From assembly GCA_031253955.1 (NCBI GenBank), contig JAIRVJ010000071.1, positions 1 to 37,167 on the forward strand: a stretch of DNA of 37,167 nt, read 5' to 3'. Below the pieces are notes generated by a model, which saw nothing but the letters and a program-made list of their open reading frames with translations, was not told the DNA's origin and did not search any database. Within the stretch, counting starts at the first letter, position 1, and each line of letters starts with the position of its first letter. Made by a program: the position numbers and the translations under genes. Of this stretch, positions 1 to 37,167 are shown piece after piece. This DNA comes from Burkholderiaceae bacterium (GTDB lineage Bacteria > Pseudomonadota > Gammaproteobacteria > Burkholderiales > Burkholderiaceae_C).

Positions 1-231
1 CGGGATGAGTTGGTGCGCCGGGCGCGCCGCACGGGCTACTGCCCATGCAAGCGACTGGCGCGCCAAATCGCCCGATTTCGACCCAACCCGAAGGGCAGGG
101 GCTTTTTCGGGCGGTCTGCTGCGTTGCAAATCCTCGCCATAGCACGGCTATGGCTGCGGTTTGCGTCTTGCAGCCCATCCCGAAAAAGCACCTGCGCGAT
201 CCCGAAAAGACCATGAACAGGCTCTTAGGCA
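1..231. repeat. Partial dispersed palindromic repeat element
   Basis: No gene is supported here. The stretch holds an inverted repeat whose arms lie at 126-143 and 147-164 around a 3-base loop. Read on the minus strand, its core (gatgggctgcaag, then cgcaa-ccgc-gcca) matches the core of the element at 5783-5950 between pilV and pilW. Its inner end near 231 (minus strand ctaagagcctgttca) resembles the arm of that element (ttagaacgtgttt). The other end appears to lie beyond the window edge. It occupies the place downstream of murA where hisG is often found in Burkholderiales (recollection, not checked). Short open frames across it look like repeat by-products. Confidence 0.6.
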
Positions 232-449
232 TGAACCATGACTTCGCCGAACTGGTAGGCCCTGGCAGGCAAGGCCGTCAGATCCGAAGCATGATCGTCG
301 AAGTAAAGCTCCAGCGCTTCCCGAAGATTGGCGACGGCCTCTTCTTCGGTGTCGCCTTCGCTGGCGACCTCGACATCCAGACAGCGGGCCACGTACGCGC
401 CATCTTCCTCGAAAACGACAAATTTCATCAGGCGTTTCATGGCGTTCAT
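225..449 (-). CDS. Orphan HicB-like antitoxin-family protein
   Basis: A 74-residue protein beginning MNAMKRLMKF, with alternative ATG starts at 440 and 428. It has the HicB / UPF0150 pattern: a short beta strand (MKFVVFEEDGAYVARCLDVE), then an acidic helix with EEEAVANLREALELYF. In HicAB systems HicB is the antitoxin that neutralises the mRNA-cleaving HicA toxin and represses its own operon. No HicA gene is visible on either side; one flank is murA and the other is a repeat element. There is no C-terminal helix-turn-helix or ribbon-helix-helix extension, so it is a minimal HicB-like domain. It starts 28 bases after the murA stop without an obvious ribosome binding site and could be read with murA. 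Function as a true antitoxin is uncertain. Confidence 0.7.
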   Translation of the reverse strand: MNAMKRLMKFVVFEEDGAYVARCLDVEVASEGDTEEEAVANLREALELYFDDHASDLTALPARAYQFGEVMVHA

Positions 450-477
450 GTTATCAGCACCGGCGCCATGAGCGTGA

Positions 478-1761
478 TCAAACCCTTTCCACATCCGCCC
501 CGATGCCGCGCAGTTTTTCTTCCATTTGATCGTAGCCGCGGTCCAGGTGGTAGATGCGGTCCACCAGCGTTTCGCCTTCGGCCACCAGGCCGGCAATGAC
601 CAGGCCGGCGGAGGCGCGCAGGTCGGTGGCCATCACGGTGGCGCCCGACAGGCGCGCCGGGCCGTGGATAGTGGCGCTGTGCCCGTCCACGCGCACGTGC
701 GCGCCCAGGCGCACCAGTTCGTTGACGTGCATGAAGCGGTTCTCGAAGATCATCTCCGTCACGGTGCTCGAACCCTGCGCGATGCAGTTGAGCGCCATGA
801 ACTGCGCCTGCATGTCGGTCGGAAAATCGGGGTATTCCTTGGTGCAAAAGCTCTGCGCCGTCAGCGCCGGGCCGCCGCGGCTGGTGATGCGGATGAAGCA
901 GTCTTCGGCGTTTTCGCCCGGCTCGACGATGGCGCCCGCTGCGGCGAGTTTTTCCACCACCGCCTGCATGTGGCCGGCGCGCGCCTGGCGCAGCGTCACG
1001 CGCCCGCCGGCGGCGGCCACGGCGCACAGGAAGGTGCCGGCCTCGATGCGGTCGGGCAGCACCTGATGCGTGCAGCCGCGCAGCCGTTCCACTCCTTGCA
1101 CCCTGATCTGGCTGCCGCCGTGCCCTTCGATGCGCGCGCCCATGCCGATCAGCATGTGCGCCAGGTCGGCGATTTCGGGTTCGCGGGCGGCGTTTTCCAG
1201 CACGGTTTCGCCTTCGGCCAGGCAGGCGGCCATGAGCAGGTTTTCAGTGCCGGTGACGGTAATCATGTCGGTAGTGATGCGCGCGCCCTTCAGCCGCGCG
1301 CGGCCGGGCGGCAGCCGGGCGACGATGTTGCCGTGCTCGATGTCGATCTGCGCGCCCATCGCCCGCAATCCCTTGATGTGCTGATCCACCGGACGCGAGC
1401 CGATGGCGCAGCCGCCGGGCAGCGAAACCTGGGCGTGCCCGAAGCGCGCCAGCAGGGGGCCCAGGGCCAGCACGGAGGCGCGCATGGTCTTGACCAGATC
1501 GTAGGGCGCCACGGGCGTGATGGCCGCGCCCGCCTGCAAGCTCATGCCGCCGCGCTCGCCTTGCGTGTGGGCGCGCATCCCCATGTTTTCCAGCAGGTGG
1601 CGCATGGTGCGCACGTCGTGCAGGCGCGGCATGTTGAGCAGTTGCACCGGCTCGTCGGTGAGCAGCGCGGCGCACATTTCGGGCAGCGCGGCGTTCTTGG
1701 CGCCGGAAATCTGCACGTCGCCTTCGAGCCGGCGTCCGCCGCGAATCAGTAATTTGTCCAT
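478..1761 (-). CDS. murA: UDP-N-acetylglucosamine 1-carboxyvinyltransferase MurA
   Basis: Cytoplasmic enzyme that transfers enolpyruvate from phosphoenolpyruvate to UDP-GlcNAc, the first committed step of peptidoglycan synthesis. At 427 residues it has the usual family length. Visible hallmarks are the N-terminal SGAKNAALP with the substrate-binding Lys22, the catalytic loop [14 protein letters not shown] with Cys118 (the fosfomycin target), and the closing motif IYHLDRGY near the C-terminus. The EPSP-synthase-like double inside-out barrel runs through the whole length. It lies 58 bases downstream of ibaG, the common proteobacterial pairing. The intervening gap contains a possible remnant of the AT-rich repeat (around 1775-1826). 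Confidence 0.97.
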
Positions 1762-1819
1762 GTTTTATGCGTCAAAAACGACTATAACCCAATATGATCA
1801 TGGAAATAAAGCTATAAAA

Positions 1820-2074
1820 TCAGGATCTGCCGGAGGATTGCCGTGCGGCCCATTCCGCCGGAGTGCAGGTTTTCATGGACAGCGCATGCACCTCGTTGCT
1901 GGCAAGACGCCCGCCCAAAGTGGCATACACACGCTGGTGGCGGGCGATGGGGCGTTTGCCCTCGAACTCGCGCGAGACGATGGTGGCAAACCAGTGGTGC
2001 CCATCGCCCTGCACATCCAGATGCTCGCACGGCAGGCCGGCGGCGATGAGTTGCTGAAGTTGTTCGGCAGTCAT
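1820..2074 (-). CDS. ibaG: BolA/IbaG family protein
   Basis: An 84-residue small BolA-fold protein. Its core contains the conserved segments GDGHHWFATIVS, then F-GKRPIARHQRVYATLG near residues 38-54 and a late EVHALSMKTCTPAEW. The invariant His in the RHQRVYA segment and the Cys in KTCTP are candidate iron-sulfur ligands in complexes with monothiol glutaredoxins. In E. coli the IbaG gene lies directly upstream of murA, as here, and is linked to acid stress and Fe-S handling. It follows the ABC-2 permease gene by 57 bases on the same strand, so the exporter pair, ibaG and murA probably form one operon. Assignment to IbaG rather than BolA rests on context. Confidence 0.88.
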   Translation of the reverse strand: MTAEQLQQLIAAGLPCEHLDVQGDGHHWFATIVSREFEGKRPIARHQRVYATLGGRLASNEVHALSMKTCTPAEWAARQSSGRS

Positions 2075-2131
2075 TTTTACGTTTGGCGTTTGGCGTAAAC
2101 AATCCTGCGCTCAACGCTCAACCTTTCTTCT

Positions 2132-2929
2132 TCAATAGCGCAGCTTGTACCCCGTGCGCAGCAGGTGCAGCGTGAGCGCGGAGACGGCCAGCAGGCTGCC
2201 GCCGGACACCGCCAGACTCAGCCACGGCGACACGTCGCTCACGCCGAAAAAGCCGTAGCGCAGGCCGTCGACCATGTAGAAGAACGGGTTGAAGTGGCTC
2301 AAGGTTTGCCACACGCCGGGCAGCGAGTGAATCGAGTAAAACACGCCCGCCAGAAAGGTCATGGGCATGACCAGAAAGTTCTGGAACACGGCCATCTGGT
2401 CGAACTTGTCCGACCACAGCCCCGCCAGCAGGCCGAGCACGCCCATGAGCGCCGCGCCCAGCAGCGCGAACACGGCGATCCACTCCACCGCTGCCGCCCG
2501 CGGCGGCGCGTACAGCAGCGTGACCAGATACACCCCCAGCCCCACCGCCAGCCCGCGCGCAATGGCCGCGCCCACGTAGGCCACGAACCAGTGCCAGGCT
2601 GTGAGCGGCGTGAGCAGCTGGAACACCAGGTTGCCCATGATCTTGCTTTGCACCATGCTTGATGCGCTGTTGGCGAAAGCGTTTTGCAGCACGCTCATCA
2701 TCACCAGTCCCGGCACCAGAAAAGCGACGTAGCCCACGCCCGGATACACCCGCACCCGGTCGCTCAGGACGTGGCCGAAGATCATCAGGTACAGCACCGC
2801 CGAGAGCACTGGCGCGGCGATGGTCTGCAAGGACACGCGCCAAAAGCGCAGCACTTCCTTGGTCAGCAGCATCTTCCAGCCGTCGCCCGCGGCGGGCAGG
2901 GCGTCGGGCCGAGGGGCGCTGGCGTTCAT
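2132..2929 (-). CDS. ABC-2 type transporter permease (YadH-like)
   Basis: A 265-residue integral membrane protein with about six hydrophobic segments: an early one near residues 38-56, then stretches around 68-88, 118-145, 150-175, 180-200 and a last one near 235-255. The C-terminal third has the ABC-2 pattern FLAGVFYSIHSLPGVWQ followed by FNPFFYMVDGLRYGFFG, typical of the YadH/NodJ branch. The ATG start overlaps the TGA of the ATPase gene (ATGA at 2926-2929), so the two are translationally coupled and should form one exporter. The cargo is unknown; relatives are annotated as drug or polysaccharide exporters. Confidence 0.92.
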   Translation of the reverse strand: MNASAPRPDALPAAGDGWKMLLTKEVLRFWRVSLQTIAAPVLSAVLYLMIFGHVLSDRVRVYPGVGYVAFLVPGLVMMSVLQNAFANSASSMVQSKIMGNLVFQLLTPLTAWHWFVAYVGAAIARGLAVGLGVYLVTLLYAPPRAAAVEWIAVFALLGAALMGVLGLLAGLWSDKFDQMAVFQNFLVMPMTFLAGVFYSIHSLPGVWQTLSHFNPFFYMVDGLRYGFFGVSDVSPWLSLAVSGGSLLAVSALTLHLLRTGYKLRY

Positions 2930-3873
2930 GGCGCGGCCTCGCTTGCGGCGCACTGGGCGCGCTCGCCGGTCAGGGCGATGAACACGTCTTCCAGATCGGC
3001 CTTGCGGATTTCGATGTCTTCCACCGCCACGCCCGCCTCGCGCAGCGCGGCCAGATGGCGCTCGATCTGCGCCGGATCGTGCGCGGGCAGCTCGACGATG
3101 CGGCCCGTCATGCGCGCCTGCGCCGCAAGGGGTGCGGGCAGCAGACTGTCGGTCTTGAAGTGCAGCACGTTCGCCGTGGCTGCGCCCGCCAGCAGCGCGC
3201 TGGTGCGATCCAGCGCCGCCACCCGGCCTTTCTTGAGCATGGCGATGCGCTGGCACAGCGCCTCGGCTTCTTCCAGATAGTGCGTGGTCAGCAGCACCGT
3301 GTGGCCCTGGCGGTTCAGGCCGGCGATGAACTGCCAGAGCATCTGGCGCAGCTCCACGTCCACCCCGGCGGTCGGCTCGTCCAGCACGATCACCGGCGGT
3401 TTGTGCACCAGCGCCTGCGCCACCAGCACGCGGCGCTTCATGCCGCCAGAAAGCTGGCGCATGTTGGCCTTGGCCTTGTCGGCCAGGCCCAGACCGGCCA
3501 GCAACTCGTCGATCCAGTCGTCCTGACGGAACAGGCCGAAATACCCGGCTTGAAAGCGCAGCGCCTCGCGCACCGTGAAGAAGGGGTCGAACACCAACTC
3601 TTGCGGCACCACGCCCAAGTGCCGCCGCGCGGCCACGAAGTCGGCCTGCACGTCAAGCCCATGCACTCGCACCTGCCCGGAAGTGGCGCGCGCCAGCCCC
3701 GCGAGAATGGAAATGAGCGTGGTCTTGCCCGCCCCGTTGGGGCCGAGCAGGCCGAAAAATTCGCCTTCTTCAATGTCGAAGCTGACGTTATCGAGGGCCT
3801 GGAGGGGAGTGGAACCGGGTTTGCCGGAACCCGGATAAACCTTGCTGACCGACTGAAAGGAAATGGCGGGCAT
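2926..3873 (-). CDS. ABC transporter ATP-binding protein (YadG-like)
   Basis: Cytoplasmic ATPase partner of the permease that follows it. About 315 residues from the chosen start MPAISFQSVSKVYPG; an upstream in-frame ATG at 3915 would add 14 residues without homology. Seen in order: Walker A (GPNGAGKTT), Q-loop (VVPQE), signature LSGGMKRR, Walker B with VIVLDEPTAGVD, and the H-loop in LLTTHYLEEAE. The C-terminal ~90 residues form the extra domain seen in ABC-2 exporter ATPases, ending DIEIRKADLEDVFIALTG. The stop overlaps the permease start. The upstream flank is an AT-rich palindromic repeat, so the promoter must lie in or next to that repeat. Confidence 0.94.
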   Translation of the reverse strand: MPAISFQSVSKVYPGSGKPGSTPLQALDNVSFDIEEGEFFGLLGPNGAGKTTLISILAGLARATSGQVRVHGLDVQADFVAARRHLGVVPQELVFDPFFTVREALRFQAGYFGLFRQDDWIDELLAGLGLADKAKANMRQLSGGMKRRVLVAQALVHKPPVIVLDEPTAGVDVELRQMLWQFIAGLNRQGHTVLLTTHYLEEAEALCQRIAMLKKGRVAALDRTSALLAGAATANVLHFKTDSLLPAPLAAQARMTGRIVELPAHDPAQIERHLAALREAGVAVEDIEIRKADLEDVFIALTGERAQCAASEAAP

Positions 3874-3942
3874 GAGAGGGCGGCATTTTACGGTCGGGCG
3901 TTTGGCGTGGAGCATTCGGGAGATGGAAAAAATTGCTCAACT

Positions 3943-4041
3943 ATTAAATCGATAGCTCAATATCAAGATTTTGTATATATTTATTGGCTAGAAAATATAG
4001 AAAATATATATTAATCGTTGGTATGCAGCTATTAAAATAAT
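3943..4041. repeat. AT-rich palindromic repeat, copy A
   Basis: An AT-rich stretch in a GC-rich genome, bounded by imperfect inverted arms. The left arm reads ttaaatcgatagctcaatatcaa (in part 3945-3966) and the right arm ttggtatgcagctattaaaa (4018-4037). It lies between the stop of pilX and the start of the ABC ATPase gene. Its arms share the gatagct / agctatt signature and its AT-rich centre resembles the copies at 18901-19008, 20083-20160, 27504-27602 and 31477-31579. Confidence 0.7.
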
Positions 4042-4043
4042 AT

Positions 4044-4712
4044 TCAATTGCGGTACACGGCTTGCGCCACTGTCTGAATGTCGCTGCGGGGGCCAAAACC
4101 CATGGCGGTGACGCGGTACAGACGGCCGGTGGCGGCCAAAGTGCCGGCGGGCGCGGCGGATTTGTAGTTGGCCGTAACCATGCCGGCGCCGACGTTGGAG
4201 GCGTCGGCGCGGGACACATCCTCGATGGCGTAGCGCGGCGCGAGCGCGGGCTGCACGCCGACGCCGGCGGGCGCGCCCGCATGGGGAAAAGCGCGGCCCG
4301 TGAAAGTGCCCAGCGCCGCCGTGGGCGCGGAGGGCGAGGTGTCGGTGAAATCGACCGTCAGCCAGGTCGGCTTGGCCACGCCCGCCGTCACGGGGCTGCA
4401 CAGTCCCTGCCAGGCGTCCGCGCCGCAGCCGGATTCGGGAACCGGCGGGCCGGATTGGATGGCCGCGGTGCGGCTGCCCGGTGCGTCATTCGGCCCCATG
4501 AGGTCGAGCGCGGCATCGGCCAGTGCGCTTTCCGCGCTTTGCCAGGCCAGTTGCAGGTCGCGGTCGCTGCGGGCGCCGCGCTCGCCCATCAAGCTCATTT
4601 GCATACTGGCCGCGCCGAGCAGGGAGACGATCACCAGCAGCATCAGCACCATCACCAGCGAAATGCCTTGCTGGGAAGCGTGGCGTGGGCGGGCGGGCGA
4701 AATGGCGGGCAT
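4044..4712 (-). CDS. pilX: PilX-like type IV pilus minor pilin
   Basis: A 222-residue protein. It starts with a short basic leader, then GISLVMVLMLLVIVSLLG at about residues 16-33, the class III-type prepilin/PilX N-terminal helix. The rest is a Gly/Ala/Pro-rich periplasmic domain. A PilX_N-type segment (RSDRDLQLAWQSAESALADAA) follows the helix, where QSAESAL is characteristic. Together with PilV and PilW, PilX primes pilus assembly in the inner membrane. The gene lies 13 bases downstream of pilW. The PilY1 adhesin and PilE that normally follow are absent; the repeat at 3943-4041 and an unrelated ABC operon come next, so the cluster is shortened here. Confidence 0.85.
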   Translation of the reverse strand: MPAISPARPRHASQQGISLVMVLMLLVIVSLLGAASMQMSLMGERGARSDRDLQLAWQSAESALADAALDLMGPNDAPGSRTAAIQSGPPVPESGCGADAWQGLCSPVTAGVAKPTWLTVDFTDTSPSAPTAALGTFTGRAFPHAGAPAGVGVQPALAPRYAIEDVSRADASNVGAGMVTANYKSAAPAGTLAATGRLYRVTAMGFGPRSDIQTVAQAVYRN

Positions 4713-4725
4713 GGCGGCAGCCAGG

Positions 4726-5778
4726 TTATTGCGGCAAGATTACGTCGCAAGCCAGCGTGGACGCACTCGATTGATAACCCTGGTTCTGGCAGTTGCGCAG
4801 ATGCACGGTGAAGGTCACGGTTTGCCGCAGCCGCGCGTCGGTGGCGGTGTAGCTGCTGCCAGGGTCGGCGGCGCTGGCATACCGGCTGCCGAGCGGGAAA
4901 AGTTTTTGCGGCGCCGCCGCGCCTTGCGCGGAACGGTCAGGTCCGCGCAACACCATGCCGATGCGCAAGCTGCGCACGCGGCGCCAGTTGGCATAGGTGG
5001 CGTTCAGGTCGCCGGGAACGGTGAGTTGAGCGGCCCGTAAATAGCCATTCGGGATGGAACTGGCCGCGTTGCCCGGCCCCAGGGTCGCGCCCGGCGTAAC
5101 GTGATCCACGCCGTACAGCACCTGAAAGGATTCCACGCCCGCGACCAGCGGACTGATGGTGTGTTTACCGGTTTTTTCCGAGCGGTAGGTGCACATCAGC
5201 GCCGGCTCGTCGTTGACGCTCTTGGCCACGCTCAAGACGCTGTAGATGCGGTCGTCGCGTCCGGTCGAGGCGAGCTTGGGCGCGTTGCCGGCGCAGGTAA
5301 TCATGCTCCCGTCCGAGTAGCCGGACGCGCTGGAGAGGTCGAGCGCGGCCTGATATTGCAGGATCAGCACGTCGCTGCCGTTGCCGCCGTCGCTGGCGGT
5401 GCGCGGCGTGGCCGCGTAAAACGGGTCGGACGAATTGGGCGTGGCGTTGTCGTAGCCGAACACGTTGGGCGGCAGTTCCCGAATGTCCGTCTTCGGGTTG
5501 ATGAGCGCGTACCGCGCTTGGCTGTCCGCATACGGCGCGCTGGCGCTGGGCAAGTCTTCAAAACCCGCCTGCACCGCCAGCCGCTGGATGATGTCGGCGG
5601 CAAAGCGCGCGTTGTCGCGCAACTGCGAGGCCGCATCCACCGTGCCCGCACCCCGGCGCGCGGCGCTCAGCGCCGACACGGCCGCCAGCATGACCAGCAG
5701 CCCGACCGCCACGGCGATCAGCAGCTCGGTCAGCGTCATACCCGCAAGCGCGCCGCGCCTGGTGGTGGCCCGGATCAT
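4726..5778 (-). CDS. pilW: PilW-like type IV pilus assembly minor pilin
   Basis: About 350 residues from MIRATTRRG. The prepilin signal is followed by a hydrophobic helix with GMTLTELLIAVAVGLLVML, i.e. a cleavage site Gly-Met/Leu with Glu at +5. The downstream globular part carries paired cysteines (for example ITCAGN, LMCTYRSEK, LRNCQNQG, LACDVILPQ at the C-terminus), as in PilW. The frame stays open upstream to 5943, but that extension is encoded by the inverted-repeat element at 5783-5950 and has no pilin features, so the start at 5778 is preferred. No clear Shine-Dalgarno sequence is visible since the repeat lies directly upstream. Confidence 0.86.
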   Translation of the reverse strand: MIRATTRRGALAGMTLTELLIAVAVGLLVMLAAVSALSAARRGAGTVDAASQLRDNARFAADIIQRLAVQAGFEDLPSASAPYADSQARYALINPKTDIRELPPNVFGYDNATPNSSDPFYAATPRTASDGGNGSDVLILQYQAALDLSSASGYSDGSMITCAGNAPKLASTGRDDRIYSVLSVAKSVNDEPALMCTYRSEKTGKHTISPLVAGVESFQVLYGVDHVTPGATLGPGNAASSIPNGYLRAAQLTVPGDLNATYANWRRVRSLRIGMVLRGPDRSAQGAAAPQKLFPLGSRYASAADPGSSYTATDARLRQTVTFTVHLRNCQNQGYQSSASTLACDVILPQ

Positions 5779-5782
5779 GGCT

Positions 5783-5950
5783 TTAGAACGTGTTTGCGAT
5801 CTCGGCGCGAGGTGTGCGGGATGCGGATTGGGATGGGCTGCAAGGCGCAAGCCGCCGCCAATGGCCAGTGCCATTGGCAAGGATTGCAACGCCGCAGACC
5901 TTTCACGCCCGCGCCCGCCCGCCCGTGCCGAGATCGTAAACACGTTCTTA
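5783..5950. repeat. 168-bp inverted-repeat element between pilV and pilW
   Basis: Terminal inverted arms at 5783-5809 and 5924-5950 match over 27 bases with three mismatches (ttagaacgtgttt-cgatctcgg type). The interior has a second inverted pair around 'gccaatggc cagt gccattggc' and the core gatgggctgcaag shared with the element at 1-231. It encodes no protein. The right arm supplies the TAA stop of pilV (5948-5950), and the left arm ends 4 bases before the pilW start. It therefore fills the entire pilV-pilW spacer. It resembles a MITE or large REP-like element; no transposase is nearby. Confidence 0.8.
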
Positions 5951-6526
5951 GGGATCGAGCGCGACAGGAAACACCACGAACGGGCGTGCGGCGGCGTCCG
6001 AGGCGGCGACGATGCTCCCGCGCGTATCCTGGCGCGTCCAGCCGATCTTGATGTAGGCGGCGCTTGGGCTGGCGGCGGGCGCGCCGGCGCAATCCCACAC
6101 CGGCAGCCCTTGCTCGTCGTAGGGGCTGCTATCGGCGCAGACCGTCACTCGCGCGCCCGGCAGCGCGTCATCCACGCGCGCCAGCCAGTCGGTCATCTGG
6201 GCGCTGGCCACATCGGCGGGCGCAGCGCACGACTGGCCGCTGTCCAGACAACCGGAAGCACGCTCCGGCGTCAGCGAGCCGTCGGCAAAAGCGCCCAAGT
6301 AGGGATTTCTGGTTTGAGCGGCGATCCGCGCATTGGTACGCATCATTTCGCCCAGTTCCCGCCCGAAACCGACCGCCACCGATTGCAACCGGGCATCGCG
6401 CGTGAATTTGAGTGAGACCGCTTGCTGGCGCAGCGCCCCCAGCAGCCCGAATGAAAGGATAACCACGGCAATCAGCGCCTCGAGCAGCGAAAAGCCGCCC
6501 ATTCTGGAAAGGTCATGGTTATTCAT
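5948..6526 (-). CDS. pilV: Type IV pilus modification protein PilV
   Basis: A 192-residue minor pilin. The leader MNNHDLSRMGG precedes FSLLEALIAVVILSFGLLG, a textbook prepilin helix with cleavage after Gly11 and Glu at mature position 5. The LKFTRDARLQSVAVGFGRELGEMMRTN segment and the double-cysteine region (SGCLDSGQSCAAP) fit PilV. It is exported and processed by PilD and primes pilus assembly with PilW and PilX downstream. The last codon and stop abut the inverted repeat, whose arm supplies TAA, so the original C-terminus may have been slightly altered. FimT/GspH is not seen upstream; the operon start abuts a broken cysteine synthase gene on the other strand. Confidence 0.88.
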   Translation of the reverse strand: MNNHDLSRMGGFSLLEALIAVVILSFGLLGALRQQAVSLKFTRDARLQSVAVGFGRELGEMMRTNARIAAQTRNPYLGAFADGSLTPERASGCLDSGQSCAAPADVASAQMTDWLARVDDALPGARVTVCADSSPYDEQGLPVWDCAGAPAASPSAAYIKIGWTRQDTRGSIVAASDAAARPFVVFPVALDP

Positions 6527-6689
6527 GGGCGCGCATTATGCGCAAACTTTCTTTCTCCTCACTCGCAAGAGGGAAAGAGCTGGTTTTTTTCTCGCCCGCT
6601 TGCGGGAGGGATGCAGGGGAAAGGGCTGGCCGCAGGCCGGTAACGAACCAGCCACAATGCCGCCCTCAGCCCCAGTCAGGAGACTCATC

Positions 6690-6989
6690 ATGAAAGCCAG
6701 CAACATCCTCGAAACCATAGGACGCACGCCGCACGTGCGCATCCGCCGGCTATTCGGCCCCCATGCCCAGGTTTGGGTCAAGAACGAGCGCGCCAACCCC
6801 AGCGGCTCGATCAAGGACCGCATCGCACAGGCGATGGTCGAAGACGCCGAACAAAGCGGCCAGCTCAAGCCCGGTGGCACGATCATCGAACGGTATCTGC
6901 CGGTGCAAGGGTATTTGCCGGGGTCAGCGTGGCGTGCATGGCAGGCGCGCGGCCTTGACGCAAGGCCATCTTTTGGCGCGAGTCATTGA
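6690..6989 (+). pseudogene. 5' fragment of a cysteine synthase gene (cysK/cysM type)
   Basis: The first 67 codons encode a good O-acetylserine sulfhydrylase N-terminus: ILETIGRTPHVRI, the PLP-binding NPSGSIKDR with Lys42, then QLKPGGTIIE. The family continues PTSGNTG at this point. Here the frame runs into RYLPVQGYLPG and 30 further residues with no similarity, stopping at 6989. The family length is about 300 residues, so over three quarters is missing and no remainder is found downstream of the nos cluster. A good ribosome binding site (AGGAGA at 6678-6683) remains. The break at about 6890 marks the left boundary of the block carrying nosZ. The protein would lack the substrate-binding loop and is surely inactive. 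Confidence 0.88.
6951..6974 (+). terminator. Candidate rho-independent terminator after the broken cysteine synthase
   Basis: Stem GGCCTTG / CAAGGCC with a 3-base loop (6951-6967), followed by atctttt. It lies inside the non-homologous tail of the cysteine synthase fragment and ahead of the nosZ promoter region. It could keep read-through out of nosZ. Confidence 0.5.
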
Positions 6990-7052
6990 CAGATCGAAAC
7001 ATTTTTTGATCTAGGTTAATCTTCTGGAAATAAAAAAGGCGGATGATAGATA
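6986..7052 (+). promoter_or_regulatory. Candidate nosZ promoter with FNR/Dnr-like box
   Basis: TTGAT-ctag-GTTAA at 7006-7019 has one perfect half-site and one 3/5 half-site of the FNR/Dnr consensus TTGAT-N4-ATCAA. If it acts at -41.5, transcription would start near 7054, and the AT-rich 7042-7052 (gatgatagata) would be the -10 region. A consensus-like TTGACA lies at 6986-6991 without a well-spaced -10. Oxygen-responsive control is expected for N2O reductase, but this box is imperfect. Confidence 0.4.
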
Positions 7053-7079
7053 TGGACAATTTGTCAACAGGAGCCAGAT

Positions 7080-9380
7080 ATGAATAGGAAAAGAGTGAAG
7101 TCCGGCCTGCTGGTGCTGGCAGCGGGGGTAGGGCTTGTTGCGGCAAGTGCCAGCTGGGGAGCGGAATCCCTGCAGGATGTCATGAAGCGCAGGAACCTGT
7201 CGCAGCAGGATCTGCTGGCGGCAGCCAAGACCTACGTGCCGACCGGCAAGCGCGACGAGTTCCTTGCGCTCAGTTCCGGCGGCCAATCGGGACAGATCAT
7301 TGTTTACGGCGTCCCCTCGATGCGTATCCTCAAGTACATCGGGGTGTTCACGCCGGAACCTTGGCAAGGCTACGGCTACGACGAGGAATCGAAGGCGGTG
7401 CTGGCCGGCGGCAGGATCGACGGCAAGGACATCACCTGGGGCGACACGCACCACCCGGCCATCTCCGAAACCAACGGCGAATATGACGGCCAGTTCCTGT
7501 TCATCAACGACAAGGCCAACCCGCGCATCGCTGTGGTGGATCTGCGCGACTTCGAGACCAAGCAGATCGTGGTCAACCCGATCTTCAAGTCCGACCACGG
7601 TGGCGCCTTCGTCAGCCCGAATACCGACTACATCATCGAGGCATCCCAGTATGCCGCTCCGCTGGAGAACAAGAAGTTCTATCCGCTGGAAGAATTCAAC
7701 GACAAATATCGCGGCGGCGTGACCTACTGGAGGTTCAACCGCGAGGAAGGCCGGATTGATGTGAAGCAATCCTTCTCGGTCGAACTGCCGCCCTACAGCC
7801 AGGATCTTTCCGACTTCGGCAAAGGCCCGTCCGACGGCTGGTCGTTCACCAACTCGTTTTGCTCCGAGCGTTATGTCGGCGGCATCGAGAAAGGCCGTCC
7901 GCCCTATGAGGCCGGCTGCTCGGCCAAGGACACCGACTATCTGCATGTGATCAACTGGAAAAAAGCCGTCGAGCTGTTCAAGCAGGGCAAGACCAAGAAG
8001 ATCAACGGCCACGACGTGATCATGATGGATACCGCCATCAAAGAAGGCATCCTGTACCTGATTCCGGAAGCCAAGTCGCCGCACGGCGTGGACGTGACCC
8101 CAGACGGCAAATACATCGTCGTTGCCGGCAAACTCGATACTCACGTATCGGTATTTGACTTCGACAAGATCATGGCGGCCATCAAAGCCGGCAAGATCGA
8201 GTCCAGGGATCCGTATGGCATCCCGGTCCTGAGCATGAAAGATACGCTGCATAACCAGGTGGAGCTTGGCCTCGGCCCGCTGCATACGCAGTTCGACTCC
8301 AAGCCTTGCATCGCTTACACGTCGCTGTATGTGGACAGCCAGGTCGCCAAGTGGGATTTCTGTGATGGCAAGGTGCTCGACAAGATTTCCGTCCACTACA
8401 ACATCGGCCACCTGATGACCATGGAGGGCGATTCGACCAAACCCAAGGGTCATTACCTCGTTGCCCTGAACAAACTGGCGATTGACCGCTTCAACCCGGT
8501 CGGCCCGCTGCACCCGCAGAACCACCAGTTGATCGACATCAGCAACGACAAGATGGTGCTCTTGTACGACATGCCGATTCCGCTGGGCGAGCCGCACTAC
8601 ACGGTGGCGATCGCTGCCGACAAGCTCAAGCCTGGCATCCGGTATGCGGTCGGCACCAACAGCCGCACCGACAAGCCTTCGCCCTACGCCGTGCGCGCCG
8701 GCGAGGAAAAAACGGTGCGCGAGGGTAACAAGGTCACGGTCTACGGTACCGCGATCCGCTCGCACTTCACGCCGGAAACCATTGAGGCGGAAGTCGGCGA
8801 CGAGGTCACCATCCATCTGACCAACCTTGAACGCGCCGAGGACGAAACGCACGGCTTCACGGTATCGACCTACAACGTCCATGCCTCTCTTGAGCCGGGC
8901 AAGACCATCTCGGTGAAATTCAAGGCTGATAAGGAAGGCGTCTATCCGTACTACTGCACCGAGTTCTGCTCCGCGCTGCACCTCGAAATGCAGGGTTACC
9001 TGCTGGTCAAGCCCAAGGGCTGGAAACCGACCCAGGCGGCGACACTGGCCGCGCAGTCCTACACTGAGCAGGACTACAAGAATCAGTTGAAGAAAGTCGC
9101 CGACACCCAGGCCGTGATCGACTCCGTGGTGGCTTACATCACCAGCACCAACTACAAGGACTTCCCGGAAGCAGTCGCCATGGTGGATGACGCCTTCGAC
9201 CAAGCCGGCAAGATCCCCGATGTGAAGGCCAAGGCTGAAGCCGCGGCGGCCAAGAAGGATTGGGCCAATGCCGTCCTCTGGGCCGAGCAGATCTGGCAAT
9301 ACCAGGTCAAGACCGCCGACCTTGGCTTGCGCGCCAAGACCTACCTGGAGCAAAATCCGGGAACCAAAAAAATCAAGTAG
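7080..9380 (+). CDS. nosZ: Nitrous oxide reductase, clade II (Sec-exported) NosZ
   Basis: Periplasmic copper enzyme reducing N2O to N2. The 766-residue protein starts with a Sec-type signal (basic MNRKRVK, hydrophobic core, ASASWGA cleavage around residue 28) and lacks the twin-arginine motif of clade I. An N-terminal beta-propeller carries seven histidines expected for the CuZ centre: His124 and 125 (DTHHP), 173 (DHGGA), 335 (SPHGVD), 402 (GPLHTQF), 444 (GHL), 506 (EPHYTV). The CuA cupredoxin domain has His591, Cys626, Cys630, His634 and Met637 (CTEFCSALHLEM). About 110 helical, Lys/Ala-rich residues follow CuA, without a haem motif. AGGAG at 7069-7073 fixes the start. It is first in the nos cluster. 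Confidence 0.98.
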   Translation: MNRKRVKSGLLVLAAGVGLVAASASWGAESLQDVMKRRNLSQQDLLAAAKTYVPTGKRDEFLALSSGGQSGQIIVYGVPSMRILKYIGVFTPEPWQGYGYDEESKAVLAGGRIDGKDITWGDTHHPAISETNGEYDGQFLFINDKANPRIAVVDLRDFETKQIVVNPIFKSDHGGAFVSPNTDYIIEASQYAAPLENKKFYPLEEFNDKYRGGVTYWRFNREEGRIDVKQSFSVELPPYSQDLSDFGKGPSDGWSFTNSFCSERYVGGIEKGRPPYEAGCSAKDTDYLHVINWKKAVELFKQGKTKKINGHDVIMMDTAIKEGILYLIPEAKSPHGVDVTPDGKYIVVAGKLDTHVSVFDFDKIMAAIKAGKIESRDPYGIPVLSMKDTLHNQVELGLGPLHTQFDSKPCIAYTSLYVDSQVAKWDFCDGKVLDKISVHYNIGHLMTMEGDSTKPKGHYLVALNKLAIDRFNPVGPLHPQNHQLIDISNDKMVLLYDMPIPLGEPHYTVAIAADKLKPGIRYAVGTNSRTDKPSPYAVRAGEEKTVREGNKVTVYGTAIRSHFTPETIEAEVGDEVTIHLTNLERAEDETHGFTVSTYNVHASLEPGKTISVKFKADKEGVYPYYCTEFCSALHLEMQGYLLVKPKGWKPTQAATLAAQSYTEQDYKNQLKKVADTQAVIDSVVAYITSTNYKDFPEAVAMVDDAFDQAGKIPDVKAKAEAAAAKKDWANAVLWAEQIWQYQVKTADLGLRAKTYLEQNPGTKKIK

Positions 9381-9404
9381 GCTCTAACAGAGCGAACGGT
9401 ACTG

Positions 9405-9427
9405 GCGGGCGGCTGCGGGCCGCCCGC
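9405..9427 (+). terminator. GC-rich hairpin between nosZ and the first cytochrome gene
   Basis: A perfect 9-base stem (gcgggcggc / gccgcccgc) with a 5-base loop, followed by ttccttt. The weak U-run suggests partial termination or 3'-end protection of the nosZ message rather than a full stop, since the downstream genes belong to the same pathway. Confidence 0.5.
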
Positions 9428-9451
9428 TTCCTTTGATCTCAGGGAGAAAAA

Positions 9452-9769
9452 ATGAAACCCCAGTTGCTGATCTTCGCGGCGCTCATGGCGCTTGCCGCCA
9501 ACCCGGTCTTGGCCGCTCCCGATGGCGCCAAGCTTTTTCAGGACAAGACCTGCTGGTCGTGCCACGGCAAGGACGCCAAAAAGCCCCTCCTGCCCGAGTA
9601 TCCGAAGATCGCCGGGCAAAGCGCCAAGTACGCCGAGATGCAAATGCACGACATCAAGAGCGGCAAGCGCGCCAACGGCAACACTGCCGCCATGAAGGCC
9701 ATCATGGTACTGGTCAATGACGACGAAATCAAAATTCTCGCCGAGTACCTTTCCAAAATGCAGCCTTGA
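9452..9769 (+). CDS. Periplasmic monohaem cytochrome c
   Basis: A 105-residue protein with a Sec signal peptide ending at ANPVLA (about residue 21) and one haem-binding CWSCH motif (Cys34, Cys37, His38). Met residues in the second half (for example in KYAEMQMHD or AAMKAIM) could supply the sixth ligand. The pattern PKIAGQSAKYAEMQMHDIKSGKR followed by a C-terminal helix (DDEIKILAEYLSKMQP) is that of class I cytochromes of the c553/c4 type. The ribosome binding site AGGGAG lies just upstream. Placed directly after nosZ, it is a likely electron donor to CuA, like the NosC cytochromes of epsilonproteobacterial clusters, although one-to-one equivalence is not shown. Confidence 0.93.
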   Translation: MKPQLLIFAALMALAANPVLAAPDGAKLFQDKTCWSCHGKDAKKPLLPEYPKIAGQSAKYAEMQMHDIKSGKRANGNTAAMKAIMVLVNDDEIKILAEYLSKMQP

Positions 9770-9870
9770 AAACCCACACTCCAATCAGTGACACAAGGCG
9801 ACAGCGATGCAAGGCAACCGGCATGTTGCCTAGAATGCAACCCAGTCACCCGTCCAAGAGGAAGAAAGCC

Positions 9871-10599
9871 ATGAAAAAGCATGTAATCCTGACCGCCGCA
9901 TTGCTCGGCGGCTCACTGGCCTTGGCCCAGGTGCCGGTCAAGAAATCCGGAATCGAGGCGCAAGGCTATCAGTGGAACGCCCAGGAAGGTGAGAAGATTG
10001 AAGCCTTGCACAAGAAAGGCGACATCAAGAACGGCGAGGAAGCCTATGAAGTCTGCGGCGCCTGTCACCTGCCTTCCGGCGCCGGACGGCCCGACGGCAC
10101 CTTTCCGCAGCTGGCCGGTCAGCACAGCACGGTGCTGATCAAGCAGATGGCCGACATTCGTGAAGGCCTGCGCGACAACCCGACCATGTATCCGTTCGCC
10201 AAGGTGCTGACCGATCCGCAGGAGCTGGCCGATGTCTCGGCTTATATCCAGAGCCTGTGCATTCCGACCAACCACGGCAAATACGAGGGCGCGGACGCAG
10301 CCGTGCAAATCGCCACCGGCAGGGATCTGTACGAGAAGGAATGCAAGACTTGTCATGGCGTCAACGGCGAGGGCGACAAGGAAAAGTTCTATCCGGTCAT
10401 TGCAGGCCAGCACTACAAGTACCTGCTGCGCCAAATGACGGATATCCGGGACGGCAAGCGCCGCAACGCCAACCCTGACATGGTGACGATCATCAAGAAG
10501 TACGACGACAAGCAGTTGGTGGCTATTTCCGCCTTCCAGTCCAGCATGACGATGCCTGGCGCCATGTGCAAGCCCGCCGCTGCTCCCAAGAAAAAGTGA
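9871..10599 (+). CDS. Periplasmic dihaem cytochrome c (c4-like)
   Basis: A 242-residue protein with a signal peptide cleaved near LALAQ (residue 20) and two CXXCH motifs: CGACH at 62-66 and CKTCH at 158-162. The two halves are similar (FPQLAGQHSTVLIKQMADIREGLR and YPVIAGQHYKYLLRQMTDIRDGKR), showing a duplicated class I fold as in cytochrome c4. The frame is open upstream to 9766, but the ATG at 9871 follows an AAGAGGAAG site and begins the signal peptide. It probably relays electrons from the quinone-side NosB/G/H proteins to NosZ, alone or with the monohaem cytochrome. The C-terminus is lysine-rich. Confidence 0.93.
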   Translation: MKKHVILTAALLGGSLALAQVPVKKSGIEAQGYQWNAQEGEKIEALHKKGDIKNGEEAYEVCGACHLPSGAGRPDGTFPQLAGQHSTVLIKQMADIREGLRDNPTMYPFAKVLTDPQELADVSAYIQSLCIPTNHGKYEGADAAVQIATGRDLYEKECKTCHGVNGEGDKEKFYPVIAGQHYKYLLRQMTDIRDGKRRNANPDMVTIIKKYDDKQLVAISAFQSSMTMPGAMCKPAAAPKKK

Positions 10600-10603
10600 C
10601 GGC

Positions 10604-10629
10604 ACGGCGGCAGACTACGCCGCCGTTTT
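10604..10629 (+). terminator. Hairpin between the dihaem cytochrome gene and nosB
   Basis: An 8-base stem (acggcggc / gccgccgt) with a 7-base loop, followed by TTT. Like the hairpin at 9405-9427 it could reduce transcription into the downstream maturation genes or stabilise the upstream message. Confidence 0.45.
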
Positions 10630-10649
10630 CCTGATGCAGAGAATGTTGT

Positions 10650-11633
10650 ATGTCTGACAAGAAGAGCGCAAATGTCTTGGTTGGTGGCCTGACGCTGGCA
10701 GCCTTGCTGCTGATGATCGTGGCCTATTTCGTGCCGATCTGGTGGGTTTCCCTGACCGCGCCGAACTATCCCAAGGACGCTTTTCCGGACGGCATCCGCA
10801 TTCATTTCCACTTCGATGGCGTCTATAACGGCTGCAAAACAGCCGGCAAGAGCAGCCGTCTGGCCAGCGAGGTCATCCAGAAAGATCTGGGGGCCGATGA
10901 CGAACGCTACAACCCGATCACCGACGCCAAGAAAGACATGAACCAGGGCGAAGGCGCGCTCGACTGCGTTCACGAGATGAACACCATCAATCACTACGTC
11001 GGCATGTACCCGATCATCACCGGAGCGCCGGTCGAAAGGCCGCTGGCCAAGTTCTTCTTTGGCTTCTTCGGCGTCATGCTGCTGGCCTTTGCCGTTACGC
11101 ACCGCAAGCTCCGTCTGGCGATTCTCGGCGCCGGGTTTGCCGCTGTGGCCGTCTGGATGGTTGTCGACCAATATGTGCTCGGCCATCTCGCCGAGCACGT
11201 CGCTGCTTACATTGATGAAGCCGGCACCTTCTTCAGGGAGCCGGAGAAAATGCAGGTTTGGGGTCACAACGTGGCGACCGCCAGCCACATTGTCATTGCG
11301 GGGCTGATCGCCGCGATGGCCGTTGTTTTTCTGGGTGTCTGGAGGATTCGGCGCTTCGAGCTTGTCCTGGCCGCGGTGCCGGCGTTGTTGCCGGTGTTTT
11401 TCGTGGTCGAATACTCGGCATGGCTCTGGGTCTTTGGCCACAATCTGAACCAGATGGGCGCTTTCACGGTCAAGCCTTTCATGCCGACCGTGTTCGGCGA
11501 AGGCAAGGTGGCCCAGTTCACCACCAATTCCTACCCCTACTGGGGCTACGGATTGCTCCTGCTGATTTTCGTTCTCCTGGCGGTCGCCTTCTTGCTGCGG
11601 CGGCAACAATTGCGGCAAGAGGCGGCTGACTGA
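10650..11633 (+). CDS. nosB: NosB, membrane protein of clade II nos clusters
   Basis: A 327-residue polytopic membrane protein. Hydrophobic segments lie near residues 9-32, 134-150, 155-178, 208-230, 237-258 and 300-318. A periplasmic loop of roughly 100 residues (33-133) holds HFHF and two cysteines (Cys62, Cys106) plus GMYPIITGAPVERPLAKFFFG. NosB is the marker membrane protein of clade II nos clusters, found between nosZ and nosD; its molecular role is not established, with electron transfer or maturation proposed. Position here (after the cytochromes, 8 bases ahead of nosD) matches. The ribosome binding site is weak. Confidence 0.88.
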   Translation: MSDKKSANVLVGGLTLAALLLMIVAYFVPIWWVSLTAPNYPKDAFPDGIRIHFHFDGVYNGCKTAGKSSRLASEVIQKDLGADDERYNPITDAKKDMNQGEGALDCVHEMNTINHYVGMYPIITGAPVERPLAKFFFGFFGVMLLAFAVTHRKLRLAILGAGFAAVAVWMVVDQYVLGHLAEHVAAYIDEAGTFFREPEKMQVWGHNVATASHIVIAGLIAAMAVVFLGVWRIRRFELVLAAVPALLPVFFVVEYSAWLWVFGHNLNQMGAFTVKPFMPTVFGEGKVAQFTTNSYPYWGYGLLLLIFVLLAVAFLLRRQQLRQEAAD

Positions 11634-11641
11634 AAACGGTC

Positions 11642-13027
11642 ATGCGGGCGCGCCCATTTCTGCTGCTGTCTCTTGCCTTGACGCTGGCGGTCATCGGCGG
11701 GCGCATCGGTTTCGGCCAGGTGATCGGCAGCGAGACGGAAAACAGTCCGGTCACGGCGAACTCTGCTGCGGAGGACATGGGCGCGCTGCGCGTTGACGTC
11801 GACAAGCCGAAGCCGATTTTCATGCTCATCGAACGCGATCGGCGCATCTATGGGCTGAAACCCTTTCAGGAACTGGTGGATGCCGCCCCGGCTGGATCGG
11901 TGCTCAAGCCCCTGCCCGGCCAGTATGCCGGGCCGGTCACCATGACCAAGCCGCTCATCATCGACGGCGGCGGCCAGGTCACCATCGATGCCGGCGACCG
12001 CGGCACCGTGTTCACGCTCAAGACCAGCGGCGCCACGCTGCGCGGCCTGCACCTGACCGGATCGGGCGACTCTCACGATACCGACGACTCGTGCCTGGAC
12101 GTGCGCGGCAATCGCAACACCATCGAAAAAATCACCATCGACAACTGCCTGTTCGGCATCGACCTCAAGCAATCCAACGACAACGTCGTGCGGGGCAACA
12201 CCGTGCGCTCCAAGCCGGTTGATCTGGGCATACGCGGCGACGGCATCCGGCTGTGGTACAGCCGGCGCAATCTGATCGAGGGTAACCAGGTGGTGGATTC
12301 GCGCGATATGGTGGCCTGGTACTCGCACGACAACATCTACCGCAACAACATCGGTCTGCGCAGCCGCTACTCGATCCACTTCATGTTCGCCAACAACAAC
12401 GTCGTCGAAGGCAACCACTTTCAGGACAACTCCGTCGGCGTGTACTTCATGTTCACGGAAGGCGGCGTCATGCGTAACAACGTGATCTCGCACGCCACCG
12501 GCGCGACCGGCATGGCGATCGGCTTCAAGGAATCGTCCGGCACGCTGATCGAGGGCAACACGATCATCTACTGCGCCGTCGGCATCGGCTCGGACCTGTC
12601 GCCGTTCCAGCCGGGCAGCAAGGTCACCATCCGGGGCAACCGCTTTGCCTACAATGGCATCGGCATCCTTTTCAACAGCGAGCGGGGCGGCAACGAAATG
12701 CTGGGCAACGACTTCGAAGGCAACATCACCCATGTGGCCTACGGCGCCGGGCGGGCGGCGGTCGCACGCAATAACTGGAACGGCAACTACTGGGACGACT
12801 ATCAGGGCTTCGACCGCAATAACGACGGCGTCGGCGACACGCCTTACGAGATGCGCGCCTTTGCCGACAGCATCTGGATGGAAATGCCGGCAGCGCGCTT
12901 CTTCAAATCAAGCCCAGCCATGGAATTGCTGGATTTTCTTGAGCGGCTGGCTCCGTTCTCGACGCCGGATCTTCTCCTCAAGGATAATGCGCCGAGCTTT
13001 CATCCGGTGCTGGGGAGCGGATCGTGA
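11642..13027 (+). CDS. nosD: NosD, periplasmic copper-site maturation protein
   Basis: A 461-residue exported protein with an N-terminal signal or anchor (RPFLLLSLALTLAVIGG). It has a right-handed parallel beta-helix with many GN-x-I/V rungs (for example RRNLIEGN, NNVVEGN, GTLIEGN). It ends with the NosD-specific NYWDDYQGFDRNNDGVGD, then a C-terminal helix around MELLDFLERLAPF. NosD works with the NosF/NosY ABC proteins to supply sulfur or copper for CuZ assembly in apo-NosZ. The N-terminus has about 60 residues ahead of the first beta-helix rung, more than the second NosD at the cluster end. The stop overlaps the GTG start of nosG. Confidence 0.95.
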   Translation: MRARPFLLLSLALTLAVIGGRIGFGQVIGSETENSPVTANSAAEDMGALRVDVDKPKPIFMLIERDRRIYGLKPFQELVDAAPAGSVLKPLPGQYAGPVTMTKPLIIDGGGQVTIDAGDRGTVFTLKTSGATLRGLHLTGSGDSHDTDDSCLDVRGNRNTIEKITIDNCLFGIDLKQSNDNVVRGNTVRSKPVDLGIRGDGIRLWYSRRNLIEGNQVVDSRDMVAWYSHDNIYRNNIGLRSRYSIHFMFANNNVVEGNHFQDNSVGVYFMFTEGGVMRNNVISHATGATGMAIGFKESSGTLIEGNTIIYCAVGIGSDLSPFQPGSKVTIRGNRFAYNGIGILFNSERGGNEMLGNDFEGNITHVAYGAGRAAVARNNWNGNYWDDYQGFDRNNDGVGDTPYEMRAFADSIWMEMPAARFFKSSPAMELLDFLERLAPFSTPDLLLKDNAPSFHPVLGSGS

Positions 13028-13842
13028 GCGGCGCCGCGCCGCCCGGACGGCGGCAGTCCCGCCGGCGCATTTTGCGCACCCTCTTGCTGGCCGGCGGCGT
13101 GTTCGGCGCCTCCATGTCGGGTTACCTGCCGCTTGCCTACGCCAAGAAAGAGCGTTTGCGCCCGCCGGGCGCGCTGGACGAAAAGGATTTTCTGGCGTCC
13201 TGTATCAAATGTGGACAGTGCGTGCAAGTCTGCCCGGTGCAGGCCATCAAACTGGCCGATCTGGTCGATGGCTTTGGCGTCGGCACGCCCCATATCGAGG
13301 CACGTGAGCAGGCCTGCGATTTTTCTTGCGATGTGGCTCAGTGCATCCTCGCCTGCCCTACCGGGGCGCTGGTTTATGAGAAGCCGGAATTTATGTCGGT
13401 GCGGCCCGGCGCGCCGCTAGCGGAAAAACCGACGCTGCTGGCCAAAGAACACGATGCCGAGCCTACCCTCAACCTCAAAGAGCGCATAGGCGTGGCCCGG
13501 CTGACGCGCCCCGAAGGCTGTCTGGCGCGGCAGGGCAAGGGCTTCAAGGGTCAGGCGCGTGGTCCGCAGTTTCAGGGGAGACTGCGCTACTTGAGCGTGA
13601 ACCGCCGGACCCCGATCAAGGTGGCCGATCATCCCTACGATACGGCGCTGTGCGATCTCTGTGTGCAGGTTTGTCCGATCAAGGATGCGATTGCTATCGA
13701 GACCATCACCGCTTCCGATGGCAGCCAGTATCAGTCGCCCGTGGTGCATGAGCAATGCATCGGCTGCGGCGCTTGCGAAATGATCTGCCCCACCGAACCG
13801 GCCTGCATCGAGGTGATGCCTGGGCAAGGATGGCACACATGA
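13024..13842 (+). CDS. nosG: NosG, multi-[4Fe-4S] ferredoxin-type protein
   Basis: A 272-residue protein starting at GTG, overlapping the nosD stop (GTGA). The N-terminus has an arginine-rich SRRRIL followed by a hydrophobic stretch (LLLAGGVFGASMSG), suggesting Tat-type export or an anchor. Cysteine groups: 60/63/66/70 (CIKCGQCVQVCP), 98/102/107/111, 210/213/217, and 245/248/251/255 (CIGCGACEMICP) with Cys261, consistent with about four [4Fe-4S] clusters. It resembles NapG, and the proposed role is to form with NosH a menaquinol-oxidising path to the c-type cytochromes in clusters lacking NosR. Its TGA overlaps the nosH start. Confidence 0.94.
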   Translation: MSGAAPPGRRQSRRRILRTLLLAGGVFGASMSGYLPLAYAKKERLRPPGALDEKDFLASCIKCGQCVQVCPVQAIKLADLVDGFGVGTPHIEAREQACDFSCDVAQCILACPTGALVYEKPEFMSVRPGAPLAEKPTLLAKEHDAEPTLNLKERIGVARLTRPEGCLARQGKGFKGQARGPQFQGRLRYLSVNRRTPIKVADHPYDTALCDLCVQVCPIKDAIAIETITASDGSQYQSPVVHEQCIGCGACEMICPTEPACIEVMPGQGWHT

Positions 13843-14822
13843 GCCAAATCATGCGACGCCGTTTCGGCGAGCAGATTCTGCTGATGCTCGGCCGCGAGCC
13901 GGGCAAGCCGCAAGAAATCAGCGAGCGCGCCCGCCAGATTCACGAACTCAAGCGGATGACCAACAAGGCCGACTTGCAGGAAGCTAGGAAAGCGCAGCGG
14001 GAGCAAAAAGCGCCCTCCCACAAGTGGCGCAACCGCCGCTGGATCGTGCTGGCGCTGGTCAATCTGCTGTTCGTCGTTTCCTACCATTTCGATGTGCAGA
14101 TTCTGGAAGGCGCGCTGACCGCTTCCCGCTTCGCCGGCTTTCATCTCATCGACCTCAATTCGGCGCTGCAGGTGATGCTGGCGCACAAGCACGTCATTGT
14201 CAATTTGCTCATCGGCACCGGCACGGTGCTGGTCTTGTGGGCGCTGCTGGGCGGCAGGACATTCTGCTCCTGGGTCTGTCCCTACCATTTCCTGTCGGAG
14301 CTGGCCGAGAAAATCCATCTGCGGCTGGTCAAGATGAAGCTGGTCACCGACCAAACCATCGACCGCCGGCTGCGCAGCCTGTTCTGGCTGCTGTTTGCCG
14401 CGCTGGCGCTGGTGACCGGCTACACGGTCTATGAGGCCATTTCGCCGACCGGCATCGTTTCGCGCGCGCTCATCTACGGCCCCGGCCTTGCCCTGCTCTG
14501 GGTGCTGGCGCTGCTCGCGTTCGAGATTTTCTTTTCGCGCCGCGCTTGGTGCCGCTACGTTTGCCCGATCGGCCTGACCTATGGCGTGGTCGGCATTATT
14601 TCGCCGGTGCGCGTCAAATACACGCTCGAAGCGTGCCTGCACGAAGGCGACTGCCGCAAGGTCTGCCTGGTGCCGCACGTGCTGGATACCGTTATCAAGG
14701 GCCGCGCGGTCGATGCCGAAGTGCCCATCGGGTCTGACTGCACGCGCTGCGGCTTGTGCGTGGATGCTTGCCCGACCGGCTCGCTGAAATTTGAAGTCAA
14801 GGGTTTGAGCAAACTGCTCTGA
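13839..14822 (+). CDS. nosH: NosH, NapH-like membrane iron-sulfur protein
   Basis: A 327-residue inner-membrane protein. A long soluble N-terminus (about 65 residues) precedes transmembrane segments near 68-84, 118-137, 183-205, 213-233 and probably 255-270. Cytoplasmic motifs CSWVCP (Cys143, Cys147) and WCRYVCPIG are the NapH/NosR-type cysteine pairs. At the C-terminus CLHEGDCRKVC and CTRCGLCVDACP supply cysteines for two [4Fe-4S] clusters. It is expected to oxidise quinol together with NosG. ATGA overlap with nosG sets the start at 13839; an upstream in-frame ATG at 13830 is possible. No FMN-binding domain of NosR is present. Confidence 0.94.
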   Translation: MSQIMRRRFGEQILLMLGREPGKPQEISERARQIHELKRMTNKADLQEARKAQREQKAPSHKWRNRRWIVLALVNLLFVVSYHFDVQILEGALTASRFAGFHLIDLNSALQVMLAHKHVIVNLLIGTGTVLVLWALLGGRTFCSWVCPYHFLSELAEKIHLRLVKMKLVTDQTIDRRLRSLFWLLFAALALVTGYTVYEAISPTGIVSRALIYGPGLALLWVLALLAFEIFFSRRAWCRYVCPIGLTYGVVGIISPVRVKYTLEACLHEGDCRKVCLVPHVLDTVIKGRAVDAEVPIGSDCTRCGLCVDACPTGSLKFEVKGLSKLL

Positions 14823-14849
14823 GCTTGGCAAAACCTTCCCGGGAAATCC

Positions 14850-15716
14850 ATGATCCGTTTCGACAGCGTTGTCAAGACCTTCCGCCGCGCCCGTGTGCTC
14901 GATGGCATCAGCCTGGAAATCGCGCTCGGCGAGCGCGTGGCCCTGATCGGCTCCAACGGCGCCGGCAAGACCACGCTGATCCGCTGTCTGCTGGGCGAGT
15001 ATGCCCATGAAGGGCAAGTCACCATCGACGGCCATCACCCGCGCCGCGAGCGCACGCGGGTGCTCCGGGAAATCGGTTTCGTACCGCAGTTGCCGCCGCC
15101 GCTGAAAATGCCGGTCGGTCAACTGATCGCCTTTGCCGCCAGGTTGTGCGGCACCGATCCGCAACGCATTGTCGATCTGGCCAGCCGCCTCGGCCTGGAT
15201 ACGGCCCCGATTCTGAACCGGCAGTTCATCCGGCTTTCCGGTGGCATGAAGCAGAAACTGCTGATCGCCATCGCGCTGGGCCGCGACGCTCGCGTGCTGG
15301 TGCTAGACGAACCGGCGGCCAACCTCGACCCGGAAGCGCGCAAGATTTTCTTCGAGCTGCTGGCCGAACGCGCTGAAGCAGCCACCATGCTGATTTCCAG
15401 CCACCGCTTGAACGAAGTGTCGGCGCTGGTCAACCGCGTGATCGAACTGGACATGGGCAAAGTTGTGCTCGACGACCGGGTGGCTGACGACGTATCGCTG
15501 TCGGGCTTGCTGGATTGCCGCATCACCGTCAAGCGCGCCGATCCGGCGCTGGCCAAGGCCTTGCTGGCCTGGCAGTTTGCCGATCTGGACGGCGGGCTGC
15601 AATGGCAGGGGCAGGTGGCCGGCCCCGACCGGCTGCGTTTTCTGGGTATGACCTCGCGTTACGTGGGCCTGATTACCGATCTCAAGCTGACGGAAATAAC
15701 GGAGACCGCGCCATGA
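14850..15716 (+). CDS. nosF: NosF, ABC-type ATPase for NosZ maturation
   Basis: A 288-residue cytoplasmic ATP-binding protein. Walker A GSNGAGKTT (residues 34-42), Q-loop FVPQL, signature LSGGMKQK, Walker B VLVLDEPAANLDP and the H-switch SSHRLNE are all intact. It pairs with the membrane protein NosY and periplasmic NosD to drive CuZ assembly. About 75 residues follow the nucleotide-binding domain. The gene begins 27 bases after nosH, and its TGA overlaps the nosL ATG, so NosF and NosL are coupled. Confidence 0.95.
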   Translation: MIRFDSVVKTFRRARVLDGISLEIALGERVALIGSNGAGKTTLIRCLLGEYAHEGQVTIDGHHPRRERTRVLREIGFVPQLPPPLKMPVGQLIAFAARLCGTDPQRIVDLASRLGLDTAPILNRQFIRLSGGMKQKLLIAIALGRDARVLVLDEPAANLDPEARKIFFELLAERAEAATMLISSHRLNEVSALVNRVIELDMGKVVLDDRVADDVSLSGLLDCRITVKRADPALAKALLAWQFADLDGGLQWQGQVAGPDRLRFLGMTSRYVGLITDLKLTEITETAP

Positions 15717-16186
15717 CCAGCCGCCGCCATCTTCTGGCCGCCGGCTTTGCGCTCACGCCGCTAGCCGCCACGATTCTTTCTGCCTGCAAGCAAGCGGGAA
15801 ACTGGCCCGCGGGCATGAAGCCGATCATCTGGGACCGCGATATCTGCGTGCGGTGCAGCATGGCGATTTCGGACCGGCGCTTCGCCGCCGAAATGAGCGG
15901 CGGCCCAAAAGACACCGCCTTCAAGTTCGATGACATCGGCTGCGCCATGATCTGGCAGCGCGACAAGGCCAAGGACTATCCTTGGATGAACGAGGCGGCC
16001 ACCCGCATCTGGGTAGCCGACGTGTACAGCAAGGGCGGCGAGGTCAATTGGCTGGACGCGCGCGCCGCCCACTACGTGAAAAAAACTTCGCCGATGGGCT
16101 ACGACCTCGGCGCGAGCAGCCAGGCGGAAGCGGGCGCGGTGGATTTCCAGACCATGCGCGAGCGCATCCTGGCCAGTGAGAAATAA
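15713..16186 (+). CDS. nosL: NosL, copper chaperone lipoprotein
   Basis: A 157-residue lipoprotein with a basic start (MTSRRH) and lipobox LSAC (Cys25 lipidated), anchored to face the periplasm. The metal-binding motif DICVRCSM (Cys45, Cys48, Met50) lies early in the mature protein. NosL delivers Cu(I) for NosZ maturation with the NosDFY complex. Many NosL proteins have CxxCGM; here the Gly is replaced by Ser. In this cluster nosL sits between nosF and nosY rather than after nosY, and it overlaps nosF by four bases. Confidence 0.93.
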   Translation: MTSRRHLLAAGFALTPLAATILSACKQAGNWPAGMKPIIWDRDICVRCSMAISDRRFAAEMSGGPKDTAFKFDDIGCAMIWQRDKAKDYPWMNEAATRIWVADVYSKGGEVNWLDARAAHYVKKTSPMGYDLGASSQAEAGAVDFQTMRERILASEK

Positions 16187-16200
16187 ATCTGAGTTGAACC

Positions 16201-17028
16201 ATGTCGCAACTGTGGCTTACTGCAAAACTGGATATCGTTGAATCCCTGCGCTCGCGCTGGTTTCTGATCTACACGCTGGTCTTCGGCGGCATCGTCGCGC
16301 TGCTGTTCCTGTTTGGGCTGACCGAATCGCGGGTGCTCGGCTTCATCGGCCTGTCGCGCCTGCTGGTGACTTACATCCAGCTCACGATGGCGATTTTGCC
16401 GATCTTCGTGCTCATCACCACCGTCCGCTCGGTGGCGGGCGACCGCGAAGCGGGCGTGTACGAATACCTGCTGTCACTGCCGGTGTCGCTGTCGGCATGG
16501 TTCTGGGGCAAGATTCTTGGCCGTTATCTGATGATCTTTCTGCCGGTTTTCGCCGCCATGGTCGTGGCGGTGCTGATCGGCCTTGTGCGCGAGATCGAAG
16601 TTCCCTGGGGCATGTTCGGCTACTACACGGCGCTGCTGGCCACGATGGGCGCGTGCTTTCTGGGCATCGGCATGCTGGTGTCGGCGCTGGCTCGCAGCAC
16701 CGACATGGCGCAGGGCGCGGCCTTTCTGATTTGGCTGACGCTGCTGCTGTTTCTGGACCTGATCTTGCTCGGCGTCATGATTCAGGGCAAGGTCAGTCCC
16801 GAAACGGCAATCGCCGTCGCGCTGGCCAATCCGCTCCAGGTTTTCCGCACCGCCGCGCTCTCGCTGTTCGATCCGCAACTGATCGTGCTGGGGCCTTCGG
16901 CCTTCGTCATTCTCGACACCTTCGGCGCCACCGGCTACCAGATCTTTGCGCTGGCCTATCCGCTGGCGCTTGGCGTGGTCTGCGCCACCGTCGGCTATCT
17001 GGCTTTCCGCCGTGGAGACTTGCCATGA
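16201..17028 (+). CDS. nosY: NosY, ABC-2 type permease for NosZ maturation
   Basis: A 275-residue inner-membrane protein with about six hydrophobic segments (near 20-40, 58-76, 110-128, 142-162, 174-194 and 245-265). The N-terminal LTAKLDIVESLRSRWFLIYT and the SVAGDREAGVYEYLLSLPVS segment are characteristic of NosY. It forms the membrane part of the NosDFY complex with NosF. It begins 14 bases after nosL, and its stop overlaps the start of the TlpA-like gene. Confidence 0.95.
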   Translation: MSQLWLTAKLDIVESLRSRWFLIYTLVFGGIVALLFLFGLTESRVLGFIGLSRLLVTYIQLTMAILPIFVLITTVRSVAGDREAGVYEYLLSLPVSLSAWFWGKILGRYLMIFLPVFAAMVVAVLIGLVREIEVPWGMFGYYTALLATMGACFLGIGMLVSALARSTDMAQGAAFLIWLTLLLFLDLILLGVMIQGKVSPETAIAVALANPLQVFRTAALSLFDPQLIVLGPSAFVILDTFGATGYQIFALAYPLALGVVCATVGYLAFRRGDLP

Positions 17029-17528
17029 AAATTCGTGTTTTCCTGATCGCGCTGCTGCTGTCGCCCATTTGGGTGTTCGCGCAGGTATCCGTGCCTGACT
17101 CGGCGCCCGCCACCCTGTTCAGTGCGCCGCTGGTCGATTTTTCCGGCCAGCCCACGACGCTTGCCAGCTTGCGCGGTCAGCCGCTCATCGTCAACTTCTG
17201 GGCGCGCTGGTGCGGCCCCTGCCGGGTCGAGATTCCCGACCTCGTGGCCGAACAAGCCCGCATGAAAAGCGCCGGCGTGCAAGTGGTCGGCGTGGCGCTG
17301 GACGACAAGCCGGACGCCGTGCGCGATTTCGCCAAGGCCTACGACATCGACTATCAGGTGCTGCTGCTCAAGGACAACGGGCCGGATTTGCTCAAACAGC
17401 TTGGCAACCCCCAGGCCGGCCTGCCCTACACGCTGGTCATTGACCGGAGCGGCAAGGTCGTCTCGCACAAGCTTGGCGCCATGTCGCGCGCCGAAATGGC
17501 ATCGGCGATGGAAGCCGCCAGCAAATAG
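17025..17528 (+). CDS. TlpA-like periplasmic thioredoxin
   Basis: A 167-residue exported thioredoxin-fold protein with a signal peptide ending at VFAQ (about residue 20). The active site WCGPC has Cys63 and Cys66, and GLPYTLVID provides the cis-proline. The VGVALDDKPDAVRDFAKAYDIDY segment is typical of TlpA/ResA. These proteins reduce disulfides in copper or haem sites outside the cytoplasm. Its ATGA overlap with nosY and place before a second nosD make a role in NosZ, NosL or cytochrome c maturation likely, but this is inference. Confidence 0.92.
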   Translation: MKIRVFLIALLLSPIWVFAQVSVPDSAPATLFSAPLVDFSGQPTTLASLRGQPLIVNFWARWCGPCRVEIPDLVAEQARMKSAGVQVVGVALDDKPDAVRDFAKAYDIDYQVLLLKDNGPDLLKQLGNPQAGLPYTLVIDRSGKVVSHKLGAMSRAEMASAMEAASK

Positions 17529-17554
17529 GCTGAACTGTCGCGCTCGCAAACCTC

Positions 17555-18754
17555 ATGCCCGCCTGGTTGCTTGGCTGTCTTCTTCTCGTTGTCGCGCCGG
17601 CCTGGGCGTCCATCCCTCTGCAACCCCTGATCGACGCCACGCCGGCGGGCGGGCATCTTGCGCTCGCGCCGGGGGAATACGCCGGCCCGGTCACGATAGA
17701 CAAACCGATCCATCTGGACGGCGGCGGCAAGGCTGTTCTGCGCGGCGACGCTAACAGCACTGTGCTCACGCTGCGCGCCAGCGCCAGCAGCCTGCGCGGT
17801 CTGGTCATCAGCGGCAGCGGCGATCTGCACGACCGCATCGACGCCGGCCTGCTCATCGAAGGCGACGACAACCTGATTGAAGACAACCGCATGGATGACG
17901 TGCTATTCGGCATCCACGTCAAGCAGGGCAACCGCAACCGCATCATCGCCAACCGCATTCTGGGCAAGCCGCACAACTCCGGTTTGCGCGGCGACGGCCT
18001 GCGGCTGTGGTACAGCCGTCACAACCTGATCGAAGGCAACCATTTCGAGCGCGTGCGCGACCTGATCTTCGACAATTCGCCCGAAAACCGCTTCATCGGC
18101 AACACCCTGCACGATGGCCGTTGCAGCATGGAAATCGTCTTTTCCCCGAAGATGATCATCGAGCGCAACGCCTTCACCCACACCGCCACCGGCATCATCG
18201 CCCTGTACTCCAGCGGCCTGGTCATTCGCGGCAACCGCATCGTCCATGCGCGCGGCGGCGGCGGCGCGGGCATTGCCTTCAAGGAAAGCAGCGAAACCCT
18301 GGTCGAGGGCAACGAGATCATCGACTGCGCCGTCGGCCTGTCATCCGGCCCCCCGCCCGGCGGCGGCGCGGCGCTCATCATCCGCAACAACCGCTTTGCC
18401 TACAACATCATCGGCATGTACTTCTACGGCGAGATCAGCCGCCACCAGATCGTCGGCAACCGTTTCGAGCAAAACCTCACGCAAGTGAGCGCCAGTGCGC
18501 CGTCAGCGGCCAATACCAACCACTGGCAGGACAACTACTGGAGCGACTATCAGGGGTTTGACCGCGACGGTGATGGCATCGGCGACACGCCCCACGAGAT
18601 CGTTGCTTACGCCGACCGTATCTGGATGGAAACGCCCAAGGCCACGTTCTTTCGCAATTCGCCCGCGCTGGAATTGCTCGATTTCCTCGAAAGGCTGGCG
18701 CCTTTCGCCGAGCCTGCGCTCCTCTTGCGCGACCCGGCGCCGCGCATGAAATAA
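17555..18754 (+). CDS. Second NosD-like beta-helix protein
   Basis: A 399-residue paralogue of the nosD product at 11642-13027. It has a signal peptide (MPAWLLGCLLLVVAPAWAS) and begins the beta-helix almost at once, lacking the ~60-residue N-terminal region of the first copy. Matching blocks include APGEYAGPVTIDKPI versus LPGQYAGPVTMTKPL, GDGLRLWYSRHNLIEGN versus GDGIRLWYSRRNLIEGN, and NYWSDYQGFDRDGDGIGDTP versus NYWDDYQGFDRNNDGVGD. Both end with LELLDFLERLAPF-type helices. All rungs are intact, with no frameshift. It could assist or replace NosD in the NosFY complex, or act on another copper protein. It is the last gene of the cluster. Confidence 0.92.
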   Translation: MPAWLLGCLLLVVAPAWASIPLQPLIDATPAGGHLALAPGEYAGPVTIDKPIHLDGGGKAVLRGDANSTVLTLRASASSLRGLVISGSGDLHDRIDAGLLIEGDDNLIEDNRMDDVLFGIHVKQGNRNRIIANRILGKPHNSGLRGDGLRLWYSRHNLIEGNHFERVRDLIFDNSPENRFIGNTLHDGRCSMEIVFSPKMIIERNAFTHTATGIIALYSSGLVIRGNRIVHARGGGGAGIAFKESSETLVEGNEIIDCAVGLSSGPPPGGGAALIIRNNRFAYNIIGMYFYGEISRHQIVGNRFEQNLTQVSASAPSAANTNHWQDNYWSDYQGFDRDGDGIGDTPHEIVAYADRIWMETPKATFFRNSPALELLDFLERLAPFAEPALLLRDPAPRMK

Positions 18755-18856
18755 TTCCATTTCTAAATCAACCGATTACTTTGTCGGCTTCGCTTGCCGT
18801 GCAACAGCACTGTCTGCGCTTCACCTTCGCGTACTCGCTTGATTGAGAAATGGAAT
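18754..18856. repeat. 103-bp palindromic repeat directly after the nos cluster
   Basis: Arms at 18754-18771 (attccatttctaaatcaa) and 18839-18856 (ttgattgagaaatggaat) are inverted copies with two mismatches. The last base of the second nosD stop codon is the first base of the element. It contains no coding frame of note. It may be a small non-autonomous mobile element marking the right end of the nos block, or a strong terminator-like structure. Confidence 0.75.
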
Positions 18857-18900
18857 AAGAGGCAGGGCGTTTTGCGCCGAAGACCGATGGCAGGATAGGG

Positions 18901-19008
18901 AAAATCCAAAATTGATAGCTACACACCAAGGCGTTACATGTGTTTGTAATGCTTTTTTGTTGCAAATACAATATACAACTTGGCAATGAGCTATCAATTC
19001 AGGATTTT
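18901..19008. repeat. AT-rich palindromic repeat, copy B
   Basis: Best-preserved copy. The left arm aaaatccaaaattgatagct (18901-18920) and right arm agctatcaattcaggatttt (18989-19008) are inverted with two mismatches over 20 bases. It sits between the convergent ends of the second nosD and the CusF-like gene, where no gene is present, and could fold into a large stem in either transcript. Confidence 0.8.
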
Positions 19009-19055
19009 GCTGGAGCGCAAGCGGCGGCGCTCGCAAGCGCCCAATGCTCAACGCT

Positions 19056-19391
19056 TTATTTGACCTCTTCCACCGTCAGCATGACATAGACGCCGTCGAT
19101 TTTTGCGGTGGTGAAACGGATCTTGGCGCCGGGCTTGAGTTTGGCGAACATGGCCTCGTCCTTGATGGTGTAGGGCATGGCCGTCATGGGGGCCATGTTC
19201 AGGCTTTTGATCTCGCCGTGCTTGATCCTGACCCGGTGGGTTTCGGGATCGGCGGAGACGACTTCGCCATCGACCACCTCGGCGGACGCGGACTGCTGGG
19301 CGGGCGCGGCGGCGGGTTGGGCGAAGGCCCACGGGGCGGCTGCCATCATGCCGCCGATCAGCAGGGCGCTGAAACAAGTCCGTTTGTTCAT
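19056..19391 (-). CDS. CusF-like periplasmic copper-binding protein
   Basis: A 111-residue protein from MNKRTCFSALL, preceded by a good AAGGAG site; longer in-frame starts lack a signal. The signal peptide ends at PWAFA (about residue 23). The mature part has the small OB-fold pattern of CusF: DGEVVSADPETHRVRIKHGEI, then LNMAPMTAMPYTIKD with several methionines, ending with KIDGVYVMLTVEEV. CusF binds Cu(I)/Ag(I) through Met-Met-His-Trp; here the equivalent motif is Met-rich without a Trp. It is convergent to the nos cluster and could buffer periplasmic copper for it, though it is not in the operon. Confidence 0.85.
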   Translation of the reverse strand: MNKRTCFSALLIGGMMAAAPWAFAQPAAAPAQQSASAEVVDGEVVSADPETHRVRIKHGEIKSLNMAPMTAMPYTIKDEAMFAKLKPGAKIRFTTAKIDGVYVMLTVEEVK

Positions 19392-19485
19392 CGTTGAACT
19401 CCTTGCAGAAAAATTTGATTTTGCATCGCAACCCGCGAAATTGCAATAAACCATTCGCGCCAAGGGGAAAGCGCGGAACCGGCTC

Positions 19486-20052
19486 TTACCCATGCAGCCG
19501 CGAATGGCGCGGCAGGTGCGCCATCAGGAACTCCATCTGGTCGGCCAGAATGCGGCGGTTGCGCAGGATGAAGTCTTCCCACAGGCTGGGCACGTAAGGC
19601 GCGTAGATGAGCGGCATGTGCGCCTGCTCCGGCGTGCGGTTGCTCTTGCGGTGGTTGCAGGCGCGGCAGGCGGTGACGACGTTCATCCAGTGATCCAGAC
19701 CGTTTTGCGCGAAGGGGGTGATGTGCTCGCGCGTGAGGTCTGCGTCGTCGAGATGTTCGCCGCAATAGGCGCACAGGTTGCGGTCGCGCGCGAACAGCTT
19801 GCTGTTGGTGAGACCGGGGCGCAGATCGAAGGGGTTGATGCGCGGCGCGCCCTTGGTGCCGATGATGCTGCCCACTTCGATGACCGACTGCCGCCCGGTG
19901 ATGGCGTTGTGCCCGCCGCGAAAAAGTGCCACCTTTGCGCCCGCTTCCCAGCGCACCTCGCCGGCGGCGTAATGCAGCACCGCCTGTTCGAGCGAGAGCC
20001 ACGCCTGCGGCAGCCCCTGCGCGGAGAGCTTGAGCACTTTCACTGCATGCAC
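19486..20052 (-). CDS. HNH endonuclease family protein
   Basis: A 188-residue protein, probably starting at GTG (20052), with another GTG at 20043. An N-terminal ~85-residue region (RGGHNAITGRQSVIEVGSIIGTKGAP) precedes an HNH domain with CAYCGEHL, DLTREHITPFAQNG and a second pair in VTACRACNHRKSN. The four cysteines form the structural zinc site, and the EHI His plus NHR Asn/His form the catalytic part. Such proteins occur widely in Burkholderiales as housekeeping nucleases of unknown target, so this need not be mobile. Adjacent genes do not suggest a restriction system. Confidence 0.85.
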   Translation of the reverse strand: MHAVKVLKLSAQGLPQAWLSLEQAVLHYAAGEVRWEAGAKVALFRGGHNAITGRQSVIEVGSIIGTKGAPRINPFDLRPGLTNSKLFARDRNLCAYCGEHLDDADLTREHITPFAQNGLDHWMNVVTACRACNHRKSNRTPEQAHMPLIYAPYVPSLWEDFILRNRRILADQMEFLMAHLPRHSRLHG

Positions 20053-20082
20053 ACTTTCTGATGGAGACCGCTCGCTGTTTTG

Positions 20083-20160
20083 TAGCTGGCTGCCACTGAT
20101 TGGTATGTATTCTAGATCATTTTTTATAGTAAATATATGTTAATTTTTGGCAGCCAGCTA
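20083..20160. repeat. AT-rich palindromic repeat, copy C
   Basis: Perfect 13-base inverted arms tagctggctgcca (20083-20095) and tggcagccagcta (20148-20160), extendable by a few bases on each side (gatagct signature), around an AT-rich centre (tttttatagtaaatatatgttaa). It lies between the htpX 3' end and the HNH gene start. Shorter than the other copies. Confidence 0.7.
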
Positions 20161-20224
20161 TCGAATGAAGAGCGCCTGTTTTTCTGCTTTCCCCTCTCCC
20201 GCAAGCAGGAGAGGAAAAAAACAC

Positions 20225-21103
20225 TCAGCCATTGCCGCCGGCCCGCAGCGCGGCGATGCGCGCTTCCATCGGCGGGTGGCTGGCAAACCAATGGCCGGGA
20301 AGGCCCGCGATGCCCATCGCGGCCATGGCCTTGGGCATTTCCTGCCCCTGGGCGTGCATGCCGCCCAGACGCTCCAGCGCGCGAATCATCGACTGAGGCT
20401 GGCCCAGCAGCCGGGCCGAGCCGCTGTCGGCGCGGAACTCGCGCTGGCGCGAGAACCACGCCACCACGATATTGGCCAGCAGGCCGAACACCACTTGCAG
20501 CACCATCACGGTGACGAAATAGCCGACGCCGGAGCCGCGCTCGTTATCGCGGCGCAGGTAGCTGTCCACCAGCGAGCCGATCACGCGGCTGGCGAAGAAC
20601 ACGAAGGTGTTCATCACGCCCTGAATCAGCGTCATCGTAACCATGTCGCCGTTGGTCACGTGCGCGATTTCGTGGCCGAGCACGGCCTTGACTTCTTCGC
20701 GGCTCATGCCTTGCAGCAAGCCGGTAGAAACGGCCACCAGCGCCGAGTTCTTGAACGCGCCGGTGGCAAAGGCGTTGGGTTCGCCCTCATAAATGCCCAC
20801 GTCCGGCATTCCGATGCCGGCCTGGTCGGCCAACTGGCGCACGGTGGCCAGCAGCCACGCTTCGTCGGCATTGCCGCCTGGCTCCTGGATGATGCGCACG
20901 CCCATGCTCATCTTGGCCATGAACTTGCTCATCAGTAGCGAGATGATGGCGCCGGTAAAGCCCACCACCAGCGAGAGCGCCATCAACGAGCCGATGTTGG
21001 TGAGGCCGCCTTCGTAATGACCCAGGCCGAACAGGGCGGCGATGGCCCCCACCACCACCATCACAGCAAGGTTGGTCAGCAGGAAAAGAAAGATGCGTTT
21101 CAT
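20225..21103 (-). CDS. htpX: Membrane zinc metalloprotease HtpX
   Basis: A 292-residue inner-membrane protease that degrades misfolded membrane proteins, acting alongside FtsH. Two N-terminal transmembrane helices (near 5-27 and 38-58) precede the M48 catalytic domain with HEIAH at residues 144-148. Further hydrophobic stretches lie near 158-176 and 195-215, and the third zinc ligand Glu is in [10 protein letters not shown]. The length is normal. It is a single gene flanked by a repeat downstream and the pyrC end upstream. Confidence 0.96.
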
Positions 21104-21187
21104 GGATTCCCTCGAATAAAAACACTTGCGCGCCGCCCGTTGCCGGGCGGCGCTTGCGAAAGCATCATTGGAGCATATTCAGGCGCA

Positions 21188-22237
21188 TCAGTTCCCGCCG
21201 GGAACCAGGCGCCAATTCAACACTTCGCCCCCGCCCAGCGGCTTGAGCGCGGCATCGCCGAAAGGCAGGGTTGCGGGCACGGTCCACGCCTGTTTTTTCA
21301 GCGTGATCCGGGCGCGGTTTCGGGGCAGGCCGTAGAAATCGGCGCCGAAGAAAGAGGCAAAGCCTTCCAGCTTGTCCAGCGCCTGCGCGGCCTCGAAAGC
21401 CTGCGCGTACAGCTCCAGCGCCGCGTGCGCCGTGTAGCAGCCGGCGCAGCCGCAGGCGTGCTCTTTCAGGTGCACAGCGTGCGGGGCGCTGTCAGTGCCC
21501 AGAAAAAATTTAGGGCTGCCGCTGGTGGCGGCGCGTAGCAGCGCCTGCCGGTGCGCCTCGCGCTTGAGCACGGGCAGACAGTAATAGTGCGGGCGAATGC
21601 CACCCTGAAAAATCGCGTTGCGGTTGTAGAGCAGGTGATGCGCGGTGATGGTGGCCGCCGTGTGCGCGCCGGCCTCGGCCACGTACTGCGCGGCCTCTTG
21701 GGTCGTGATGTGCTCGAAAACGATTTTCAGCTCAGGAAAATCGCGCCGCAGCGGCACCAGCACGCGCTCGATGAACACCGCCTCGCGGTCGAACAGATCC
21801 ACTTGCAGGTCGGTCACTTCGCCATGCACCAGCAGTTTCAGCCCCGTGCGCTGCATCGCTTGCAGCGCCGGGTAAGTGCGGCGAATATCCGTCACACCGT
21901 CGTCGCTGTTCGTGGTGGCCCCGGCAGGGTAGAGCTTGAAGGCCACCACCCCCGCTTGCGCGGCGCGGGCTACTTCTTCGGGCGGCGTGCGGTCGGTCAG
22001 ATACAGCGTCATCAGCGGTTTAAAGGTTGCTCCGATAGGCAACTCTTTGAGAATACGCTCTTTATACGATAGCGCCTGCGCCGCCGTCACCACCGGCGGC
22101 CTGAGGTTGGGCATGACGATGGCGCGCGCAAATTGCGCCGCCGTATGCGGCAGCACCGCCGCCAGCGCCGCGCCGTCGCGCAAGTGCAAATGCCAGTCGT
22201 CGGGGCGGGTGAGTGTGAGAGTGGAGGGCGCGGTCAT
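21188..22237 (-). CDS. pyrC: Dihydroorotase (PyrC, class II)
   Basis: Zinc amidohydrolase that cyclises carbamoyl-aspartate to dihydroorotate in pyrimidine synthesis. 349 residues from [15 protein letters not shown], the size of E. coli PyrC; upstream in-frame extension to 22402 shows no homology. Metal ligands visible: HLH at 16-18, carboxylated Lys101 in [15 protein letters not shown], His in LLVHGEV, His in FEHITT, and the catalytic Asp in GTDSAPH. The ACGCAGC stretch is common in the family. Another pyrimidine gene (pyrF) lies far away near 36 kb. Confidence 0.96.
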
Positions 22238-22494
22238 GGGGCGCGGATGGATCGTTGCTTCAAGCGTGGATTGTGCCTTGGCTGCCGGCCCGCCCGGAAA
22301 ACTATTTTTCAATATAAACAGGCCGTTAACCAAGGCGGAGCCTGGGGTGAGAGCTACTATTTTGGAAGCTATCGGAACACGCTCAAATTCATTGCAGGCC
22401 ATGACTGATACTGGTATTCATCCAGCCGCAAGGTTCTGCGCCGCAACGCCTGCCACTCCCATGGTATCGCCAGCAGCGAAAATCGTATGCCACA

Positions 22495-23832
22495 ATGACG
22501 CCCCTTCCCACCGCCCACGCCACTCGTATTTCCATGCTGCTGGACAAACTGCTGACTTACGAGCGTCACACGTCTTCTGGAACGTATTTGGAGGGCGTGA
22601 CGGGGCTGCGTGCGGTAGCGGCGCTGTGGGTGCTGATGTTTCACTCTTGGGGCATTAGTCATGGGCCTCCAGTGCAGATTCCCTTGCCTTTGGATGCGCA
22701 CCTGGGCGTGACGTACCTGTTCAGCGCAGGCGGTCTGGGTGTCGATATTTTCTTTGTTATTTCCGGGTTTCTGCTTTCGTTGCCGTGGATTCAGGCGCGT
22801 CCTGCACGAGAAACATTAAAACAGATCCCGAAATTTTATGGCCGCCGGCTGCTGCGCATCATTCCGGCTTATTATGCAGTGATATTTTTTCTGCTGTATG
22901 CATTTCTTTTGGGGATGGAACCCTATCCTTCCACATGGCATGTTTTCGTACAAGTATTCATGCTCAATGGATTGCTGGATGTTTTAAACATAGATTCCTA
23001 CCTGATGAATCTGGTTTTCTGGACGCTTCACGCCGAAATTGCTTTTTATGTCTTTTTGCCATTCATTGCATTGGCGGCTCACAGGATTGGATGGAAAACT
23101 GTAATTATCGCCATGATCGCGTTTTCCGTTGTTTTCAGGTGGTGGCTGTTTGACCGGTTCCATGCGACCGATTTTTTCAAGATGCACTTTCTTTACAGTA
23201 TGCCTGGCTGTTTGGGACAATTTGCCATTGGTATTGCCTGTGCCTGTCTCTTCGCCAGAGACAAAACCATACAAAATACTACGTGCCGGATGCCGCGGCG
23301 TATTTTACTTCCGGCTGGATGGTCGTTCTGGCTGGGCATTGCCATTCTTCTCGTGATAGCTCGCGTGTTGGACTTGCGTGGCGACATGCTTGCAAAGGGC
23401 GACCTGTTCTATACCATCTCTCCGCTTATTTCCGCCGCTGGCGCGGCAGCGATAATTATCGGCGTGATCCGGCAGAGCCGAACTGCCATTCGGGCGCTGG
23501 CCAATCCGGTCATGATTTTTCTCGGGACGATCAGCTATAGCATGTATGTGTGGCACCTGATTCTTCTTGGCGTGGTCAACAAATCAGGGATACTGGAGCC
23601 ATTCGTTGGCATTGACCGGCTGTTGCGCACCGTTATTTTTGCATTTCCGCTTATCCTGCTGGTTTCCTATGGAAGCTACTGGTGGGTGGAACGGCCGTTT
23701 CTGAAAATTCGCCACCATGCACCAGAAATCAGAGGCGCTTTCACAACAAAACACGCTATCTGGCTTTTGGCCGGTTGTGGCGCTGCCATGACCGCCTTGG
23801 CTGCCTTGACTAATTGGGCGCTTCGTCCCTGA
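22495..23832 (+). CDS. Acyltransferase 3 family membrane protein (OafA/YrhL-like)
   Basis: A 445-residue polytopic membrane protein with about ten hydrophobic segments. Hallmarks are the early LEGVTGLRAVAALWVLMFHSWG, with the catalytic His of the R-x10-H region, then GGLGVDIFFVISGFLL and YGRRLLRIIPAYYAV. Late markers are FLGTISYSMYVWHLILLG and WWVERPFLKI. These enzymes transfer acetyl or other acyl groups to cell-surface sugars such as LPS O-antigen. An alternative start is the ATG at 22534, closer to the conserved region. Base composition is visibly more AT-rich than neighbours, hinting at a transferred gene. No sugar-synthesis genes lie around it. Confidence 0.93.
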   Translation: MTPLPTAHATRISMLLDKLLTYERHTSSGTYLEGVTGLRAVAALWVLMFHSWGISHGPPVQIPLPLDAHLGVTYLFSAGGLGVDIFFVISGFLLSLPWIQARPARETLKQIPKFYGRRLLRIIPAYYAVIFFLLYAFLLGMEPYPSTWHVFVQVFMLNGLLDVLNIDSYLMNLVFWTLHAEIAFYVFLPFIALAAHRIGWKTVIIAMIAFSVVFRWWLFDRFHATDFFKMHFLYSMPGCLGQFAIGIACACLFARDKTIQNTTCRMPRRILLPAGWSFWLGIAILLVIARVLDLRGDMLAKGDLFYTISPLISAAGAAAIIIGVIRQSRTAIRALANPVMIFLGTISYSMYVWHLILLGVVNKSGILEPFVGIDRLLRTVIFAFPLILLVSYGSYWWVERPFLKIRHHAPEIRGAFTTKHAIWLLAGCGAAMTALAALTNWALRP

Positions 23833-23891
23833 ACGGATCGTTTTTCGGCGACGCAGGCTAGGATCAAGCGCAGCAATCCCGGCTGCCCCGC

Positions 23892-25058
23892 TCACTCCAG
23901 CCCGCGCAACGCGTGACCCAAATCCGGCAGGGGCATTGCTTCGGCGCCATGCGCAAGCGGAAAGCGTTCCGATCCGGGGTAAACGACAATGCGCCGCTGC
24001 GCGCCGAGGTCATCACAAGCTTGGTGGAAACCTTTTTCTGGCTTGGGCGTGAGGCTGCGCTTGATTTCGACGGCCCAAAGGCGCTGGCCGGGTAAGGTCA
24101 GCAGCAAGTCGATTTCCGCGCCGGCGGCGGTACGGTAGAAATTGAGTTGCGTGCCGGCGGGAGCCGTTGCGGCGAGGGTTTCGATCACGAAGCCTTCCCA
24201 CGATGCGCCAGCCACCGGATGCCCCAGTACATCTTCCTGCCCGGCAAGACCGAGCAGCGCATGGGCAATGCCACTGTCGCGGATATACACGCGCGGGGAC
24301 TTGACCAGGCGCTTGCCGGCGTTGGCGTGCCAAGGCGCCAGCCGGCGCACCAGCAAAAGATCAACGAGCAGGTCGAGATAGGACGCGACGGTCTTACCGT
24401 CGATACCGAGCGCGCGGGCGAATTCCGCGGCATTGAGCAGACTGCCTTGCCGATGCGCCAGCATGGTCCAAAAGCGCCGCAAAGTCTCCGCCGCGATGCG
24501 CGGCCCCAGCAGGGGAATGTCGCGTTCCAGATAAGTGCGGATGAAATCCAGCCGCCAGCGCAGACTGGCCCGGTCGCTGGCGGCCAGCAGGCTATCGGGA
24601 AAACCGCCGCGCACCCACAGTTTCGCAATATCCGCGGCGCTGACTTCGAGAGCATCGACCGGGCGCATTTCAAGATAGGCGATGCGGCCGGCCAGCGTTT
24701 CGCCTGACTGCTTCAGGAGATCCATCGACGCCGATCCGAGAAGCAGAAATCGACCCGCCGTGCGGCCCCTGCGGCGTCCCCGGTCGATCAGCCCGCGCAG
24801 GTTCTGGAACAGACCCGGCAGGCGATGGACTTCATCCAGAATGACCAGTTTGTCCTGATGCTCCGCCAGATAAAGCTCCGGTTCGGCAAGCCGGGCGCGA
24901 TCGGCGTCGGACTCCAGGTCCAGATAAATCGAGGGTCGCCGTTCGGCCACGGTCAGCGCCAGGGTGGTCTTGCCGACCTGACGCGGGCCGAGCAAGGCCA
25001 CGGCGGGCGTGCTGTCCAGCAATTGGGCGAGTTCGACGGTGATGTGGCGCTCAATCAT
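23892..25058 (-). CDS. AAA_14/DUF4143 ATPase
   Basis: A 388-residue protein with an N-terminal AAA-type domain and a C-terminal DUF4143 domain. Walker A GPRQVGKTT (about 24-32) and Walker B KLVILDEVHRLPG are intact; LLLGSASMDLL is the sensor-like segment. The middle region (RTYLERDIP, then a winged-helix-like part) and the C-terminal GASWEGFVIETL and GAEIDLLLTLPG-x-WAVEIKRS are typical; the last is a PD-(D/E)xK-like core (Asp, then Glu-x-Lys). Members are frequent in mobile or patchily distributed DNA, and their role is unknown. It converges with the acyltransferase gene, 59 bases apart. Confidence 0.92.
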   Translation of the reverse strand: MIERHITVELAQLLDSTPAVALLGPRQVGKTTLALTVAERRPSIYLDLESDADRARLAEPELYLAEHQDKLVILDEVHRLPGLFQNLRGLIDRGRRRGRTAGRFLLLGSASMDLLKQSGETLAGRIAYLEMRPVDALEVSAADIAKLWVRGGFPDSLLAASDRASLRWRLDFIRTYLERDIPLLGPRIAAETLRRFWTMLAHRQGSLLNAAEFARALGIDGKTVASYLDLLVDLLLVRRLAPWHANAGKRLVKSPRVYIRDSGIAHALLGLAGQEDVLGHPVAGASWEGFVIETLAATAPAGTQLNFYRTAAGAEIDLLLTLPGQRLWAVEIKRSLTPKPEKGFHQACDDLGAQRRIVVYPGSERFPLAHGAEAMPLPDLGHALRGLE

Positions 25059-25124
25059 CCTTGCAATTATGGAACAAAATTCCTGTTTTGCAAGGAGAAA
25101 TCTGGGTGGTGGAAGCTGCGCTCC

Positions 25125-26948
25125 TTATTGCTGCTCGGCAGCCCGTTGCTGCAACGCCCACATCTCCGCGTAGCGCCCGCGCGCGGCCAGCAGGGCGGCG
25201 TGGGGGCCGCGTTCGACGATTTGGCCGGCATGAAGCACGACGATTTCGTGGGCATCGACGACGGTGGACAGGCGGTGCGCGATGACCAGTGTGGTTTTGC
25301 CGCGCGCCGCGCTGCGCAGTTCGGCCTGGATGGCGCGTTCGTTGCGCGAATCGAGCGCGCTGGTGGCTTCGTCGAAGATGAGCACCGGCGGATCCTTGAG
25401 CAGGGTGCGCGCGATCGCCACGCGCTGCTTTTCGCCGCCGGAGAGCTTCAGCCCGCGCTCGCCGACCAGCGTGGCGTAGCCTTTGGGCGTGGCGGCGATG
25501 AAGTCGTGGATGTGCGCGGCGCGCGCGGCCTGTTCCACTTCGGCGTCGCTGGCCGAGGGGCGGCCGTAGCGGATGTTGTAGGCCACGGTGTCGTTGAATA
25601 GCACGGTGTCTTGCGGCACGATGCCGATGGCCGCGCGCACGCTGGCCTGGGTGACGGCGCGGATGTCTTGCCCGCCGATGAGGATGCGCCCGCCGCTCAC
25701 GTCGTAGAAGCGGTACAGCAGCCGCGCCAGCGTGGATTTGCCCGCGCCCGAAGGGCCGACCACCGCCACCGTTTGGCCCGCCGGAATGTACAGGCTCACG
25801 CCGTGCAGGATTTCGCGGTCGCTTTCGTAGGCAAAGCGCACGTCTTCCAGGCGCACGTCCACCGGCCCGGTCAGCAGAAGCGGCGGCGCGCCGGGCGCGT
25901 CGGCCACTTCTTGCGCGCGATCCATGAGGGCGAACATGCCGCCCAGATCGGTCAGGCTCTGCTTGATTTCACGATAGACCACGCCCAGAAAATTGAGCGG
26001 AACGTAGAGCTGGATCATGAAGCCGTTGACCATGACCAGATCGCCCAGCGTCAGGCGCCCGTCGGCCACGCCTTGCGTGGCGCGCCAGAGCATCGCCACC
26101 AGACCGGCGGCGATGATGAGCTGCTGCCCGGTGTTGAGCAGCGAGAGGGAGCTTTGGCTTTTCAGGCGCGCGGCGCGCAGGCGCTCCAGGCTTTCGTCGT
26201 AGCGGCGGGCCTCGAACGCCTCGTTGTTGAAGTATTTGACGGTCTCGTAGTTGAGCAGCGAGTCGATGGCGCGGGTGTGCGCGCTGGAATCGGCCTCGTT
26301 GGCCTGGCGGCGAAACTGCGTGCGCCATTCGGTGAGGGCGATGGTGTACGCGATGTACAGCAGCAGCGCCGCGATGGTGATCCAGGCAAAGCCGGAGTCA
26401 AACTTGACGGCCAGAATGGTCAACACCATCGCCACTTCGACGATGGTCGGCACGATGGAGTAAAGCGAAAACGACACCAGCGACTCGATGCCGCGCACGC
26501 CGCGCTCGATGTCGCGCGTCATGCCGCCGGTTTGTCGCTCCAGGTGAAAGCGCAAGCTGAGGGCGTGCAGGCGCCCGAAGGTCGCCAGCGCAATCTGGCG
26601 GCTCGCTCCTTGAGTGGCCTTGGCGAACACCAGTTCGCGCAACTCGGTGCACAGCGTGGTGGTCAGCCGCAGCAGGCCGTAGGCCAGCAGCAGCCCGGCG
26701 GGCACCACCAGCAGCGCCGCCGGATCGCCGGGTTTGAGGCTCATGGCATCCACCAGATCCTTGAGCAGCACCGGCACGCCGACGTTGGCCACCTTCGCGC
26801 CCAGCACCAGCGCCAGCGCGGCGGTCACGCGCCACTTGTACTGCCACAGGTAGGGCAGCAAGCGCGCCAGCGCCCGCCAGTCCGCGCGCGCCCCGGCTTG
26901 CGGCGCGGAGGCGGGAAGATCAATGGAACGCCTGCCGTGGCCGCGCAT
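25125..26948 (-). CDS. Atm1/HMT1-type ABC exporter, fused permease and ATPase
   Basis: A 607-residue half-transporter. An N-terminal membrane domain with about six helices (about residues 30-330) includes RFHLERQTGGMTRDIERG and LNYETVKYFNNE, segments diagnostic of the Atm1/HMT1 group. The C-terminal ATPase carries Walker A GPSGAGKST, signature LSGGEKQR, Walker B VLIFDEATSALD and the H-loop AHRLSTV. Relatives export glutathione-linked sulfur or metal conjugates and support Fe-S maturation or metal tolerance. The start at 26948 is chosen because the upstream frame runs antisense through the divergent thioesterase gene. The two genes share a 45-base intergenic region. Confidence 0.94.
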   Translation of the reverse strand: MRGHGRRSIDLPASAPQAGARADWRALARLLPYLWQYKWRVTAALALVLGAKVANVGVPVLLKDLVDAMSLKPGDPAALLVVPAGLLLAYGLLRLTTTLCTELRELVFAKATQGASRQIALATFGRLHALSLRFHLERQTGGMTRDIERGVRGIESLVSFSLYSIVPTIVEVAMVLTILAVKFDSGFAWITIAALLLYIAYTIALTEWRTQFRRQANEADSSAHTRAIDSLLNYETVKYFNNEAFEARRYDESLERLRAARLKSQSSLSLLNTGQQLIIAAGLVAMLWRATQGVADGRLTLGDLVMVNGFMIQLYVPLNFLGVVYREIKQSLTDLGGMFALMDRAQEVADAPGAPPLLLTGPVDVRLEDVRFAYESDREILHGVSLYIPAGQTVAVVGPSGAGKSTLARLLYRFYDVSGGRILIGGQDIRAVTQASVRAAIGIVPQDTVLFNDTVAYNIRYGRPSASDAEVEQAARAAHIHDFIAATPKGYATLVGERGLKLSGGEKQRVAIARTLLKDPPVLIFDEATSALDSRNERAIQAELRSAARGKTTLVIAHRLSTVVDAHEIVVLHAGQIVERGPHAALLAARGRYAEMWALQQRAAEQQ

Positions 26949-26993
26949 GATGATGGAAAATCCTTCTGTTGTTGGCTTGCCGATTGTGCGCCC

Positions 26994-27455
26994 ATGTCCC
27001 ACTTGACCAGACCCGTGGCCTCTGCCTTGCGTCCGCCCAACACCGAACCGGTGAATGCCCCCGCAGCCACCCCGCCGCGAGATCACGAGCTGGCGCTCAA
27101 GGTCATTCCGCTGCCGGGCGACGCCAACAGCAACGGCGACATCTTCGGCGGCTGGGTCATGGCGCAAGTCGATCTGGCCGGCTCGGTGCTGCCGGCGCGC
27201 CATGCGCAAGGGCGCATGGCGACGGTGGCGGTCAACCAGTTCATCTTCAAGCAACCGGTGCGGGTGGGCGACATCCTCTCGTTTTACGCCAGGATGGAGC
27301 GCATCGGCCATACCTCGATGACGGTCAACGTGAGCGTGTACGCCGAACGCATCGCCAACCAGGGCCAGTACATCAAAGTCACCGAGGCCACGCTGACCTA
27401 CGTCGCCATCGACGACAACGGCCGGCCCAGACCGGTGCCCAACCGGCAGATTTGA
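26994..27455 (+). CDS. YciA-like acyl-CoA thioesterase
   Basis: A 153-residue hot-dog fold protein that hydrolyses acyl-CoA. After a ~30-residue variable N-terminus come LKVIPLPGDANSNGDIFGGWVMAQVD (the catalytic Asn/Asp region of the BFIT/YciA group), then MATVAVNQFIFKQPVRVGDIL and YAERI-x-TEATLTYVAID. It is divergent from the Atm1-like exporter gene. An AT-rich palindromic repeat begins about 50 bases after its stop. Confidence 0.93.
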   Translation: MSHLTRPVASALRPPNTEPVNAPAATPPRDHELALKVIPLPGDANSNGDIFGGWVMAQVDLAGSVLPARHAQGRMATVAVNQFIFKQPVRVGDILSFYARMERIGHTSMTVNVSVYAERIANQGQYIKVTEATLTYVAIDDNGRPRPVPNRQI

Positions 27456-27503
27456 AGGGCCTCGCCTAGGTTGCGCCGCTGGCCTTTCCCTGGTTTTGAT
27501 GAT

Positions 27504-27602
27504 CCTAGATTAGTAGCTGATTGCCAATATATAATATATATTTTTCGTGAAAAATATTAGAAAATACATATAATTAAATGGCAATATGCTATTAATTCAG
27601 GA
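27504..27602. repeat. AT-rich palindromic repeat, copy D
   Basis: Left arm tcctagattagtagctgattgccaat (in part 27504-27528) and right arm atggcaatatgctattaatt-cagga (27579-27602) form an imperfect inverted repeat around a long A/T-only stretch. It lies between convergent gene ends. The right arm provides the TGA stop (27597-27599) and last codons of the unknown gene at 27597-27932. Confidence 0.75.
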
Positions 27603-27932
27603 ATTTCGTACAGCTTTCGCCGCCGCTGCCCGGCGCATCTTGTGCTCGCGCGGCGCGGAGCAGCCTGCACCATCGGCCGCGCCAGCGATCAAGTTCAGGC
27701 AGTTGTCCGCCCGCTCCTGAATCAGTCCCAGAACGGTGTGCAAAACGGCGGCGCTGCTCCGGCAGGCGTCGGGCGTTTCCAGCCAGCGCATGGCAAGGTA
27801 AGCCACAGCGCCAATGCTGCCCAGCCCTTCCCGCGCCTGCCCGTCCATGTTGCGGATGGCGCTTTGCAGCAGGCCGATATTCTTGCTCGGTGTTTGAGGT
27901 TTGAACGCGGTTGCGCCCGGTGTATCGACCAT
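27597..27932 (-). CDS. Small protein of unknown function, accessory region
   Basis: A 111-residue soluble protein that I cannot assign to a named family. It is predicted helical, with a conserved-looking core NIGLLQSAIRNMDGQA, REGLGSIGAVAYLAMRWLETP and ICLIQ-like helices after it. A Shine-Dalgarno sequence (TAGGAGT) seven bases before the ATG supports translation. A ~300-base GC-rich, hairpin-rich stretch lies directly upstream, which may be a regulatory leader. Its last codons and stop fall in an AT-rich repeat, so the C-terminus may be altered. Three cysteines (CRSSAA, DNCLNL, GCSAPRE) are present without a known motif. Confidence 0.65.
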   Translation of the reverse strand: MVDTPGATAFKPQTPSKNIGLLQSAIRNMDGQAREGLGSIGAVAYLAMRWLETPDACRSSAAVLHTVLGLIQERADNCLNLIAGAADGAGCSAPREHKMRRAAAAKAVRNS

Positions 27933-28229
27933 GATCGACTCCTACTTGATGGGTTGAAAACCTGCCGCTCCTCTATGCCAAGAGAGGGTGGCAGACCGTG
28001 CAGGTTGGCAGACCGGAAGTAGGAACCGGCACACCCCTGCGGGTGTCCCGCACGGCCCGCCATAAGGGAAGCCGTGCCCGCGCAGCACGGGGCCAAAGAA
28101 AGGCCGCAATCACCTGATATGGCGCGCGGCTTTGCTGCGCCTACTTTGCGGGCTGCCAAGCCCGACCAGTGCAGTGTACCCTGCCAGGCAAGGTCGCGCC
28201 ATCAGGAAACGCGTGAGACTTGCCAAGCC
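27933..28229 (-). ncRNA. Candidate structured leader or small RNA
   Basis: No protein gene is supported. The stretch is dense in possible hairpins: ctgccgctcctct / agagagggtggcag (27962-27993), acaccc/gggtgt (about 28031-28046), cacggc/gccgtg (about 28051-28076), ccgtgc/gcacgg (about 28072-28090) and cgggc/gcccg (about 28149-28165). A 9-base direct repeat (ggcagaccg) occurs twice near 27990-28015. Its position as the 5' leader of the small unknown gene suggests a cis-acting RNA. I recall similar sequence before related genes in Comamonadaceae, not verified. Confidence 0.4.
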
Positions 28230-28475
28230 CTATAGCCGGGCCGCCGCCATCAACTGCGCCGCTGTCAACTCCAGCGCCCGCGCCACGCCGAGGATCGAGG
28301 CGATACCCGGGTTTTGCTGCCCGCGCTCGATGGAACTCATGTACGCCCGGTCGATCTCGCTGCGGTAAGCCAGCTCCTCTTGCGATAGGCCGCGCTCAAG
28401 GCGCACGCGGCGAATCGCCGCGCCGAGCGCAACCAGATCGGGATGGTTCGCGTGCCGGGGCGATGGAGTGGGCAT
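28230..28475 (-). CDS. XRE-family helix-turn-helix regulator
   Basis: An 81-residue DNA-binding protein from MPTPSPRHANHPD. The HTH_3 domain fills residues 15-75: LGAAIRRVRLERGLSQEELAYRSEIDRAYMSSIERG, where SQEELA and the recognition helix RAYMSSIERG are typical. There is no further domain, so it is a minimal Cro/C1-type regulator like restriction-modification controllers. Upstream in-frame codons extend the frame but do not look coding. The Shine-Dalgarno sequence is weak. It lies upstream of the structured region and the small unknown gene on the same strand, and it might control them. Confidence 0.87.
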   Translation of the reverse strand: MPTPSPRHANHPDLVALGAAIRRVRLERGLSQEELAYRSEIDRAYMSSIERGQQNPGIASILGVARALELTAAQLMAAARL

Positions 28476-28684
28476 CCGCCGATGGTTTCGGCATGACGAC
28501 GATTGCACCACGGACGATCTTCCACATATAATGCGTCCGCCAGCACGCCAATGCGCCGTCAACATCGCGCGGACCGGCGGGTTGGCATCCGGCCCCATAC
28601 GGTTCTTCCGCATGACCCGTCGGCTGACGGTTTGTGGTTGGTTCGCTGGTTCAAGAGGTTGATTTTTTGTCACAGGAGATGGAG

Positions 28685-29437
28685 ATGAAAGTTTCGGGTT
28701 GGATTGCAGCACTGGCGCTGCTTGGCGCAACGGGCGGCGCGCTGGCGCAGGATGTTGGCAAGTACGATATTTCCGGCGTCAAAACCGGAATGACGAAAGA
28801 GCAGGCCGAGGCCAAACTCAAGGCGGAGTATCCGAACCTCAAGCTGACAGGAAGTTGGTCTTATCCGGCACAGTACGGCTTTCCAGAATCTCTGGCACAA
28901 CTTGAATATTGTTATGGAGAGAATTATTGTTCTAATCGAGCTAGAATAGGATTCCTGCCTTTGAGTGGCAAAATTTATTATATCGGCAGGAGTGAGTTTC
29001 TTGGAAACATCAGCCAGCCAGAAACACAGACCCCGATCAAAACACTCATCAAAGCATTTGAAGAAAAATATGGCGCGCCTACTGGAAAATATGACGGAAT
29101 AGATGCCAAGGCAGGCAATTCTTCTGACTATATATTATCGATAAGCATGGATAAAAATGGCGTCCCAATGAAACGCCTTGACGATTGCAGTCCCGAGAGA
29201 GGTCATAATGGGCCTGAACCAGTAGTCAAAAAGGTAAGTGATCAATGCAATTTTTGGCTTTATTATTCATTACAACGTGATCGTTTTAAGAATCAGGATT
29301 TTTCTTATCATTTCGATCTAAAGTTAAAAGATTACTCACAAATCAACTCTGAATTAAAGATGATTTTCGATAAAAAGGAAGATATCGAAAAAAAGAAAAT
29401 TGAACAAGGTGCGGCCAATAAAGCGCCAAAATTGTAG
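28685..29437 (+). CDS. Secreted protein of unknown function
   Basis: A 250-residue protein with a clear signal peptide (MKVSGWIAALALLGATGGALAQ, cleaved near residue 22). AGGAG at 28674-28678 favours the ATG at 28685 over the one at 28679. The mature start YDISGVKTGMTKEQAEAKLKAEYP resembles the small SmpA/BamE-like repeat (G-x-T-x-x-x-x-x-x-L). Cysteines occur as YCYGENYCSN and later DDCSPERG, DQCNF, suggesting disulfides. The C-terminal 30 residues are Lys/Glu-rich. From about 28910 on, codon choice is much more AT-rich than in neighbours. I do not recognise a family; periplasmic location is inferred. Confidence 0.75.
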   Translation: MKVSGWIAALALLGATGGALAQDVGKYDISGVKTGMTKEQAEAKLKAEYPNLKLTGSWSYPAQYGFPESLAQLEYCYGENYCSNRARIGFLPLSGKIYYIGRSEFLGNISQPETQTPIKTLIKAFEEKYGAPTGKYDGIDAKAGNSSDYILSISMDKNGVPMKRLDDCSPERGHNGPEPVVKKVSDQCNFWLYYSLQRDRFKNQDFSYHFDLKLKDYSQINSELKMIFDKKEDIEKKKIEQGAANKAPKL

Positions 29438-29489
29438 CACTATCAGCCGCCTGGTACTTGGCTCTTCTTCCAGCCCAAAGGCAAAAACC

Positions 29490-30353
29490 ATGAAAAAATA
29501 CCTGATGCTGATCGCAGCCCTGCTTGTATCCACGTCCGCGTTCGCGGATGGCCGAAGCGCGGCGCGGCGGTTTTTCGCCAACCTTGAACGGAACCATTTG
29601 AAACTGGGCAATGCTTCGGCATCCAACACGTTCGTCGCGCCAACGCTCGTGAAAGGTATGTACGCAATTTCCGATCAGAATGGGAAATTCGTCACCTTCA
29701 TCAATGAGGCAGGTACCTTATACGGTGCCGGGAGCGGATTCGATGGCACATTTCCAAGCCAACCGGGATTCCGTCCGTTGACTGTACATGAAAGGGACGC
29801 GCTGCGCCGCGAGATTGCCGACAGCATCGACAAAAGCAAGCTCATTACGGCTCGTTATGGCGATGGGCAAAAAGAAAAGTTTTTCGTATTCTCGGCAATC
29901 GACTGTCCGTATTGCAAGAGGCTTGAAGACAGAATGCGCGATGCCAAAGCTGTCAGCATGACACACTACTATATTCCATCGTCGCTGCGGGGAAACAAGA
30001 CACAAGAAGGCAGGCAACAGTGGCAGAAAGTGGCTGCGATCTGGTGCGCCGCCGATCCGGAGCGCGCGTGGCACGCCTATTGGTCTGGCACGGCCGTGCC
30101 GCCGCCCGCTGGCACATGCCCGTTTGCCGATCCGGAAATGGCCGAATCCGCCCAGGCATACCTTTGGTATATGCTGAAGAGCGCTGGGGTTACGCTCACG
30201 GGTACGCCGGCATATCTACAGATGGATGGACGAAATTTTAGAGATGTCCCGGGCACATCAATCAACTTGGAACCCGCCCAATCCGCCTACTGGCTGGTGG
30301 GAGCGCCAGTGGAGCTTCCGATGGATTTCCGCCCGCAACCGGTCGGCAGGTAA
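29490..30353 (+). CDS. DsbC-like periplasmic thioredoxin-fold protein
   Basis: A 287-residue exported protein; signal peptide MKKYLMLIAALLVSTSAFA (residues 1-19). The first ~115 residues are a variable domain, followed by a thioredoxin fold with FFVFSAIDCPYCKRLEDRM (Cys139, Cys142). Thioredoxin-fold partner segments include WCAADPERAWHAYW and, near the end, GTPAYLQMDGR with a cis-Pro. DsbC proteins usually have CGYC; the CPYC dipeptide here is closer to reductase-type sites. It might isomerise disulfides of the cysteine-rich secreted protein encoded just upstream (52 bases away). Similar proteins also occur in conjugative elements, but no transfer genes are seen here. Confidence 0.82.
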   Translation: MKKYLMLIAALLVSTSAFADGRSAARRFFANLERNHLKLGNASASNTFVAPTLVKGMYAISDQNGKFVTFINEAGTLYGAGSGFDGTFPSQPGFRPLTVHERDALRREIADSIDKSKLITARYGDGQKEKFFVFSAIDCPYCKRLEDRMRDAKAVSMTHYYIPSSLRGNKTQEGRQQWQKVAAIWCAADPERAWHAYWSGTAVPPPAGTCPFADPEMAESAQAYLWYMLKSAGVTLTGTPAYLQMDGRNFRDVPGTSINLEPAQSAYWLVGAPVELPMDFRPQPVGR

Positions 30354-30407
30354 GACTATTCGTGGCCGGATTAAAAGTTTTCTTAACCTTAACCAAGGAG
30401 ATTTTCC

Positions 30408-30701
30408 ATGAAAAAGCGTGTTTTATATACCGTCTTCGTCTCTTTCGCCATTTTTCTGGCGGCTTGCGGGCAGAAACTGAGCGGGGTTTATACGTCCGAC
30501 TTCATGGAACTTGATTTCCAGTCGGGAAGCAAGGTGCTCGTGGGCACGATGGGAGTCAAGACTGAACTCAAGTATGAGGTGGACGGCAAAAAGCTGAAAA
30601 TCATGGAAGCTGACGGCAAGCCTCCACTGGTGCTGACGATCAATGACGACGGCAGTATTCAAGGCTGGGGAGGGCAAGTTTTCAGAAAGCAGGGTAAATA
30701 A
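30408..30701 (+). CDS. Small lipoprotein of unknown function
   Basis: A 97-residue lipoprotein with signal MKKRVLYTVFVSFAIFLAAC; lipobox LAAC, Cys20 lipidated. The mature part is a small beta-rich domain (LSGVYTSDFMELDFQSGSKV, ELKYEVDGKKLKIMEADG), reminiscent of lipocalin-like or META-type small domains, but no family is claimed. AAGGAG at 30395-30400 fits the start. It precedes the next lipoprotein gene closely and is likely co-transcribed. Confidence 0.8.
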   Translation: MKKRVLYTVFVSFAIFLAACGQKLSGVYTSDFMELDFQSGSKVLVGTMGVKTELKYEVDGKKLKIMEADGKPPLVLTINDDGSIQGWGGQVFRKQGK

Positions 30702-30746
30702 ATGTCCGATGCAAATGAAGCGCAACCCTTGAAGGAGCGCGTGCAT

Positions 30747-31166
30747 ATGAAAGTAAACTCCGCGGGAAAACCGTTGATGAAACGTTTGATTGTTGCTGCC
30801 GCTGCCGTGCTCCTGATCGGCTGTGCTGCGAGCGGGGTCAAGGTGGACGAACGCAAAGTGGAGTCGTTCAAGCCCGGTGTGACGACCAAGGCACAGGTGG
30901 TGGCCGCCCTTGGCCAGCCTACCTCACAAATGAGCATTTCCGATGGCATCTCCACGCTGGACTACAGCTATGCCGAAGCAAGCACGCGGCCATCGACCTT
31001 CATTCCCTTTGTAGGGCCATTCGTCGGAGGCATGGATAGCACCGTAAGCAGCGTGAGGTTTCGGTTTAGCGCCGATGGCAAGCTGATGGACATAACGAAA
31101 TCATCCATGGATATTGGAGCGGGCATGGGTCTATCTGCCGCCCAGGACAATCGAAGAGAAAAATAA
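30747..31166 (+). CDS. SmpA/BamE-like lipoprotein
   Basis: 139 residues from the ATG at 30747, which has AAGGAG nine bases upstream; earlier (30702) and later (30777) in-frame starts are possible. The lipobox is LLIGC in MKRLIVAAAAVLLIGCAASG. The mature protein has KVESFKPGVTTKAQVVAALGQPT, the SmpA/OmlA signature (G-x-T-x-x-x-V-x-x-x-L-G-x-P). BamE itself is part of the outer-membrane barrel assembly complex, but this protein is longer and has a glycine-rich FVGPFVGGMDS segment, so it is a relative, not BamE. It is last in the run of four exported proteins. Confidence 0.82.
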   Translation: MKVNSAGKPLMKRLIVAAAAVLLIGCAASGVKVDERKVESFKPGVTTKAQVVAALGQPTSQMSISDGISTLDYSYAEASTRPSTFIPFVGPFVGGMDSTVSSVRFRFSADGKLMDITKSSMDIGAGMGLSAAQDNRREK

Positions 31167-31476
31167 CTCCGCCATCCATGCTGGGCGGCGCGCCAGGTTA
31201 CCACTTGGCATACTCCCTTGCCTGGCGGAGCCGGGGAGTATGTCAAGAGTACCTTTACCAAGGCACGGAACGTTTGATTTTCGCTGGCGGCAGTGCCGTC
31301 GGTGACAACACGCACGCCTGATCTGGATCGTTCACAACGCCAACGAGCCGGGCTACCGTTGAACAAGTGGACCGCAGGAGCGAAAGATTTTTCGCCCCTA
31401 TACCCGTGCTCCATTGCCAACTTGTCGATTCTTAAGAAATTTAGATGCGATTGTCTTGGTTTGCTTCAACCGATAC
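31167..31476. other. Gene-free stretch with one long hairpin
   Basis: No gene is supported. The only structure I see is a 14-base stem, cttggcatactccc (31204-31217) with gggagtatgtcaag (31234-31247), enclosing 16 bases. It lies about 40 bases after the lipoprotein stop and lacks a U-tract, so it may be a transcript end or a remnant of a mobile-element end. The rest up to the AT-rich repeat shows nothing recognisable. Confidence 0.5.
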
Positions 31477-31579
31477 TCCTAAATCAGTAGCTTGATACAA
31501 AAGAATAATATGTATTTTTTTTTGTATAAAATAATCAAAAATACATATAAATCAGTGGTTGTACGCTATTAATTTGGGA
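31477..31579. repeat. AT-rich palindromic repeat, copy E
   Basis: Left arm tcctaaatcagtagcttgatac (31477-31498 in part) and right arm gttgtacgctattaatttggga (31558-31579) are imperfect inverted copies, with an A/T-rich centre containing tgtattttttttt and aaaaatacatataa. It lies at convergent ends, just after the rlmJ stop and beyond the lipoprotein run. Confidence 0.72.
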
Positions 31580-31589
31580 ATTTTGCTTT

Positions 31590-32570
31590 TTACTTTCCTT
31601 CGCCCGCCTCCACCGTCCACCCCGCATGGGGGCCGCGCGCTAGCGCGTGTTGCAGCACGGGAAGGGCGGTTTGCAGGGCGGGGGCCAGGGTGTGCGGGGG
31701 GTTGATGACGAACATGCCGCTGGCGCGCAGGGGCGGCGGCTGGGTGGCGGGCAGGGTTGTGCTTTGCGGGCTGCCGACCGAGAGCGTGGCGTGCAGCCAG
31801 GGTCGCCCGGCTTGGCGGGCCAGCGTGCGCAAGCGGCGCGGCAAGTCGTGCGCCTGGGGGCGGGCGATGATGGGGTGCCACACCAGATAAACGCCGGTGG
31901 CAAAGCGGCGCAGGCTGTCCTCCACGGCTGCGGCCACTTTTGCGTAGTCGCTCTTGATTTCGTAGCTGGGGTCGATCAGCACGAGCGCGCGGCGCGATCC
32001 GGCGCTGCCGGGCGGCGGGGGCAGCAGCCCTTTCAGCCCTTCAAAACCGTCTTGCCGCGCCACGCTGATTTGGCGGCCTGCCTGCAATTGCGCCACGTGC
32101 GCTTGCAGCGCCTGGCTGTCGGCGGGGTGCAGCTCGAACAGTTTGAGACGGTCGTGCACCGCCGCGCGCGCTGGCTCGCTCATGGCCGCGTACATCAAAA
32201 AGGGCGAGCCGGGGTAGATGCGCCAGGGCGCGGCGGCGTTGAAGCTGGCTACCTGCGCGAGGTAGTCCGAGACCGGGTCTGCTTCCTGATTCGTAGCGTC
32301 ATGTCCATGTGTGATATGGGTTTCAGCCAGATTCAGTGATGAAAAGCGCGCGCGGTACAGCGTTTCGAGCCGCGCGATGCCGTGCCCGGCCTCGCCCGCA
32401 GTGCGCGCCGCCGTGCTGTCGAGCCGGTACAAGCCGGCGCCGGCGTGGGTGTCAATGAGGGTGAGCGGCGCGCTCTTGCGCATCAGGCGCTGCAGCACGG
32501 CCAGCAGCGTCAGGTGTTTGAGTGCGTCGGCATGGTTGCCGGCGTGAAAGGCGTGGCGGTAACTGAACAT
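31590..32570 (-). CDS. rlmJ: 23S rRNA (adenine(2030)-N6)-methyltransferase RlmJ
   Basis: A 326-residue SAM-dependent methyltransferase acting on A2030 of 23S rRNA. The start MFSYRHAFHAGNHADALKH is the invariant RlmJ N-terminus. LIDTHAGAGLY is the SAM-binding loop, VLIDPSYE the catalytic DPPY-type motif (DPSY here), and GMFVINPPHTL lies near the end. The protein is somewhat longer than E. coli RlmJ (about 280 residues), with extra loops and a Pro-rich PPPPGSAG insert. It is divergent from rplM. Confidence 0.93.
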   Translation of the reverse strand: MFSYRHAFHAGNHADALKHLTLLAVLQRLMRKSAPLTLIDTHAGAGLYRLDSTAARTAGEAGHGIARLETLYRARFSSLNLAETHITHGHDATNQEADPVSDYLAQVASFNAAAPWRIYPGSPFLMYAAMSEPARAAVHDRLKLFELHPADSQALQAHVAQLQAGRQISVARQDGFEGLKGLLPPPPGSAGSRRALVLIDPSYEIKSDYAKVAAAVEDSLRRFATGVYLVWHPIIARPQAHDLPRRLRTLARQAGRPWLHATLSVGSPQSTTLPATQPPPLRASGMFVINPPHTLAPALQTALPVLQHALARGPHAGWTVEAGEGK

Positions 32571-32593
32571 GGGGTGATGCTAAGGCATTCGGA

Positions 32594-32599
32594 TACAAT
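32594..32599 (+). promoter_or_regulatory. Candidate -10 element of the rplM-rpsI promoter
   Basis: TACAAT lies 130 bases ahead of rplM, in the divergent space with rlmJ. No good -35 box is seen at 16-18 bases upstream. A leader of about 120 bases would precede rplM and could hold a ribosomal-protein autoregulation site, but I cannot identify one. Confidence 0.35.
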
Positions 32600-32728
32600 A
32601 TTTAGTTCTGCAGCGTCCGGCCCCGCGGCAAAAGTCTGTTCCGGATTCACCCCGCCTAAGAGGCTTCCACCAGAGAAGCACCGACCGCGGAAAAGGGCCT
32701 TTCGTTCATTCCTCAAGGAAAAGCACTC

Positions 32729-33157
32729 ATGAAAACATTCAGCGCCAAACCCGCTGAGGTGACGCACGAGTGGTTTGTGATTGACGCCACCGACAAGGTG
32801 CTCGGCCGGGTAGCCAGCGAAGTTGCCCACCGTCTGCGCGGCAAGCATAAAGCCATTTACACGCCTCACGTGGATACGGGCGACTTCATCGTCGTCGTCA
32901 ACGCCGCCAAACTTCGCGTCACCGGCGCCAAGGATATCGGCAAGAAGTACTACCGCCACACCGGCTACCCCGGCGGCATCCGCGAGACCAACTTCCGCGA
33001 CATGCAGGCCAAGCACCCCGGCCGCGCGCTGGAAAAGGCCGTCAAGGGTATGCTGCCCAAAGGCCCGCTCGGTTACGCCATGATCAAAAAGCTCAAGGTC
33101 TATGGCGAGGCGGAGCATCCGCACTCGGCCCAGCAACCCAAGGCGCTTGCCGTTTAA
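32729..33157 (+). CDS. rplM: 50S ribosomal protein L13
   Basis: A 142-residue ribosomal protein of the large subunit. Markers: [39 protein letters not shown], the H[12 protein letters not shown] segment, [12 protein letters not shown] and [17 protein letters not shown] precedes the ATG by nine bases. It is the first gene of the conserved rplM-rpsI operon, 12 bases ahead of rpsI. Confidence 0.99.
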
Positions 33158-33169
33158 AGGAGTACCGCG

Positions 33170-33562
33170 ATGATTGGTGAATGGAACAATGGCACTGGCC
33201 GCCGCAAGACCAGCGTGGCCCGCGTGTTTCTGAAAAAAGGCTCCGGCCAGATCACGATCAACGGCAAGCCGATTGAGGAATTCTTTGGCCGCCAGACCTC
33301 GATCATGATCGCCCGGCAGCCGTTGGCGCTCACGCAAAACGTCGAGAACTTCGACATTCAGGTGAATGTGTTCGGCGGAGGCGAATCGGGCCAGGCTGGA
33401 GCGGTGCGCCACGGCATCACGCGCGCGCTGCTCGACTACGACGCCAGCCTCAAGCCCCAACTGTCGGCAGCCGGCTACGTTACGCGCGACGCCCGCGAGG
33501 TGGAGCGCAAGAAGGTCGGCCTGCATTCGGCGCGCCGGCGCAAGCAGTTCAGCAAGCGCTGA
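33170..33562 (+). CDS. rpsI: 30S ribosomal protein S9
   Basis: A 130-residue small-subunit protein. The N-terminus [16 protein letters not shown], the loop [14 protein letters not shown]-type segment, and the C-terminal tail [17 protein letters not shown] that reaches the P-site tRNA are all present. The ribosome binding site AAAGGAG lies eight bases upstream. A strong terminator follows. Confidence 0.99.
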
Positions 33563-33582
33563 TCGGCCACTCTTCCCGTGCC

Positions 33583-33626
33583 AGCCGCGCGAGTGTGTTT
33601 TGCACGCTCGCGCGGCTTTGTTTTTT
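33583..33626 (+). terminator. Rho-independent terminator of rplM-rpsI
   Basis: A 15-base GC-rich stem, agccgcgcgagtgtg (33583-33597) with gcacgctcgcgcggct (33602-33617, one G-U pair), followed by the T-rich ttgtttttt. Confidence 0.92.
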
Positions 33627-33711
33627 GCCGCCGGGCCGCCCCGAGGCAAAAAGCGCCCCCCCCGGGGGGCAGCGAACCTTGCGAAGCGTGGAAGCGTGGG
33701 GGCATTTTTTA
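33627..33711. repeat. GC-rich dispersed repeat with hairpin
   Basis: A stretch with gccgccccgaggcaaaaagcg, a 7-base stem gcccccc/ggggggc (33655-33670), then gcgaagcgtggaagcgtgggggcattttttag. It is non-coding and lies between the rpsI terminator and the bactofilin gene. I recall similar sequence scattered in Comamonadaceae genomes; only one copy is seen in this window. The closing T-run could add a second terminator. Confidence 0.45.
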
Positions 33712-33771
33712 GCAGCGCCAGCAGCGGCGTGGTAGAAACGCGAATTCATTGAATTTACGGAGTGACACGCC

Positions 33772-34245
33772 ATGCTGGGACTCAAGAAGCAGCTTTCCGT
33801 CAAGAGCATCATCGGGCCGGGTATGCAGGTGAACGGGCCGGTCACGTTCCAGGACGGTCTGCAAATCGACGGTACGGTGCTGGGCGAGGTCAGAGCCGCG
33901 GCCGACCAGCCGAGCCTGCTGGTCATCACCGAAACCGGCACGGTGCACGGGGCCATCAGCGCCGATCATGTGGTGATCGGCGGCGCGGTGAACGGCCCGG
34001 TGCGGGCGGGTGAATTGCTGGAATTGCAAGCCAAAGCCAGGGTCGAGGGCGACGTGCAGTACAAGGCGCTGGAGATGCAGCAGGGTGCCATCATCGCGGG
34101 CCAGTTGCGTCCGCAGTTGACCCCGCGCGCGACGGGCGGCGGGCCGACCGAGCCTGCGCTGGAGCCGCTGTCTGTCTTGCAGGATCCTGCGTTCGCCGAT
34201 TCCGACCTGACGCCGTTCGTCAAGCGCGATACCCGACTATTTTGA
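33772..34245 (+). CDS. Bactofilin family cytoskeletal protein
   Basis: A 157-residue protein made mostly of a short beta-helix: GMQVNGPVTFQDGLQIDGTVLGEV, LLVITETGTVHGAISADHVVIGGAVNGPV and ARVEGDVQYKALEMQQGAIIAG are the repeating rungs. Bactofilins polymerise without nucleotide and position cell-wall or pole-associated enzymes. The C-terminal 45 residues are a Pro-rich tail. ACGGAG lies nine bases before the start. In many betaproteobacteria a bactofilin gene is found next to erpA, as here (33 bases apart). Confidence 0.92.
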   Translation: MLGLKKQLSVKSIIGPGMQVNGPVTFQDGLQIDGTVLGEVRAAADQPSLLVITETGTVHGAISADHVVIGGAVNGPVRAGELLELQAKARVEGDVQYKALEMQQGAIIAGQLRPQLTPRATGGGPTEPALEPLSVLQDPAFADSDLTPFVKRDTRLF

Positions 34246-34278
34246 TATGCTACCGGGATTGACCCACAGGAGCACCTC

Positions 34279-34653
34279 ATGAACACCGTCGCAGAAAGCG
34301 CCACCGTTACTCAAATGCCCGACCCCATCGTCTTCACCGACAGCGCCGCCGCCAAGGTGGCCGAGCTGATTGCCGAGGAAGGCAACCCCGATCTCAAGCT
34401 GCGCGTGTTCGTGCAAGGCGGCGGCTGCGCGGGTTTCCAATACGGCTTCACGTTCGACGAAATCGCCAACGACGACGACACCACCATGACCAAGAACGGC
34501 GTCTCGTTGCTGATCGACGCCATGAGCTACCAGTATCTGGTCGGCGCCGAGATCGATTACAAGGAAGACCTGCAAGGCGCGCAGTTCGTCATCAAGAACC
34601 CCAACGCCGTCACCACCTGCGGCTGCGGCTCGTCGTTTTCGATGCAGGAATGA
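34279..34653 (+). CDS. erpA: Iron-sulfur cluster insertion protein ErpA
   Basis: A 124-residue A-type carrier that passes [4Fe-4S] clusters to apo-proteins, including isoprenoid-synthesis and respiratory enzymes. The conserved cysteines are Cys50 ([11 protein letters not shown]), Cys114 and Cys116 (TTCGCGSSF). The first ~15 residues are variable. ACAGGAG precedes the start. The Fe-S-rich NosG and NosH proteins of this genome would be plausible clients, but that is inference. Confidence 0.96.
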
Positions 34654-34712
34654 AGGCTGTGGTTGATGTGCCAGGCGCGGCCCTGAAAAAGACTGATTCC
34701 GTTTGAAATTTC

Positions 34713-36544
<1,832 letters not shown>

Positions 36545-36552
36545 GGGGAGCA

Positions 36553-37167
36553 TCATCCAAGCAAGCGGTTCAGGGCTTCCTGATATTTCGCGGCGGTTTG
36601 GGCGATGACCTGGGGCGGCAAGGGGGGCGGCGGGGGGGTTTTGGGCCAGGGGTGGCCGTTGATGCGGGCGGAGGCTAGCCAATCGCGCAGAAACTGTTTG
36701 TCGAAGCTGGGCGGGTTGCGGCCTTCTTCGTGGCTTTCGGCGGGCCAGTAGCGCGAGGAGTCGGGGGTTAGCACTTCGTCCATCAGCACCAGCGCGCCTG
36801 ATTCATCCAGGCCGAACTCGAATTTGGTGTCGGCAATGAGGATGCCCTTGCGCGCGGCGATGCCGGCGGCGCGGGTGTAGAGCGCGATTGCGGTGTCGCG
36901 GATTTGCGCGGCCAGCTTGGCGCCTACCATGTCCACCGTGCGCTCGAAGGTGATGTTCTCGTCGTGCTCGCCCATTTCGGCCTTGGCCGCCGGGGTGTAG
37001 ATGGGCTGCGGCAATTTGCTGGCGTTTTGCAGGCCGGCGGGCAGGCGCACGCCGCAGACCGATTGCACTGCCTGGTATTCCTGCCAGCCGCTGCCGGCCA
37101 GATAGCCGCGCACCACGGCTTCGATAAGCACGGGCTTCAGGCGCTTGACCAGCATGGCGCGGCCGGC
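36553..37167 (-). CDS. purC: SAICAR synthase PurC, C-terminal part (runs off the window)
   Basis: Phosphoribosylaminoimidazole-succinocarboxamide synthase of purine synthesis. The last ~204 residues are present; the start lies beyond position 37167. Markers: [44 protein letters not shown], and [34 protein letters not shown] Pro-rich loop ([10 protein letters not shown]) near the C-terminus is a common feature of the betaproteobacterial form. It pairs closely with pyrF. Confidence 0.95.

Follow-up and report, generated by a model that had tools for sequence, protein, structure and literature searches.

The window analysed here, a contig of 37,167 nucleotides, carries between positions 7080 and 18754 of the forward strand what, as judged from its genes, is a full clade II nos operon. 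Very likely the operon works, its host being a complete denitrifier that belongs to a Comamonadaceae-type genus, and it was acquired horizontally, with a Rhodocyclales-like donor as the probable source. The gene content, the clade, the placement of the host and a gene for each step of denitrification are direct observations.

The nos operon and its reductase

The operon comprises nosZ, two cytochrome c genes, nosB, D, G, H, F, L and Y, a gene for a TlpA-like thioredoxin and a second nosD. These genes and a putative upstream site are as follows.

7006..7019, forward strand: putative FNR/DNR-like site TTGATCTAGGTTAA, lying 61-74 bases upstream of the nosZ start
7080..9380, forward strand: nosZ, clade II (Sec-dependent) nitrous oxide reductase of 766 aa, as predicted from TIGR04246, PF18764, PDB matches and trees
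9452..9769, forward strand: mono-heme cytochrome c of the NosC type (PF00034; one CxxCH, CWSCH; conserved order)
9871..10599, forward strand: di-heme cytochrome c of the NosC type (PF00034 in two stretches; two CxxCH, CGACH and CKTCH)
10650..11633, forward strand: nosB, membrane protein with six hydrophobic segments (homologue in 72 of 77 related loci; conserved place)
11642..13027, forward strand: nosD, first copy, copper-site maturation beta-helix protein (TIGR04247, 372.7 bits, cut-off 300)
13024..13842, forward strand: nosG, NapG/MauM-type ferredoxin (NapG model, 129.8 bits, cut-off 269; conserved place)
13839..14822, forward strand: nosH, NapH-type membrane ferredoxin (TIGR02163, 233.9 bits, cut-off 213.05)
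14850..15716, forward strand: nosF, ABC ATPase (matches to ABC ATPase families, under the cut-off in each case shown; conserved place)
15713..16186, forward strand: nosL, lipoprotein copper chaperone (PF05573, 23.9 bits, cut-off 24)
16201..17028, forward strand: nosY, ABC-2 type permease (PF12679, 84.6 bits)
17025..17528, forward strand: TlpA/ResA-like thioredoxin (CGPC; ResA/TlpA families below cut-off)
17555..18754, forward strand: nosD, second copy (TIGR04247, 332.6 bits, cut-off 300)

The NosZ protein scores 911.7 bits against the model for Sec-dependent enzymes (TIGR04246, cut-off 625) and falls below the cut-off of the Tat-dependent model TIGR04244 (404 versus 625), which rules out a clade I identity; the lactonase-type enzyme of clade III is likewise ruled out (NF052460, 190.4 versus a cut-off of 700). 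Its N-terminus, MNRKRVKSGLLVLAAGVGLVAASASWGA, read by eye, is without a twin-arginine motif and has the appearance of a Sec-type signal, as the preliminary description had stated. In a tree holding both clades, nine clade I rows are split with a support of 100 from 86 others, among which the window NosZ is found, and a long branch with full support separates it from the clade I NosZ proteins of five congeners. Models and tree therefore agree with the earlier proposal, to be checked by phylogeny, that this is a clade II enzyme by sequence. Nitrous oxide reductases from the PDB match it with E values down to 2e-97, and its CuZ histidine motifs, like its CuA cysteines, line up with those of the solved enzymes. 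The ligands of the CuA and CuZ centres of N2O reductase are known, and the motifs that contain the seven CuZ histidines are found in the window protein, together with CTEFCSALHLEM. At one CuA position it has Glu where the two solved clade I enzymes in the alignment have Trp (CNWFC), and a C-terminal extension of about 115 aa follows the CuA domain.

The presence of NosB, NosG and NosH, also claimed earlier, is borne out on evidence that differs from gene to gene. The nosB product matches no Pfam or NCBIfam family and is named from its place, its six hydrophobic segments and its homologues in related loci. NosG contains two CxxCxxCxxxC clusters (4Fe-4S motifs) and scores below the NapG cut-off, and NosH passes its model. 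NosL carries a lipobox-like LSAC and a CxxC. All eleven genes from nosZ to tlpA occur in the same order in 43 of the 77 related clade II loci, the remaining 34 showing a leading part of that order. The two nosD genes of the operon were absent from the preliminary description, the end coordinate of which is nevertheless that of the second copy; a nosD homologue follows tlpA in four of the 77 named loci, although many of these loci stop close to that point, and none does so in L125.

No NosR is encoded in the window, and the best match elsewhere in the metagenome-assembled genome (MAG; 96.85% complete) reaches 38 bits, versus 446-595 bits in the five congeners with clade I nosZ; the model cut-off of 1000 is attained by none of the 29 genus genomes, these five included. 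The lack of NosR noted earlier thus extends to the genome, and NosX is absent among the window proteins scanned against family models. The FNR/DNR consensus is TTGATNNNNRTYAA, and its single exact match in the window is the site upstream of nosZ; with up to one mismatch, nine sites are found versus 3.1 expected. Regulation of nosZ by an FNR-type regulator may be proposed from the position of this site.

The host and its denitrification genes

The host genome is a MAG that is 96.85% complete and 4.77% contaminated. A 16S search of it gave no matches, and its placement was drawn from RpoB and from the flanks of the operon, which include the following features.

6690..6889, forward strand: 5′ part of cysM (cysteine synthase), truncated where the foreign segment starts
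19056..19493, reverse strand: CusF-like copper-binding periplasmic protein (PF11604, 62.7 bits)
20225..21103, reverse strand: m48, M48 peptidase (PF01435; 77-81% nucleotide identity to congeners)
32729..33562, forward strand: rplM and rpsI, core genes of the host that share the contig (PF00572, PF00380; 75-87% nucleotide identity to congeners in the rows covering them)

Host RpoB is 87% identical to that of a Rhodoferax genome, and its best piece is 71-78% identical to genomes named as members of the Rhodocyclales. In the RpoB tree a group with a support of 99 consists of exactly the 17 genus members used, and the nine outside rows lie across a branch of support 100 from the genus; the genomes of L042 and G028 gave no RpoB match. 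The nos contig also carries aroA, rplM, rpsI, pyrF and purC, and its flanks are 73-87% identical in nucleotide sequence to congeners among the matches listed, by which the contig is assigned to the host genus. The host is accordingly placed by its sequences in a Comamonadaceae-type family, apart from the Rhodocyclales, as first suggested, and a Rhodocyclaceae host is ruled out by the RpoB identities and tree. Markers pointing to the Rhodocyclaceae, which had been named as grounds for refutation, are thus not found for the host; that affinity applies instead to the likely origin of the operon, the relatives of which are mainly Rhodocyclales and unnamed betaproteobacteria.

The remaining steps of denitrification are encoded on other contigs of the assembly: napA on C74 (1505.6 bits, cut-off 930.55), nirS and nirJ on C3 (NirS matching cd1 nitrite reductases with E 1.8e-196; NirJ 576 bits, cut-off 515.45), and a quinol NO reductase gene (E 0) on C23. 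For nirK the genome has no match over the cut-off. Nitrate, nitrite, NO and N2O reductases are hence all predicted, a complete denitrifier gene set. That the host might be a non-denitrifying N2O consumer, with a clade II nosZ but neither a nitrite nor an NO reductase, had been raised because the window holds no gene for either enzyme; this observation stands, in that the nos contig has no nir or nor match and its single weak row for the nirK model is NosZ itself, and other denitrification genes are often missing in clade II carriers according to the accessible part of PMC11409646. However, NapA, NirS, NirJ and quinol NO reductase are encoded in the same assembly, as the search for nirS and nor genes called for earlier revealed, and 16 of the 29 genus genomes, including the host, G001 and G028, score more than 490 bits for cytochrome d1, comparable to the host's own NirS. 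Because of these genes the non-denitrifying life style is rejected as exceedingly improbable.

Borders and origin of the operon

On the left, all 24 congeners for which a match is listed show 77-85% nucleotide similarity in cysM, which breaks off at position 6889 or 6891; the cysM reading frames are longer in the five congeners looked at, and that of G028 contains PF00291. Similarity to the host genus resumes at m48, which delimits a foreign segment of about 6890-20224. Its part beyond the operon (18760-20223) has no congener among the matches listed. The same is true of the CusF-like gene, which in 231 loci is found only in the window's own and is probably part of the same foreign segment. 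In eight of the 24 congeners with a cysM match listed (G002, G010, G013, G015, G017, G019, G023 and G025, and not, for example, G014 or G021) cysM lies near m48 on one contig, 2.6-9.5 kb apart; since this adjacency exists only in some congeners, the empty site is not uniform.

The cut cysM could itself be a mis-join, and the contig, or the portion of it that holds the operon, could be Rhodocyclales DNA from the same community, wrongly binned or joined. Such an artefact would fit the contamination estimate of the MAG, the resemblance of NosZ to Rhodocyclales NosZ, the break of cysM exactly at the left border and the stretch to the right without a listed congener match. Against this, the contig has genes matching congeners on both sides of the operon, aroA to the left and m48, rplM-rpsI and pyrF to the right, so that two mis-joins would be needed, and the same NosZ type occurs, though on short contigs, in two other genomes of the genus from differently named sample series. 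A mis-assembly is for these reasons very unlikely, and insertion of foreign DNA beside cysM is the preferred reading.

Among the 29 genomes of the host genus, eight have nosZ: five of clade I with NosR (G004, G014, G017, G022 and G027) and three of clade II without it, which agrees with the earlier view that clade I is the commoner type. The clade I congeners share the genus and the reaction of the window enzyme, but their NosZ proteins are only 32-34% identical to it and fall on the clade I branch; their NosR match is on the nosZ contig in four and on another contig in G027. At the level of the family, clade II is less unheard of than the preliminary description implied, as Rhodoferax and Sphaerotilus MAGs with clade II nosZ are listed in the accessible part of PMC11409646. 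The operon is thus a known system, already in print for Comamonadaceae; for the host genus or for termite-gut Burkholderiales, a search covering few subscription papers found no published report of clade II nosZ. Comamonadaceae-type carriers other than the host genus are L060, L026 and L064 (by RpoB) and L042 (by label). Two further genomes, L046 ("Burkholderiaceae") and L090 ("Rhodoferax"), were discarded as evidence for the family, their RpoB being 75% and 76% identical and across a branch of support 100.

The clade II clusters of Ca. Desulfobacillus denitrificans (L021), Azonexus (L036) and Accumulibacter (L027) share with the window the order nosZ-c-c-B-D-G-H-F-L-Y-tlpA, and the NosZ of clusters of this type is 83-86% identical to that of the window, which differs from them in its Comamonadaceae-type host and in the second nosD directly after tlpA. 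In the NosZ tree the three clade II proteins of the host genus and that of L019, a Rhodocyclales MAG, form one group (100/98; at a correlation of 0.980, the bootstrap of this tree stopped short of full convergence). The RpoB of the L019 genome groups with Sulfurisoma, and the regulators next to nosZ on its contig are 62-69% identical to Rhodocyclaceae, Dechloromonas and betaproteobacterium proteins; this regulator pair lies directly upstream of nosZ in L019, whereas the window has no such pair. Holding the three rows of the host genus together without L019 is not rejected (p 0.182), and the sister of this gut group differs, with weak support, between the two NosZ trees.

The several Comamonadaceae-type carriers would be expected if clade II had been ancestral in the family and lost in most members, the patchy spread reflecting vertical descent and loss. 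Uniting the seven clade II rows of Comamonadaceae-type carriers in a single clade is, however, rejected (AU p = 0.000168), the Rhodoferax proteins L042 and L060 are apart from the others in both NosZ trees, and the operon has different flanks in the window and in G028, which leaves vertical descent with loss very unlikely. These Rhodoferax MAGs resemble the window in host family and NosZ clade, yet because their NosZ is 82% identical and has a separate place in the trees, theirs is probably a separate acquisition. For the window, horizontal acquisition of the operon is the most likely origin on this phylogenetic evidence. In codon usage the operon resembles the host genes (distance 0.162, whereas a low-GC island of the window reaches 0.335), and its composition thus shows no trace of a recent transfer. 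The best host-gene tree (including pyrF; five of 26 genomes with one gene only left out) pairs G000 with G024 and G001 with G028, so that the three clade II genomes stand apart, yet their union in one clade is not rejected (AU p 0.305), and another host-gene tree joins them weakly (47/98; eight of 26 genomes with one gene only left out).

A proposed pathway and its possible setting in termite guts

In the proposed scheme, the operon would have been taken up from a Rhodocyclales-like donor, perhaps within an insect (termite) gut community, and inserted in the chromosome beside the truncated cysM. Electrons may then pass from quinol through NosG and NosH and the two c-type cytochromes to periplasmic NosZ, which would be exported unfolded by Sec and have its copper sites filled by NosD, NosF and NosY together with NosL, while the TlpA-like protein would keep thiols reduced. 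If active, as we infer, the enzyme would complete the series begun by NapA, NirS and quinol NO reductase by converting N2O to N2.

One of the three clade II NosZ proteins of the genus comes from a termite-gut MAG by its sample code (Nt197), which denotes Neocapritermes taracua, a humus feeder, in the accessible part of PMC7024585. A search of PMC9137090 revealed neither of the sample codes Pmx and Jx357, and the MAGs so coded are presumed to be of termite origin; an insect-gut source for the window's own genome is likewise suggested by its relatives. It is conceivable, at somewhat short of an even chance, that termite-gut members of this one genus swapped a clade I for a clade II operon from gut Rhodocyclales, perhaps repeatedly. 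If so, complete denitrifiers with nirS, quinol NO reductase and clade II nosZ would account, at the level of genomes, for part of the nosZ2 and nirS signal that has been measured in termite guts, for which the clade II genomes of the genus are candidates. A large role is disfavoured, since the accessible part of the paper describing that signal ties N2O reduction mainly to nosZ1 and since the only relative of known source, Nt197, comes from a termite that feeds on humus.

Low horizontal transfer has been described for nosZ in the accessible part of PMC11409646. Here both clades occur in one genus, the border of the operon coincides with a broken host gene, and a Rhodocyclales MAG has a related operon, which makes a good case for the study of such transfer. 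It also cautions against inferring nosZ clade, N2O affinity or primer coverage from taxonomy, and against taking clade II nosZ as the mark of a non-denitrifying N2O sink.

The nos operon and its NosZ

The complete nos cluster proposed in the preliminary description is present as a run of twelve genes in the same direction:

7080-18754, + strand: nosZ, two cytochrome c genes, nosB, nosD, nosG, nosH, nosF, nosL, nosY, a TlpA-like thioredoxin gene (tlpA) and a second nosD

The arrangement was compared across 77 named loci obtained via NosZ (best 80 of 355 confirmed stretches): 43 have the full series of eleven genes, nosZ to tlpA, in this order, and the remaining 34 share a leading part of it. 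A second nosD 3' of tlpA is found in four of these loci; the sequence of many of the 77 stops close to tlpA. The operon of G028, a genome of the same genus (g1), is 82% identical to that of the window from 7065, 15 bases 5' of nosZ, through the end of tlpA (17528), beyond which the two diverge.

The assignment of NosZ to clade II was upheld, the protein scoring 911.7 bits with the Sec-dependent model against 404 with the Tat-dependent one (cut-off 625 for each), and a 95-row NosZ tree separates nine clade I rows from the other 86 with full support. Membership of clade III was rejected (190.4 bits, cut-off 700). NosZ can be aligned to solved N2O reductases across both domains and contains the CuZ histidine motifs and a CuA motif, CTEFCSALHLEM; the CuA motif has Glu where both aligned clade I enzymes have Trp. 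The reported absence of NosR likewise stands, the best genome-wide match being 38 bits compared with 446-595 in five clade I g1 genomes, on a model whose cut-off of 1000 is reached by none of the 29 g1 genomes, clade I carriers included.

Several clade II clusters (loci L050, L058, L061 and L080, and genome G055) have a second, near-identical nosZ copy 4.7-7 kb away. In G028, a second, divergent NosL gene (PF05573, 81.9 bits; locus L125, 181-1101) lies just 5' of nosZ on the other strand.

The host and its denitrification genes

The host genome, 167 contigs totalling 2601517 bases, is 96.85% complete and 4.77% contaminated. The window spans the entire contig C56 (37167 bases), which carries, among others, aroA, rplM, rpsI, pyrF and purC. 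Among the matches listed, the right part of the window (18760-37167) shows 73-87% nucleotide identity to other g1 genomes (congeners) and about 69-75% to other families of the same order, and the left part (about 471-3913) 72-82% to congeners. Short repeats aside, few congeners match the pil genes (4044-6498); identity there is mostly 65-68% but reaches 77% in a few short stretches. RpoB, for which 45 of the 55 genomes compared yielded a match, shares 88-91% identity with most congeners (85% with G027, 84% with G024), 84-88% with the other genera of the family and 87% with G061, a genome named Rhodoferax; genomes named Sulfurisoma, Azonexus, Pseudothauera, Dechloromonas, Azospira, Zoogloeaceae and Azoarcus reach 71-78% in their best pieces. 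A 36-row RpoB tree groups the host with exactly the 17 g1 members used (support 99) and separates nine outgroup rows by a branch of support 100. A 16S search of the host genome returned no match. Because the congener-like flanks, the RpoB identities and the RpoB tree agree, the host is, on sequence comparison, of the Comamonadaceae type, as had been suggested. Some public labels look wrong: L017 (WRJY01000326.1) is labelled Desulfovibrionaceae, yet its genome is given as g1, and RpoB places L090 (labelled Rhodoferax) and L046 (Burkholderiaceae) outside the family.

The suggestion that the host might not denitrify was contradicted by a genome-wide check, which found NirS (matching cd1 nitrite reductases at E 1.8e-196), NirJ over its cut-off and further cytochrome-d1 matches on contig C3, a 759-aa quinol NO reductase on C23 (E 0 to solved enzymes) and NapA over its cut-off on C74. 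The nirK model had no match over its cut-off in the host genome. Cytochrome-d1 matches above 490 bits occur in 16 of the 29 g1 genomes, including all three clade II carriers.

Probable origin and insertion site of the operon

A NosZ propeller match was found in eight of the 29 g1 genomes, the host's included, several of the others being incomplete. Five of the eight carry clade I enzymes, 32-34% identical to the window NosZ, and three carry clade II, the proteins of G028 and G001 being 90 and 86% identical to it, respectively. The label of G028 contains the sample code Nt197, which in an excerpt of PMC7024585 stands for Neocapritermes taracua, a termite.

A 45-row tree of clade II NosZ unites the window, G028 and G001 with L019, from a MAG labelled Zoogloeaceae (Jx357_bin26), in one group (100/98) in which L019 is nested. 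The RpoB of the L019 genome groups with Sulfurisoma, and on the L019 contig a sensor-regulator pair adjoining nosZ is 62-69% identical to genes in loci L065, L020, L067, L045 and L050. The neighbours of this group are mostly Rhodocyclales or unnamed betaproteobacteria. The sister of the group, which would point to the donor, differs between trees, being L087/L008/L012/L085 in the 95-row tree versus L021 (Ca. Desulfobacillus denitrificans) and L025 (80/75) in the 45-row tree. Both trees place Rhodoferax L042 and L060 and Burkholderiaceae L026 and L064 elsewhere. A single clade of the g1 rows with these four was rejected (p 0.000168); a constraint uniting the three g1 rows to the exclusion of L019 was not (p 0.182). 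Most simply, clade II would have been gained more than once by Comamonadaceae-type bacteria.

Upstream of the operon, cysM is truncated after about 67 codons, its match ending at 6889 or 6891 in 24 of 24 congeners among the matches listed. In eight of these 24, cysM lies 2.6-9.5 kb from an M48 peptidase gene on one contig, with their relative orientation unchanged; elsewhere, for example in G014 and G021, the two are on different contigs. In G023, G002, G017 and G025, which belong to these eight, the cysM reading frame is longer and further genes separate it from the peptidase gene. The M48 peptidase gene stands at 20225 in the window, and the intervening stretch can be read from these comparisons as a foreign or replaced segment:

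6890-20224: segment containing, among others, a CusF-like gene and an HNH gene

The latter two have no relatives beyond the window itself among 231 loci compared. G028 has an intact cysM and carries the operon on a separate contig with different flanks. A candidate FNR-type regulator site, TTGATCTAGGTTAA, which fits the FNR-type consensus, lies 5' of nosZ, as expected for a denitrification operon.

Neighbouring elements and relation to known systems

Palindrome-like repeats at 1-231, forming the contig end, and 5783-5953, overlapping the pilW start, share 72 bases at 85% identity in opposite orientation and recur elsewhere in the host genome (88-96%) and in congeners. A C4 antisense RNA (27984-28067, - strand; RF01695, 64 bits, cut-off 45) lies next to a stretch (28230-31166) with a gene for an HTH repressor-like protein and genes of low GC content (53-57%); together they are perhaps a prophage or mobile-element remnant. 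In G028, tlpA is followed by a gene pair encoding a UbiA-like prenyltransferase and a radical SAM protein (L125, 11773-13711), 80-86% identical to a pair 5' of nosZ in a termite-gut betaproteobacterium (L063, 5606-7500); L024, L081 and L092 have weaker UbiA relatives (26-29%) after tlpA. The pair may be an accessory to clade II nos with a role linked to quinones, and may be a second indication that genes are exchanged in the gut.

Within Comamonadaceae, excerpts of PMC11409646 describe clade II nosZ in MAGs of Rhodoferax and Sphaerotilus, and clade I nosZ in those of Ottowia and Rhodoferax. Termite guts contain nosZ2 and nirS genes (PMC12993464, in part), and Burkholderiaceae are abundant in some termite lineages (PMC9137090, in part). 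Among the papers listed by literature searches, none reports clade II nosZ in g1 or in termite-gut Burkholderiales. The nos system of the window is an ordinary clade II system; what is new is its host genus, the mixture of both clades inside that genus, and the signs of transfer.
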